This document shows, one piece after another, positions 1-64,000 of a DNA stretch of 64,000 nt (positions are counted from its first letter, which is position 1; each line of letters starts with the position of its first letter). The notes beneath the pieces are model-generated. The model did no database searches. It was not told where the DNA came from and worked only from the letters and a program-made list of their open reading frames with translations. This DNA is from Prorocentrum cordatum. Lineage: Eukaryota > Sar > Dinophyceae > Prorocentrales > Prorocentraceae. The stretch covers positions 410,426-474,425 of the forward strand of contig CAUYUJ010001336.1 in assembly GCA_963575745.1 (NCBI GenBank), given 5' to 3'. A program made the position numbers and the translations under genes.

Positions 1-81
1 ACGACGTCCTCGAAAACAGAGGTCGGCACTCCCTGCGCTCGGAGTCGCACTGGCGCTCCCGCCTAAGACTTGCCCCTGTGG

Positions 82-309
82 AAGCACGAAGCGGGTCAAA
101 ACTTTCGCAGCGCCGATTTATTTAATCGCTTCGCCATTCCGCCGGCCCATATTGTCGCACCGTTGTGGGCTAGCCGAGTTTTGGGGCCTCTTGGGGGCCG
201 TTTTTGGGGCCTTTTGGGGCCTCTTTTGGGCCTCTTGGGGCGTCTTGGGGGCCTCTTGGGGGCCTCTTAAGCACGAAGCGGGTCAAAACTTTCGTAGCGC
301 CGATTTATT
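82..309. repeat. 41-bp direct repeats around a TTGGGGCC minisatellite
   Basis: Two near-identical 41-bp copies (82-122 and 269-309, one C/T difference, both starting AAGCACGAAGCGGG) enclose about 90 bp of degenerate TTGGGGCC/CTTGGGGGCC repeats. The same TTGG-type minisatellite recurs around 2.8-3.6 kb and 27.3-28.0 kb. The short open frames here are low-complexity readings of the repeat. Confidence 0.8.
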
Positions 310-460
310 ATGCGGTGCACGCGCGCTGATCTAAGGCATGTTTTCCCCAAGAGCACGCTGCGCGGGTCACATGTGCGCCCCGCCGTGCGCGCATGTCAAA
401 AGCATTGAAACCGAGCGGCGTTCTAACAAGGTCAAGGCGCACCGATTCAACTATCAAAAT

Positions 461-532
461 AACAACAAACAATCAATCAATCAGTCAAACAAACAAACAA
501 TCAAAAACAACAACAACAACAACAACAACAAT
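461..532 (+). repeat. CAA/CAAT microsatellite
   Basis: Simple repeat of AAC and AATC units. Apart from this and the similar tract at 1316-1396, no gene-like coding signal is visible between 310 and 1500. Confidence 0.8.
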
Positions 533-1315
533 CATTTTACCCGAACGTGTGGTGTTCTCCCCAGTGCCAGGGTTTTCATACGACACCAGGCAATACCCCC
601 ACTTCGTGGGGGGGCATTACAAGCTCTACCAAATATCCAAACGACTCTTCGCGACCACCCAAACCCAGCTTCCCGCCCTATGACGTTGGGACACTTCACT
701 TCGTGGCGTGCGGACGACCGTGGCTACTACACTGGCGTGGGGTACACACCCACAGAACCCAATGGTTTTTGGAGATTTCGGCGTGCGCGCGCGAAGAAAA
801 AACGAATCTGTCCCGCATGGTATTATTTGACAGGGATGATGGCCCTGGCAGGTGCGCAACCGTTGTCGCAGAAGTTCGAAAAAGTTGCTCGCAAAAGCCC
901 GTTTGACAGAAATGTTTAAAAAGTGTTGGGTTTCCTACGAATCCGCAAGAGCGCGCGGGATGAGATTTTGACATTTTTTTGTTGAAAAACCATTGGTTTT
1001 TTGATGTTTTTATGTTAAAATCGCTCCGAACACTAAGCTTTTGGAAGGATTTCGTCTTGCGCGCGCGAATGTCCACTTTACCTTATTTTTTGCAAGGGAT
1101 TCTTGAAATTTGATTATATTAGAACAAGAAATGTCATTTTATAGTGTTTTTTGCAAGGGAAAGCGGGGGGGAACAAAACAACCGGATCTTGATCACATCG
1201 AATTACCTGAGGCTTCCTCACGAAAATGATGAAAATGTAGCTGCGGCCTAGGCGCGGCGGGGGGGGCGTGCACCAGGGGGCCCAACAATAATTATTCTTT
1301 AGAATTAATAATGTT

Positions 1316-1316
1316 C

Positions 1317-1373
<57 letters not shown>

Positions 1374-1396
1374 AACAACAACAACAACAACAACAG
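1316..1396 (+). repeat. CAA/CGACAA microsatellite
   Basis: Uninterrupted CAA units with an inner run of CGACAA units, purely simple sequence. Confidence 0.85.
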
Positions 1397-1539
1397 AACA
1401 AACCAATCAACACACGTCGCGCTTCAACACAGATGACTGACTTACCCGCGCGAAATAGTCGAAATTGCCTCTACCAAAACTCTAGCCGTTATATCAAATA
1501 AGACCCACACGCTTCTTCGAGCGCACATGTTCCCATCGT

Positions 1540-1670
1540 TCGTATCAGCACCATCGTAATCATCATCGTCGTCAACGTCATCATTGCCATCGTCATCGCC
1601 ATCATCACTGACGCCGTCATCATCGTCATCGCCGATGCCGTCGCCCTTGTCAAGTTTCTGCGCTTCCACT
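1540..1670. repeat. CATCGT trinucleotide-type repeat
   Basis: Degenerate CATCGTCAT units that translate on the minus strand as an Asp-rich run. From 1670 to 2824 I see no gene or recognisable element. Confidence 0.65.
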
Positions 1671-2824
1671 TCCCCATCATCCTCACAAGCATCATCGAAA
1701 CGCGAATCATTGCAGTTACCGTTCCCGCGTAGCGCGGGTTATAAGATGATAGTCAAACTAGCCAGATTGGTTTCGATTGAAGGTCGCGAGAGGGTGAGAA
1801 AAAAAGGATATGGAGACCATTGCGAGTGAGAGTATTGGCCGCGCTCCTGTGGAACTCTAACCACAGACATAGACATTCAAGCGTTGCCCTGGCACCCCCG
1901 AGGCGACCGGTGGCGAGGACGCCTTCATCAACATCAAGTACATGGCGCCGCCTCCGCCTTGCGAGTTTTTCCCACGGGGTAGCCCAGATTTGCTGCGCAG
2001 GGATACCTATGGCACGCATCAGTTTGAGCACAGTTTCACATGGACCCATGGATAAGCAGGGAGTTGAGTTGACCTTGGCTATGCATTGAGCAGATATTGT
2101 CGGCTTCTGGTGCATTGCTTGAGGCGATGCCGAAGTCGAATGCGAAAGTCGAACGGAACGCATTTTTAATATCGCAAGAAATTTGGGAGAGAAGTGGTTT
2201 GCGGGACAGCGCAAATAAGCTGACAGATGCGCCGTGGGACGCCGATCCGAAAATAGGACGAGTTTGTTGCGAGACGTTGTAGGCAAGTTGCTAGAGTTGG
2301 ATGTAAAGTATTACGATTGAGTTGGATATGACAGCATGCAGGGTAGCATGATGCGAACACGATCCAAAAGGTTTAATGTAGCATCGGATGCAAAGTTTGA
2401 AAAGAGCGTATTGCGAGATAGTCCAAGTCATGTTCGAAATAAGTTCTTGATTCTTCACCTATCTCCACCAGCCGATCCAATAAGAGACCAAGCGAGTTGC
2501 TTTGATCAGACGAAGGCGACGATGTTGACGACTAGGATTGCGACTACGACCACGACGAATTGACTACGACTACGAGGGGGAACTATTCAGGGAACGACAG
2601 TCAACGACTCAACCAGTGCAGCCACACTCCGTGTGCGTTCGATGCGTGGCGTCCGCGTCGTTACGTGCGTTTCGCGGCTCCTCGTGGCTGTCCTGGTGGA
2701 GTGGTTGCTTGTCGTTGCCTGCGGTGCCTGTTTTACGTCGTGCGTACGTGGGGCCGCCTTCGACGCCGATGGCGACGCCGCCTCCGACGCCGACGACGAC
2801 GACGACGACAGGAGGCAAACAAAT

Positions 2825-3199
2825 TGAGCGTCTTGGATGCCTCTTGGGACCTTACTGCCATCTTGGAGGCCTCTTGGGCCCTCTTGGGGCTCACTTGGAG
2901 CTCTCTTGGGGCCCTCTTGGAGGCCGTGGGGGCCATCTTGGAGGCCGTCGATCGAAAGAGGTGGGGTACTCCAGTGCGGTCCTCCTGTCTGGGCCCGAAA
3001 TTACGAGGGTTGGCCTAGTGGGTTCTCTTAGGGGGCTCTTGGGGCGGTCTTGGGCGCTCTTTTGGCGGCGTCTTGGACCCCTCTTGGGGCCATCCTTAAG
3101 CCATCTTGAGGCTTCAAGGGCCCATCGGAAAAGGCAAGGGGAGAAGGCGAATAATCAGCGTGAAAAACACACACACACACACCCACACACCCCCACACC

Positions 3200-3258
<59 letters not shown>

Positions 3259-3760
3259 ATACACAACTCACACAACACACACACACACAACACACGCACA
3301 CACAACACACACACAACACACACACACAACACACACACAACACACACACACAACACACAACACACACAACACACACACACACACACTTGGTGCTGGCGTC
3401 GTGATCACGCATGCAGCGGCGCGGCGAAGACAGTCGGGCAAGAGAGCGATGTGGGCCGGCCCAGGGGCCGCTCTGGGGCGATCTTCGGGGCTCTCGGAGG
3501 CACACTAGTATAGAGGCTATATTGAAGCACCTTGGAGGCCATCCTGGGCTCTCCGGGGCCCTCTTGGTTGGAGCCACCCGGTGCCAAAAAAGACCCCCTT
3601 GGCACCTCGCGGAAGGAGGGGGGGTCCAGACCCAGGGTGGGAGGGGGGGGGTAGGGGGAGGGGGGAACCCCTCCCCGAAGGGGGCAAAGGGAGCTAACAG
3701 AACAAGCTCGTTAGATTGCAGACCACTCACGTCCAAAAAACTGGTGGAATTAGTTTATCC
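2825..3760 (+). repeat. Composite TTGG-type repeat, copy I
   Basis: A long degenerate TCTTGGGGCC-type minisatellite. It has internal landmarks shared in the same order with 27.35-28.15 kb: a CGATCGATC-containing segment (about 2945), a CCATCGGAA segment (about 3120), a hairpin with arms GGGGAGGGG/CCCCTCCCC (about 3655-3685) and a CTGGTGG..ATT tail (about 3740). It is interrupted by a long CA microsatellite. This looks like a dispersed non-coding repeat family, not a gene; open frames in it are Leu/Gly/Trp or Arg/Pro low complexity. Confidence 0.6.
3169..3386 (+). repeat. CA microsatellite with CAACA interruptions
   Basis: About 220 bp of CA dinucleotides, giving His/Thr frames on + and Cys/Val frames on -. 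The tract splits composite TTGG repeat copy I. Confidence 0.95.
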
Positions 3761-5870
3761 TCCTCTCTCTTCTGTTTCCTCCTCCCTTGGTCCGTCATTG
3801 GTGCGTGATTGGCTTCGGCCAGCCCCGCGCGTTTTCGCATATTTGCCGCTGGCCTCCACGCTTTCCCATCTGCCCCCGCGTTCTTTTCAGCACGGGCGCT
3901 TGCCAAAATACGTGGTCGATTTCACCCTGTGGGGGATGCCTTGGTCGGCGTTTCGGAAAAAGAGTTCCAATTTCGGCTAGCTGTGGGGCCCCAGGGGCGT
4001 CGGAAACCATCGTGTTCCCCACTCGGCCCTCCGAAAGCCGCCGATGTCGAACGTTATTGTCCGTGTGCGTATGCGTTGAGGTGCCTCCATCCCTTTCCAT
4101 GTCCTTTCGCCAAACAAGCTTGCCATGAGAAAGGGAAGGGCGCTCCAAGTGAAAAGGCCAGGAAGCAGATCGGGAACTAGCTCGAGAAGACGGCTGCAAC
4201 GCCCTCCACAGAAAATGATGGCCTCCTCGTCATCTTCCTGGTCCTTCTCTTTGAGGTCCCCGCAGACGTTTCGAGGTCCCGCCAGGCGACTCGAATAAGA
4301 GCCGGCGTTGCGGGGTCATGCATCGTGAGATGTTGTGGGCGATGGTGCTTGACAGGGGTTGGTGGTGCTCTGCTGTTTAAAGAATGGCGTTACGCACTGA
4401 ATCGCTCCAACATGAAGGTTCAAGCCAAACACCAGTTTGGAGAAGGCACTCCCGCTGGTGTCAAATCCGGTCGACAGAGTCAGCATGCATGCAAACAGTT
4501 CAGCCACGTACTTCTCTGCTGGTCTCTGTCCTCCCATGAATCGTACACCTTTCGAGGCACATGCGTGGTAGAGAGCCTCCAGGAGTGATTTGTGGCGTTG
4601 TTGCTGTTGTTGTTGTACATCCCTTGCCAAATCTGCATTCCGGTCGCATTGAATGTGTTGGGCCCTCTCTGACGGGACGCAGGTGCGCCTTGCTTGCATT
4701 CACATTATCCTCAGGCGGAATCCAATATTATTCGGACATGCGGGGGGCCAGTTCCGCTTCGTAATTGTTGACCGTCAGGGTCATTTTTGGGGGCTTCACG
4801 AAGCAGCACGATGTACAAACAACGGGTTCCATGGAACGAGAAAGCTCTGAGCGTCTAGGGCTCTCGAGACTGGGCACCGAACAACTATGAGCCACTCGTT
4901 GGCTATTCGATGGCCTTGAAGCTGGACGTGAATTTGCTGATGAGCTTGTGCAGGGCCAAGGCGCCCAGCGGCGAACAGCTAAAGAAGGCGAACCTACAGA
5001 TCGGCTCTACTGCTATTTCAAGTGCACGGGTGCACTTGCCGACTACGATTGGCGCGCTAGCTTACGAGCGCATGTGACAGATGCCCAGGAGCAGGTTCGA
5101 GAAACAGACAAGCCATTCGAGGTCGAGAAGTCGAAGGCCAAGCCGTTGCAGGAGTTATTCGCAATGCTAGAACATCACATCGACGCAGACACATTGGCAA
5201 ACGTTTGCGTCGTCATGGGCCAGATGTCGTTGTCGTTTCCCGAAAACCCCTCCACCACTGCATCAAGTTATGATGTCCGTGTAAGACGGTTAGGCACGTG
5301 TGCATGTGCAACGTGTGCCTCGCCGTGGTTGGCAATCGGGCTGCTCCTAGAACAATGCGAACATTGAAGGCACGCCACTGTCTTTCATTCGAGGAGTCTG
5401 GTTTGCGTTTCGGGTACGACCACCCGCGATATTCACAGCAGCACCTCGAGACTCCGAAGGAGACGACTTTTGCGGCGACGCTGAGCTGTGGCTCGAGTCG
5501 TTGGCATTGCCAGATTGCCAGGGGCCTTTTGGGCCTTTTGGACTCTCACCGTGGTTCGCAAAACTAGTATGATCTAACAGGGGATGCTTTGTGGGTCTAG
5601 CGAGGCTTGGGCGCACAAGTTCGTACTTGTTGCAGGTGTGTTTGCCACGGTTCCTCCCATTTCATGTCTTACCCCCCCACACGGGGGCTTTTCTTTCCGC
5701 CCATTCTCGCCCATCTTACCCCCCCCCCCACCTAACCCCAGCCTCCTTCCTCGCCACATCCTTCTCACTCCACGTCTTGCTTTCCTCGATTGCTAAATCC
5801 ATCTAAATCCATCCTTGCTCAATGGATGATCGATGTTGTATGGCGCTCGAGGCTAACCATGGCAGTCTGC
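3761..5870. other. No recognisable gene or element
   Basis: I read all frames of this stretch and saw no conserved motif, RNA gene or transposon remnant. The longest open frame (4948-5367, 139 codons on +) has ordinary amino-acid composition but nothing I recognise. Confidence 0.5.
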
Positions 5871-5874
5871 TCGC

Positions 5875-6150
5875 GGCGATTCGGGCCGCCTTCTTCACCT
5901 CCCTCTCCCGCCTCACCTCGTTCTCGTCTGCCCCCGATCCTCCATCATGTTTCTCCTCGCCTTAGTCTTCTTACGACCGCACGTCTCGGCAGCACTCCTC
6001 CCACTTGTGTCTCCTTCTCTGCCCGTCTCCTCCTCCTTCTCCTCGTCCGTTCTGCGCCAGTCTGTTGCAACCGCGCCTGTCCCCATCTCCCTCCTACACA
6101 TCCTACTCCTCATCCTCTGTCCTTCTCCGCCTCTTGCGACCATATGATGC
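5875..6150 (+). repeat. Pyrimidine-rich (CTC/TCC) tract
   Basis: Strongly C/T-biased sequence with degenerate CTCCTC units, non-coding in appearance, leading into the CAT microsatellite that holds the Ngaro/PAT-type insertion. Confidence 0.6.
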
Positions 6151-6167
6151 GACAGCGCCCTTCCCCC

Positions 6168-6273
6168 CTCATTATCATCATCATCATCATAATCATCATC
6201 AGCATCAGCAGCATCATCACAGTCATCCTCGTCACGATAATCATCAGTATCATCCTCATCACCATCATCATCG
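6168..6273 (+). repeat. CAT/ATC microsatellite, left half of the insertion target
   Basis: ATC/CAT trinucleotides run up to the first base of repeat A1. The same trinucleotide type resumes at 16770, directly after B2, so the large retroelement split one microsatellite. No clear target-site duplication is visible, as expected for tyrosine-recombinase integration. Confidence 0.8.
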
Positions 6274-6328
6274 TGCCTCTTCTATTCTCTGTGAGCAAGC
6301 TCCTGCTGTCTCCGCAGCTTCTCTGCCC
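6274..6328 (+). repeat. Split direct repeat A1
   Basis: Begins TGCCTCTTCTATTCTC and is identical over 55 bp to A2 at 16523-16577. It marks the left end of the element; the bases before it are microsatellite. Confidence 0.9.
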
Positions 6329-6363
6329 AAGTGCCCCCCGTCGGCCGCGCGTGCGGGCGCCTT

Positions 6364-6888
6364 ATGCAGGTGGTCGCACAAGCGGCTCTCCAGGGCGCTG
6401 GGGAGATTTTGTTCAGGGGGCTGCGGGCCGCGCTCTACGAGCGGCTCGTGGCTGCCCCCCTCTCTGTGCTTCAGGACCAGGGGCCTCCATCGCCTGCCTG
6501 GTCCATCCAGCAGGCGGACTCGTCCGAGGGTGAGGGGGCCTCCTGCCCTCTCCCTTCGGCGGGTTCCACCTGCCCCACCGTCTGCCTCGGGCTGGCGGTG
6601 GACCTGAGCGGCGGGGTCTCTCCCTGGCTGCTCAGCACGGTCGCCGCCCTCCTCTGGGTGACGGCCGCCTGCAGCGCCTGCGCGGGCTGCTGCCTCGGGC
6701 TGCTGGGCCCGTACGTGTGGCGGAGGCTCTGGCCCTCCGCCTGGCCGCGCGGCGCGGTTCCTGCTTCACCTGAGCAGGACCGCCGTGCGGCGCGAGCGCT
6801 GGCCTACGGGGTTCCGCCTCGACCTCAAGCGCTCGAGCGGGCAGACGCCCAGCGTGCGGGCGGCGGCGTCCACGACGGCGCCCACTGA
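6364..6888 (+). CDS. Small predicted membrane protein, ORF1 of the Ngaro/PAT-type element
   Basis: The first ATG of the frame is at 6364, giving 174 codons; an upstream GTG at 6331 is unlikely to be used in a eukaryote. The N-terminal third is amphipathic and helical (Ala/Leu/Arg, with QVVAQAALQGAGEILFRG at the start). The middle is Ser/Pro-rich. About residues 78-125 hold one or two hydrophobic Leu/Val/Ala/Cys segments followed by an Arg/Trp-rich stop-transfer-like stretch and a polar tail. Its TGA overlaps the gag ATG in the pentamer TGATG, which suggests coupled termination-reinitiation. I know no family for it; an accessory membrane or envelope-like role is only inference. It could be chance, but the exact junction with gag and the hydrophobic pattern favour a real gene. 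Confidence 0.5.
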   Translation: MQVVAQAALQGAGEILFRGLRAALYERLVAAPLSVLQDQGPPSPAWSIQQADSSEGEGASCPLPSAGSTCPTVCLGLAVDLSGGVSPWLLSTVAALLWVTAACSACAGCCLGLLGPYVWRRLWPSAWPRGAVPASPEQDRRAARALAYGVPPRPQALERADAQRAGGGVHDGAH

Positions 6889-8828
6889 TGGCGGAGCTGC
6901 CACCAGTTGGCGGAGGGCCCCTTTGGCCCGAGCTCTACCCTTTCGCTGCGCCCACGGCGCGCGACTACGCACGATGGCGCCTAGACGACGGCGACACCAG
7001 CTGGGCGGCTATCCCCCTCGCCTCTCGAGAAGGGGGCATCCTGCTGGCCCTGCCTGGTGCCTTTCGCTCTACAGCGGAGCTCGAGGCTGCCGAGGCGGAT
7101 GGCTTTGCTGGGATGATAGGCCCCTTCCAGCTAGTGGACGTCCAGCTCCAGGGGGCCGCTTCACGGCCGCTCGCCACTACCGCATCCGTCCTCGTTATAG
7201 ATATCGAGGTTGCCGAGCTCGAGCTCGAGTCGCTGTACCCTCTAGAGGTCGGCGACGACGCAGGCATCGTTCCCTTCGCCGAGGTGCGCAGCCGCGTCTA
7301 TTGGCCGCATCCTTCGGGGGTTCGGGTGCTTCGCGAGGGCTACGCTCGTTTGCACGGCGCCCCGCCTACCGCAGGGGAAGAGCCTCTCCCAGGGGCCGAT
7401 CGGGCTACCCCCTACCACTCTGCCGACGAGATGGAGGAGCCCGAGGGGTTCGCGGCCGACGGGGAAGCCGACCGCGCGGCCCCAAGTGCGCGAGCCCCCG
7501 CGGTCGCTGGAGCGCCGCGCGGCCCGCCCGCCAAGCGCGCTGGCGCCGCCGCGCCGCCACGGGTCGCGGGTCCTGCTCCGATTGCTCCTGGTGCTCCTGC
7601 GGCGTCTCTGGACGACGGGGCTCCCATGACCCGCGCCGAGGTAGCTGCCGAAATGCGCGCCTTGCTTGCAGCCCACGCGGCCTCCACGATGGTCGGCGGA
7701 CCCGAACCGCTGGGCCCCGCTCCGGCTGCCCGGAGCGCTCGGCCCGAGGTGCCTCAGCTTTTCAGCGACGAGGCGGCGCGCCTCGGGCTGGATCCTGCGG
7801 GGATCGAGGCCGTCTTGTCCCACGCGCCCGTGGCCCCACATCGGGTCTCCGCGCGCCCCAAGGGACCCACCTCCGCGCTGGTCTCGGCGTGGGAGAAGGC
7901 GCGCTCTCTTGCTGTCCCTCGGGCCCCTTCGTCCGCTTTCGGACCGATGGGCCCCCCGCCGCCGCCTGGGCTAGCCCATCCCGCTGCGGTCGACGGCTTT
8001 GCCGAGGCGGGCGGCGCCGACGGGTTAGAGCCGCCCCTTGCGGCCAATCCGACGGACTTCAGCCTCATGCTTCAGTGCCTGCACCAGTCCCTTTCCTTGC
8101 AGCAGGGGCGGGGCCATCGCCCAGCCTTCCACCCGCTTCTGGGGACCCTGAGCGACCAAGCTCAAACTCCGCCCGCGACCTCGGGCGACCCCGCGCACGC
8201 ATCGGCTCAGATGGGGGGAATCGCTCGGAGGCGCGAGTGGCAGCAAGCGCTGATGCAGCACGGCCCCGACGTGCGAGGACTGATGAAGGAGAATTTGGCC
8301 CGCGTTCTGGGCGTGGAAGTCAGCGCCGTGACCCCCATGGCCATGCATCAGTACTTTCGCGAGCACAGCCCCCTCGGGGCTCAGCCGTCGACGCACGAGT
8401 TGTTGACGCATTTTGCCTTCCTCAGCGCCGAGCTGTGGCGGGCCTGCGAGGAGGGCAACCCCGAGAGGGTCCAGACCTTGCTGACTTGCCAGTGCATGTT
8501 CATCGACCAGTTGGCGGGGGACCGCGGCTACCTCGAGGCCGCTTGGTTCCTCACGGGGCTGGAGCCTCCCCCGTGTCGCGTGACCAGTCGTCACACGGAG
8601 CGCGAGGCCCAGACCCCGTTTTCACCCCTAGTGGATCCTCGCTGGCTGTCGGCGCAGGGCGAATACATGAAGGAGCTGCAAGCATTTCGGGCGCGCCTCG
8701 ACGCCGAGCGCGCCGTCGCGCTCCCCAAGCATCCACCTCATCAGCCCAAGCAGCCCAAGGTCTCAAAGCCCCCCTTCAAGTCTCAGGGTGCTCCCAAGGC
8801 CCCGAAGGCGGTGCCCAAGAAGGACTGA
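6888..8828 (+). CDS. gag: Gag-like protein of the Ngaro/PAT-type element
   Basis: 646 codons with normal protein composition, unlike the Arg-rich frame that overlaps it. Residues 1-160 look globular (Trp, Tyr and acidic residues). Residues 160-250 are an Ala/Pro linker. About residues 270-300 and 385-610 form the conserved-looking second half, including a Trp-containing segment YLEAAWFLTG and a following WLSAQGEYMKELQAF helix. The last 40 residues are Lys/Pro-rich and could bind RNA. No CCHC zinc knuckle is present, which is common for DIRS-order gag. It starts inside the stop codon of ORF1. Pol lies in the -1 frame relative to gag, and that frame is open through the whole gene, so a -1 frameshift could fuse the two; internal initiation at 9101 is the alternative. 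Assignment rests on position and architecture, not on a searched match. Confidence 0.75.
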   Translation: MAELPPVGGGPLWPELYPFAAPTARDYARWRLDDGDTSWAAIPLASREGGILLALPGAFRSTAELEAAEADGFAGMIGPFQLVDVQLQGAASRPLATTASVLVIDIEVAELELESLYPLEVGDDAGIVPFAEVRSRVYWPHPSGVRVLREGYARLHGAPPTAGEEPLPGADRATPYHSADEMEEPEGFAADGEADRAAPSARAPAVAGAPRGPPAKRAGAAAPPRVAGPAPIAPGAPAASLDDGAPMTRAEVAAEMRALLAAHAASTMVGGPEPLGPAPAARSARPEVPQLFSDEAARLGLDPAGIEAVLSHAPVAPHRVSARPKGPTSALVSAWEKARSLAVPRAPSSAFGPMGPPPPPGLAHPAAVDGFAEAGGADGLEPPLAANPTDFSLMLQCLHQSLSLQQGRGHRPAFHPLLGTLSDQAQTPPATSGDPAHASAQMGGIARRREWQQALMQHGPDVRGLMKENLARVLGVEVSAVTPMAMHQYFREHSPLGAQPSTHELLTHFAFLSAELWRACEEGNPERVQTLLTCQCMFIDQLAGDRGYLEAAWFLTGLEPPPCRVTSRHTEREAQTPFSPLVDPRWLSAQGEYMKELQAFRARLDAERAVALPKHPPHQPKQPKVSKPPFKSQGAPKAPKAVPKKD

Positions 8829-8954
8829 AGATGCCCTTGGCGCCCGCCTTCTTGGAGGGGGGGCCTTCGCGTGGCCGGGGTACGCCGCCGCAGACAGTCT
8901 GCACCGACGCTGCTACGGCTGCTAGGCGTGTTTGGGCGCAGCGAGGGCGTGAGG

Positions 8955-9016
8955 GTAGGAATGCGCTCCTCCAGCGATGCTGTTGCGGCCCCGCAGGGAG
9001 GAGTACGTTCCGCCAC
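8955..9016 (+). repeat. Dispersed ~62-bp repeat, copy 1 (gag-pol gap)
   Basis: Shares a 36-bp identical core (8963-8998) and a similar flank with 14192-14253 inside pol. The two copies lie in different reading frames relative to pol, so the similarity is at DNA level, not protein level. Both start GTAGG and have GCAG 42 bp later. Confidence 0.85.
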
Positions 9017-9100
9017 CACGCCCCTCGCTCTGCTCCGAACCGCCCCTCGGATCCATTCGGCCATTTTGGCCGTCACCTGCCTCAGTCGAGCGCTCCCCCC

Positions 9101-12100
9101 ATGGGGCCTGCAGCCCCTGAGGTTGGTGTTCTTGCTGGTGCTTGTTCTCCTTCAAGCACCCCTGCTGCTCTTGCCAACGTCGCGCCATTTGTCGCTGACT
9201 TGTCTGCCTTGCTGCGCCTGTTTCCAGGCGCGAACATTGATATCACCCACTGGGCGGCAGCGCTGTCCCAGGTTGGGATGGGTGCTCGATGTTCTCTTGG
9301 ATCTTTCTCCCGCTCATCAATGCGTGCAATGGACAGGGACGACCCGTACCTTTTGGGGCCGCCTCCCCGCGATCCTTGGCCGTGCCCGCCTGCTCCACCT
9401 CTTGGTCCCCCGCCTGACGGCTTGTCGGCGAGGCGCAGGGAGCGCTGGAGATTGCGGCGCGCGGCGCGGACGCTCGCGCAGTATTCTGTTATTGCGTTGA
9501 ACTGGCTCACTTTGGGTCATCCTAGCCTCGCTCCCGCCGAGGCTCGCGTCCGCGCCACGGTCTCGCCCTGCCAGGAGGGCGTCCGCACCCGTATCGAACG
9601 GTTGTGTCGGATCGCAGTTCGCCTTGCCCGTGGCGGCAAGAGCGACTTAGGTCGAGCCTTCGCCAAGTTCGACTCTACTGAGGTCTCGCTCCATGGCCTG
9701 GCCACCCATGTTGCAGCTTTGGAGGCCTCCTTCACCTCCTCTTCTTCCGTGCCCGCCCCCATGCGGCACTGCCCGACCAGCGCTCCTTCCGTGCCTGGTT
9801 CGCTGGCGTCTGCGGCGGCTTGGGACTCCACCCAGGTCGAGCCCTTCGATTTAAAAGTCAGGGCGTCTCGCATTAAGTGGGATTACTCGCCAGAGTTTGA
9901 TCCCATTCCATTTCTCTCTGACGCTCGAGTCCGCGAAGCGTTCATCAATCCAGAGGAGATGCGGCTCCCGGCGTCAGAGTGGCCTGCTGGCCAAAAGGGG
10001 GCGCGTGTCCATATGGACCGCGCCGAGCTGTGGGCCCTGCTCCAGAAGTGGGATGCCTGCGGCGCCCTGTACCTGACTCCTGCTTCGGACCTCGCCTGGG
10101 ATGAAGCCTGCGGAGCTTTCAGGGTACCGAAGGACAGCGACTTCGACAGGCTGATCCTGAACCCAACGGTCGTGAACAGCCGCTGTGCCTCAATCTCGTC
10201 CAGCACCCAGCGCCTTGGCCAGGGTTTCCTGCTGTGCCGTTTGGGTCTGGCGCCTGGGGAGTGGCTGGCAGTTTCTTGCGACGACCTACGGGAGTTTTAC
10301 TACACTTTCCGCGTTCCTCCCGCGCGCGCCAGGCGTAACGCCCTTCGCGTTCGTCTGCCATCATCCCGCTTCAAGGCCTTTCGAGCCTGGCGCCCCGAGC
10401 TCGAAGGTGTGGACGTCGCGCCTTGCCTCAATGCTCTAGCGATGGGCGACAACATGGCGGTGGAGATTGCCAACTCTGCACATGAAGGCGTCTTGCACAG
10501 CTTCGGGGCCTTGCGGCCTCACGAGCAGGTTGTCCACCGCTCGCCCTTCCCGCGGGGACCGTTTGTCGAGATGCTGAATATTGATGACCATACAGGTTTT
10601 CAGAAGCTCTCGTGGCATGGCTCCGCTCCTCGCCCCGACGACCCCTGTCGTCGTGATCGTGAGGTCTTCGCCGCCTGCGATGCAGGCTACCCGCGCGTGG
10701 GCCTGATTCAGCATCCAGGCAAGCGCGCGCGCGGCGAAACGCACAAGGTGGTGGTGGGCGCCGAGGTGGAAGGGCGCATAGGCATCGTCTGCGCTCCCTT
10801 AGTGCGGACGGTGGCCTTGTGCAGGCTGACCCTGATCCAAATCTACCTCGGCATCACCACACGCTCCCTGTTAGCCTCTCTTGTGGGCTGCTGGGTCCAG
10901 GTGTTCCTCTATCGCCGTCCGATGCTCGCCATCTTCACGCACGTCTACAACTTCCTGTCGCGCCTGGCGACCGAGGAGGGCATTGAATACGACTTGCCTC
11001 CTTATGTTCGCGACGAGCTTTTGGCCTGCACCTTTTTAGCCTTTACGGCTATAACCGACCTTCGGGCGCAGCCTTGCCCCGAGGTGTTCGGTGCGGACGC
11101 GTCTCTCGGCTGGGGGGGCGTTGTCCGCGCTCCTATCAGCCCGCAGCTCTCCGCCGAGCTGTGGCGCAGATCGGAGCACGGGGGGTGGCACACGATCCTG
11201 CACAATCGGAGCCTCCTCGCCGTACTCAGCCGCGGCGTGCCCTTGGGCCCTGAGCTCACCCAACTGCATCGCGACCTGGGGCTCCCGTCTATTGAGCCCC
11301 CCGTCGCGCCGCGTTGGGTCACCGAGCTATCAGAGGCGCTGCGCTTTCGGCTCGCGTACAAATGGGAGTTTCGCATGCCCCGTCACATCAATATCCTTGA
11401 GACAACGGTGTATAAGAGCTTGTGCAAGTACTGCTGTATTCGCCTCCCTGACTCTCGTATCCCCGTTCTCTTGGATTCAAAAGTGGCTTTGGGCGCGACC
11501 GCGCACGGGCGCAGTAGCTCTCCTGGTCTATCTCACGTTCTTTCGACCACTTTGCCCTATGTGATAGGAGGAGGTTTATATATGGGAGGCATGTACGTGC
11601 CTACGGACGTGCACAGGGCCGACGACCCCACGCGGAACCGTGCGGTGAGGCCCCCGTCCCGTGACCCTCCCGCCTGGTTAGTTGAAGCAGAGAGAGGAGA
11701 ATTTACTCGCTTTGATTGCATTGCGTACGCCGACTCCCGCTCGTCATTCCCTACTTGTCTCTGGGGCCGATTTGTTGCGCAGCTTGTGGCTCGAGGCCCC
11801 GAGGGGCTGCTCAGCCACCGCTGGGCGGCCGCCCCCCCCCCCTCGGAGGGCGCGGGGATGGCCGCCGACGCCGCCAGCGACGGCGCCCAGGGGGAGGCAC
11901 CTGACCCCTCGGGCGCCGCCGAGAGCAGCAGTGAAGCTGCTCTCGCCAGCGGAGAGCGTCGCGGGCCTCGCAACGCGCTCTTCGCTGACAGCGAACGGCC
12001 TCTCGCGTCCTCGGCAGACGCCACGCCAAAAGCGTCTGCCTCCGCGGAGGGCGGCTCGCCCGGCCCCGACCCTGGCGCCGCCAGCGCAGGATCGGCTCCC

Positions 12101-15100
12101 CAGGCCGCCAAGCGTGCTCCGCCACTGGCCCTCCGCTCCAAGGCCGCGGCGGCCCCTCCGCCTGCTATCGGGGTGGGCTCGTCGCGCGTCGGCTCGCGGG
12201 AAGCGCCAAAGGGGGCCTCAGCAGCTACCCCCCGCACCTTCCAGCGAGCGGCCAGGGTGAGCGCCTCTCGCCAACTGCTTGGCGTAGTGGACGGGGCCTC
12301 GCGCGGCACAATTGAGGCCGCCTTCAGGCGCCAGTCCCTAGTCTACCATCCAGACAGGACTCCCGCGCACCTGGGCGCCGACGAGCGAGCAGCCCGCGCG
12401 CTGAAGTGGAAGCAGCTCTGTGACGCCAAGTCAGTGTTGCTCCAGGCCGTCTCGCAGGCCGCCGCGCCGCCCGATGTTCCTAGCACGGGCGGCGACGGCC
12501 CTGCCGCCCGCGCCTACGCCCGGGCCAAGGCGGCAGGAAAGGGCGCCCGCAAGGGCAAGCTGGCTCCAGGGTCGACCATGGCCCTTCAGGCACTCGAAGA
12601 GGCGGTCTCCTCGCGGGTCGCCCTTGCGAGCGCCGAGCTGGCCCCTCGGGCTGCCCTCCCCGCCTCGGGCGCGCCTCTCCCGAGGGGCGGGGTTTCGTCT
12701 GCCCTCGCGACGCGGGCGGCTGAGTCGGATGCCATCCTCGTCTCCGCCGTGTCGCGCGGCCGCGTGGAGCTCGACGCACTCCGCACCGCGCGTGCCGACG
12801 CCACCAGGCGCACGGTGCAGGCTCCTGCACGCGGCGAAGGAGAGCGTGCCGTCGCTCGTGCCGAGCTCGCGGAAGGGATGGCCGATCGCGCCTACTTCCG
12901 ACGCGTGCGCGAGGCCGCCAGTCGAGAGGCCGCGGGCTTGCCGCGCACTGCTCCCGTCCAGCTGGGTCGGGATTGGCGCAAAACCTTGCGCGCCGTCCTG
13001 CACAACGCTGAGGTCTCGACGGGCCTCGCCATCGCAGAACGTGCCGCTCGTGCTGGGGACGCACCCGCGTCGTCCACTGGCCGCTCCTTGGCCGAGGTGG
13101 AGGCTGAGGACCCGCGCGCCTTGGCAAGGCCCGCCGACGACCCTGCGTCCAGCTTCAGCCGTCGTGAGCGGCGCGCGGTCCGCGCCCGCCTGGGCCCGCG
13201 GGATGAAGCGGTCGAGGACCAGCCCAACCGCGGTGGTCACGCGCCGCACTCCGCCTCGCGCACGGGCGCCGCGCGCACCAGGCGCGCCGCCAGGCAGCGG
13301 CGGGCTTCGATGGCGGCGCTCCCCGCCCCTGAGGGGGGGGCCGCCACGGCGCCTGGCCGCAGGGCGCGTCGCACTGCCAATGCGCGCCGCTGGGCAGGCG
13401 CGGCACGCCCCAGCTCCGCCGCGGGAGTGGGCTCCCCACCGCGGAGCCGCAGCCCTGCCCGCAGCCGTACGCGGTCTCCAAACCCGTACGGGACCGACCG
13501 CACCTCTCCCTCGGGGGGCTGCTCGTCGCCTCCCGTCGACGGCCCGATCTCGCCCGAGGAGCCGTCGGAGCCGCCTGCGGGGGAGGCATCGGAGGGCCCG
13601 CACACTCCTGACGGGTCCCCGCCCGCGAGCGTTCGCAGCCGCTCGAGAGCGGAGCCCGCGTGCGACGAGGACTCTCCGACGGAGCTCGAGGACGTCGTGC
13701 TGAGTGCCCTCGCAGACTCCTCGATGGACCTCGAGCGCGTCGTGGCGGGCCTGAACCCCGAGGTCCTCCGCCGCCTGCAGGCGGCCTTCCCTCGCCGCTC
13801 GGGGGCCTCTCCGCCCGCCGCTCGCGCCTCGGTTCGCAGTCGCTCTCGGGGCCGCGGCACGCGTGTAGGCTCCGAGACTCCGCGGCCCGTGCCCCCGCCG
13901 CCGCCGCCGCCCCCTCACCACTCTGGTGGGCGTGCGGCGTCGCGATCCCGCGCGTCGACCGCAGGCCAGGGGCTTAGTCGGGCCGTCGCGCGCGGCTCCT
14001 CTCGCGCGCCTTCGCGTCAGGCGACGTCGCCTCGGCGTCGCGAGGTGCGCTCCCCTCGAGTCGCTCCGAAGCGGCGCCCGAGCCCCGCTACTGCGCAGCG
14101 GCCAGCCACGTCCCGCCATGGTGCGAGCTCGGGCGACGCCCACGCAGGCAGCTCCCGCGCGGACTCCGCTGCTCAGGCCCCTCAGTCTTCGGTAGGCACG
14201 CGCTCCTCCAGCGATGCTGTTGCGGCCCCGCAGGGCGGAGGGCGTGCCGCCGAGGAAAGGGGGTCTTCGAGCGGCCCCGCGCCTGGCCGAGATTCAGGGC
14301 ACGAGCTGCATCCCAGCGGCTCCCACAGCGGCGACGCTGGGAGCGCCGCGGCTGCAGCCTTCGCAGCGCGGCGCACGGCCTCCGCGGCCGTTGAGCAGCC
14401 CTTGCCTCCAGGGGCCGCCACCGCCCTAGCGTGGCGTCTCAACCTCGGCGGTGAGAAGGTCACAGTGGTGAGGTGGGGACCCGCCTTGCAAGCTGCCTTC
14501 CAGAGCGCGGCGTCGTGGCTGAGGTCTTTCGCACCCGCAGGGGCCGCCGAGCCCGAGGGCAGAGATGACCTGCACTGCCTCCTGCAGGCCCTGCACGCCT
14601 ATAAGCGCCTGTTTCAGACAGGCGGCGCCGAGCCGATCGACGAAGCCTCGTGGTTGCATCCTTACGTGGCCGCCGTCGAGCCCGAGGCTATCCCCGCGGG
14701 CGCTGACCTCCAAGCCATGGGGGCGGGCGCCATCCGTGGCATCGGGCTCGGCTCAAAGATCGAGCACAGGAGGCGCGCGGGCAAGTTGGCCTGCCTTTTC
14801 GACCTTCTGTACCACGTGCAGGACGGTCACGGCGCCATCCCAGCAGCGCTGTGGGGATCTCATTCCCCTCCGTCCGAGATCCTCGACGCGTTCGCGGAGG
14901 TGGTGCCCGTTCCACATCATTCGGGCCTCACGTCCTCGGCAGCTCGTTCCGAGCTCGCCGAATCGGCCGCAGCTGCGCGCGCCGAGCCGCGCCCGCCCTT
15001 TGACTGGGCGACCCTCGAGGGAGGGGGCGCTCTGCCCGCCGAGATCGAAGCAGGGGCTCGCCGTGCTCACCGTAACATGGGCGGATCCTTCACCTCGGCG

Positions 15101-16354
15101 CGGGCGATGCTGGCGGAGGCGTCGGGGTTCGAGACCGACGGGCGGGACACCCTCGTTCCGCCCTTCTACGCGTCCAGGAGCAGGAGGGCCGCCACGCTGA
15201 TCAGCTCTCCCAGCCCTGGCCGCCCTGCGCTCATCCTGTGGTGCGTCTGCGGCCTCTGCATCTCTCTGGGAGCCGCGGCGCCGACCGCAGGCCAAGGGCT
15301 TAGTCGGGCTGCGCCTTCCGCGCCCGCTCGCCCTCCGCGCACTCCCTTCGTGCGCGATTCTCACCTCACCTCCGCGTATCTCGATCGTCGCTCGAGATCG
15401 ATTGATGCGTTCGAACTGTGGTTAGCAGAACACACTGGCGTGCCGCCCGCCACTCTTTACCGTAGCGGGATACTTCTCGCCCGCTTCCTCGCGACCTTCG
15501 GCGTGTGGCTTCATGATGCAGGTTTCCCTCATTATATTCTGGTTCATGCCATCTTGGGAATCCAGAGCGCTCATCCGCATTGGAAGGCCTTTCTAACAGA
15601 AGCTTGGGACGTAGCGAAACAATGGAAGCTCGCGGAGCCGCCAAAGCTCCGCCCGCCCTTACCTCGCGCTCTGCTGCGCGCTATGGTCGGTCTCTGTTTC
15701 GCCTGGGACTGGCCTGTGATGGCGGCCTTGCTGCTCATGGGCTTTACGATGTTCCTCAGGCCTGGCGAGCTGCTGGCGTCACGCCGCTGTGACTTGTCGC
15801 TTCCTTGCGACCGCCTCGAAGTTGAAGGGGATGCTTTTCTCTCGATTCTTGTTCCAAAGACCAGGAGAACGTACCCGACGCAGCATGCTCGCTGCTCCGA
15901 TCGGGGCACGGTGAAGATTCTGAATCAAGTGTTTGGGCGGTTGGCTTCCACCGATCCTCTCGCCCCTTTCGGTGCGAGCGGCTTCCGTACTCGGTGGAAT
16001 CATTTGCTTTCGGCCCTGGGCGTCCCTCTTGCCAAAGCGGGTCAGGGGCTCAACCTGACGCCCGCATGTCTGCGGGGCTCTGGCGCAACAGACTTCTATA
16101 TCGCTACGGAAGACGTCCCTCGCGTCTTCTGGCGGGGGCGTTGGCGTCAGGCTTCCAGTGCTGAGCGCTACCTGCAAGCCGCCGCCGCTTCCACAGTTCT
16201 TGCTGCGCTGCCCGTGCCCGCACGGGCGCGGATCCTGTTCTTCGCCACCGCCAGCGACCGCCTTGTCGCTTCATTTCTCCAAGTCGGCCCCGCCGCTTGG
16301 CCTGCCCTACTTGCGGCCGCCCGCCGAAACCTTGTCACTTCGCAAGGTCCTTGA
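9101..16354 (+). CDS. pol: Pol polyprotein: RT, RNase H, J-domain, RS-rich region, tyrosine recombinase
   Basis: The frame is open from 6785, but protein-like sequence begins near the ATG at 9101, giving 2417 residues. RT: motif A with Asp394/395 (CDDLREFYYTF), motif B near residue 448 (MGDNMAVE), motif C Asp495/496 (LNIDDH). RNase H: Asp666 (GADASLGWGG), Glu767, Asp792 and the HRADDPTR motif with Asp841. Residues 1054-1117 form a DnaJ-type J-domain with HPD at 1083-1085. Residues about 1440-1690 are Ser/Arg-rich with SRSPARSRTRSP. A hydrophobic stretch lies near 2043-2057. The tyrosine recombinase occupies about 2100-2400: Arg2220 (FLRPGELL), Arg2325 (ACLRGSGAT, the usual box-II His replaced by Ala), Trp2348 and Tyr2357 (ERYLQ). 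RT, RNase H and recombinase match the DIRS order; the J-domain is exceptional. Confidence 0.88.
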   Translation: MGPAAPEVGVLAGACSPSSTPAALANVAPFVADLSALLRLFPGANIDITHWAAALSQVGMGARCSLGSFSRSSMRAMDRDDPYLLGPPPRDPWPCPPAPPLGPPPDGLSARRRERWRLRRAARTLAQYSVIALNWLTLGHPSLAPAEARVRATVSPCQEGVRTRIERLCRIAVRLARGGKSDLGRAFAKFDSTEVSLHGLATHVAALEASFTSSSSVPAPMRHCPTSAPSVPGSLASAAAWDSTQVEPFDLKVRASRIKWDYSPEFDPIPFLSDARVREAFINPEEMRLPASEWPAGQKGARVHMDRAELWALLQKWDACGALYLTPASDLAWDEACGAFRVPKDSDFDRLILNPTVVNSRCASISSSTQRLGQGFLLCRLGLAPGEWLAVSCDDLREFYYTFRVPPARARRNALRVRLPSSRFKAFRAWRPELEGVDVAPCLNALAMGDNMAVEIANSAHEGVLHSFGALRPHEQVVHRSPFPRGPFVEMLNIDDHTGFQKLSWHGSAPRPDDPCRRDREVFAACDAGYPRVGLIQHPGKRARGETHKVVVGAEVEGRIGIVCAPLVRTVALCRLTLIQIYLGITTRSLLASLVGCWVQVFLYRRPMLAIFTHVYNFLSRLATEEGIEYDLPPYVRDELLACTFLAFTAITDLRAQPCPEVFGADASLGWGGVVRAPISPQLSAELWRRSEHGGWHTILHNRSLLAVLSRGVPLGPELTQLHRDLGLPSIEPPVAPRWVTELSEALRFRLAYKWEFRMPRHINILETTVYKSLCKYCCIRLPDSRIPVLLDSKVALGATAHGRSSSPGLSHVLSTTLPYVIGGGLYMGGMYVPTDVHRADDPTRNRAVRPPSRDPPAWLVEAERGEFTRFDCIAYADSRSSFPTCLWGRFVAQLVARGPEGLLSHRWAAAPPPSEGAGMAADAASDGAQGEAPDPSGAAESSSEAALASGERRGPRNALFADSERPLASSADATPKASASAEGGSPGPDPGAASAGSAPQAAKRAPPLALRSKAAAAPPPAIGVGSSRVGSREAPKGASAATPRTFQRAARVSASRQLLGVVDGASRGTIEAAFRRQSLVYHPDRTPAHLGADERAARALKWKQLCDAKSVLLQAVSQAAAPPDVPSTGGDGPAARAYARAKAAGKGARKGKLAPGSTMALQALEEAVSSRVALASAELAPRAALPASGAPLPRGGVSSALATRAAESDAILVSAVSRGRVELDALRTARADATRRTVQAPARGEGERAVARAELAEGMADRAYFRRVREAASREAAGLPRTAPVQLGRDWRKTLRAVLHNAEVSTGLAIAERAARAGDAPASSTGRSLAEVEAEDPRALARPADDPASSFSRRERRAVRARLGPRDEAVEDQPNRGGHAPHSASRTGAARTRRAARQRRASMAALPAPEGGAATAPGRRARRTANARRWAGAARPSSAAGVGSPPRSRSPARSRTRSPNPYGTDRTSPSGGCSSPPVDGPISPEEPSEPPAGEASEGPHTPDGSPPASVRSRSRAEPACDEDSPTELEDVVLSALADSSMDLERVVAGLNPEVLRRLQAAFPRRSGASPPAARASVRSRSRGRGTRVGSETPRPVPPPPPPPPHHSGGRAASRSRASTAGQGLSRAVARGSSRAPSRQATSPRRREVRSPRVAPKRRPSPATAQRPATSRHGASSGDAHAGSSRADSAAQAPQSSVGTRSSSDAVAAPQGGGRAAEERGSSSGPAPGRDSGHELHPSGSHSGDAGSAAAAAFAARRTASAAVEQPLPPGAATALAWRLNLGGEKVTVVRWGPALQAAFQSAASWLRSFAPAGAAEPEGRDDLHCLLQALHAYKRLFQTGGAEPIDEASWLHPYVAAVEPEAIPAGADLQAMGAGAIRGIGLGSKIEHRRRAGKLACLFDLLYHVQDGHGAIPAALWGSHSPPSEILDAFAEVVPVPHHSGLTSSAARSELAESAAAARAEPRPPFDWATLEGGGALPAEIEAGARRAHRNMGGSFTSARAMLAEASGFETDGRDTLVPPFYASRSRRAATLISSPSPGRPALILWCVCGLCISLGAAAPTAGQGLSRAAPSAPARPPRTPFVRDSHLTSAYLDRRSRSIDAFELWLAEHTGVPPATLYRSGILLARFLATFGVWLHDAGFPHYILVHAILGIQSAHPHWKAFLTEAWDVAKQWKLAEPPKLRPPLPRALLRAMVGLCFAWDWPVMAALLLMGFTMFLRPGELLASRRCDLSLPCDRLEVEGDAFLSILVPKTRRTYPTQHARCSDRGTVKILNQVFGRLASTDPLAPFGASGFRTRWNHLLSALGVPLAKAGQGLNLTPACLRGSGATDFYIATEDVPRVFWRGRWRQASSAERYLQAAAASTVLAALPVPARARILFFATASDRLVASFLQVGPAAWPALLAAARRNLVTSQGP
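12260..12450 (+). other. J-domain coding segment inside pol
   Basis: Encodes SRQLLGVVDGASRGTIEAAF, then helix II ending in YHPDRTP and a helix III with QLCDAKSVLLQ. This follows the canonical J-domain plan: LGV, A-S...I..A(Y/F)R, HPD, and an A..VL helix. HPD codons are at 12347-12355. In known J-proteins this loop stimulates Hsp70 ATPase. It lies between RNase H and the RS-rich region. Confidence 0.85.
13956..15309 (+). repeat. 28-bp repeat pair within pol
   Basis: 13956-13983 and 15282-15309 share 27 of 28 bases. Both copies fall in the same frame and encode TAGQGLSR. The flanking sequence is different, so this is a short dispersed insert-like repeat and not a domain duplication. Confidence 0.85.
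14192..14253 (+). repeat. Dispersed ~62-bp repeat, copy 2 (inside pol)
   Basis: Second copy of the repeat at 8955-9016. Here it is translated in the pol frame as RSSSDAVAAPQGG, whereas copy 1 would encode that peptide in a different frame. Confidence 0.85.
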
Positions 16355-16365
16355 GCACGGGTATG

Positions 16366-16523
16366 GCTGCCTCGCCGTCGTCGGCGAGCAGGCGGTCTCC
16401 CCCGCCTGACGCGCGGCGCCCCGGCACGAGCGCGCGGGACGGGCCTGCCCATTTTGGGCCGCCCCGCGCGCGCGAGCCGCGGCCGCGCTCGGAGACAGCT
16501 CGCTAGCGCGCGAGCGGGAGAAT
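16366..16523 (+). repeat. Split direct repeat B1
   Basis: 158 bp, identical to B2 at 16612-16769. It starts 12 bp after the pol stop codon. It contains two perfect inverted repeats: a 7-bp stem at 16371-16388 (CTCGCCG/CGGCGAG) and a 9-bp stem with arms at 16430-16438 and 16463-16471. Its last base is the first base of A2. Confidence 0.95.
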
Positions 16524-16577
16524 GCCTCTTCTATTCTCTGTGAGCAAGCTCCTGCTGTCTCCGCAGCTTCTCTGCCC
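16523..16577 (+). repeat. Split direct repeat A2
   Basis: 55 bp identical to A1. The B1/A2 junction GGGAGAAT-GCCTCTT is what a circularised B-A joint would look like, consistent with the circular-intermediate model for Ngaro/PAT elements. Confidence 0.95.
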
Positions 16578-16611
16578 CCCTCCCTCCTCTCCCAATCTAA
16601 GGCTGATGGGC

Positions 16612-16769
16612 GCTGCCTCGCCGTCGTCGGCGAGCAGGCGGTCTCCCCCGCCTGACGCGCGGCGCCCCGGCACGAGCGCGCGGGACGGGCCTGCCCATTT
16701 TGGGCCGCCCCGCGCGCGCGAGCCGCGGCCGCGCTCGGAGACAGCTCGCTAGCGCGCGAGCGGGAGAAT
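16612..16769 (+). repeat. Split direct repeat B2, right end of the element
   Basis: Identical to B1. It ends in GGGAGAAT and is followed directly by AATCATCATCC microsatellite sequence, which fixes the right boundary. Confidence 0.95.
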
Positions 16770-16802
16770 AATCATCATCCTCATCATCCTCATCATCATT
16801 AC

Positions 16803-16840
<38 letters not shown>

Positions 16841-16890
16841 GCAGCACAAGCAGCATCATCGTTACCATCATCATCAGCAGCAGTAGCAGC
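16770..16890 (+). repeat. CAT/ATC microsatellite, right half of the insertion target
   Basis: CAT units interrupted by CAG and CCT. Continues the repeat type that stops at 6273. Confidence 0.85.
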
Positions 16891-17299
16891 AACAGCTGCA
16901 TCTTGCGTCGCGGCGGCGGCCCTCATCCTCCTCCTGATTGTCCTGTGCTCACCTGCTCGATCCATCTTCACTCTATTCGCACTGATCGCCGCTTCCCCTC
17001 ATCATTCCTTTTTCCTTCTCCTACTGTTCTTCTCAGCTGCCCTCTCCGTCCCCTTGCGTTGTCGTGCTGCGGTAGCGCTCCTCGCGTTCATCCTCCTCCT
17101 CCGTTTTCCACATCTCGCGCTGCCCGCTGCAGCTGCCTCCATCTCCGCTCTTGCAAACAAGTCTTCCCTGCCACACCCCCAGACGCGTCGGTAGGGTGGG
17201 CCAGGCGTTTCGCTTGAGACTTCCCCACCGCTTCACAATTCCTGCGATCCTGAAGATTGAAAGAGGCAACAGCTGTACTGATGAAAGAGGCCGGTGTCA

Positions 17300-17505
17300 A
17301 ATGAAGCTCTCGCCTCAGCGCCGCGCGCATTCGTTCTAACGGTTCGCAGCAGCTACGATGGTGGAGGGGTGTGTTTTTTCAAAACGAAGTTCCCGCCTCA
17401 GCGCCGCGTATTTGCGAGGAACAAGCACAGGTAAGTTTCAAAATTGAGTTCTCGCCTTTGCGCTGCGCGCATTCGTTCCAACAGTTCGAACAGCTACCAA
17501 GATGA
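17300..17505 (+). repeat. Three diverged ~60-bp repeats
   Basis: Units at about 17300-17361, 17381-17420 (partial) and 17440-17503 share CTCGCCT..GCGC.GCGCGCATTCGTT followed by an AGCTAC motif. Non-coding in appearance. The 16890-17300 stretch holds nothing I recognise. Confidence 0.6.
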
Positions 17506-17695
17506 AAACGGCTTTTAAACAAAATAGAGTCCGCGTTGGAGGCTTGCTTAATAATAATATCTAACAGTTGCTTGGGCTGAGAGCTATTGCGCTGGCCTTA
17601 CGGCCTGTGCCGCCGACCCTGGAGGCATCGGCTCTCGAGAGAAACGGGGGGGAGAGGGCGGGGAGGAGGAGGAGACGGAGGAGTGAAGGAGCCCA

Positions 17696-19037
17696 AGGAC
17701 AGAATTTAACACCAGAGTGGCGTGTAAAATTCTGTCATCGTGTCGTCGTCGGCGTCGACGTCGACGTCGTCGACGTCGCACCCGTCGTCGTTGTCGTCGT
17801 CCTTGTCGTTGCCGTCGGCACCGGGGCCTCCAGGACAGAATTTAACACGAGAGTGGCGTGTTAAATTCTGTCCTCGTGTCGGCGTCGTCGTCGTCGTCGG
17901 CGTCGGCACGAGGACCCCCAGGATAGAATTTAACACGAGAGTGGCGTGTTAAATTCTGTCCTCGTGTTGTCGTCGTCGTCCGCGTCGTCGGCACAAGGAC
18001 CCCGAGGACAGAATATAACACGAGAGTGGGTGTTAAATTCTGTCCTCGTGTCGTCGTCGTCGTCGTCCGTCGTCCTCGTCGTCGTCATCGTCGTCGCACC
18101 CGTCGTCGCGACGACGACGCGTCGTCCTTGTCGTTGTCGTCGGCACAAGGACCCGAAGGACAGAATTTAACACGAGAGTGGCGTGTTAATTTCGTTTCGT
18201 CGTCCGTGGTCGTCGTCGTCGTCGTCGACGTCGCACGCTTCGTCGTCGCCCTCGTCGTCATCGTCGTCGTCGTCGGCACAAGGACCAGAAGGACAGAATT
18301 TACACGAGAGTGGCGTGTTAAATTCTGTCCTCGAGTCGTCGTTGTCGTCGTCGACGTCGACGTCGACGTCGTGGACGTCGTACTCGTCGTCGTCGTCCTT
18401 GTCGTCGCGTCGGCACTAGGGCCCCAAGGACAGAACTTAACACGAGAGTGGCGTTTTAAATTCTGTCCTCGTGTCGGCGTCGTCGTCGTCGTCGACGTCG
18501 CACGCGTCGTCGTCGTCGTCGTCCTCGTCGTCGTCGTCGTCGTTGTCGGCACAAAGACCCGAAGGACAGAATTTAACACGAGAGTGGCGTGTTAATTTGA
18601 GATGCCTCTTGGAACGTCTGATGGGCATCTTATGTGCCTCTGTCCCTCGCTACCCCCCTCGCTACCCCGCCTCGCTACCCCCTCCCGGGACCCCCCCGCC
18701 CCCTCGCGCGGGGAAGGGAAGAAAGGGAAGGGGCTTGCCTTTGATTCAGAGGCGACATTGCGAATCCGGGACGGCGATGTATCTGACCGAGAAGCCCCAG
18801 GAGGGCGGCGTATCTGACCCAGGACCCCCCTCGCTAACCCCCCTCGCTACCCCTCCGGGACCCCCCCCCCCCCGCGCGGGGAAGGAAAGAAAGGGAAGGG
18901 TGTTCCCTCTGACCGAGGATCCCCAGGAGGGCGTCGTGGACGTCGCACTCGTCGTCGTCGTCGTCCTTGTCGTCGCGTGGGCACTAGGGCCCCAAGGACA
19001 GAACTTAACACAAGAGTGGCGTTTTAAATTCTGTCCT
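17696..19037. repeat. Array of nine 43-bp hairpins separated by GTC-rich spacers
   Basis: The full unit has arms AGGACAGAATTTAACACG and its perfect complement (18 bp) around the loop AGAGTGG. Copies: 17696-17738, 17832-17874, 17920-17962, 18005-18046, 18157-18199 (right arm eroded), 18290-18331, 18427-18469, 18563-18600 (right arm truncated) and 18995-19037. Spacers are GTC/CGTCGT microsatellite and commonly end in GGCAC.AGG.CC just before the left arm. Not CRISPR: the spacers are low complexity and the genome is eukaryotic. Any frame through it is repeat translation. Confidence 0.92.
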
Positions 19038-19160
19038 TTCCCTCTGACCGAGGATCCCCAGGAGGGCGGCGTATCTGACCCAGGACCCCCCTCGCTACCC
19101 CCCCCCCCGGGACCCCCACCCTCCCCCCGGTGGGGAGGGTAGGGAGGGGCTTCGCCACGA
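18770..19160 (+). repeat. Duplicated CCGAGGATCCCCAGGAGGGCG segment
   Basis: The phrase CTGACCGAGGATCCCCAGG followed by C-rich sequence ending in a GGGGAAGG or GGGGAGGG tract occurs at about 18785-18925 and again at about 19040-19150. Hairpin copies 7 and 9 and their spacers (18370-18470 and 18920-19037) are also near-identical, indicating segmental duplication of part of the array. Confidence 0.6.
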
Positions 19161-19729
19161 CTACGATTTCTATCTGTTTCGTGTTCGATTTCCTTTTATT
19201 TCGAGCGACGACGATGACGACGACGACGACGGCGACGGTGATCCACGCAAGACGACGACACCGTGATGCCTCTTCCACACGCATATCTAACAGTTGTTTG
19301 GGCTGAGAGCTATTTCTTTGCAAATGCTTCAGATCGCCTTGAAGTTTATGACCATCAGTGTAGACTTGTGCAAGGGCTACACTGGTGGAGACAGTAATTT
19401 GTCAAAATGGGGGATATCCTTGGACACCTCCCTGAAATGTGTGGTCATACGTTTTCGAACTGCTAACTACGCGCTAGAAAGGTGCAAGCGCTGCCTTTTC
19501 AAGACTGAGTTTTCGCCTGCCCGCAGCGTCCTAGTCTTTCGAGAGAGCGCTTCCCGTAGTGGAAAGGAAAGCGTACTCTGGCATCGTGGTGACGTGCTTC
19601 GGACGGGAAGATGTATTCTAGCATCGTTCATGCATGTGTTGTCGACTCTGGTCCTCTGGTCATCTTTCTCTTCCTCGTCCTTCTCCTCCACCTCCTCCTT
19701 ATCCTATTTATCCTATTCCGCGCGCGCGC

Positions 19730-19922
19730 TCAGGAAGGCGGAAGGAGTGCGGGCGGAAGGAGAGGAGGAGGAGGCGGAGGACGAGGAGGGAAGACGAGGA
19801 AAGAGGAGCGAAGAGGAGGGAAAAGAAGGGGGAGGCAGGAGAGAGGAAAGAGGAGGGAGGAGGGAAAAGGAGGAGGGAGGAGGTGGAAGGAAGGACGAGG
19901 AGGGAGGAGGATAAAGAGAGGG
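19730..19922 (+). repeat. Purine (GGA/GAAGA) tract
   Basis: About 190 bp almost purely A/G on the + strand. Similar tracts occur at 25046, 27155, 29430, 37150 and 53860. Low-complexity Glu/Arg/Lys frames through it are not genes. Confidence 0.85.
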
Positions 19923-22839
19923 GGCAGGTGCCCACGTACGAGAGCGCTCAGCTGGCGTGACCAGTGCCTGAGCGGCATCACGGGGCGCATCGGCGTATTT
20001 GCAGACCGCCACTGGCTGGACGGAGACAGGGTTGCCGTCAGGGGTGGGGTGAGGCGCCCGGGAGTCCTGAGGGAAACAAGAGTCCCAGAGGTGTTTGGCC
20101 GCCTTCGGGCTCCCAGGGCCCTCGACCGACCCCAGGGCCGTCCACACAACTACCCTGGACGAGAAGCAAGCTACAGATCCAGGACCCGTGCCCCTCAGAA
20201 CCCGCTCGCGCCAAGCCAAGCCCAGTGGAGGCATCGGCGGCCACGGCGCCCCTCCCTCCTCCTCGAGGCTCGGGGGCCTAAGCTTTAGAGGCGTTCCTGA
20301 CATTTCGTGGTTTTCACGGAACTCTCGGAAACTCTGGGGGCTTCCTCACTTTTCTGACCGTTCCAGGGCCGCCATTGTGTTTTTTGGCACTCCTCCGGAC
20401 GAGTCGCGCTCGGGAAGCGCAGAGTGGGTGGTTCAGTGGCCCTCTGGGAGCGTTTTTCCTTCGCCCAGGTTAGTTGTCACCCCTCGACGTCCACCCGCTG
20501 AGCACTCTTAGCTTAGTTGGAAAGCAGAGTTGTTGCGGAAGAACTAAATTTGAGTTCGCCCGCACAACGGAACAGTGCCGTTGCATGTTCAGTTCCCCTG
20601 TCCTTGTAGAGCGAGCGCGGCGTTGAAGCTGTTCTCTGGGCACCTTGTTTACTGTAGCGGCGTTCCCGTTCACACGAGCATGCTCTCGCGATAGAAAAGC
20701 ATGGGAGTATCATCAGCAGTTCGAAGTCAAAGACGATGACGATGAATGCACCTCGAGCGGTTATTTAGCCGCCCAGCTCCGTACATTCTTTTTCGGATCA
20801 CATTCCGCACAGATATCGGCATCATGTTCGGTCTTCGTTCTTGTACGCTACGACGCGCCATCCCTCTCTGCGGAATCGCACGATCGGATCTTGGACTTGT
20901 CGCAGTAGCCCAATATTGCAGCACAGGTTGTTGGGATGAGAGAAAGGGGCAGAGGAATAAAACTCGGAGTTGAGCGCACAAGGGTAGAGCGCTCCCAGCA
21001 GCGCGGGGCGGTGGATCGTCACACAAACGGAGGAAGTACGACAGCCACGCTACTACCGTCGTAGTTCGCGCCGTCTCGTTCTCGTGCTGGTTCCAGAATG
21101 GCTACTGTTGAAATCGGCTCGTTGTCACCAGAATCGGTGCAGGGTGGCTGCCAGAATCAGCGCCAGAGTCGTTAACGCGGAACTGCCAGAGTCAGCATGT
21201 CTGTCGCAATCGGGATTGTTCCATGATTTTGAGTAGGTTTTCAAAGGCGTCGGTGGTGCCAAAGACGTAGGTGATTTGATGCTATTGTCGTTGTCGCCCC
21301 GGTCGTAGTTCTTCCCGATCTTCACCTCCTAACCATCCTCACGACCCAACTGCGAAGGCCAGCGCGTAGTGTATTCATCCAGTCTCGCGCGCCCAGCGTC
21401 GTGGTAAACACGGGGCCACTGTAGGAGTGCGACGTTGGGCGCGCCCGACTCTGGCTTCCGACGCCATCTCCCATTGTTAGCCTACTCCGGCTTCCCATCA
21501 TTGTGCCTATCGTCTTTTCCGCATCCAGTTTTTGGCTCCGTACCCTGTCAAATTTCCATTCCGTTCCGACCCCGCCCCCTATCCAATCCCGATTCCGGAC
21601 CCATGGTGGCGATGCCAGACTCCGGGATTTACGGAACGGAGTTGTTACCCTCGATCGTGTTGAGTACGATTTGTTATTTGCAGCGGGTGTGTGGGAACGT
21701 GATAATCCACGACAACAGCCCCAACAACGTCAACCCCAACGACGTCGACGAGCCGATGTAACAATCGGCGAAATCGGTCACGCAGTTGGGGGGGCTAACA
21801 TCACCAAGCCTCGCACCTGGAATTGAAGCCTCAACTTCGGGCCCGATGATGCACAATCTTCACACAATGATGGAAGACGGGATCGGACGTCGGAGTCGAG
21901 AATGATCTTCGCGGAGCGGGCGTTTGTGTGGCAACATTTCGCACTCCCTTCTGGCGCGGTCGTCTGCCACTCCAACCAGCCCTCTGGCGTAGGTGTTCTA
22001 AGGAGTTGTTCGTTTCTCTTCCACAACCCCCTTCTTCAGATTCGGGGAGGAGGTGAATTACCCCTACCCCGACCCCCTCCCAGAAGATGGCTCCAAGAGT
22101 GACACCAAGAGGATTTCCGATGTTCAGAGATGGCCTCCAAGATGGCTCATGACAGCCGAAGATGGCTGAATATAGCTTCCGGCATATCTCCAAGAGGCCC
22201 CAAGATGGGCGCAAAACGGTTCCAAGTACTTTCGTCATGAAGTTCCCAAAAACCAAAATCCTCAAACTTTTTGCCCCTCATCGTCGAGGTCTTCCCCATC
22301 CTAGAAGGACCCCCCTGCCCGCAAGTGGAATCAACCCAATTTTGAACACCCATACCGTGATTTAGCTTAGCAGCTTGACTTCAGGTGAGATTGCTGCAGG
22401 TGTCCTTCGCCGCCCGCATGAGGCGCACAGTTATACACCGATCATCAGGGCAATGGTGCTAGCCGGCATCAGTGTACCAGTTGATGCGAGACGGTGCGAC
22501 GTGGGCGCCCATGTCGCCCATTTTTTCTCGCGCGCGTCACCCATGTCGCCCATGTGGCCCATGTCGCCCGCGCCGCCGCCCATGTCGCCCACGGCGCGAG
22601 CGCGCCTTTGCGCGGCGCCCGCGTTGAACGCGCAGTTTTTGCCTTATTTCCCAATCAGTGCTTGTACTGAAGGGGTCCTAGCGGATCTTGAAGGATTTGG
22701 CGAAATTTGGCGGCCGATATCGGTGGGCCGCCGGGTTCCTGGGTTCTCGGTTCCGGGTTCGCGGTTGTTGGTTCCGTGTTGATTTCGGTGGGCGGCGGGG
22801 TTCCGGGTTCCCGGGTTTTGGTCGATTTTTTATTATCGA
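19923..22839. other. No recognisable gene; short CATGTCGCC repeat at 22530-22600
   Basis: No conserved protein motif, RNA gene or retroelement domain seen. A 9-bp CATGTCGCC-type repeat lies at about 22530-22600. Open frames are short and mutually inconsistent. Confidence 0.5.
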
Positions 22840-22992
22840 TCGGTCTCACCATCGATCCATCGATTTCACAATCGATCTCATTATCGATCTCACTATAGGT
22901 CGCACGAGCGATCTCACAGTCGATCTCATTGATTCGATTTCATTATGGGTCCCACGATCGACCTGACGATCGTCCTCACGACCGATCCCATG
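22840..22992. repeat. CGATCTCANNAT minisatellite
   Basis: Degenerate units of about 12-16 bp built on (T/C)CGATC(T/C)CA. It encodes an Ile/Ser-rich frame by repetition only. Confidence 0.6.
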
Positions 22993-23083
22993 TTTTTCCG
23001 AACCTGCGCAAATTCGACGAGTTGCTCCTGTGGGGTCCAGACATTCCAACAACATTGCGGCTACAGGTCCCAACGGCTAAGAT

Positions 23084-24515
23084 TCATGGCTCGTACAGGT
23101 TACAGGCGTTCTTGATGATGCACGTCGGGTACTGCGCCTGCTTAGCTTTAACAATAGTTTTTGCCCGACGCTTTTGCAGGATGCAGGTGGCGCGCTGCTT
23201 ACCAGCAGTGGTAAAGGTGCTGAGGTCTTTGGTCGCACGGCTCATCTGAATATTCAGACGGGCAGCGCGCAGGCCACTCAGCCGTTGCAGCGCGACAAAC
23301 TTCTGATTGCCAGCAAGAGCAGACTTCTGAGAAAGGATGAGCTCGGCAGCCTGAATGGTACGCGCGAGGTGAATGCGAGCAGCGACGACAGCCTTACGCA
23401 CAGCTTCGGGGTTCCATGGGCAACCTGTGCAACGTTATCAAGACAGACCACTGTGATTACCTCAGGATGCTTGATATGAATATCAGCATCTGGCACGATT
23501 AAATCTTAATCCACGCGGAGTACCCCGCATGCAGCTTTGGAGTATACCAAGTCCTGATACAATGATTTTAAACAAAACACATTGGATTCAACCACACGAG
23601 GGGCCACGTAATACAAGAAGTGTTGTGGGAAATTCGAATCGCACACGCCAGCTTGACCAGCTTGGCAGGCACGACAATGTCACAACACTTGGTAAGGTCC
23701 CTGCGGACCGCGATGCTGGTTTGCCCATCGTAGCTGACCAATGCATGGCGCAACTCACGCTTGAACGCAGCTTGCAGGGCTGTCTTGCCTTAAATGGCAG
23801 TATACAAGGAAGCAGCATGTCTCACATTCCAGTCAGCCACGTAGGACCCTCGCATCCCCTATTAGAATATACAAAATACGAGGAATTTAGCGACTTCTGT
23901 TTTCACGCTATTGTGCCCTTAACGCCGCAACGAGATTCAGTGGTCGCGCGCCCCCCCGTCTCCTCGTCTCTCCTCCGAGGAAAATGTCCGATGCAACGTT
24001 GGGCATTTGCAAACAAGCATTTCATCATTTATTTGTTGGGAGCAAGACGATGACCCTGAGGAAGGCCACATCATCAGCCGTTCGCTGCGGCAAGATCCAG
24101 TGATCCGGGAGGTCCGAGAGAAACTCATTAACCCCATGATTTCCAAATTTGGCAGCCCAGAGGACCCCGCGGTCGCAATGAAATGCCCCAGGGCTCCACC
24201 TTGGTCCTGCTTCAGCCACGAGTACGCCTTCTTACCCCCTAGCAGGAGTGCCTTCATGAGCCGACCCGTCATGGCTTTAGTTGACGCCGTCTTCGCTGAT
24301 TGCCATCGCTCGACACGAATCGGGATTAGCCGATTTAGAATGAGACAGCTTAGCTTTCCGCTCAGCAACAGACTGGTCAGCAGGAAGGCAAGCATCGAAT
24401 TGCCGAACACGTCAGCTGAGGTCAGTAAGCCAAGAAGCACCGATGTCGACGCGAATGTTATGATAACCGTTGTTAGCAGCGGTGAAGGAACGGCAAAGCT
24501 GGCTCGGCAAAGCAC
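23084..24515 (-). pseudogene. Non-LTR retrotransposon (LINE-C type) RT fragment, frameshifted
   Basis: Three minus-strand pieces in different frames lie in the order of one protein. 24515-23937 contains a pre-RT segment (KAYSWLKQDQGGALGHF). 23818-23588 resembles the RT finger region. 23401-23084 contains a post-catalytic RT segment (LILSQKSALAG...AGKQRATCILQKRRAK) similar in plan to the LINE at 43.9-44.6 kb. The catalytic DD box is not visible, so it is broken. Family assignment is by motif reading and is moderate. Confidence 0.5.
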
Positions 24516-25045
24516 CTGCTCTTGTCACCACCATCAGAAAAAGATAGTAGTGCGAACGCATATGGAATATGCACGCTCATGATACATGGGTGTTTTATGT
24601 TCGCATGCACGTACAATATGCATGTGCACATGTTCAGTAGTTCCGGACCATAACAAGTGCGTATCAGTAAACTCTTGGGACGTATGTTGACGAACATGCG
24701 GTGCATGCTCATGGCGATATGGATTATGTACCGGATGCAGCGATTGTGTACGCCCCCTACCCTCCCCCCTCCCCCCTCCCCCGGGGCGAGGAGTTCGCAG
24801 GGGCGTGGGAGTTACTGCCAGCAAGGCCGCGGTGTTCAAATCATTTCTCTTGCATTGTGACCAGGTCTGTGAGGTTCGACCTGGATACGGATTGATGTTT
24901 TGAAGAGCTTGAGGTTGGGTCGGGCGTGTTTTCCTATTTTTTCCCGCGCGCCAGCACTCCACTGCCACTGGTTTGGGCAAGCGCCACGCTCGAAAAGCGA
25001 ACCTGGGTGAAACCACAGACGCCGCCGTACGACTGAGCAGCGCCA

Positions 25046-25277
25046 AAGGAGGAGGAGGAGGAGGAGGAGGAGGAGGAGGAGGAAGAAGAGGAGGAAGAGG
25101 AGGAGGAGGAGGAGGAGGAGGAGGAGAAAGAGAAAGAGGAGGAGGAGGAGGAGCAGGAGGAGAAAGAGGAGGAGAAAGAGGAGGAGAAAGAGGAGGAGAA
25201 AGAGGAGGAGAAAGAGGAGGAGAAAGAGGAGGAGAAAGAGGAGGGGAAAGAGGAGGAGAAAGAGGAGGAGGGAGAGG
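25046..25277 (+). repeat. GGA/GAAAGA purine tract
   Basis: Nearly pure GGA and GGAGAAAGA units, 230 bp. It can be predicted to form triplex (H-DNA). 24580-25045 holds nothing recognisable. Confidence 0.9.
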
Positions 25278-25293
25278 AAGTGCGGGAATGCCT

Positions 25294-26441
25294 CTACGCT
25301 ACCACGGGGAGCCCAGCCACAGGGCAAGGTGGTTCGACCTGCGTGGTAGGTAGATCGGAATGCTCGTGGAGAACGATATGTGCCACCGATCGTTGGAGAG
25401 CAATCCCAAGTATGCCCCACCACTGGCGTAGATAGCCCAGGGTCGTACCACGTCGGATGCGCGACGGGAGGTCCCGGCATTTCTCCCGCGCCATTGCCGG
25501 GACCAAAGCGATTGATTGTTTCCCCCATCTTCCGAAAATTTCACATCCCAGGCATTCGAGCGAACCCAACCCTGTAGAAAATATTTCGTGGTAGTCGTTG
25601 TTGTTCCGCATTTGGGCATCGTCCAGCAGTTTTCCCCCTGCATTGCTAGTGCCCGATCGTGGGCAACCGTTGGGGCGATAGGGGACACGATTGTGACGTC
25701 GCAGAAGAGCGGCAACCCTCTGGCGACGTTGAGGCATGGGACCACCAGGTCCAGCCGTCGTGTATCCCCAGGCGGCACTGGAATATGTGTTTGGCTTAGG
25801 AGTCATTCCACATTCCGGTCTGGTATCAATCCCCCTGCTTCTGTAAACACTTGTCGCCAAGCTGACACCATCCATGTATGACGCGTGTTCAGTCGAGCAT
25901 TCCAGTTGGTGGTCATTTTCGCATGGCCGCGCGTATTTGGTCCCTCGCAACGCACTCCGATACCGAGTCGCCGTCGCGCAGCGCACAACATGTGTGAGTT
26001 GTGTAGTACCAGAAGGTCCGTGGTAGGGCAGATTGTTATTCAGTCGCAGCGTAAGGCCCCATGCACGACCATACCGACGCTTTGCCAATCGTTGCTGCGT
26101 TGCGGCGGGCTCCAGTTCAGCCCCCGAGAGTGGTTGGTCATCAAGGATCGGTGGGCGGCCCCCTTCAAATTGTAAGAAGCACTGATTTGCCACCCGTGGG
26201 TCCAGTCGCCCAGCACAGCCGGTTCGGTCGGTAATTCCGGAGGTCGGCAGCCTGCGGCGAGTTCCTCCCAAGTCGGTTTGTCCCTCCATCCTGCGCTATC
26301 GCGTTGGCGCCCTGCTGCTTCGGCTGCTGCAAGGCACGCTGGGCGGTCGGAGAAGTCATCGCGGTGTGCTTCAGCAAGTGATTGCAGGTGACGGAGAGTG
26401 TCCCGCCCGACGGCAGGGAACCCATTGACCAAGTATTGCAA
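25294..26441 (-). pseudogene. LINE-A fragment: C-terminal region, frameshifted
   Basis: Read from 26441 downward. First comes a post-RT segment (CLAAAEAAGRQRDSAGW ... PPELP...DWTHGWQISAS). Next is a segment with RRLDLVVPCLNVARG and DVTIVSPIAP in one frame (25778-25299 frame). The end is LGSLECLGCEIFGRWGKQSI ... RQWWGILGIALQRSV in another frame. The same order is found uninterrupted at 30444-29722, so this copy has at least one frameshift. The RLDLV...D(I/V)T(I)VSP block is compatible with the restriction-like endonuclease at the C-terminus of some LINEs; that is an inference. Confidence 0.6.
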
Positions 26442-26479
26442 GGAATTATTGACGCTTCGTGTACCCCCACCAGTTCCCC

Positions 26480-27060
26480 ATGCTCGATACGACCCGCCCT
26501 CTGGAATCGTCCTTGGAGCCGCAGATCAAAAAACAAAAAAAAAAAAAAAAAAAAATGACGCCCCGCTGTCAGACGTTGGCTGCCGTTTTGGAGCGGCTTA
26601 ATGAGGTTAACTTTGTTCCTCGCATGCGTTTTCCGGCGTTGGCTCTCGGCCTGCTGGCAATTATCTCGCTTGTTTCGCCGTGTTGAGCTGGCGCTGTTTC
26701 GGCGACTCTTCGCACTCTTCCCGCGCCCGTTCCCACCTGTCGACGCTAAGATGCGTCCCCTTGAATTTTGTTCGTTTCTGTGCATGTGCAATTGCGAGCA
26801 TGCTTGCAGGTGCGGTCGGCTGTCGACAGTGACGGCCGGATTCGCAATTATCCGGCTCTGTGCCCCAGACGACCTGATTGACCCGCCCTCTGGAACCGTC
26901 CTTTGGGCCGCAGATCAAAAAAGTACCCCCACCAGCGCGCTACAGTGGCCCATGCGCCTCTGCAGCTAATTATCTCGCCCTGTGCCCCAGTCGAGTCCGT
27001 CCCGCTCCCTGGAGCTGTCCTTGGAGCCGCCAATCAAAAAATCCCCACCAGCCCATCCAG
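26480..27060 (+). repeat. Three diverged copies of a unit ending CCGC.GATCAAAAAA, plus poly(A)
   Basis: Units near 26489-26530, 26881-26925 and 26998-27045 share CCCGCCCTCTGGA..CGTCCTT.G.GCCGC..ATCAAAAAA and a neighbouring CCCCCACCAG. The first is extended by an uninterrupted A run (about 26533-26554). This could be retroposed 3' ends or a tandem satellite. Confidence 0.6.
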
Positions 27061-27154
27061 TAACGATGCCCAGGCGAATAGGGGTGATCAGGGAAGTGAG
27101 GGAGCATACACAGTAACAAAGGGCTGGGGAACCCGTCTTACCCAAGAAGGCGAG

Positions 27155-27345
27155 GATGGAGGAGGAATCGGAGGAGGATGAGGAGGAGGAGGAGGAGGAG
27201 GAGGAGGAGGAGGAGGAGGAGGAATTGAAGGAGGAGGAAGGGGAGCGGGAGAAGGGAGGAGGGAGGAGGAGCAATAGGCGGAGGAGGAGGAGCAGGACGA
27301 GAACGAGGAGGAGGATGAGGAGAAGGGCGAGCAGAATGGCCAGAG
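27155..27345 (+). repeat. GGA purine tract
   Basis: Pure GGA run followed by GGA/GAC mixtures. It leads directly into composite TTGG repeat copy II with the junction phrase CTCTTGGATGCCTCTCGGAG, which also follows the purine tract at 29430-29575. Confidence 0.9.
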
Positions 27346-28145
27346 GCCTCTTGGATGCCTCTCGGAGTCTCTTCGGATGTCTCTTGGGAGGGTCCTGAAG
27401 GCCTCTTAGGGCGTCTTGGGAGCGTCTTGGCGGTCCCGGAGGCCTCTGGGGGCGTCTTGGGTGCCTCGGGGAGCCTCTTGGGGACCTCGTGGGGCCATCT
27501 TGGGGCCATCTTGGGGCCATTTTGGCGCCTCTTGGGGCGTCCTGGGCGCCTGTTGGGGCCATCTTGGAGGCGATCGATCAAAGGAGAGGGTGGGGGTAAT
27601 TAGCCCCGCCCCTCTAGATCCTCTAAAATCGCTTCTTGGGCTCATCTTGAGGCGCTCTTGGAGCGCTTTTGGGCGCTCTTGGGGCCGTCTTGAGGTTTTC
27701 TTGGGCCCCTCTTGGGGCTATCTTAGGCCCTCTTGGATGCCTCGGAAGGCCATCGGAAGCGAAAACGCGAGAAAGCAACATTCATTGGTTTTCCTTTAGT
27801 TTTTGCAGGATTCTTGGGAGGTCTCCTTGGAAGTCTCGGAGGCCTCTTGGAGTCGTCTTGGGGGCGATTTTGGGGCCTCATGGAGCATCTGGGGAGCCAT
27901 CTTGAAGCATTTTGGGCTATCTCGAGGCATCTTGGAGGTCATCTTGGCCTCTCCGAGGCCCTCTTGGAGCCGTCGTGGGCCATCTTCGCTCCAACGCATC
28001 GGGAAACCCCCCGTCCAGGTCCAGGAGAGGGGGTTAGGGGGAGGGGTAAACCCCTCCCCGAAGGGGAAGGAAGAAGATGGAAGAGAAAACTCCCTAAACC
28101 ACCTACGCCCAGAAGGCTGGTGGGATTTGCCCAGTTCGCCCAGTA
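27346..28145 (+). repeat. Composite TTGG-type repeat, copy II
   Basis: CTTGGGG/GCCTCTTGG minisatellite with the same ordered landmarks as copy I. These are CGATCGATCAAAGG (27570), CCATCGGAAGCG (27750), a hairpin GGGGAGGGG-TAAA-CCCCTCCCC (about 28038-28060) and a CTGGTGGGATT tail (28115). The copy lacks the CA microsatellite. Confidence 0.6.
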
Positions 28146-28149
28146 GGCT

Positions 28150-28619
28150 GCTGGACGATACGCCGGGAGTCCCTTAACCCCAAGCGTGCCGAATGTAGCG
28201 GAAGTTTCGCTTGCTGAAACCATGCGTGGTTCACGACAGGCCGCCGGAAAAGCAAAGCATTAGGCGCCCCATTTGACACGGACACCTACACATCTACATT
28301 TGGCATTTCGAAGGCGAAGCTATTGAACATTCTTCCCGAGCCCCTTTCTTTGCAATGTGCGTGGCTTCTATTGTATTTTCGCGGCGTCCCACGGCTACCA
28401 CTTATTGCGGACAGCGACGCCAACATTCTTTAATTGCAGTTGTGGCGCACGACTCCCGCGTCATCGACACGTTCCGAATTTTCTTCGCGATTCCCAGACC
28501 GAGTAATTACATGGAATATCGCAATGCACGGCATATCGTACGCATGTTGAAGGTGCCTTGTTGTGTAAATTCGGCGGGTATGGGTTCACATTTTTACTCT
28601 AGATCGCTATAATTTCCAA
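28150..28619. other. No recognisable gene
   Basis: GC content falls from here towards 34 kb. No motif seen. Confidence 0.4.
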
Positions 28620-28976
28620 ATATTCACGTCACAAGCTTCATGGAGAATCTTTTTCACATGATCGTTGATAATCGCAGTATTTTCCGGGTGGCAAATGACG
28701 TATATGTCATCCAGGTATGTAATAATCTTTGTTCTAAGGGGTAATTCTGTGCGAATGCGGCGAAGAACAAGGACGAGTTTTAAATAGAAATGTGGGCATC
28801 AAAATGTCGCCTCTCTCGCCGCCATCCGTTTGGAAAGTGTCGAACGGGATCAAACCTCGCAGGGATGCATCCGCCAACATCTCTTCGGATATGCGAATTC
28901 TGAAGACATGATCAAACGCCCATCCCGTCAATATTGAGCGCCATTTTGTCGGAGTTATTTTCCAACAGCTATTCAA
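28620..28976 (-). pseudogene. LINE-A RT core fragment (motifs A to C)
   Basis: Reading down from 28976, the frame encodes an RT motif-A relative (GWAFDHVFRIRISEEMLADA) and SLRGLIPF. After a frame change comes KIITYLDDIYVICHPENTA, an RT motif C of YLDD type, at about 28690-28730. It is the same family as 31.3-29.7 kb (SIDGVGAFDHVSR). Several lesions make it non-functional. Confidence 0.65.
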
Positions 28977-29429
28977 TGAGATCTATTGCCGCATTTGCGC
29001 ACTGGCCTAATTACCATTCAAAATCGTTAGTTATAAAATTACAATCGCCGTCGCAATGTATCACTATTTGAAATTATTCGGATTGGTCCCGTTGCAATAA
29101 ACCATCAAAACTGAAATTATGTTTTGTTGTGATAGCCGGCCGGGTGGCTACTTCATATATTTTACATGTCGAATCATTTTCCAAACATTAATTCCTACAA
29201 ACTATTTTTGAGATTTCGGTTGGATCAGGGTTGAGATCGGCAGTATTGTCGGAAGATACACCCATATCATTCCTTGAAAAACCGTTCATGTTGATACCCA
29301 TATTCAATATTTTTGATACGACTTCGAATTGATGAAGACCAAAATCGATACCAACCTTAGCAAATATGATTCCCTCGTGACGAAATCAGAAAAAAATATA
29401 TCAATTATAAGAAAATAGCATCACAACCC
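28977..29429. other. AT-rich, no recognisable gene
   Basis: Low-GC intergenic-type DNA with no motif seen. Confidence 0.4.
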
Positions 29430-29576
29430 GGCGAGGAGAAGGAGGAAGTGGACGGATGGATAAACGAGGGGGCGGGAAAAAGGAGGGCAAAGGAGGAGGA
29501 GAAGGAAAAGGAGGAGCAAAAGGGGCAAGACAAAGAGGAAAGGAAAAAATAACGAGAAGGATAAACAGAAGGGTCA
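29430..29576 (+). repeat. GA-rich purine tract
   Basis: Degenerate GGA/GGCA units. Ends in the phrase CTCTTGGATGCCTCTCGGAG (29582-29601), shared with the end of the 27155-27345 tract. Confidence 0.75.
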
Positions 29577-29721
29577 GAAGTCTCTTGGATGCCTCTCGGA
29601 GCAACCGTTTGGGGTATCTATTTTTTTCTTTCCCCGACGCAGCAACGAACCGACCTCAAGAATGCGCAGAATGTGAAAACAGCCTGAGCAAACGGCATCG
29701 AACGTGAGACAAAGACACGCG

Positions 29722-31655
29722 TTAAGCAGGTAAAAAAAAGAAGAGGAGGAGGAGGAGGAGGAGCAAGAGGGAGATTAAATTACCCAGAGGTCCGCTAAAG
29801 GACATGCGGGCTCCACTTGGGTCCGGGGGGAGATCTGGGAAGGCTGCATCTGCGATAGCCCGTTGAACGGCCATACCTAGAATGCTCCACCAGCGATGCT
29901 GAAGTCTTAAAGCGGCTCCACGCCGAACTCTGGAATGCAATCTTCGAGTTCTCTCTCGGGCTAAAGCGGGTACAAATTCAATGTATTGGCGGCTCCACCG
30001 CCCGAAAACTTTGACTCCTAGGCACTGCAGAGAACCTAACCCACTGGCTATCACTGGATGATATGTTGTGTTATTTTCCCGATCCGCACGTTCCAGCAAT
30101 CGCCCTTTCCAGTTGTTTGTCCTTGATCGTGGTAAGCCGCTCCGTGAAATCGGTGTGATAATTGAGATATCATCGAACATGGCTAACTGCCGTTCCACGT
30201 TCAGGCCACGAATTACCAAGTCCAAACGACGGAGATCTCCAAGTGGGACTGGTGCATTTAGGTTTACCAGGAGCCGTTCCGCATTCTTGTCTGGAACCGT
30301 ACCTCCTAGTTCAACCATTACTTGTCGCCACACCGTAACCACAGTCTTATGCCTCGCATGCCACCGTGATGGTTTTGTCTGCTTTGCGTGCCCATGGAGG
30401 TCAGCACCATCGGTTGAAATCGCAATCCCTAAACGCCGGCACATGGCCCCTAAGAGTTAGGCATTCGACAATTGGAGATTGTCCGTAAATCCCAACAACC
30501 AGATTGCAGCATATGGTCCCGTAGCCGATTGTATGCGCGCTTTCCCAGTGTTTGCATGGAGGTCAGCACCATCGGTTGAAATCGCAATCCCTAAACGCCG
30601 GCACATGGCCCCTAAGAGTTAGGCATTCGACAATTGGAGATTGTCCGTAAATCCCAACAACCAGATTGCAGCATATGGTCCCGTAGCCGATTGTATGCGC
30701 GCTTTCCCAGTGTTTGCAATATTCATTCTGGTACCTGGTAGAGCAAGGAGACGAAGTAATTCTTGTCGCGTTGCGTTTTCCAACGGAACTGATGCGTGGT
30801 ATTGCCAATCGTGTTTCCATTCGCTCAAATTGATATCCATATTTGCTGGCTCTGGTGGTCGCAATCCTGCAGCCAATTGGACCAAGATGGTCGCCATGTC
30901 CAGCCACTGTCGGTGCAAATCCTTCCTGCTTGCTCTGCTTCTACCAAACAAGCTGGTCCTGCCAAACCGTTTATATCAAGGTTCGCTTCCAACGTAATTA
31001 ATTGAAATAGTATGTGATTCCAAATTGCCGGAAACCGTGCAACCAATCCTGGACACATGGTCGAAAGCGCCAACCCCATCAATGCTCACCACGACTTTCG
31101 TAGGGTCGTTGTCGGTAATGTATCGGAGGAAGTGGATAACTGCATCCGTGCCGCTACGATCGTTGAGTCCGAAATTCGGTGGCCAGACAGTATACCGTAA
31201 TATTTGTTGGTATTGCTTCGCCAACGTCTTCGCTGTCAATCTTCGGAAAATGTCTCCTGCTGAAATGCATTTGATTCGGTTGTTCGGTTTCGTCAGGGCC
31301 GTGATCGAAGATATTTGCAACATTCGCGCAATGTTAGTTGGTAGTTGGGCTCGCGCAAGCCGCTCGGCAACCCCTTGCGTGTCTTCCGCAAGGTCTCCGC
31401 GAAAATCTGTTCATCCAAGACAAATTGTGTGCCTGGGGCGAAGGACTCCAGATTTGCGGGGAGTGGCTCAGACAATCGCGTCGGCCTCAAATCCGGATGC
31501 GTAAGCTCGTCCAGCGTGGCCTGGGTCCCCGGGGCAAGGCCAGGAGAGCTCAAGGTTCTCGCCGCATGGCTCAGTTCCCCCAGTTTGACTTTTTCTGTAG
31601 CCCGTTCCATTTTTAAAGTATCTGAATCGGCATTCCTGGAACCTTGTTGTACCAC
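29722..31655 (-). pseudogene. LINE-A retrotransposon, internally deleted and frameshifted
   Basis: Ordered pieces on the minus strand. 31655-31293: pre-RT region (LGELSHAARTLSSPGLAPGTQATLDEL). 31323-30976: RT fingers and motif A (KCISAGDIFRRLTAKTLAKQ ... VVSIDGVGAFDHVSR). 31082-30619: post-RT segments (PACLVEAEQAGR; EWKHDWQYHAS). 30444-29722: C-terminal region with RRLDLVIRGLNVERQ, ISIITPI and RWWSILGMAVQRA. RT motif C is missing between motif A and the post-RT part, so a large internal deletion removed the catalytic DD. The C-terminal block may be a restriction-like endonuclease. A 162-bp tandem duplication lies inside. Confidence 0.7.
30393..30717. repeat. 162-bp tandem duplication within LINE-A
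   Basis: 30393-30554 and 30555-30717 are essentially identical (CATGGAGGTCAGCACCATCG at each start). The length is a multiple of three. Confidence 0.9.
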
Positions 31656-31745
31656 AGCTCGGCGTGAAAGATCAAGGAGGACATTCCATTCGCCACCATC
31701 GAATAAAGCAATCTTTCGCTCAATAGTGGTATTCTATTCATTCTG

Positions 31746-32192
31746 TTGCACGCAAGCGATATTTTGATGTATTGCAGAAATCAACGAGACGTCCAAAACT
31801 TGTTAAATGCGGTCGCCACCGCTGGGGGGCAAATTGGCATGGAGTTGCATTTGGATAAATTTCAAGTTATGCACGTTAACAACAATATGCAATTACAATA
31901 CTGGGCACAGTTACGCAGAACTGAACAAACGACTGGAGCATGCTTGGGGGGATTCTGCAAGTATGCGAAATAATGGAAACACACCTCAAGCAACACCAAA
32001 AGGAAATTGCAGATTTTCCCAGCGATGGTCACAAGCAAGGTCTTGTATTCCCTTAGCTCGGCATGGTTCAACAAAGCCGAGAAACGACGATTGGACAGTT
32101 TCCAAGCAAAGTGCCTCAGGAAAACATTGGATATCTCCCATTCGTTCATATCCAAAGTATCAAACAAGATCGTTCTAGAGAGAAAACAATAA
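31746..32192 (+). pseudogene. LINE-B RT/thumb fragment, copy 1
   Basis: Plus-strand pieces encode DILMYCRNQRDVQNLLNAVA and GMELHLDKFQVMHVN (RT just after motif C). After a frame change they encode SKVLYSLSSAWFNKAEKRRL, then AKCLRKTLDISHSFISKVSN, the thumb region typical of a dinoflagellate LINE family. Broken by frameshifts; the first D of the DD box is replaced (SDIL). Confidence 0.65.
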
Positions 32193-32689
32193 TTGCCTTA
32201 CACATCGCAACTATTGCAACAACAACTTCAGCTATTTGGGAAGATTGGCCGGAACCCTAATTCTCATGCGCTGCGTGCCGCAATGTGTTAACCTGATGGC
32301 CTCAAGCCAGTTACGCTACTTTGCAAATGTGCGCGGGGGAGACCAGAAAGAGAGTGGGCAGCAGGATTGTTATCACATATGTATCCTTGTTTCCCTAGTT
32401 CTGAATTTTAATAAACACTCTGCTAGACAACAAAAAATGGGACGCGTTAGCAATCAAAGTTTCCAGGCCACTTGAACGTGGAGAAGACAAGTACGTATGA
32501 TCCGCCTTCCCGGCGCGCATGTGGCGTGTCCAGGCCACTTGGGCACGCGTTTGGCGTGCAATCGTATGTTCATCATCTTCCTCCTTCTTCTTCCCTCCGT
32601 CCGCTCGGCGCGCATTTGGCGCGTCCAGGCCAGGTTGGCGCGCGTTTGGCATGTCGCTCTAGCTTTCCTTGCCCAGGCGCTTTTGGCGT

Positions 32690-33200
32690 ATGGCTGCTTC
32701 GTTCCTTATGTCGACGACACTCTGCTAGTGACTCGCAGCGAAGAAGGAACTCGCAACATATTTTGCATGCGATTGCTGAGAGATGGCGCAGAAACTGGGA
32801 TGGAATCGCATTGGGATAAATTTCAATTATTACAACGGGAACGCAATTGAACCGCGAGAGCACGTGCAATATATGCGCATACGTATATATATGTATATAT
32901 ACACGCAAATTGCAGATGTAAAAAAGAATTCAGCAGAAAATCGGAAGCGGCCAACGGAAAATCTGAAAAATGCGTGCAAGCTTGGAAACGCACGTCGATG
33001 AACATCGTGAAGGAATTTGCAATTTTGGAAACTTGCATTACGAGCAAAATCGTGTATTCACTCAATTCGGCGTGGTCGAAGAAGCAAGAACAAATGATAT
33101 TATATCTGTCAAGCCCGATGTCCCAGACGCATTCTGAACATCCTGCACGCCCACTAATCGAGAAGGCAAGGCGACCATCATGCAGTGCTCAATTACTCAA
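32690..33200 (+). pseudogene. LINE-B RT/thumb fragment, copy 2
   Basis: Contains an RT motif C (VPYVDDTLLVTRSEEGTRN) at about 32706-32755 and GMESHWDKFQLLQ. Further on, SKIVYSLNSAWSKKQEQM matches the thumb segment of copy 1 about 1 kb upstream. Same order and orientation as copy 1, more decayed. Confidence 0.6.
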
Positions 33201-34815
33201 ACGGTTTGGAACAATTGATCGTTGCAGCGACAATGATGTGCTTGGGGCCTTGACTTTTCAAAAAAAAAAAGTCTTCGACCAACCGCTGTCCCGCGCAATC
33301 TGTAGCAAAGCCGCCCAAGACACGAACGGGGGAACATTTGCATAAAAAACCGCGGGTTGGCGCCGCCGATGAGAAAAATAAATTCAATTCGTGCATGTTT
33401 CCTTTAGCCGTCATCCATACGACGAATGGTTGTAAACATTTGTGCCTTCGGTGCCCTGGCAAGTGTAGCAATGCATTGACTGTTGTTGCCCGCTCGCGTT
33501 TTGGCGCACGGCTGCATGATTGAATACATGTTTTTTCGGTCAAGCCTGAGAATAATGGCGATGCAAGATTGGTGGTTTAAAATTTTAAAGCCAAGCGGTG
33601 TGCTGACCCGAAAATGAGCAAACGGCATCGGGCTTCTTCAAAAAAAGCTGTCGGGTTCGGTCATGCGACGACCCGAAAAGTTTATCAACCCATTTGAAAA
33701 TGGCCAAAGCCATAGCACATGTGCCAAAACAAAATTCGGGTCCACTTTAAACGCCCCGAAAATGCGCGAACCGCCTAGGACTTTTCGCAACAACAAAAAA
33801 AACAACATCGATTTCGAAGTCTTCGGGTCCATTCCGAAGAAACCGAACATGGGCAAACCGAACATCGTATGGCACACGGTTTCTCGGTGGTGCCGGGCCT
33901 CGTCCGAAGGAGCCGCCGATAGGCCGACTGTTCAGGACTTCTTGCACAAGAAACGATATCCCGGGTAAGCCACTGTCAAACGGGAGCGCGCCCCGCGCGG
34001 GATCGGGGTTCGCACAGGGACGGGGCTGCTCGCGCCTGTCCAGGAGGCACGGATGTAGATGTCATAGATTGGCAAACCCTGTGGGGTTTCATGGATGTCG
34101 GAGCCCGTCGAATGCCGGCATCGAGAGCTGGATTCGGAACTCGATCGGATAGGGTTAATTGGAAAGCTGAATCAAAAACTGGAAACGGAAATCGGTTGGA
34201 CACGTTTGGAATCGTAACCGCGTCGCTAACAAACCTTTTCGCGCCCGAGTAATGTCCCCAACCGAACGGGTTATTAAGATATGTCCACCGTCACTACTTA
34301 TAAAGTATTGGGAGCTGGAGTCAGACTGGATGGAGCCGGAGTCGAACATACGGAGAACGAGTTCGGGGAAATGGGAGTACGAATTGGACAACACCGAATT
34401 TGGATCGCATTCGCTCTGGAAATCACCGGGAAAAAGCTTCGGACGAACTAGATTCCTCTCCTATCCTCCCTCCCCGGGTAATACTATTACGATTTAGCCC
34501 CCACGCCGGCGCAAAAACCGCCATCGTCCCGTGATCAGCGTGGGCACTCCCGTTGGCACTGTCATCGGGCGCGTAGCGTACACCCTCACCCGTGGCGCCA
34601 ACCAGCCGCAAAGCCCCATCACACGTGCCCCATTCGCTCCGTAATTTTCTAAGGTCCGAACGATCCAATAGGGAGCGCAGAACAAAACGCGGCAGAGGAA
34701 ATAGGGGCACCCGTTCCAACCCCACCATGCGGCTAGGAAGGTATAACAGCAGTAGTGTCGGAGCACAGGTTGTTATCGTCGCCCATGTGCGTGCCCCCTC
34801 CTTTGCAGCGTATCT
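33201..34815. other. No recognisable gene
   Basis: Short open frames only. The phrase TGAGCAAACGGCATCG at 33614 also occurs near 29685, a minor shared repeat. Confidence 0.4.
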
Positions 34816-35202
34816 TCAATACCCCCGGGCAGGGGGCCGGAGGCCCTCCAAACCTGGAGGTCGCTGCGCCAGAAGGGATATGCCGACGATCCAGTACAGC
34901 ATCTCGACCTCGTTCGTCTGCGCCAAGGCCGCGTATTTTTGAAGGGTTGGGGGTCCATAAACCTGGATGTGGTCCAACAAATCGTGCCTCTCCTGTTCTC
35001 CAGCTGTCATACTCGGTCCCGGCCCTACCGTCCGTCGGCCGTCGAATGTCATAATAATGATCGTCAGCATTGACCCCAATACCATGCCTACCCAGAGCCA
35101 TCCATACGCCACCACTATCGGCGCACAGCCCGGTATAATGTAGTAGCTGGGTTCTTCTCCCGTGCACAGAACCGTAGTGTGGGCTGTTGCTAGTTTGCAC
35201 AC
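34816..35202 (-). CDS. Uncharacterised open frame with one hydrophobic segment
   Basis: 128 codons with a predicted membrane segment (APIVVAYGWLWVGMVLGSML then TIIIM) followed by a basic, Gly/Pro-containing stretch and an amphipathic tail. I recognise no family. The TM-then-RTVG order resembles C-terminal tails of dinoflagellate copia polyproteins, but no RT or RNase H accompanies it. It could equally be a chance frame. Confidence 0.2.
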   Translation of the reverse strand: MCKLATAHTTVLCTGEEPSYYIIPGCAPIVVAYGWLWVGMVLGSMLTIIIMTFDGRRTVGPGPSMTAGEQERHDLLDHIQVYGPPTLQKYAALAQTNEVEMLYWIVGISLLAQRPPGLEGLRPPARGY

Positions 35203-37145
35203 TTGTCGAAGCTTGGCTCACGTAAATGCTGGTAGTCGCTGCTGCACGCCCTGCAGCAGATACAACATATCCACCAACGACACGCCAGTCTACCCAACCA
35301 GCTGCTCTTTGAATGAATTGTCCAAGCCATGCCATCCATCGCACGTCGCACGAAAGAGAAGAGAAAATGTCGAAGGAGAAATTGTGTAAACTGTGAGCGA
35401 GGAAAAAGGGGCTTGGCTCGGGCTTGAACCAACAAGTGCTCCAAAATATTGAAAAATTATCAAAACATGGTGCCGATACTATATTTGGACTATTCTTGAA
35501 TACTCGACTTAAGCTTGAGGTCCACAAGTGTGTGATGGTTGCAGGAGTACTTGAGATGGCGTGCAACTTGAATGTCCCAAATGAAAATATTTGTATCAAC
35601 ATTGCCCGCGAACGAACAAGTCTTGTTTTGATTCGCCGGGCAAATGGTCATGCAAGATCGAATTCCCAATATTTTCTGCCACCATCTCCGTGACACACCC
35701 AGTATCTTGGAGAAGTACGCGGATGTAGCTTCTCGTGAAACGTGGTAAAACAATCCTGCAAAACGGTTCTCGCTAAACTTGCATTTGGTTCCTGCTTTGA
35801 GGCGGACGCCCAGAAACTAAATCAAATTCTTAGATTTCTTGCAAACTCACACCGAGGGGGCGCGCAAAAACCACATCAAATTTGTCCGGGCATTGATCTT
35901 GGGAGGCAAATGATTTTGAATCGCACTCGCACACGCGGGCACGTGCAGATTTGCTATACAAAAACTCCGGTCCGCAACAAGATAATGCACGCGAGACTGT
36001 AACCGTGCAGCGGCATAGCGGGGCAGCGGGGCCTAATACATTCATTCTTGATTGTCTTTGCTCCCTTCGCTCCCTTTTTTCTTTTGCCGTGCACCTTCTG
36101 GTTGTCCTAGGTCCTTTCCCTCCTCCACTCTCGCCCTCAAGGTTTGCCCTTTGAGTTCGATAAAAAACATAAACGAGAATTTCATGAATATTCCGAAGGA
36201 CCACAAACAAACAATCTTGTCGCATGAAAACAGCCGGCGACAGGGACCAACGAAGTCATGAATATTGTTCGTTATGCAGCGATTAGGCCTATTCTTGAAA
36301 CGCTTTTTCGGATACTGAAGCGCTTGTCTATTACTGAAACGGTTGCTGCCAGCAGTAGGGGAGACGACATACAAAACGCCAACACATGTCAACCTATGCA
36401 CGTGGAGTGGATCGGAACCTGCGAATACAACACCCAAGATCCTCGCAAGCGCGCTCAACCAGGTTCGCCGCGGCGCGGGTGGTCATGTTTGGGCTACTCT
36501 CCACAGCACGGCAAATGGTCCCTGGTGTTCGAATCGGAAAACCGCCCGTCTGATATGGCCGCTGAATTCAGCTGGCCGTATGGGCATGGGCACGACGACG
36601 CCGAGAGAACCGAGATGTTTGCAACCCGACGCTCTTATTCACCTTGCGCCGGCTGGTAGGAATTGTATTACAAGCCTTGCGCTCTGAAGTTGAGGCAGTC
36701 ACCGCATGCAAGGCAATCTGGCCAGCCGCAACCCATCACAATTCAAATCCGTATCACCCGCGCAGACACCAAAGACAATTACCGATGTGGTCAAACGTCG
36801 CGTAATGTTAGTGGATGATTGGTGCCACAGGGTCTTCGTGCGGACTTTCCAACAATATTGCTGCCACCCTAAACGCGAGGCTGGACAACTCAGACGAACA
36901 TCGTGCACGGGCAGCCACGCCAGCACAACAAAGTCGCCGATCACATTGCAAACTACACCTTGGATAATCATATTATTTCGTCTCTGCCTGTTCGTGCGCG
37001 TTCGGCGTGCACGTCGGGCGCATTTGGCGCTCCTCTTGCCGCTGCTAGCTCTCTGCCGAGACGCCGTGCCGCAAGCCAGCATATGGTTGGTTCCTGTCGA
37101 GACCCAAAGTGCACCTCAACGACGCAACCGAGTCTGCCAACGTTT
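35203..37145. other. No recognisable gene
   Basis: No retroelement motif, RNA gene or conserved protein segment seen on either strand. Confidence 0.4.
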
Positions 37146-37385
37146 CCCTCTGGAGGAGGAGGAAGCGGAGGATGAGGAGCAGGATGAGGAGGAGGAGGAA
37201 AAGAGGGCGACCAGGAGCAGGAGCAGGAGGAGGAGGAGGAGGAGGAGGAGGAGCAGGAGGAGGATGAGCAGGAGGAGGAGGAGGAGGAGGAGGAGGAGGA
37301 GGAGCAGGAGGAGGAGGGAGGAGGAGGAGGAGGAAGAGGAGAAGGAGGAGGAGGAGGAGGAGGAGGAGGGCGACGTGGAGAAGGC
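37146..37385 (+). repeat. GGA purine tract
   Basis: 240 bp dominated by GGA units with occasional GCA/GAC. Confidence 0.9.
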
Positions 37386-38940
37386 GGGGAGGAGCGAAGG
37401 CGACTGGCAGGTGGCCCCTCTCGCGAGGTCACCGGCTCCAGGCTGCGACGGCCTCCGGCCGGCGGTGCTGGAGCGCCCAGGCCCAGAGGCGCGGGTCCCT
37501 GTAGATCAGGTCGTAGCTCGCGTGGTTGAGCATGTCCTGCGGAGGTCGGGTGGGGGGACTGGGCAGCGCCTCGGGCTGCGCGCAGGGGCATTTCCCAGAG
37601 GTACTCCTCGGCCGGCCGCCTTCCACAGGCACCTTGGCCAGTCTGGGTGCGAAGCTCCCCGAGGTAGAGCTGTTGAGACGGCCGTGGATGGGGCCTGCAG
37701 TCGGCACTTACGAAAAGGAATCGTGCGAGAAGAAATTTAGGGGCATGTTCGAACTTCCTGAGGTTCCTATGGGATTCTATGGTTCTGCAGGGCAACTGCT
37801 GACAGGCTAGTTCATTATTTGACGTACCTTGTGTAGGCCAGCCAGGAATACCTCCGGGGTCTGCCTGTGCTCAATCCCAACGCTCTGCCAAAATCACGCC
37901 CACTGTCCACCTGTACCGGTCGCGGCCGGGCCAAACCAGGGTCAGGGTCAGGTGGGTACGCCCTCCTGGCACGGCCACGAACGGCCCAGCTATTTGGGCG
38001 CCCCCGGGGGCTTTGGAGTTGCTGGCAAATTCTTGTGGGTTCCTTGAGAATCGGAGAAGCCGCAACACCGAATCTCAAGCACCCCTATGGGGGCGCTTGG
38101 GAATGTTGAGCACAATGCGGACAGAGGTGGCATTCCGCTTGGGATTTCTTGGGTCAGGTGGACCCGTCCTTTGGATTTCGCTTGGGGCTCAGATGGGCAC
38201 GTCCGATGCGACCAAAGTGTGGTCGTATCGGAAGTGTCCACCACCCACAAAAGCCACGAACCACAATGGAAGAAACAAAAGCATGAACAACTACAGCGAA
38301 GCATCAACTTTCGGAGCTCCGCGCGGATCTCTTGGACCTGCGCTGCGCCCCAGGTGCGGCGCTGGAAGCGCGGCCAAAGGCTTCCAGCGCAGATCCAAGA
38401 CATCCACGCGGAGTTTCGCACGTCTATGCTTATTCCGCTTTCCTTCCTCGGAGCGAGCACTGGGGCCCGCATCCTGGGGCATGCGCAGTCGAGGCCGATC
38501 GGAGAGAGCACCGCATCCCTCCGAGGGCCACGCTGCCATAGGTATGTAGAGCGCGTGGGCCGCGGAACCCAAGACACTGAGGTACCCGTGCTTTGGCAGG
38601 GGCCTGTGCAAGCTCCTCGGCACCGCCTGCACCCCGGCGCGCCCTCCGGCCGCCTGAGGCCCCGCCCGCCTGTGCCCTGTCTCCCCAATGAGAGCTGCGC
38701 GCAGCCCGCCCAGCTCTTGCCGGAAGAGGTTCGCTCTCGCCCCGCAGACCCAAAAAAGTGTTTTGGCAGGGGCGAACTTCTGATCGGCCTCGAGGCTCCT
38801 GCCCTGGCCGCGAGCGGATCCCAAACACGCTCTGGGCCCGCACCAGGGAGGCCTGGGCGGCCTGGCGGCGCGCCAGGGCGAGGAGGGCGGCCCTGGGCCC
38901 CGCCCCCCGAATGGGGCCCAGGGGCCCAGGAGCACCCATA
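37386..38940. other. GC-rich stretch without a supported gene
   Basis: The minus-strand frame 37707-37429 includes a protein-like piece (NHASYDLIYRDPRLWAWALQ) that could be an exon fragment, but splice sites and neighbours are not evident. 38600-38940 is GC-rich with competing frames on both strands. Confidence 0.25.
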
Positions 38941-38941
38941 G

Positions 38942-38948
38942 TTTTTGT

Positions 38949-38980
<32 letters not shown>

Positions 38981-38982
38981 GA
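38942..38982 (+). repeat. GTT microsatellite
   Basis: Pure GTT run. Confidence 0.9.
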
Positions 38983-39161
38983 CATTTTCTGGGGTCTCGT
39001 CTTCTCCTGCAGTTCCCCGACGTTTCTTGGTGCCTGCGTCGGTTTTCCCCTCCTGAGCCTCCGCGCATGCTTCCCACACAGTCTGTCGGGAGGCAGGACG
39101 GCCAGTTCGGAGCGGGGTGCCTTCTTTGAAGGCCGCCCCCTCACCACGTCCCCTTCTGCGC

Positions 39162-39162
<1 letters not shown>

Positions 39163-39192
<30 letters not shown>

Positions 39193-39382
39193 GCGTGTGG
39201 TGTGTGTGTGTGTGTGCGTGTGTGTGGTGTGTGTGTGTGTGTGTCGTGTGTGTGTGGTGTGTGGTGTGTGGTGTGTGGTGTGTGGTGTGTGGTGTGTGTG
39301 GTGTGGTGTGGTGTGGTGTGGTGTGGTGTGGTGTGGTGTGGTGTGGTGTGGTGTGGTGTGTGTGTGTGTGTGTGTGTGTGTG
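39163..39382 (+). repeat. GT microsatellite with a GGTGT pentamer core
   Basis: GT dinucleotides flank about 12 perfect GGTGT units at 39297-39360. All frames are Val/Cys low complexity. Confidence 0.95.
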
Positions 39383-39519
39383 CGCCGCCGTTTTCCTCAA
39401 GACCAAGATAGGGCTATCTTTTTCTCTAGACACTGACGCGCAAGAAGTTCACCTCACCCTTCCTCTTCCTCCTCCTCGTCCTCCTAACCATCACAACCAC
39501 CACCAAATTCAATCACCAT

Positions 39520-39733
39520 CACCCATCATTACACATCGTCACCTCAACATCAACATCAACATCACCATCACCATCACCATCAACATAATCATACTCAGCA
39601 TCATCATCAGCATCCCCACCATCATCATCATCAGCATCATCAGTATCAACGTACGTATCTGAATCATATTCATGATCATGATCACCATCATGCTCACCAT
39701 CATCATCATCATCATCATCATCGTCATCATCAT

Positions 39734-39802
<69 letters not shown>

Positions 39803-39940
39803 TACCATCACCATTAGCATATTCATCTTACTCATGATACTTACTCATTCTGCCACTCACCATCACCACGACAATCACCATCATTAACATCATCACCATC
39901 CTCCTCCTCCTCCTCCTCATCACCAAGATCATCATCGATA
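39520..39940 (+). repeat. CAT/ATC microsatellite
   Basis: Long CAT run, purest at 39695-39800, with CAACAT and TCC side units. Confidence 0.95.
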
Positions 39941-40342
39941 CCAGCACTGACACCAACACCTGGTGCTCCCAAACGTATATGTCGTCACTTTTTGTCTCGG
40001 GGTGCTCCGGAATGAGACATGGCGTCACTTCTTGGCTCCAGGCGCTCCCAACATCAAAAATATTGTAACTTTTTAGCTCCTGGTCACGGCCCTGGCTTAC
40101 TGTTTGGAAACCGATGCGGCTATCGGCCTACCCATTGAGACAACACTGTGAAGTGCACCTGTGCTCCACTTTACATGGTAAGAGCCACACGGTCTGGACC
40201 AGCCTGGTGCCCCCAATGCCACTTACTCTTCGGCGGAGAGCCCGGGGTGGAACTTCTCAGAAGGCTCTGAAGTCCACCGGTCTTCTGACAAATTTTCTAA
40301 GCCCTCCCCGAAGACACACAAAAACCCCTCAGAAGGCCGGAA

Positions 40343-40377
40343 GGCTTCTGAGAAGCCCCGCCGCCTTCTGAGAAGGC
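40343..40377. repeat. Two adjacent TGA-loop hairpins
   Basis: GGCTTC-TGA-GAAGCC (40343-40357) and GCCTTC-TGA-GAAGGC (40363-40377). They have the same loop and stem length, with compensating G/C exchanges in the stems. Confidence 0.85.
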
Positions 40378-42816
40378 CTCCTCCTTCTCACTTCTCCCCC
40401 TCGATCGCCGCCGAACTCTAGCAACCCCCTGCAAAGTCCTCCTCCTCCTCGGGGCTCCCCACACTTGTCGCCACTCACATGTCTTTTCATTCGGCGATCG
40501 GCCGACCCATTAGAAATAAAGTGAAATTGACCCTGGGAGCCTTGTGTGTGGTTCTGACCAATCCAGATCCCCATGGCCAATGTACTGTGTAACAGAGAAT
40601 ACGCAAGCCTCGTCCTCCTCCTCCTCTCCTCCTCCTCCTCGCTCTGGGTCCCCTTAACGCATCACGCCTGCATGTTTCTAATCCCAAGCGGCTATTGGAA
40701 AAGGAACAGCGACGACAACGACGCTTACCCTCCTGCGACCTCATGCGTTGATAGAGTGGGGTCCTCCCGAATGAAAAACGGTTTGTTAAATTTTTCGTCC
40801 CATTGGTGGCGGGTGCCTTCCCTGTCCCGGAATGTCCCGATACTTCGGGTCTGGCGGCGCCGGCGCCTGGGTGTAACGGGTGTACCGCGTCTCCCCGCTC
40901 TTCCGCTGCTTCAGAGCTGCCACCACGTCGTCGTTGCCTCCGTACCCGTCGCCTGTCCAGCCGACCACCCAAACGGGCACGCCCTCCAAGTGGCTCGCCA
41001 CCTGAAGGGGGCTCGCTCAGAACAGGCAGGGTTGGAGGGAAGGGGAGGGACGTCATCTAGATTTTCAATCACCCGTGGAGGAGAGGGGCGCCGAAGGGAA
41101 AAAAGAAAACGATGGTCCAATGGAAGGAGCAGGGCAGGGAGAGGTGAGGAACGGTGGCGAAGAGGTCGAGGGGAGGGCGAAGGAGATAAGGGAGAGAGGA
41201 CGGGGACGGAAGGTCCTCCTCGTGCTCCTCCTGCTCCTCATCCTCATCCTGCCCCTATCTATCGGTCGGTCGATCGGTCCGATGCTGTCAACATCTACAA
41301 CGTAGTATTTCTTTAGATGAGGAGGTCGGATAAGGAACACGAGGTGGAGGTGGAGCCGTCTTGATGGAGAACGTGGCAACACTCCATCGAGCACATCTAG
41401 CTCCCCGCTCCGCGTCTTCAACGACGAAAACAATGTCAGGGACGGAGCCGCTCGGGGAGCGACTTGCGACCAACCCCCGTCCCCTTTTCCCTCCCGCCTC
41501 TCCCCTTCCCCTCCCTCTGTCCTCCGCACTCCTCCATCCTTCGCTCCAAGCCAAGCCCCCTTCGCATCCTCGCACCTGCTCTCCTCCTCTTCCTGATCCT
41601 TTTGCTTTCCCTCTCGCCATCGCCTCTTCCTCGGCCCCCACCCCCGTTTCCCCCCACCCAGTGCCTCTGGATCCGCCGGCATGCATATGACGTTGACTGC
41701 GGACCACAGCATCGGCCTGAGAGCCGCAAAATCCCAAGCACCGGCGCCACCTGCGGACTGTCCCGTCAGCACGGCCTCGGGGAACCATGCGGACTCTCGG
41801 GAGGAGAGGAAGGGAAGCAACGACCACCCCTGCAGATCAGAACTGAGGATCAAGAATCCGACTATGGCAAATTCGCGTGGTGACGACTTCGGCATTGGCT
41901 TCTGATACCGCGTGGATCGTTTGAACTTTGAACGGTCGGCGTTGTTTCGATCGCCAGATCGTTGCAGAATTATCGCCCGATCGTTGCAGAATTATTGTTT
42001 ATGGGCCACTGGCGGCACTCAACCTTGAACGCCCGAGCTGGGGTCGTCACCGCGTCGGCACGACGCGAGCCTACCGTCCACAACCGTGAACAGAAGTCAA
42101 CTGCGAACCAGAACGTCGACCAGCATGTCTGAAGCCGCACGCCCCCGAACCGAGGCGGGCGAGCCAGGCGATGCACCCGAGGGGCTCCGCGAGGCTTGCG
42201 CCTCTCAGCCACCCCCTATGTGAATGCTGTCGTCAGTCCCGAGGGTATGACACGAACCGTTTAAATTCACTGGGGCGAAACACTGACTAGCCTACCAAGG
42301 GCTAGCAGTGGCCAGCGAGGCGCTTCCAAAACACCTGGGACAGCGGCGACCACGCTCCTCCAACACGTGGGAGGTCGAAATGGTTAGGACACTGGAAGGG
42401 GCAGTGGGGGGGGAACAGGGTCACGAGAGGAACGCTTGCCTTTCAACTCACCGGTTGCGCCCGCTCCCGCGCGGATGCTGTTCAAAACTGCACGTGGAAG
42501 CCGATGTCGTATCAGGAGCGCGTCTCGTTCCAGCTGGTGGATGCGAAATCTCGCGCACGCTGGTAGCCGCACATGAAGGGCTGCAAGCATGACCAGCTCG
42601 CCCACCGCAGCATTCCTTGTAATCATCCAAGCATTCGAAGGGTCATCGATCATCGCCTCGGGCCCTTGATGCGAGTGGATAAAAGAAACGCGAATCTCAT
42701 GGTAATCAAGATCTCCCATCATAACAGCGATTTCAGCCCATATTTGCATCGGCGCCTGTCGGTTGGGGGTAGAACTGATTGGGCCAACCCAAATACACAT
42801 TCCCACCATCCATCGC
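40378..42816. other. No supported gene; C/T-rich tract at about 41465-41665
   Basis: Frames on both strands compete and show no recognisable motif. The C/T-rich tract 41465-41665 is low complexity. Confidence 0.4.
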
Positions 42817-43110
42817 TTAATGAATATACCCGTGAGAGCAGAGAAAGCAGAGCCACAATGCTCTGATCTCTCCACGGGCGCCCACTTGCCTGGCTCCCGC
42901 CGAGCCACATGCTATTGGACAGTCAAGCTTCATACAGTTGAAGTCGCTGATGACCGTGAGGCCGGGAACCACTCGGCGTAGACGGGGGCCCATAGTATCT
43001 GGCCCCCCGCTGGCGTCGCCGAAAACCAATGTAGGATGGTCAGCAGTACCATGCGGCAGACAATGTCGAACAACACTCTCGTTCAATCCGTCACTATGCA
43101 AATCGTCCAT
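42817..43110 (-). pseudogene. RNase H-like fragment of LINE-C
   Basis: TLVFGDASGGPDTMGPRLRR resembles the first RNase H strand with its catalytic Asp, as in RNase H domains that end some LINE ORF2 proteins. Only this N-terminal part is clear. 43111-43895 holds further broken frames probably from the RT-RNase H connection. Confidence 0.45.
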
Positions 43111-43895
43111 GTATTGCTGGGGTAGTGTCTCGGTCCAATTCTTTGGGATCAGGCCTCGGCATCAGTGGCGCGAATGTACATCCCCTTGACTGCAAGCCTG
43201 TGGGCCTGTGGGATCAGAGCGTCACCCAGCGCGAAGGCCACGCAACCGACGTTGCAGCGGCATGACTAGTAGCGGTGGAGGGAGGTCTCGCTGGCATCGC
43301 CAATCCTGTCGCGTATGTCGTTATGGCTGCCGCCACCGTTGATGGGATACTGCAATTCCGACTTCTTCCGAGCCTTGGCCCATGCACCTCCAGGCGCCGC
43401 ATTCAACAGCAGCCCTGCCAACCGTCGTCCATGCCCTGGTATCATCTGGAATTGGCGTAGCAGCCGTCGGTAGGAGAGACGATCGGTGCCGCGTGGGGCG
43501 CCTTCCCCGTCGTAATGCTGAGTCGCCTTGGCTGACAACTGTCCCAGGGCAATGGTTTTGGGATCCCCGCCGGGCTCCTGGAAGTTGCATCGCCGATGGC
43601 TTCGATTCGACCCCCGTGAATTTCCCATCAGGAAATGTCCAAGACGTCGGTCCTGCCTGGGGCACCCCATGCCGCGGGGGTTCTCGGGGTCCCGCCGAAC
43701 TCCGGCAGATGATGGATCACCGCGGACATGGGCCCGCGCATATGCCGGGACCTGGGCGCGGGATCGGGCTTCCAGTTTATGGCGAACTCTAGGCCGCGCC
43801 CGAATGACCCCAGCGCGCGCCTCAGGATGTCGTCTCCAATGTACGAGCCAATGAGCGAGAGGACCATGAACGAAACGCCAAATATAATAACGAGT

Positions 43896-45550
43896 TCAGG
43901 CATCGCCCATGGATCCTGATACCGCATGCGGCGCCGAGGAGCCTTCTGTACCTCGTGAGCTCCTGACCAAAGCCCAGAACATTTCGTGTCCGTATGAACC
44001 AGCAGCTTGAGCGCTTCGGCGCCCCAGTCTCGATGTGACCTGGATCCGTCGAACAGTCCTGACGTGCTTGGCCGCATTGCGGTGGCGAGTCAGGTGTTTG
44101 GCGTTCCTGGTGGACCTCTGCCCCCGAGAATGTCGCGCGCCGGCGCCGTGGTCGACGCCGAGGTAACTCGCGCGCTGGGCCGCCGTCGCAGTCGCGCCGC
44201 GGAGCCTACGCGCGCGAACGATGTCCCTGGCCAAGCCGATCTTCGTGCACATGACAACAGAAATCGATGCTACCTGCAAGCCCTGGGTCTGTAGTTGTCG
44301 CGCCGTGGTGACCAAGCAGATGATCGTATCCCGCTTGACCTGCGATGCCGAGCCTCTGGTAACTTGTGGCAAATCGTCGACCCACAAGCGATGGCTGCAT
44401 CTCACATGTGTCGTACAAGTGCGCCCCGTGATAAAATGCGTCACCGCTGTCGCGAAACGTGTGCCAGATCGCAAGCCTTGGGCAACGCTGCACGTTGGCT
44501 CAAAGGTCTTCGAAAATGCTCTGATCTGCTGCATGGACCGAGGGTATGGACACTGTAGCACCTCAAGATAAACAAGTGTGGGCGGGAACCCGAGTCGTGG
44601 TGCATCTCGAGCTAAGGCCATGGTATATTGTCGTAGTACCCGCAAGTGTAGGTGAGGGCATGGCCGTGCGTGACTCCCACGACTCCCGCAACTTCTTCAT
44701 CGAGAACTCTCCTAAACGCCTCCCTGAGAGATGACTTCCCAGTGATAGCCGCATCCCAATGGGGTTGTGCCGCGCTCGACCAAGACTTCACCCAAGGCTC
44801 CCGCGACATACTCCATGCCCGAGACAGCATCGACAGGATCCCAATCAATCACGCGGTCGCCATTCAACTTTTTCGGGATGAGGCGTCCGATGACGAGCAT
44901 GGTCTGCACGGGCCAGACTAACATATGTTTGATCCGCGGGTCGAGAGCGCACCTCTTCCGGTCGGAGCTAAGCGGGCCGCGCGAAGCTTGAATTAGGCAG
45001 AGAAAAGGAGAATCCAGACTAACACGTGCCCTATCGCGTTGTGCAGCGTGCATAACTCGGCGACTCCATTGTCGGGTGGTCGCTCTATATCACATGGCGC
45101 GAGGCGGTCTACTCCCATCCCCGCGCGAGGCTTCGTGGTTCTCAGAGCCACATCCTCCACTCCTGACTCAGGGGAAGGGGTCAAGGTCGTCTCTGATCGC
45201 CTGCTGGATGACTCCGAGGACGTTCCCAAAGGCCTCGTCGGGGTCGGAGATGGGCGGGGCCCACTGTCTTGCAATTCACTATATCCTTCAGATGGTACAG
45301 AATATCCGAGCCGTCGAAGATCTCGATGTTTGGGACGGGCTCTTGCCTCATGGCTCTGTGGAGCGCACCGAAGGAGTTCCCCGAGATGGCCCAGTCCTGG
45401 AACTCCCGAAGAGATACGTGTAGGGCTTTCCTCTGACTCGATATCATGACTGTGTTCGAATGCTGGGCGAAAGTGTCGACCTTGACGAGCGAACAAGCGT
45501 CGATTAACGATAAGAAAGCTAGCCATCCAAACTAGGGCGGCACCAAACAT
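43896..45550 (-). pseudogene. Reverse transcriptase of LINE-C, frameshifted
   Basis: 45550-44993 ends in GMGVDRLAPCDIERPPDNGV, an RT-1-like segment. 45053-44712 has MLVIGRLIPKKLNGDRVIDW (motif 2). 44848-44612 has a segment SREPWVKSW..AAQPHWDAA. 44645-43896 has RLWVDDLPQVTRG (catalytic motif C, VDD) and a thumb segment ASYLGVDHGAGARHSRGQRS. At least three frame changes occur; motif A is not clearly seen. Confidence 0.65.
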
Positions 45551-46834
45551 GACGACAGGGGGGCGCGCACCTGTTCGGGCCGGTCTTCAAGGAGGCGTCG
45601 ACATTATCTTCCCCATCTCCATTGCTGCACGTGTCCATTGCCTCGAGCACGATGTTTGTGGAGAGCTGAGCAGCGAGTGGAACTTCGTCCGCCAGCCTGC
45701 AACCACGGCGCGCAACGGGGCCGCTCGATATCTGTGCGACATTCGGACTTCCTGCGCTGTGAAGGTGGGGGCAGGAGCTCGACTGGGTCCTTGGGAAACA
45801 TTGTCACATCCATGATGATCACGCCTCAACCGCAGACACCCAAGACGCGTGCATGCCACTGACTGGTAGAGCTCGTTCAGGGTCCACCTCGAAGGCTCTA
45901 GAGTCCCAGATATGGGCAGGTAAAGGGAGGGGGTGAGAAAACGCGAAAATCCTACAGGCTGCCTGTGCCTATCCCACTAGTGAAGGGGGATCATATAAAT
46001 GACGCTAGGTGCCCCTCGGGGCTCGGGGGGCTGGGTCGCGCCATCACAAGGTCAGTGCTGCCGCAGTTCTCAAAGTTACCCTCGGAGGGGGCCTCCGGGG
46101 GGGCGCGCGCGACCCCCGCGGGGGGGCCGCCGCGGGGGGCCCGTGCCCACGAGGCTTCCGCTGGCCTCCACCGAAGGGGCAACATCACTGACCGTCGGAG
46201 ATTCGCAGCTAGGGGAAGGGGGAAAGGTCGGAAGGGGCCCCTGATGTGGGCCTGACCTCCGAACAAAAATTCCGCTCATCTGCCCGAGGGTCTTCCTCGG
46301 AGCAGGAAGAGGCGTCGTCGCGAAACGGGTCGGAGCGCTCGGGCTCAGGGGTGAGGGTCTCCTTCGTGGCCTTCCTGATCTTCTGAAGATCAATGGCTTC
46401 CAGGGCGCCCCAACAAGTGCGGGGCATACCTCTTCGCGCTTCGCCGCTGCAGTCTGGGCCGCCAGAACAGAGGCACGAGAGCGACTAGATTTGGACTCAG
46501 GATGGGGTTCCTGTCCAGGCCGCTGAGCCCGAGGGGACCTCGGCGCGATGGGCGGCGCTCGCGTGAGAAGCTGCTGCCCTCGGTCTCAAAACCGAATGCA
46601 AAGGGCGATGTGGGTCTTCCACGGTGCTGCGAGCTCCTCCTCGACCGAGTGGGCGAAGCATTGAGCAGACGCGCGAAGTCGATGTGCGACCCTTTGGCTC
46701 CTGAGTTGCACGCGTAGCCCACATTGGATGTGATGATATGGGCACCGACGCGCTCGGTAAAATCAGCCTTGCTAGCCGCCGCCGCAATCGGCCACGACTA
46801 CCCATGTTAGCCGTCGAGCGTAAAGTAGCGCACT

Positions 46835-47326
46835 CTAGCGACGATAGCGGCTGACATTCGGCCCAGAGAAGCCAATGCCTCTGCGCCCGTAGAATGTGTT
46901 GAGCACGAAGGAGTAGCCCTTCATGTGGACAGTGATCGCGCAGAGGCCGTCGTTGACTCTGGCCGAGCCGTGCAGGAGCATGGGGGTGGACGCTGGGTCG
47001 GGGGAATGCGCGCGAAGATGCCCGTGAGTGAGGATCCGCTCGCCCCCTTCACTGGCACGCCCCACCGACGGCTCCTTGAAATGTTTCATGCTCGGCCAGG
47101 CAGGGATGCAGAAGAGCTTGGGGGTCAATGTATCTCGCCTCGGGGTCCCATTGCTTGACCCCCCCCTGCCAGCGCGGGTCTCGACGAGGCGAAATGCTGT
47201 GTAATGCGTTTCTGTTCGGTAATGATGCATTGCCGAACTTTGGTGCCCATGCACGTGGCGTTCCAAGGAACTAGGTTGTGAAACTGTCGGACGCGTGGCC
47301 TCCGCCCTCATCTCCATCGACGTCAC
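46835..47326 (-). pseudogene. Endonuclease-like fragment of LINE-C
   Basis: The C-terminal part reads CAITVHMKGYSFVLNTFYGRRG then IGFSGPN, which fits the Y-rich strand of AP-type LINE endonucleases. Upstream residues are weak. 45551-46834 contains no further clear domain, although a linker of the same ORF is expected there. Confidence 0.4.
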
Positions 47327-48583
47327 CGACGCGAGGTTCGACTGTAGGGCCCCTCGAAGATGGGCTCAGACTGGAGCCTGGTAGGGAACGTGGGGTAGGG
47401 GGAGGCCGCGAGGGAGGGGCCGCCGTGCTCGCCGTCGATGAGCTGGCCGAAAGGGTCGATGGCGAACGGGGGTCGGCGGCGGCCTGTCGGGCCTTGGGCT
47501 GGGCAGCAACGCCCTTGCCCTGCTTGCCCTTGGAGGGCCTGCCAGCGCTGCCCCTGCCGTCGCCCGACATCTCCTGGTTCGCCTGCAGCGCCGCAAACTT
47601 GGGGGCTTCTCCGCCTCGGACTCGATGAGGCGCCCCCTCCCCGCTGCTGCTGCTGCCCGTGGCGCCATCTGCCCCGCTGGAAGCTGGTCCTCGGGAGAGG
47701 CGCCATCCATCTGCGCTGCGGCCTGGGCCTCTGCGGGGGCTGCGTCGCCGCCGGGAACGGCCTGGTCGCTGTTGCTCCGCCTCTTCTTGGCGAGGCGCTC
47801 CTTGATCGATGCTTTCAGCTCGGCTGTGCGCTGCAGCCAGACCTCGACCTCCTCCTCCTTGGTCTTCAAATTGCCCCTGGTGCCGACTAGGTCCCTCTCT
47901 AGCTGCGCCGAGGCATCCTTCTCATTCTGGGCGCACTCGAGCTGATCTCGATTGGCGAACAACTCTTGGTCCCTCGAAAACTGGAACAGAGACTTGGCGC
48001 TGCTGCCGTCGACTCTGTCAAAGATGGCGCCCTCCCCGCCGTCGCCGGAGCCTGCGCCGCCTGCGTCTTCGCCAGCGCGGCGCGTGCTAGGGCTTTGGCA
48101 GCCTGGCGCTCTTTCTCCTCGGCCTGGCCTGGCCGCCTGTTCATGCTTGACCTCTGCGTCCCGCTGGGCCGCGTCCGCGCGGCGAACCTCGTCGGCAGGA
48201 GACGCGGTGGGCGTCTGATCGGGCGCGTCGATCTCGGTCAGCTGCGCCCCCAGCACTGCCTTCATGCGCGGGTTGGTGGTCTGGGCGGTGGCCGCCATCA
48301 GGGGCGATGCCAAGTTCCGGGGCCCAGGCGGCGATGATTTCAAGATGGACTTGGGGCTCGATGACGCGTCCCGAACACGACCGACTGCTAGCTGGTTTTC
48401 GCTGTCCTCCGCAGATCGGGCTCTCCGTGGCGCGGTGGGCGACGCCGACCTCGAACGGGCCCTCCTCGGGGCGAAGAGGCGCGCCTGGTGGATGCGTGAT
48501 CTGAGTTTCCGATCCGCTCGCAAATGAACGCCATTGTACTCGAATGTGCCGCATCCGTTCCATCTCGAGAAGAGACGCGACAC
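47271..48583 (-). pseudogene. ORF1-like protein of LINE-C
   Basis: Residues 1-110 are Arg/Ser-rich (RRARSRSASPTAPRRARS). Residues about 190-270 form a predicted coiled coil (ELFANRDQLECAQNEKDASA, then LKTKEEEVEVWLQRTAEL). An Ala/Gln linker follows. After about 47640 the frame turns Arg/Pro-rich and implausible. The frame ending at 47271 (Ser/Pro/Gly-rich) is the better continuation, implying a frameshift. Confidence 0.5.
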
Positions 48584-48759
48584 CCTCGGCTTTCGCCGCC
48601 GCAGAGAAAAACTCTAGAGGGGCAGTTGTCGCTGCGGCGCCCCCCGAGCGCTCCGTGGAAGCGCCGAGGTCTGGGCCCTCTGGGGCCCTCCAAAAAATGG
48701 GGTCTCGGGCCCAGATGGCTCGAGGGAGTGGGGGAGATGGGTGGGCGGGCGGGCGGGGC

Positions 48760-48876
48760 GGGGGGCGGGCGGGTGAGAAGAGGGGGGGGGTGGGGGGGGT
48801 GGGGGGTGGGGGGGGGGGGGGGGGGGGGGGGATGGGGGGGGGGGTGAGAGGGGGATTTTATGGGGGGGGGTGAGAA
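48760..48876 (+). repeat. Long G-run tract
   Basis: About 115 bp almost all G, including an uninterrupted run of more than 20 G near 48810-48830. It is a strong G-quadruplex candidate on + and a likely site of assembly-length error. Confidence 0.9.
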
Positions 48877-48963
48877 CGACGGCGAGGAGGAGGTGGAGGA
48901 AGGAGGAAGAGGATCATCAAATCTCTTCGTCATCATTTTCGCGTCTTCCTCCTCAAGCGTGGA

Positions 48964-49125
48964 ATGTAGAAAAACTCGCGCGCGGCGATGATTTTTCGTT
49001 AGCTCGGGCAGCGCTGTGAGTCGCGCTGCCTGTGCCCTTGTTCCCGCGGCGGGTTCGAACCCCGCGCCGACGGGTGACTGCGCGTGCAAATCAGGCTCTG
49101 GTGCCGAGACAGATGCAACGGATAC
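48964..49125 (+). repeat. Direct repeat L with tRNA-like A and B boxes
   Basis: Contains TAGCTCGGGCAG (A-box-like, about 48999-49010) and GGGTTCGAACCCC (B-box/T-loop, 49051-49063) with a 5-bp T-stem GCGGG/CCCGC. No matching 7-bp acceptor stem exists, so it is tRNA-like or SINE-like, not a tRNA gene. Confidence 0.6.
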
Positions 49126-49129
49126 AAGT

Positions 49130-50397
49130 CTACCTTCTAACCCCGACCAACCTACCAATCACAGTCGCAGCGCTACTTTGAGGCCGCGCCCGGGCATATG
49201 CAAGAGTCGTCGCCCTCTGCGCCGGGCGTCTATTCCCGAGAGTCCACGCGACCCCCGCGCAAGCCGACGCAAAAGATGGATACCGCCATGGTTTCACATG
49301 CCCCTGTCGTTTAGTGGGGGCCATTGCGAAGACCTCTCGACGTGGGCCCCGCGGCGCAGGATCTGCGTCCTGCCGCGCTGGGCCGCGGTAGGATGCGACC
49401 TCCAGAGTTTGGGCCTCGTCGTAAGCTATGCTCTCCACGTCGAGCTTGAACGCAGTGGGGCGGCCCCGTGCAATCTGGGCGCACTCGTCCAGGCTTGCTC
49501 GGGGCCAGGAGTGAATTTGTAGAATGTCATCCCTGTGCCGGGCGTGCGCAATTATCCAGTGGGCAGCGTGAAATTTGGGGCATGTCACAGCGTCGCGTTC
49601 AACTTGGTTGTAATAAGCGGCATCCGAAACCTCTCCGCTGCGCTGGAGTCCCATTCCGGTGCCAACAAGGACCTTCGAAACGACATCTGGGCATGTATCG
49701 CAACTCGCGAATTGGCAATCCAGGGCGGTGGGCAAGAGCGCTTTGAATGCAGCCCTCGCGTTGCCATCCAAATGCAGACGAGCGAGATGCGAGATCACCG
49801 TGCGTACCGCTCGTGCAGTAATTGCTGATAACTATTTTCGCTAGGTGGCGCCCTGCCGGGGGCGCGCGCGGATGGCGCAATGTTCAAAATCTGTCGGGAA
49901 CCGCGCGCCGTGAAGGGGATGGGCCGCAAATCTGGCAACAATTTCTCGGAGACCCAACGCATGGCCAGCGCCGTGGGGGCGTGGCCACTGCCATGCAACA
50001 AACGCAAATCCACTTTTCCGACGGGCTTGCGCGTTTTCGCGGTGGCCCCGACCCTGGAGACGATGCCGCTGCGCCGGTCCAAGCTCACATCAGAAAGCAA
50101 GGCCTGGGCCAAGGCGTCATCTTCTAAGATGCTGCATGTTTCCTTCGCGCCGTCAGCGAAATCATATGTGATGGCGCGAGCAAGCTGTGGCAGGAAGCTC
50201 GCGGCACGACGGCCCAGACAATAACCGACTGAGGCAATCATGCGAATCAGGTTTCCGAAATCGGCACACGATCGCGTTCTTGTCCATTGGTGGAACGCCG
50301 ACGTCTCTTTTGCAAAGCAAGTCGATGGCGAACTTAACCGCAGTTGGCAAAAGAGGTGCAGACCGCCTGCTGTGGACCAAACGCGCCTGCCACACAT
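49130..50397 (-). pseudogene. Reverse transcriptase fragment
   Basis: 50397-49795 includes SRVGATAKTRKPVGKVDLRL then LHGSGHAPTALAMRWVSEKL, an RT finger/palm segment (K(T)xKPxGxxxxR). 49798-49130 includes VLVGTGMGLQRSGEVSDAAY (motif B) and HARHRDDILQI (motif C, RDD), followed by a thumb-like LDVESIAYDEAQTLEV. The first Tyr of YxDD is replaced by His/Arg. The two parts are in different frames. The class is uncertain (Penelope-like or other). Confidence 0.55.
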
Positions 50398-50735
50398 CGC
50401 GTTTCACGCCGTCCAACATGCACTGCGCAAACAAAGGGAGCTCACATTGCACTCTCGTGTGACAGGACGCTTGAACAACGCATACGGTGAAGTATGGTGG
50501 AGCGATACCTTACTGGCCATGCAGGGGTGCCTTCAGATGGTACCGACACAGAGCTCGACTCTGGATGGTACAAGTAAGCGGGCATGGCAGAGCATGAGAG
50601 GAGGGAGTCAAAAACAGGAGGCGAAAGATCGCGAGTGAGGCGGAGAAACATGGAAGCAAGCGCGCTCTCATGGCTCATCTCACTCTTCCGCCTCAGATCT
50701 CCTCAAACGGCGGCGGGCCTCCCAGTTCAAGACCC

Positions 50736-51895
50736 TCACCAACTTCTGCGCCCTCCTCGCGCCGATTTGCCGCGGCGCCAAGGGGCTGCGCCCTTTTTGC
50801 CCTTGCCAGCGGTCTTGCCTTTGGCCCCTTTGCCGGAACCCTTGCCGCAGTCTTTCGGCGCAGACTTGGTCTTGCCCTTGCCGCCGGTTCGTTTGCCCTT
50901 CTCCGTGTCCTTGGCTTTGCCTTTCCCCTTGCCCTTGGCCTTGCCTCCTGGCTGCTTGCCTTTGCCTGCGCCCTTGCCCCCGCCCTTGCCGGGCGGGGGC
51001 GCGCCGTTTTTTGACGACGAAGCGGCGGCCGCGGCATCTCCCCTCCGGACGGCGCCAGCGCCGCTCACCGCAGCCGAAAACAACGAAGCAGCATGTTGAG
51101 AAAATGCTTGGTGCGAGCCAGGGCCCTTGCCGGCCACCCGCTGGGCCAGCCTAGTGGGCGTGAAGAGATCGACGGGCTTCGTGGTAATCACCTCTTAGAC
51201 AAGCTTGTCCTGGTGACCTGCCTCTTTGGCTCGCTCCTCCTTCAAGCGAGCCATGGCGGCCGCTGCGTGGGCGACCGTCTTGGCATACAAAACGTTCGCT
51301 TTAGCCGTCATTTGAACCGCGGACACTCCAGTGTCGACGAGGCCGGCCTGCGCATCACCCAGCCCGTCCAGATCAAGGTCCAGAGCTACATTGGTCTCAC
51401 GGGTGTGAGAAGTGACGGACGCAGTGCACTGGTGCACGAAATTATCCTTCCGCGTCTGGCGGCAGAGTTCATCACGCTGCCGGGCCATGAACACCAAGTC
51501 AAATTTCTTCTATAGATCAAAAGGTGTTCACAATAGGGAGCTCTTTTGGCTTCCCGGACGGTCGTGCCAGCCAGGTGCAGCCTCATCTTCAACTGGTCCA
51601 CGCGCGCCTCGTCCAACAACGCAAACGGGCGGCAACCAGGGGGCAAGTGGCCACCCTCCAACTTCACAGTGTCGTTCTTCGTCGACTCGGTGCGCTCGTT
51701 GACTTTTTGCGAGCTGTCGATGCGTGCCCTCGAGTCATTAGCTGCTTTGCGGATCTTCTTCAAGACATCCTGATGCACGAAACCCTCGAGCTCCGCGTCC
51801 ACAAAAGCCTTCAGCGCTGAAAGCTCGCTCTGCAGAGCTTGGCACTCGGCGTCGCCTGCCGCCGGGGTAACGCGGGGGAACGGGGACGGTCTCAC
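50736..51895 (-). pseudogene. ORF1/gag-like protein: coiled coil plus Gly/Lys-rich tail
   Basis: 51895-51386: helical segment CQALQSELSALKAFVDAEL and further helices. A frame change near 51490 leads to 51497-51195 (TAKANVLYAKTVAHAAAAMA then RLKEERAKEAG). An in-frame stop at 51193 is followed by 51191-50736 with a basic GKGGGKGAGKGKQPGGKAKG-type tail, likely nucleic-acid binding. It precedes the RT in the same orientation. Confidence 0.5.
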
Positions 51896-52087
51896 CGTTC
51901 CTCATGTCCTCCTCCTCTTTCAGACTGGGACCCGGAGCCAGCAATCAACCCAAACGCAGGGGCCAAAAACGGTGGCCTGTCGCGCCTGGAAGCAATCCTC
52001 CCTGTGTGGAGTTGACCAGCCGGGATGCGGGAACCAGCTACATCGCTGGACATGGCTGTTGTGTGAGGTTGAAAACAACAGAACTAG

Positions 52088-52240
52088 AATGTAGCAACGC
52101 TCGCGCGCAGCATTTATTTTCCGCTGCACTCTGTGTCACGCTGTCTGTACCCTTGTTCTCTTAGCGGGTTTGAACCTCGCGCCGACGGATGACTGCGTGT
52201 GCAAATCAGGCTCTGCTGCCAAGCCAAATACAGCATATAC
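52088..52240 (+). repeat. Direct repeat R, CpG-depleted partner of L
   Basis: About 80% identical to repeat L. Many differences are CpG to TpG/CpA (for example GGTTCGAACC in L is GGTTTGAACC here), so the B-box is decayed. Confidence 0.6.
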
Positions 52241-52930
52241 AACATATACAACCTTTACAGCATACACAGCATACACAACATATGCAACATATACAACATG
52301 TATACCATACACAACAACACGCACCATGTACATCAGACTCGACATATACTACACATACAGCATATGCAACACAACTCATGTACACATCAGATACAACATA
52401 CACAACATAGACAACACATCCAGCATATCCATCATATCCAGCATATACCGCATATACAACATATAAAGCTCATACATCATCCACATCACATACAACATAT
52501 ACACCATATACAACATATACGCCTTATACATCATACACATCATATACGCCATGTACAACACAACCAACATATACAGTATGGACACCACACAACATATGAA
52601 GCACATACACCGTATACGCCATATACATGGCATCCAACATGTCCAACATATGCAACACATACATTCTATACAACACATACAACACCTATGCATCATAGTC
52701 AACACATGCAACATTGACAACACATAGAACGCATACAGCATACATAACATACCCATCATATTCAGCCGACGTGACACATACAACATATACAACACATACA
52801 CCATATTCAACATATACAACATAGATAGCATACGCAACACATGCAACAACTACACCATATGCAACAGATGCGCCCGATGCACCCGATACAACAAACACAA
52901 CCTGTACAACATATTCCCCCATCCGAGCTT
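52241..52930 (+). repeat. ACATATACA-type 9-bp minisatellite
   Basis: Degenerate units such as CATATACAA/CACATACAA across about 690 bp. His/Thr/Tyr frames are repeat translation. A related block is at 53430-53735. Confidence 0.9.
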
Positions 52931-53035
52931 GCCTCTGTAAGGGTCTTAGCGGTTTCGTATGGTTAGGTGAAATACGGCACCGATTTCGGCGGCACGCCCG
53001 GGTGCCTGGGTGCCCGGGTGCGCCCGGGTACCCGG

Positions 53036-53390
53036 TAACCCTATAGCCTTATAACCCTATAACCTTATAGCCCTGTTGCCCTATAGCCCTCTAGCATGAT
53101 AAACCTGTAGCCATATAGCCCTATAGCCCTCTAGCCTTATACCCTTAAAGCCCTATAGCCCTGTAGCCCTATAGCCCTATAACCCTAAGGCCCTATAGCC
53201 CTGAGCCTTCTAGCCCTCTAGCCCTCTAGCCCTATAAGCCTACAGCCCTATAGCCCTTAGAGCCCTATAAAGTTAAAGCCTTGTAGCCCTATAGCTCTAC
53301 ATGCCTATCACCCTACAGCCCTATAGCCCTATGAACCTATAGCCCTCTGGCCCTACAGCTTTCTAGCCCCATAGCCCTATAATATTTAAA
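53036..53390 (+). repeat. GCCCTATA 8-bp repeat array
   Basis: About 40 degenerate units of GCCCTATA (variants GCCCTCTA, ACCTTATA). Superficially telomere-like but not the CCCTAAA repeat known from dinoflagellate telomeres. Confidence 0.9.
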
Positions 53391-53429
53391 CTGTTATGAT
53401 AAACTTGTTTCTCTGGAATCATACGACAT

Positions 53430-53735
53430 TTGCAAAACATGCAACACACATATATATATATGGGATACAACATAAACAACATATACATCAGGTCCAATAC
53501 ATAGGACACATCGTATATACATCACATACAACACATTCACATATGCATAATCAACACACCATAGAAACATATACACCGTATGAAAGCCATACAACACATA
53601 CAACATATACGACACATACACCATATGCAACATATACAACTTTCACTAACTACACGACATATGCATCATATACAACACACGCGCCCTGTACAACACATAC
53701 AGCACATACACCATACACAACATATACAACAGTCC
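53430..53735 (+). repeat. ACATATACA-type minisatellite, second block
   Basis: Same 9-bp unit family as 52241-52930, on the other side of the GCCCTATA array. Confidence 0.85.
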
Positions 53736-54200
53736 TCTCCTCCTTCTCCCTCCTCCTCTTTACTTCTCCTCCTCGCCTTCGTTTTTTGTCCCCTTCCCTT
53801 GTCCTTCTCTTCCGTCCTTCTCCTCCTCCTCCTCACGTCCACAGGCCAGGAGTGGAAAGAGAACAAGGACAAGGATGAGGAGGGAGGAAAGGCACTGGGG
53901 CAACGCATGCGTATTCGAACAGACCATCCTCAGGCAGAAAACATCAAAACACCTTTGGATGTCATTCCGGCTGTTTGTTGGCCCGTCCAGGGTTTGTTCG
54001 ACTGCTTCTTGACACTTTGCCCTTGCTCCTCTCCTCCTTGGCGGAATAGGACGAGGAGGAGGCAGATGAGGAGGAGAAAGAGACGAAGGATGAGAAGAGA
54101 AGAAAGAGGGATGATGAGAGGGAGGATCTTACGGGGGAGAGTGAGAAAGATGAGGACGAGGAAGAGGAAAGCGGAGGAGGAGGATGAATCAGATCTCTTC
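53736..54200 (+). repeat. Pyrimidine tract then purine tract
   Basis: A TCC-rich stretch (53736-53845) is followed by GGA/GAAGA-rich DNA (53860-53890 and 54045-54190). The end of the purine tract (ATCAGATCTCTTCGTCATC) resembles 48925-48945, another repeat-family junction. Confidence 0.7.
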
Positions 54201-54751
54201 GTCATCGTGTCTGCGTCCTCCTCCTCAAAACGACGACACCGTCGTCGCTGCACTGGCTGAGCTCACGGCCCGGGCCGGGTCGCCCCGGTACCTATAGATC
54301 ACGTCGCGGGTCAGGGCCTCTACCTGCAAGCCGCTCTCTGGGGAGAAGGGGGGGGAGAAAAAGGAAGGTTCAAACCTATTCTTTTTCTCCAATCAAGCCT
54401 GCCTAAGAAGTTCTTACTTACGGCTTTTGGACAACCCGTGGGTGCTACAACCCTCCTCGAGATCAGACGCAAGTTGTTTCAGCCTCTCCCCTACCCCCCC
54501 AAAATATGCTCGGCGACGCGTGCAGCGCGGCCCGCGTGGTCCGAGGGAAGATGTCGCCAGCTTCGACGCGGGCGTTGGCATTGGGGGTCCGGGGGCGCCG
54601 CCACGCCGCAGAACATAAACCTTGCGCTTGATTTTTTTTTTGTCGCGGAGGGCTGCAGGCTTGAACTGGCCGGCACTCCTCGGGCTCCCTGGTTTGCCCT
54701 TCTCACTTGCTGTGACGGACCGGTCTTCCTCGGGCTTCCCGGGTAGCAGCG
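54201..54751. other. No supported gene
   Basis: A minus-strand frame (to 54414) has a plausible polar segment (LPGKPEEDRSVTASEKGKPG) and could be an exon remnant, but nothing further supports it. Confidence 0.25.
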
Positions 54752-54962
54752 CCAAGCAACGCAAAAGGGATGTTACGCAATGCAGAGCAGCGCGATGCCA
54801 AGCAATGCCAGTCACTGTGAAGCCATGCCAAGCAATGCCATGAAGTGCAAACCAATGCCACGCCATTCCAAGCAATGACAAGCAACGCCAAGCACTGTAA
54901 GCAATTCCAATCAACGCCAAGCAATGCAATGCCAATCAAACCAATGCAATGCCAGGTGATGC
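54752..54962 (+). repeat. AAGCAATGCC 10-bp minisatellite
   Basis: Degenerate decamer array. On the minus strand it reads as a Trp/His/Ala/Leu low-complexity frame. Confidence 0.9.
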
Positions 54963-55367
54963 CGCTGATGAAGCGCTAGTCGAAAACAAGCTGGTAAGCT
55001 TAGGTATGTGTTACGCTTTAAGCGTTGCCATATCCCAGGCTTTGGCTCATATCGCATGAGCAAGAGTGCAAGACGAAGCATGGGATCTGGAGTAAAGGAT
55101 AGGATGGGCATCGTCAATGGAAAAGGTATTTTCCGATCTCTGATGCAAGTCGTGCGCCTCAGTGAGGCACAGTCATATATTTGGCCGGGCCCGGCTTGAG
55201 CCAGGCACGGCAGCGGTACATGCTCGATTTATACCTCGCCTTTAACCTTCTCCGTTTAAAGTCGGAGGGGGAGGAGACGAGCAGGTACCGCACTTCTACA
55301 TTATGCGGAAAAAACAGTGCTAAGCAGCAGCGGCTGCCTACAAGGAAAGGGCGCGCGAGTAGCCTCG
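54963..55367 (-). other. Downstream region of the copia element, LTR not defined
   Basis: This lies 3' of the RNase H frame, where the polypurine tract and 3' LTR are expected. The upstream LTR is beyond the window, so no pair can be compared. A palindrome GCCGGGCCCGGC-like core lies at about 55183-55194. Confidence 0.35.
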
Positions 55368-56192
55368 CTACCGGCGAGTTTCCTCGCTACTAAAGCGCAC
55401 CTGCCCGCGGGTTTCCCCGCTGGCTCGGGAGGCAGGGCCGTCCTGAGACGACCTGCCCGCCCTATACGGCGTATGTTTCTTCAGCTCGTGCTTGAAGGAT
55501 TGCTGGCCGGCCATTACTTGTAGGAGCAACGCGCGGTCAATACTACCTTTGGTATGACCATCGGCAGTCATATCCCGCGTGTCACACCATTGGACGCTTT
55601 CCACGATTCCGCGTTCCATCATCTGGCGGATCCAGCTGATGTGCCCAAGCAGAGTACATTCTGTGGGCTTCTTCAGATCTTTGCTAGACAAAGACTTGAA
55701 GACAGACTCGGCATCAATAGTCAGAGTGACTTTGATACATAGACCACCCATTTCCAATATGTTCTTTAACTGTGTGGGGGTCAATGGTCCCGAGTGTAGC
55801 TCGTGGAGCGTTACAATGGTCGGGTAGCAGTCTTCCAAGTTGTGGGCTGCTGCCAGTGTTTCCGCAGAGTAGCTCGAACGCACCTGCAGTCGATGAGACT
55901 TGCAGTATGCGTCCACCAGGTGCACGACGGGTTTCCCCGCTTGCGTGTGGCCACGCCTCAGCAGGTTAGCCCCGCGGATACCATAGCCTTTGACTTCGTC
56001 GTCTTCATCTCCGTTGAGACGACGATAGCCAGAATCGCTATGCAGGTCGACTTCTCCTGTTGGGGTCATAGCTTGATACACGATCTTCTTCGGACCTGCC
56101 TGTAGTTTCTGGTAACCGCGTTTAGTCGTCGTACCTGGATGTTTGTCGGTTCCTGGATACGTTGTAGTGAGACAACATAGACCATCAGCCAT
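55368..56192 (-). CDS. RNase H region of the copia polyprotein, shifted frame
   Basis: From about residue 30 this is copia-type RNase H: DLHSDSGYRRL (first Asp), SYSAETLAAAHNLED (Glu), LTIDAESVFKSL (Asp) and QWCDTRDMTADGHTKGS (last Asp). The ATG at 56192 is only the first Met in this frame and overlaps the end of the RT frame (56066-56192). The natural junction is near 56095-56115, where RT residues NAVTRNY lead into LQAGPKKIVYQAM here. The shift is -1 in reading direction. Either an indel disabled this copy or it is recoded; no classic slippery heptamer is seen. The last residues are encoded by three of the 14-nt hairpins (SGETRG, SEETRR). Confidence 0.8.
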   Translation of the reverse strand: MADGLCCLTTTYPGTDKHPGTTTKRGYQKLQAGPKKIVYQAMTPTGEVDLHSDSGYRRLNGDEDDEVKGYGIRGANLLRRGHTQAGKPVVHLVDAYCKSHRLQVRSSYSAETLAAAHNLEDCYPTIVTLHELHSGPLTPTQLKNILEMGGLCIKVTLTIDAESVFKSLSSKDLKKPTECTLLGHISWIRQMMERGIVESVQWCDTRDMTADGHTKGSIDRALLLQVMAGQQSFKHELKKHTPYRAGRSSQDGPASRASGETRGQVRFSSEETRR

Positions 56193-59100
56193 ACCTGCGT
56201 GATCAACGCATAGGCTAGAGCGCCACGAAGACTGACGAACATATCAGAAATCGTCTTTGTCGCTTTGCTCTCAGGATCAGCTCCTGTGAGTTCTGGATGT
56301 GTGATAGGACGAAGCTGTTTGATGTATTCGTCCTGATCAAGAGTGACGCTCCCATCATCGGTCTTGTTGTACCGAACGGCACAGTTTGTGTATGTGTGCT
56401 TGTTCAGTTTGCACTTCCCAAACGTATCTTCAACACACTTGACATACTTGTCAATAGCCTCTTCCTTCCCAGTCATATTGATGTCATCAACGTGCTTGGC
56501 TGTCAAGAGGTTTGGGCTCATCTCGAACTCTTCGTCGTATGAAGTAGGCTGTAGCCCAAAGCTCCTAGTGATGGACCTGAGCTTCAGCGAGAATGCCCTG
56601 GGAGCATCCTTCGTGCCCGTCCCCGGTTTCAGACACCGGAGACAATGCTTTGATTCGTCATATGACTCAAAGCCTGGCAGTGTGCGAAGGACAGCTGCTG
56701 ACCCAGGTGGTAGTGTGAAGCACACCACACGCTCTTTCTCGCCCGTTGCCGCGGCGAGCTCGCCATAGGTCAGTCCCTTCAAGAAAGCCATGTTGATGTC
56801 CAGGGAAGCGATGATCCAAGCTTTGTTGCATGCAGCAGAACTTGCGAGCAGTCTCTGGCTTGACCTCCTTGCCGTGCCAGAGAAGGTTTCGACATCAAAG
56901 GCTTCAAGGTCCATGAAGCCACGGAGTACCAAGCGTAACCTGATCGTCCTTTCCATTTCGCCCTTTTCGTTCTTGACAAACTTCCATTTGTATACGTAGC
57001 GTGACGTCATGATGTTAGACGCCTTGCTTAAGTCAGTCATCTGGAAGCATTTGTTGTCAAGCCAAGTCTTCAATTCTGTGTAGAGGGCTTTGGAAACTTT
57101 GACCGGATTTGCTTGGATGTCGGCCTTCGTGAGTAGATCGTCTTCCTTGACGACCACGGCACGTTTGGAGGCAGCGCTAACGTATACTCGCATAGTTGTG
57201 ACGCTGCTGTCATCCAACAATCGGTGTTGCTGCTCGGACAGGGCGACTTTGGACATGTCTGCAGTGAAGCAGAGCTCGATGTACTTCCCGTGCTCATCAG
57301 AGTCCAGATCATATTTGCTATCCGGATCCGTGGAGCATAAAGGAACGTAGTAAGAAGTGTCCATGTCGTATCCTGGCGGGTGACCCCGCTCCGGCAAGTG
57401 GCCTTGCACATCTTCACAGGTCGTAGAGACTAACACACACTGTGTGTCTGTCATGTATGTGGGAACTGTATGCATGACTTCCTCTGTGTCAGCTTCAAGG
57501 AGTGTTCTGTCATCCATCAGTTCAGCATACCACGACTTCAAGACAAAAGCATCCAGATCTTCTTCTGTTTCCTCTATGATGGTCGGGAGCCGACCATCGT
57601 TATCCGTAGGAGGCTCCTCAGGAGCAGCTGCTGGAGGTGATTCGCTTGGTGGTGGACCATCAGCGAGTTCCTCAAACTTAGTGAGGTCTTGGTCAAATCC
57701 AGCAGACGGCTTCCTGGATTTAAGACACTGGATGATGCGTGAGTGTGTAGATCCTGTGATGTCATAGATGTTCAAGGCAGTGCCATCAGCTTCATAGTAA
57801 TGAAAACCAGGGGTCACATCATTATCATAGTGCACTAGTGTACAGCTGTCTGCATAGGGTGCAGCAGGCAACTTCGTCAGGCTCTTGGCAAGTCGTACAG
57901 CAACAACGTTTTCAATACGAAAGTAGTTGCGTATGAGGTACTGAAGAGCCAAGTGCACCTTAGGCGAAAGTCGGCTCGCAGCAGTCATCTGCAGCCGACC
58001 CTGTTTCGCTGGTAGATATCCGAAAGTCATGGCGGGTTTCCCCGCTGGCAGACCGGCAATAAAGGCCAATACTGTCCGAAGGGCCGTATTGTCCGATCCT
58101 ATCTCGCGGACCATAAGTGCTTCGATGTACAGTGTGTGTCGTGTGTCAGGATACTGTACTCGCACTTCGCGACTGCCGACCTTCACGATGACCTGGCCTC
58201 GGTCAGGTTCGTTGCGGATGACCGGGTATGGACCACTCCATCCACCCCAGTCGTCTTTCGTGGTGGTCGGGCGATGATAGTCCACGAGATCTCCCTCTTT
58301 GTAGTGAAATTCACCCGTAGCAGTAGTCTTCGTACGGAGAGCCCTGTTCGTCTTGGCAACCGCAGTGGCCTGCGTGATTGCCTCCAGACTAACCCTCCTG
58401 ATTGTTTCCTCCCTTGAGTGATCTGATGATTCAGCGGACTGATCATGATCCAAGACAGGGAAATCGGGAAGCATAGCTGGTTGTCTGCCATACAGCGCAT
58501 TGTACGGAGACACTTCATTGTAGAAGGTAAATGCGTTGCTGGCAAACAAGGCTTCATGTAAGAGACGAGTGAAATTGAGAGGAATATTTAATCTATTCAA
58601 TTCTTCTCCCATCACGTGTAAGAGGTGTCGCAGGATGCCGTTCCTAGCTTCGATAGTTGTAGCGTGTTGGCCACGCGCTCGAATACGAAGCTCTGTTCCC
58701 TTAGCCTTAAGGATGGCCTTTGCTGTATCATTATTCAGTGCTCCTTCCCCATCGGAGTATAAGATTTTAGCAGGGCCATGTTGCATCCAAGTCGTATGAT
58801 AGGCATCGAGAACAGTATGCATGGCTTTATCAGGAATCTCTGTGCCAGCTGCCCAGCGAATACAACGGTCGATGATGTGAAAAACAATATGTTCCTGTTT
58901 GTAAAAGAAAAGATCACATTCGACTTCCTCGTTGAAACGTCCTGGCAGTGACACAGAAGGCATCACCGTGTTGCCTGGTTTGTCCCAGGCTCGACATTCT
59001 CTACACGAGTCACAAATGCCTTTGATCAGACTCAAACGGGTTTCACCCAGACCAACCTTGGTTAGAATCATCCGCATTTTTGGCTCCTTGGCATGAAACC

Positions 59101-61765
59101 ATCTCAGGTGGAGTTTGCGGAGTTCTCGCTGCACTACAGCTGGGTCGAAGCTGCGCAGGTTTTGGAGGCTGAGCTGAACGTCGAAGCGAGTCCAATCAGG
59201 GAGCCTTGGCCTTGGCCTCGGCTCTGCTTGAGGCTGCGGCGGTGGTGGAGGATCTCCTCCCTCCATGCGTCCGCGCCTTGCTGCAACTTGTGGCAGTCTA
59301 CGGTGATCGTCAGAGCTGCCAGCGCCACTGTTGCCACCATTAGCCCCGTCGGCTCTGGTGATGTCATGGCTGCTGGCGCCTGCGGTTGGATCGCCCTCAC
59401 CAGGCCGTGGCGGCCTAGGCGCGCGTATGCGCGCTCTCGCGGCCGGCGCCGCTTTTGCGGCTGGCGCCGCTTCTGCGGCTGGAGCCGCTTCCGCGGCTGG
59501 CGCCGCAGGAGCGGCTTGCCCCGCCGGGCGCGGCTGGCCAAAGTTATCTGGCAGCTTCCATTTTTCGGCGAATCTGCATTGGCCAGATATCTTGGTGTGG
59601 TGAGGATTGCTCTTCTGATATTCCTTCTTACAGCTTGGACAGTCCCAGTAATACGGTTCAACATCATACCACCGACACATCTTCGGATCCCTGCTGTGCT
59701 TTGGTGATTGCTTGTAGTTGTTGTCCACACAGCCAGGGCACCCAAGACCGCCAGGTGGTGGTCGCCAGATTTCTCCGTTTGGGTGTCTCCGGATTGTTGG
59801 GTCGTCCAAGTCGTAGCCAGCACTGTTTGTTACGAACGCATAGCTGCGTTCACGATTCGCGAATGGATCGCGACCGTAAGCAAACAGGTCTTTGGCGATT
59901 TGCACCGCATCAACGATCAGTGACTGCATTCTGTAGGTATACTGTGCCGCCCTTGCTAGTTCTTTATTACAAGCATTGGCGTGCACATGATTACCTGGAC
60001 AACGCTTGCCTCTGAAAGGTGCCAACAACTCTTCTTTGTTTGCCATCATCTGTGTTGGCTTGCGGATGTATTGTCCAAATGAATCTTTGAGACCAGTCGT
60101 GCACTGATCAATAATCGTTTGGCAAGTGACCTTGCGTTGTGCCAGTTCCTTCCATGGCTGGATCTCATCCACCCACGTGCCCATTGGTTGTTCCCTGAGA
60201 AAGAAACGTCTTAGGTCGTCTTGTAATAGAGCGACTGTTCCACAGAACGTGATGTGAGGCAGGTCCTCTTTGTGGTGTTTAAGCCACGTATCATGATTGA
60301 CCTGTGCATTGAAATAGGAAGGAAGTCCAGTAGTTCTGCAGCTTGGCTGCAGAATCGTGATCTTGACAAAGCAAGTCTTGAGGTAGTGGAGGACTGCTCT
60401 TTGTACTTCCGAGTTTCCAAGGTCAACCATAGATATCTTGTCAAGGTTCCCGCCTGACGAGAGTCCCCTCTTGAAGGCTAATATGGATATACCACCCTTG
60501 CCCCCACATAATTCAAGCATGTCCACTTGATTGTTTCTGCCGTAGCATAATGACTGGACCATCGAGAAGACATCAGCATGTGAGTCAGCGGGTTGCCCCG
60601 CCGGTAACATCATGAAGATGTCCTCTGATTCGCTGTCCGAGTCCGAGTCGTCAAGAGGAACGTCGTTGAAATATGTGGAGCAGTCAAGTCCTTTGAGGTC
60701 CTCTCCACAGTCGTCGTTACCGTCTTCCACTTTCTTCGGGACTTTCTTCGGTTTGATGCCGGCCTCTTTGTCAGCTTTCTGCTTTTCTTTCTGTTTTATC
60801 CTGGCATCAGTGGGCAACGCAGTTTCCGCGGAGAGATCCGCTGCGGAGGAATCCACTGTTAAGTCAGGAAATGGCGGAATTTCAGGAAGGTTGTTGGTGG
60901 GTCGCGTTTGGCAACGCTCAATCGAAGGGGGAGGAGATCGATCGTCGTCGACGATCGTCACACGCTTTGGGCGTGGCCTTCGCGACTCACCATTGCCATG
61001 AAGAACTGGAGCCGGAGGCTCCCAGTATAGCCGAGTACTGATGTTTGTAACCCCATCAGGTAATGGAGCTACATAATTGTACCCAGTTGGCTGATCCTGG
61101 ATTCTGATATCTTGAACGATCTTATTCGTGTCCAGGTCGGTCGTGACTCTACGAACCACATGGTCCCATTGAGGGCCCTTTTGTGGACATTGGACGTAGT
61201 GTCTGACCTTTTTGTCAACGCGTGTACACACACTGAGGTGTACCGCACTCCGCTCATTCCTGATCGTGTTGGCTTTATCGAGTTGATCAAGGAAGCGTGC
61301 AATAATAATAGCCAAAGTTTTATACCGAAGCTCGGCACGTTGCTGATCTTGGCCATACCAATCCAAATCATGCTCCTTGTGTGAGCCACAAGTACATTTC
61401 CATAAGTTTATCGGTATATGAGGACAAGATGTAGCAACTTGTATATAAGAACCACTGGGATATTTACTGGATCGGTCAAACTTGATACCGAAATGACAGA
61501 GTCTGATTCGTATAATGCTTAGCTTCAAATCTTCGATAACATCTTTGATCGGACCCTGTTTCCAGAAATACCCGGGTGGCCCCAGGATAACTATCTGCAT
61601 TCTCAGAGCACGCGCTTTGATCAGGAGATTTTGTATACGTTGATAATGTGGTCCCGCCCTCTTTCCTGGAGTACGCACGTACCAATCAGAGGGTGTGGCC
61701 ACCCACAACATATTGTAGTCTCCTGCCAACAAATTTCCCAAATACTGTGTTCCAGTTGAAGTCAT
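56066..61765 (-). CDS. pol: Pol of the copia element: methyltransferase-like domain, integrase, RT
   Basis: 1899 codons from the first Met; the frame is open back to the UGA at 61967 and gag is in the same frame. About residues 1-170: unrecognised domain (LLAGDYNMLWVATPSDW; CTCGSH). About 413-540: Rossmann-type segment with MLELCGGKGGIS, LQPSCRTTGLPSYF and FLREQPMG, like cytosine methyltransferase motifs I, IV and VI, but with Pro-Ser-Cys for Pro-Cys. About 676-730: CPGC/CPSC zinc cluster. Integrase: HHCC (about 886-925), then Asp (ECDLFF, ~949), Asp (YSDGEG, ~1003) and Glu (IEARNG, ~1037). An SH3-like segment lies near 1160-1190. RT: about 1560-1840 with SLDINMAFLKG and HVDDINMTG. The Rossmann domain recurs in dinoflagellate copia elements as far as I recall. 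Confidence 0.88.
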   Translation of the reverse strand: MTSTGTQYLGNLLAGDYNMLWVATPSDWYVRTPGKRAGPHYQRIQNLLIKARALRMQIVILGPPGYFWKQGPIKDVIEDLKLSIIRIRLCHFGIKFDRSSKYPSGSYIQVATSCPHIPINLWKCTCGSHKEHDLDWYGQDQQRAELRYKTLAIIIARFLDQLDKANTIRNERSAVHLSVCTRVDKKVRHYVQCPQKGPQWDHVVRRVTTDLDTNKIVQDIRIQDQPTGYNYVAPLPDGVTNISTRLYWEPPAPVLHGNGESRRPRPKRVTIVDDDRSPPPSIERCQTRPTNNLPEIPPFPDLTVDSSAADLSAETALPTDARIKQKEKQKADKEAGIKPKKVPKKVEDGNDDCGEDLKGLDCSTYFNDVPLDDSDSDSESEDIFMMLPAGQPADSHADVFSMVQSLCYGRNNQVDMLELCGGKGGISILAFKRGLSSGGNLDKISMVDLGNSEVQRAVLHYLKTCFVKITILQPSCRTTGLPSYFNAQVNHDTWLKHHKEDLPHITFCGTVALLQDDLRRFFLREQPMGTWVDEIQPWKELAQRKVTCQTIIDQCTTGLKDSFGQYIRKPTQMMANKEELLAPFRGKRCPGNHVHANACNKELARAAQYTYRMQSLIVDAVQIAKDLFAYGRDPFANRERSYAFVTNSAGYDLDDPTIRRHPNGEIWRPPPGGLGCPGCVDNNYKQSPKHSRDPKMCRWYDVEPYYWDCPSCKKEYQKSNPHHTKISGQCRFAEKWKLPDNFGQPRPAGQAAPAAPAAEAAPAAEAAPAAKAAPAARARIRAPRPPRPGEGDPTAGASSHDITRADGANGGNSGAGSSDDHRRLPQVAARRGRMEGGDPPPPPQPQAEPRPRPRLPDWTRFDVQLSLQNLRSFDPAVVQRELRKLHLRWFHAKEPKMRMILTKVGLGETRLSLIKGICDSCRECRAWDKPGNTVMPSVSLPGRFNEEVECDLFFYKQEHIVFHIIDRCIRWAAGTEIPDKAMHTVLDAYHTTWMQHGPAKILYSDGEGALNNDTAKAILKAKGTELRIRARGQHATTIEARNGILRHLLHVMGEELNRLNIPLNFTRLLHEALFASNAFTFYNEVSPYNALYGRQPAMLPDFPVLDHDQSAESSDHSREETIRRVSLEAITQATAVAKTNRALRTKTTATGEFHYKEGDLVDYHRPTTTKDDWGGWSGPYPVIRNEPDRGQVIVKVGSREVRVQYPDTRHTLYIEALMVREIGSDNTALRTVLAFIAGLPAGKPAMTFGYLPAKQGRLQMTAASRLSPKVHLALQYLIRNYFRIENVVAVRLAKSLTKLPAAPYADSCTLVHYDNDVTPGFHYYEADGTALNIYDITGSTHSRIIQCLKSRKPSAGFDQDLTKFEELADGPPPSESPPAAAPEEPPTDNDGRLPTIIEETEEDLDAFVLKSWYAELMDDRTLLEADTEEVMHTVPTYMTDTQCVLVSTTCEDVQGHLPERGHPPGYDMDTSYYVPLCSTDPDSKYDLDSDEHGKYIELCFTADMSKVALSEQQHRLLDDSSVTTMRVYVSAASKRAVVVKEDDLLTKADIQANPVKVSKALYTELKTWLDNKCFQMTDLSKASNIMTSRYVYKWKFVKNEKGEMERTIRLRLVLRGFMDLEAFDVETFSGTARRSSQRLLASSAACNKAWIIASLDINMAFLKGLTYGELAAATGEKERVVCFTLPPGSAAVLRTLPGFESYDESKHCLRCLKPGTGTKDAPRAFSLKLRSITRSFGLQPTSYDEEFEMSPNLLTAKHVDDINMTGKEEAIDKYVKCVEDTFGKCKLNKHTYTNCAVRYNKTDDGSVTLDQDEYIKQLRPITHPELTGADPESKATKTISDMFVSLRGALAYALITQVWLMVYVVSLQRIQEPTNIQVRRLNAVTRNYRQVRRRSCIKL

Positions 61766-61934
61766 TACCTCATTATGGGTAATCCGGTCGCATATATATC
61801 CACGGGTTCGGAGTTCAGCGCAAGCTGTGCGAATATCTTCGATGACGAGACATTTTGAATGATATTTTTCTTCTCGGGCCTCAGCGCGGCCAACGTATGT
61901 CGCGAGGAGGCCGGTATTCGGCTTCTCTTCGCAA

Positions 61935-61969
61935 GCGAGCGCCGCCGGCGCGCCCGCCTGCCCCCGTCA
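61935..61969 (-). promoter_or_regulatory. Candidate stop-codon readthrough signal between gag and pol
   Basis: On the minus strand the gag frame ends at TGA (61969-61967) followed by CGG. Nine bases after the TGA an 8-bp stem GCGGGCGC/GCGCTCGC (one G-U pair, arms 61957-61950 and 61942-61935) closes a 7-nt loop. The frame after the TGA is open and identical to the pol frame. UGA-CGG plus a 3' structure about 8 nt downstream is the known type II readthrough context. Confidence 0.65.
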
Positions 61970-64000
61970 GCGGCGGTCGTGTGACCACGTTGCCGTCTGA
62001 CTCGGGGGCATGCTGTTAGCGGATGGCTCCGCAGGAGTCGCTGGTGCGGCTACGCTCACGATCTCCACGCGGGTTGGCCCCGCAGAGTCCGACGAACCTC
62101 CGCCCGTGTAGCTTGGTGGTGGTGGCGGTGTCGCGGGTGGCCCCGCTTGGTTCTCAGGCGTCCATTTATTCACCGCCTCCTGGACTGCCCAAAATATCTT
62201 GGACTTCAGGGCATCCTTCATATGTGGCCAGGTCCCTTCGGGACACTGTTGGCCCTCCCACCAGCTGTTCAGCGTCCTGTCCACGATCAAACGGGTCGTG
62301 TCTTCCAGGAGCTGCTTGTCGAGATACGGCTCGACAATGTACGTATCAGTCGTGACGGTCATGGACTGTCCCGTCGCAGGTTGCCCCGCTGTGGTCTCGG
62401 CGGGTGGCCCCGCACTTACTCCGGCGGGTGGCCCCGCACCTACGCCGGCGGGTGACCCCGCATTGACGGGGTCCTCTTCGTTCTCCGTCTCGGTGTAGCC
62501 ATCTCGACTGCTGCGGATTGTGAAGGTGTTCGTGACCGTCTGGCTTTTAGCCCCGTCATACAAACCGCAGGGAATGGCTAGATGTCCTGAGGGAGTTTTC
62601 TTCGCCCTCAGGACCTTGGCGCCCCTCCCCAGCTTCAGAGTGTAATCACCGCTGGGGAAGATAACCTTCTGGTAGCCTGGCTTCAGCACGATGATCGTGT
62701 CACGTGCTTCCATGGCACCAAGGCCCCAGATGGCCGGGAGGTTGGCACCCGAGCCTTCTGCGATGTTGGAGGCATACTCCTCGATACGGGGGCTTGCCTC
62801 ATTGGCGTATTGCACCCCGATCTTGAAGTTGCCCATTTTCCGACATATCGCAGCACCCTCACCGACACCGTTAATGTAGAGGGTCTTGCTCAGGGTGCAT
62901 ATGGCAGGTCTGTGATTGTACCTGGCCATAGCCTCCTGGAAGGTTCGCGCCGTATTGGCTCCAATGATGTTCACGTTGGAGCCAATGTCTAGCATGAACG
63001 AGATGCACGGCAGTCCGTCTTCGTCGGGAAAGAATGTCCCATTCCGCGCTGCCAGAGCCATCGTACCATGGTCATCGGTGTGGTACGTAATCTGTGAACC
63101 GAGTGTGCCTTTCAACAGGCGTTGTTCAAGCACCCATTGGCTCATGGTTAACTCGGTGCACCACATCTGCTCATATTGGCGGCGCTCCTCTACGGTAATT
63201 GGTTCCTGTTCAAGAACCCAATAATTCGCAGAGAGTGTGGACATCCATTCACCTCCTGGCGGCAGCGTGTCCGTGTCGTCACGTGCATAGGTCAGCCCTT
63301 TTGTATCGATCATGAATGTGGTGTGGAACTGGGCTGCCTCCGCGCTCTCAGCGCTTGCCCGGCTCCTAGCGCTGACCGGGCTTGCCACGCGTGAGGTCCT
63401 GGATGATCCAGTCGGCCTGCGCGTGCCGCCTCCGCTCCTGCCACTCCGCCTGATGTTGGCCTCCATTGCCCTCAGGAATCCTGGATTCGGAGGTCCATTT
63501 GCGGGTGGCCCCGCTTTGGCGGCGGGAGCCGCTTCGGCGGGTGGCCCCGCTGCTGGGGGCTCCTGTGCTCGAAGCGTAGGCAGGATTGGCATCTGGATGC
63601 CTTGCTCTGGCGCTGGCCAGGGGGATGCCTGTGCAGCTGGGGCACGTGCGGATGGCTCCGCCGAGTGTGCGGCTCGAGCCTCTAGTGCCTCCACTGCTTC
63701 CCGTAGCCGACGCATTTCCCGGGCATCTGCCACGTACCTTTCCTGCTGGCGCGCTTGTTCCGACTCAGCGTCGCGCGGTCCAGCATGCGGGAAATGTGCT
63801 GTAATTATGCCCGGCCCACGACATACAGCGCAGGGGGCCTCGTTTGGCGCACCTGGCCGCTGATTGCGGACGTGCTGCTGTGCAACACGATCCCAGCATA
63901 TATCGTGGAAGAAGTGCCCACACGCCAGTCTCCACACTGTGGTGCCCATCTCGTAGGTGTCCATACAGATTGGGCACTGTGTGAAGTTGTAGTCTGAAAT
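61967..64000 (-). CDS. gag-PR: Gag-protease with an N-terminal RING-H2 finger, 5' end off the window
   Basis: The first Met inside the window is at 63964, but the frame is open to the edge. The 12 upstream codons add a CPIC knuckle, so the true start lies further right. The sequence CPIC, then CGHFFHDICW and CAVCRG forms a complete C3H2C3 RING-H2 plan. Next are a coiled-coil stretch (EMRRLREAVEALEARAAHS), Ala/Pro linkers, a Gly/Ser/Arg-rich part, a gag-like middle (YEQMWCTELTMSQWVLEQRL) and an aspartic protease with SFMLDIGSNVNIIGANTA (Asp at residue 326 counted from 63964; DIGS replaces D(S/T)G). The C-terminal third is linker-rich. RING-H2 fingers are usually E3 ubiquitin ligases; that role here is inference. 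It ends in TGA followed by open pol frame. Confidence 0.85.
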   Translation of the reverse strand: MSDYNFTQCPICMDTYEMGTTVWRLACGHFFHDICWDRVAQQHVRNQRPGAPNEAPCAVCRGPGIITAHFPHAGPRDAESEQARQQERYVADAREMRRLREAVEALEARAAHSAEPSARAPAAQASPWPAPEQGIQMPILPTLRAQEPPAAGPPAEAAPAAKAGPPANGPPNPGFLRAMEANIRRSGRSGGGTRRPTGSSRTSRVASPVSARSRASAESAEAAQFHTTFMIDTKGLTYARDDTDTLPPGGEWMSTLSANYWVLEQEPITVEERRQYEQMWCTELTMSQWVLEQRLLKGTLGSQITYHTDDHGTMALAARNGTFFPDEDGLPCISFMLDIGSNVNIIGANTARTFQEAMARYNHRPAICTLSKTLYINGVGEGAAICRKMGNFKIGVQYANEASPRIEEYASNIAEGSGANLPAIWGLGAMEARDTIIVLKPGYQKVIFPSGDYTLKLGRGAKVLRAKKTPSGHLAIPCGLYDGAKSQTVTNTFTIRSSRDGYTETENEEDPVNAGSPAGVGAGPPAGVSAGPPAETTAGQPATGQSMTVTTDTYIVEPYLDKQLLEDTTRLIVDRTLNSWWEGQQCPEGTWPHMKDALKSKIFWAVQEAVNKWTPENQAGPPATPPPPPSYTGGGSSDSAGPTRVEIVSVAAPATPAEPSANSMPPSQTATWSHDRR

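Follow-up and report, generated by a model that had tools for sequence, protein, structure and literature searches.

A DnaJ-type J-domain encoded within the Pol polyprotein of a high-copy, putative tyrosine-recombinase retrotransposon family in the dinoflagellate Prorocentrum cordatum

The window, a stretch of 64,000 nucleotides of the Prorocentrum cordatum genome, contains a young, high-copy Ngaro-type (A-pol-B-A-B) retrotransposon, probably of the tyrosine-recombinase (YR) kind, whose Pol polyprotein, judged by profile matches, includes a genuine DnaJ-type J-domain. Comparable segments occupy the same place in the Pol of five sister subfamilies, and purifying selection has kept the J-domain between subfamilies. 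We consider it fairly probable, taking the parts together, that a J-domain was fused into Pol, that it was acquired before the family split and maintained by purifying selection, and that it docks Hsp70 in the lineages with an HPD tripeptide.

Results

Architecture of the element

The element spans 6274-16769 in the order A-gag-pol-B-A-B with split direct repeats (Table 1), the A-pol-B-A-B arrangement of Ngaro-type YR retrotransposons. A host (ATC)n microsatellite flanks it on both sides. Because both repeat pairs are identical and the element lies inside the ATC microsatellite, the insertion is young. The gag-like ORF shares 26-32% identity over parts of its length with three sequences, P0003 (Durusdinium trenchii), P0004 (Symbiodinium CCMP2592) and P0005 (E-values of 5 × 10−5 to 2 × 10−6). 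The pol ATG follows two bases past the gag stop. We rejected a −1 frameshift from gag to pol, as pol has its own ATG and 8401-8860 lacks any slippery heptamer that contains AAA or TTT, the sole heptamer candidate there being CCCCCCT at 8769.

Table 1. Features of the retrotransposon, in window positions.
Feature	Position	Strand	Description
Terminal repeat A1	6274..6328	+	55 bp, left end; 100% identical to 16523-16577
gag-like ORF	6888..8828	+	646 aa; weak similarity to P0003, P0004 and P0005
pol ORF	8831..16354	+	2507 aa, no in-frame stop; TGAAGATG
RT-RNase H block	9488..11737	+	pol aa 220-969; by-eye motifs and homology to P0003/P0004
Linker rich in Ala/Ser/Pro/Gly	11738..12238	+	composition
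J-domain	12260..12460	+	LLGV, FRR, HPD, helix III KWKQLCDAKSVLL; Pfam DnaJ E = 2.9 × 10−7
Long linker rich in Ala/Arg/Ser/Pro, partly RS-rich	12461..14320	+	composition
Segment in pol frame ahead of recombinase block	14321..15277	+	pol-type codon usage at 14459-14861
Tyrosine-recombinase-like block	15350..16252	+	by-eye motifs; homology to P0003/P0004; weak PHROG integrase match
Repeat B1	16366..16523	+	158 bp; 100% identical to 16612-16769
Repeat A2	16523..16577	+	100% identical to A1
Repeat B2	16612..16769	+	right end of element; ATC microsatellite adjoins

The names RT, RNase H (RH) and YR were assigned to the Pol blocks from recognised motifs and from homology to P0003, P0004 and P0005. 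By eye, we take DDLREFYY (10280), IDD (10580), DAS (11090), HINILE (11384), DS (11465) and ADDPTR (11612) to be RT/RNase H motifs. Likewise, R (15758), TPxxLR (16058) and Y (16169) are presumably recombinase residues, and R/TPxxLR/Y is shared, by eye, with P0003 and P0004. Identity to these two sequences is 27-30% over the RT/RH region and 30-33% over the recombinase-like region (pol aa 2174-2449), with the same block order, while no alignment to them was found across the roughly 1200 residues in between. Profile searches of the RT/RNase H block gave no significant match in Pfam, NCBIfam or PDB. The recombinase-like block had no match among Pfam and PDB profiles and a weak one to a PHROG integrase (E-values of 0.02-0.04, best 0.022, in two of three members). 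Reverse transcriptases of Symbiodinium DIRS elements also align poorly with Pfam, according to the accessible text of de Mendoza et al. 2018 (PMC5890265). Neither the long linker, in a family-profile search, nor the segment ahead of the recombinase block, in family-profile and PDB searches, had a significant match. Two imperfect repeat pairs were seen within the element, one at 8954-9014 and 14191-14251 (61 nt at 90%) and another at 13952-14010 and 15278-15336 (59 nt at 75%), the latter bracketing the segment ahead of the recombinase.

A J-domain in the pol frame

The J-domain segment lies in the pol frame on the forward strand and encodes the residues QLLGV...GTIEAAFRRQSLVYHPDRTP...KWKQLCDAKSVLLQ. 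The HPD tripeptide, encoded by 12347-12355, is present between helices II and III. Searched as a piece (12200-12600), the region matched Pfam DnaJ (PF00226) with 30.9 bits (E-value of 2.9 × 10−7, cut-off 27.8) over residues 26-82 (nt 12275-12445). The match ends at profile position 55 of 63, which leaves a poor fit at the domain's end. A scan of the whole 2507-aa pol with the same profile gave 25.2 bits (E-value of 1.8 × 10−5), below the curated cut-off of 27.8. The J part also matched NCBIfam TIGR02349 (E-value of 1.1 × 10−5; the score of 25 bits falls well short of the cut-off set for the full-length model) and solved J-domains in PDB (2yua, E-value of 8.7 × 10−5; 1hdj, E-value of 1.1 × 10−4). 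Across all six frames of the window, the J site is the one place where the pattern (Y/L/F)(H/R)PD(R/K) occurs.

An earlier note on this DNA had proposed a J-domain in pol between RNase H and the recombinase. This is borne out by place, strand, frame and the significant Pfam DnaJ match on the piece, and the position relative to the neighbours agrees, with those blocks named by motif and homology. The residue range given there, 1040-1130 of pol, needs correcting to approximately 1137-1210 when counted from the ATG at 8831.

Copies of the J segment in the genome

The host assembly comprises 4.13 Gb in 21,875 contigs. The pattern HPDR(T/A)PAHLG was found at 335 exact places genome-wide and its backwards control at none. 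With the 133-aa J piece as query, 2264 first candidates were obtained, of which 150 were scored: 118 are identical to the window over 133 aa and 32 match at 98-99%. None of these 150 window-type matches has an internal stop, and 39 of them, the window included, have an open frame that equals the window's in length. In all 20 longer loci (L009-L028), the sequence flanking the J segment on either side aligns to the element. We fetched 37 window-type copies, eight with a J segment 100% identical and 29 of the 32 matches below 100%. The HPD is unchanged in 37/37, which agrees with the conservation among copies that the earlier note had expected, in a set picked by J similarity.

Outside this genome, the J part had no match at E ≤ 10 among 5.8 billion protein sequences, where weak relatives are still possible, and no relative was found in the viral contigs scanned. 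A close host donor gene was sought among 38 loci (L038-L075), part of a PF00226 search of the genome in which 150 of 985 candidates were scored. No donor was found among them, as identity between the element J and the J-domains of the 34 loci aligned does not exceed 32%. Among these loci, L068-L074 form a second multi-copy J repeat family, in which a WW-like segment, recognised by eye, comes after the J-domain and internal repeats occur. At 20-23% identity, it is unrelated to the element J.

HPD and RPD subfamilies

RT/RH queries against the genome were scored for 135 of 5047 candidates (Symbiodinium query) and 132 of 5096 (Durusdinium query). We label the subfamilies by open-frame length: 3230 (the window), 3191, 3152, 2949, 2996, 2548, 3131 and 3258, among others. 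Five sisters from the same genome, 3191, 3152, 2949, 2548 and 2996, have a J or J-like segment in the same pol slot, in line with the earlier note's expectation that the segment would be common to sister elements. Subfamilies 3191, 3152 and 2949, with one copy read each, encode a J-domain with HPD that scores 30.3-30.6 bits with Pfam DnaJ, and 2548, again one copy read, a diverged J with HPD. Together with C1793 and C17500, the single loci of these four subfamilies make 6/6 further loci in which the HPD is kept. The pattern HPDKAP(P/A)G, typical of 2548, occurs at 12 places on the same 12 contigs that hold the 2548 group in the RT/RH search; these places match the 2996 J query at 57-59%, with HPD at 12/12. 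In the stretch read of subfamily 3131 (L085), J-like helices I-II were seen (LLHLERGATTDRVNAQFRRLGW), while the 271 bases read of subfamily 3258 contained no J.

Subfamily 2996 has RPD instead of HPD in all four copies read. Its J-like segment scores 20.1 bits with Pfam DnaJ, below the cut-off, and retains LGV, FRR, PD and LCDAKS-LL. With this segment as query, 150 of 863 candidates were scored; these are the top scorers and are silent on lower-scoring groups. None of the 150, which cover several subfamilies, has a stop in the J segment. The 2996 group accounts for 33 matches, 32 at 98-100% (22 of them 100% identical to the query copy) and one at 83%. The exact RPD pattern, found at 31 places in the genome, covers 31 of these 33, the remainder being C1678 and C17231. 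A sister with a scrambled HPD had been named in the earlier note as a finding that would speak against its proposal, and subfamily 2996 is such a sister, with RPD in 4/4 copies and at 31 genome places.

The J segments of the window type, 2996 and 2548 are 49-57% identical over 51 aligned residues, and the residues invariant across these lineages include LGV, FRR and PD. In the six sequences compared, the FRR of helix II, ahead of the HPD, is invariant; we take this FRR to be part of the Hsp70-facing surface. Most simply, acquisition of the J-domain would predate the divergence of the family into at least six subfamilies. The simplest view of RPD is that it arose from HPD, a polarity that we infer because HPD is both the usual J-domain state and the state of the two neighbouring lineages. 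Loss of the HPD histidine abolishes Hsp70 stimulation. In the RPD branch, either the use of Hsp70 has been lost or the fold has an additional role.

Selection on the J segment

Over 62 codons, the window J segment differs from one copy each of 3191, 3152 and 2949 by 2 nonsynonymous and 16 synonymous (2:16), 2:9 and 4:13 changes, respectively (N/S ratios of 0.05, 0.09 and 0.12; p = 1.5 × 10−7, 4 × 10−4 and 6 × 10−5). All three comparisons use the window sequence and one copy per sister, and are non-independent. As the changes between sisters are mostly synonymous, selection has preserved the protein sequence of the J segment. In the same comparisons, the 47 codons of the upstream linker gave 5:6, 3:5 and 7:7 (ratios of 0.39, 0.28 and 0.47), and the constraint on the J segment was not significantly stronger than that on the linker (Fisher p = 0.07, 0.60 and 0.15). 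Compared with a 2996 copy, the J segment has a dN of 0.38 and a dS of 1.54, the latter near saturation.

No constraint on the J segment was detected among the 37 young window-type copies, where 14 nonsynonymous and 6 synonymous variants give a pN/pS of 0.93, a value biased upward in a set chosen by J similarity, 29 of whose members were included because their J differs. Variants found in two or more of the 37 copies number 3 nonsynonymous and 1 synonymous. For the same copies, pN/pS is 0.40 in RT-RH and 0.51 in the recombinase block. The earlier note had predicted a dN/dS below 1; against three sister subfamilies, at one copy each, it is well below 1, and within the young copies of this biased set no constraint is seen.

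Relatives in other dinoflagellates

The earlier note had proposed to look for the same fusion in other dinoflagellate elements. Two predicted proteins of relatives, P0003 and P0004, align over RT/RH and YR, and a Pfam scan found no J-domain in either. The fusion is therefore not general among dinoflagellate elements. A methyltransferase in the slot of P0004 that corresponds to the J segment was suspected from a by-eye likeness and rejected, with no confirmation from Pfam or PDB, where matches covered only about 26-36 residues. A profile scan of the window pol for a cytosine methyltransferase gave no methylase match.

Discussion

A probable chaperone-recruiting role and its alternatives

In the HPD lineages, the J-domain probably recruits Hsp70 to Pol, since HPD J-domains generally act in this way on the protein of which they form part. 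It would dock host Hsp70 onto Pol or a Pol-RNA particle and stimulate the Hsp70 ATPase; Hsp70 might then assist in the folding or activation of the RT, or in remodelling of the particle ahead of recombinase-mediated insertion. Labour would be divided, with Hsp70 supplied by the host and the co-chaperone by the element. The RPD lineage would have lost or changed the Hsp70 step and yet kept the fold. More tentatively, an Hsp70 co-chaperone of its own inside Pol may amount to a built-in replication step, and the RPD branch may have escaped from Hsp70 dependence.

The same conservation could arise if the segment were a J-fold adaptor without Hsp70 work, that is, a part of Pol with a structural or protein-binding function in spacing, multimerisation or contacts to Gag or the recombinase, in which the HPD is not what selection acts on. 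We regard this as rather unlikely. It would account for the RPD subfamily, which is young, multi-copy and active-looking and keeps LGV, FRR, PD and LCDAKS-LL without the HPD histidine, and the J segment still shows a dN of 0.38 against the near-saturated dS of 1.54 in the comparison with the 2996 copy. However, five subfamilies retain the HPD (the window type in 37/37; 3191, 3152 and 2949 in one copy each; 2548 in 12/12), and the FRR ahead of it does not vary among the six sequences compared. It seems quite improbable to us that the segment is a piece of a host J-protein gene that was captured by chance and is carried unused. The pN/pS of 0.93 among young copies, in their biased set, is what such a passenger might show, and P0003 and P0004 have no J by Pfam, but the strong synonymous excess between subfamilies, the presence of a J segment in at least six of them and the lack of stops in 150/150 scored matches argue against it.

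We give practically no credence to two further explanations. For a chance match in GC-rich, Ala/Arg-rich sequence, it can be said that high GC yields long open frames and that the whole-pol score is below the Pfam cut-off; it was ruled out by the E-value of the piece, the agreement of three libraries, the sister scores of 30.3-30.6 bits, the unique six-frame pattern and the selection between subfamilies. An assembly or gene-model artefact that fused a host J gene to the element is scarcely conceivable: we found no evidence in its favour, and it was rejected on the 118 of 150 places identical over 133 aa, on many contigs, and on the 20/20 longer loci in which both flanks of the J segment align to the element.

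Comparison with known systems

Host-type cargo inside Pol has a counterpart in SymbioDIRS-Dnmt3 (PMC5890265), which the accessible text of that paper describes as a dinoflagellate YR retrotransposon with an A-coding-B-A-B order, a host-type domain inside Pol and an RT that aligns poorly with Pfam. The same text gives its cargo as a cytosine methyltransferase and places the recombinase on a separate ORF, whereas the window element has a J-domain and one continuous Pol that includes the recombinase-like block. DnaJ is not mentioned in that paper. Pick-up of methyltransferases by YR retrotransposons is already known from the available portions of PMC5890265 and PMC6338049. The Ngaro group, as far as the accessible part of PMC3783388 describes it, has the A-pol-B-A-B order in common with the window element, along with RT, RH and YR, which in the window element are putative; it differs in that RT, RH, MT and YR are the domains named and that its members are fungal and animal. 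P0003 and P0004 have RT/RH and YR in the same order and differ in having no J by Pfam.

Polyomavirus T antigen is a parallel from another kind of mobile genetic agent, one that brings its own HPD J-domain and uses host Hsc70. This J-domain is N-terminal in an early protein of a DNA virus, whereas that of the window element lies inside a retroelement Pol. In hepadnaviruses, Hsp40, Hsp70 and Hsp90 may help the polymerase to attain its active state, so that activation of the reverse transcriptase may be chaperone-aided, according to the accessible part of PMC9093120. By analogy, this may serve as a lead, a precedent for Hsp70 aid to a reverse transcriptase. The co-chaperone there is a host protein in the same portion of text (PMC9093120), in contrast to the element-encoded one in the window.

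In the open-licence literature available, we did not find a description of a J-domain in any retrotransposon, and the J/DNAJ terms checked had other meanings. The accessible text of PMC6338049, which reviews the accessory domains that retrotransposon polyproteins carry, mentions neither DnaJ nor J-domain nor chaperone, and that of a dinoflagellate genome review (PMC11453091) and of the P. cordatum genome paper (PMC10666404) neither DIRS nor DnaJ. If our reading is right, retroelement polyproteins would have gained a new class of cargo, a domain that recruits chaperones, and transposition would be tied to the Hsp70 system and perhaps to heat stress. The HPD and RPD subfamilies, side by side in one genome, would be a ready evolutionary control, and with them the need of an RT element for Hsp70, and how that need is lost, becomes a testable question.

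Other features of the window

A Copia-type element lies on the reverse strand at 56066-63964 (RVT_2, E-value of 1.7 × 10−10). Its upstream ORF, near the window edge, starts with a RING-like zinc-finger segment below the Pfam cut-offs. Within 17659-19038, a TCG-rich array contains a palindromic repeat of approximately 43 nt, which occurs at intervals of 85-152 nt over 17.7-18.6 kb and recurs near 19.0 kb.
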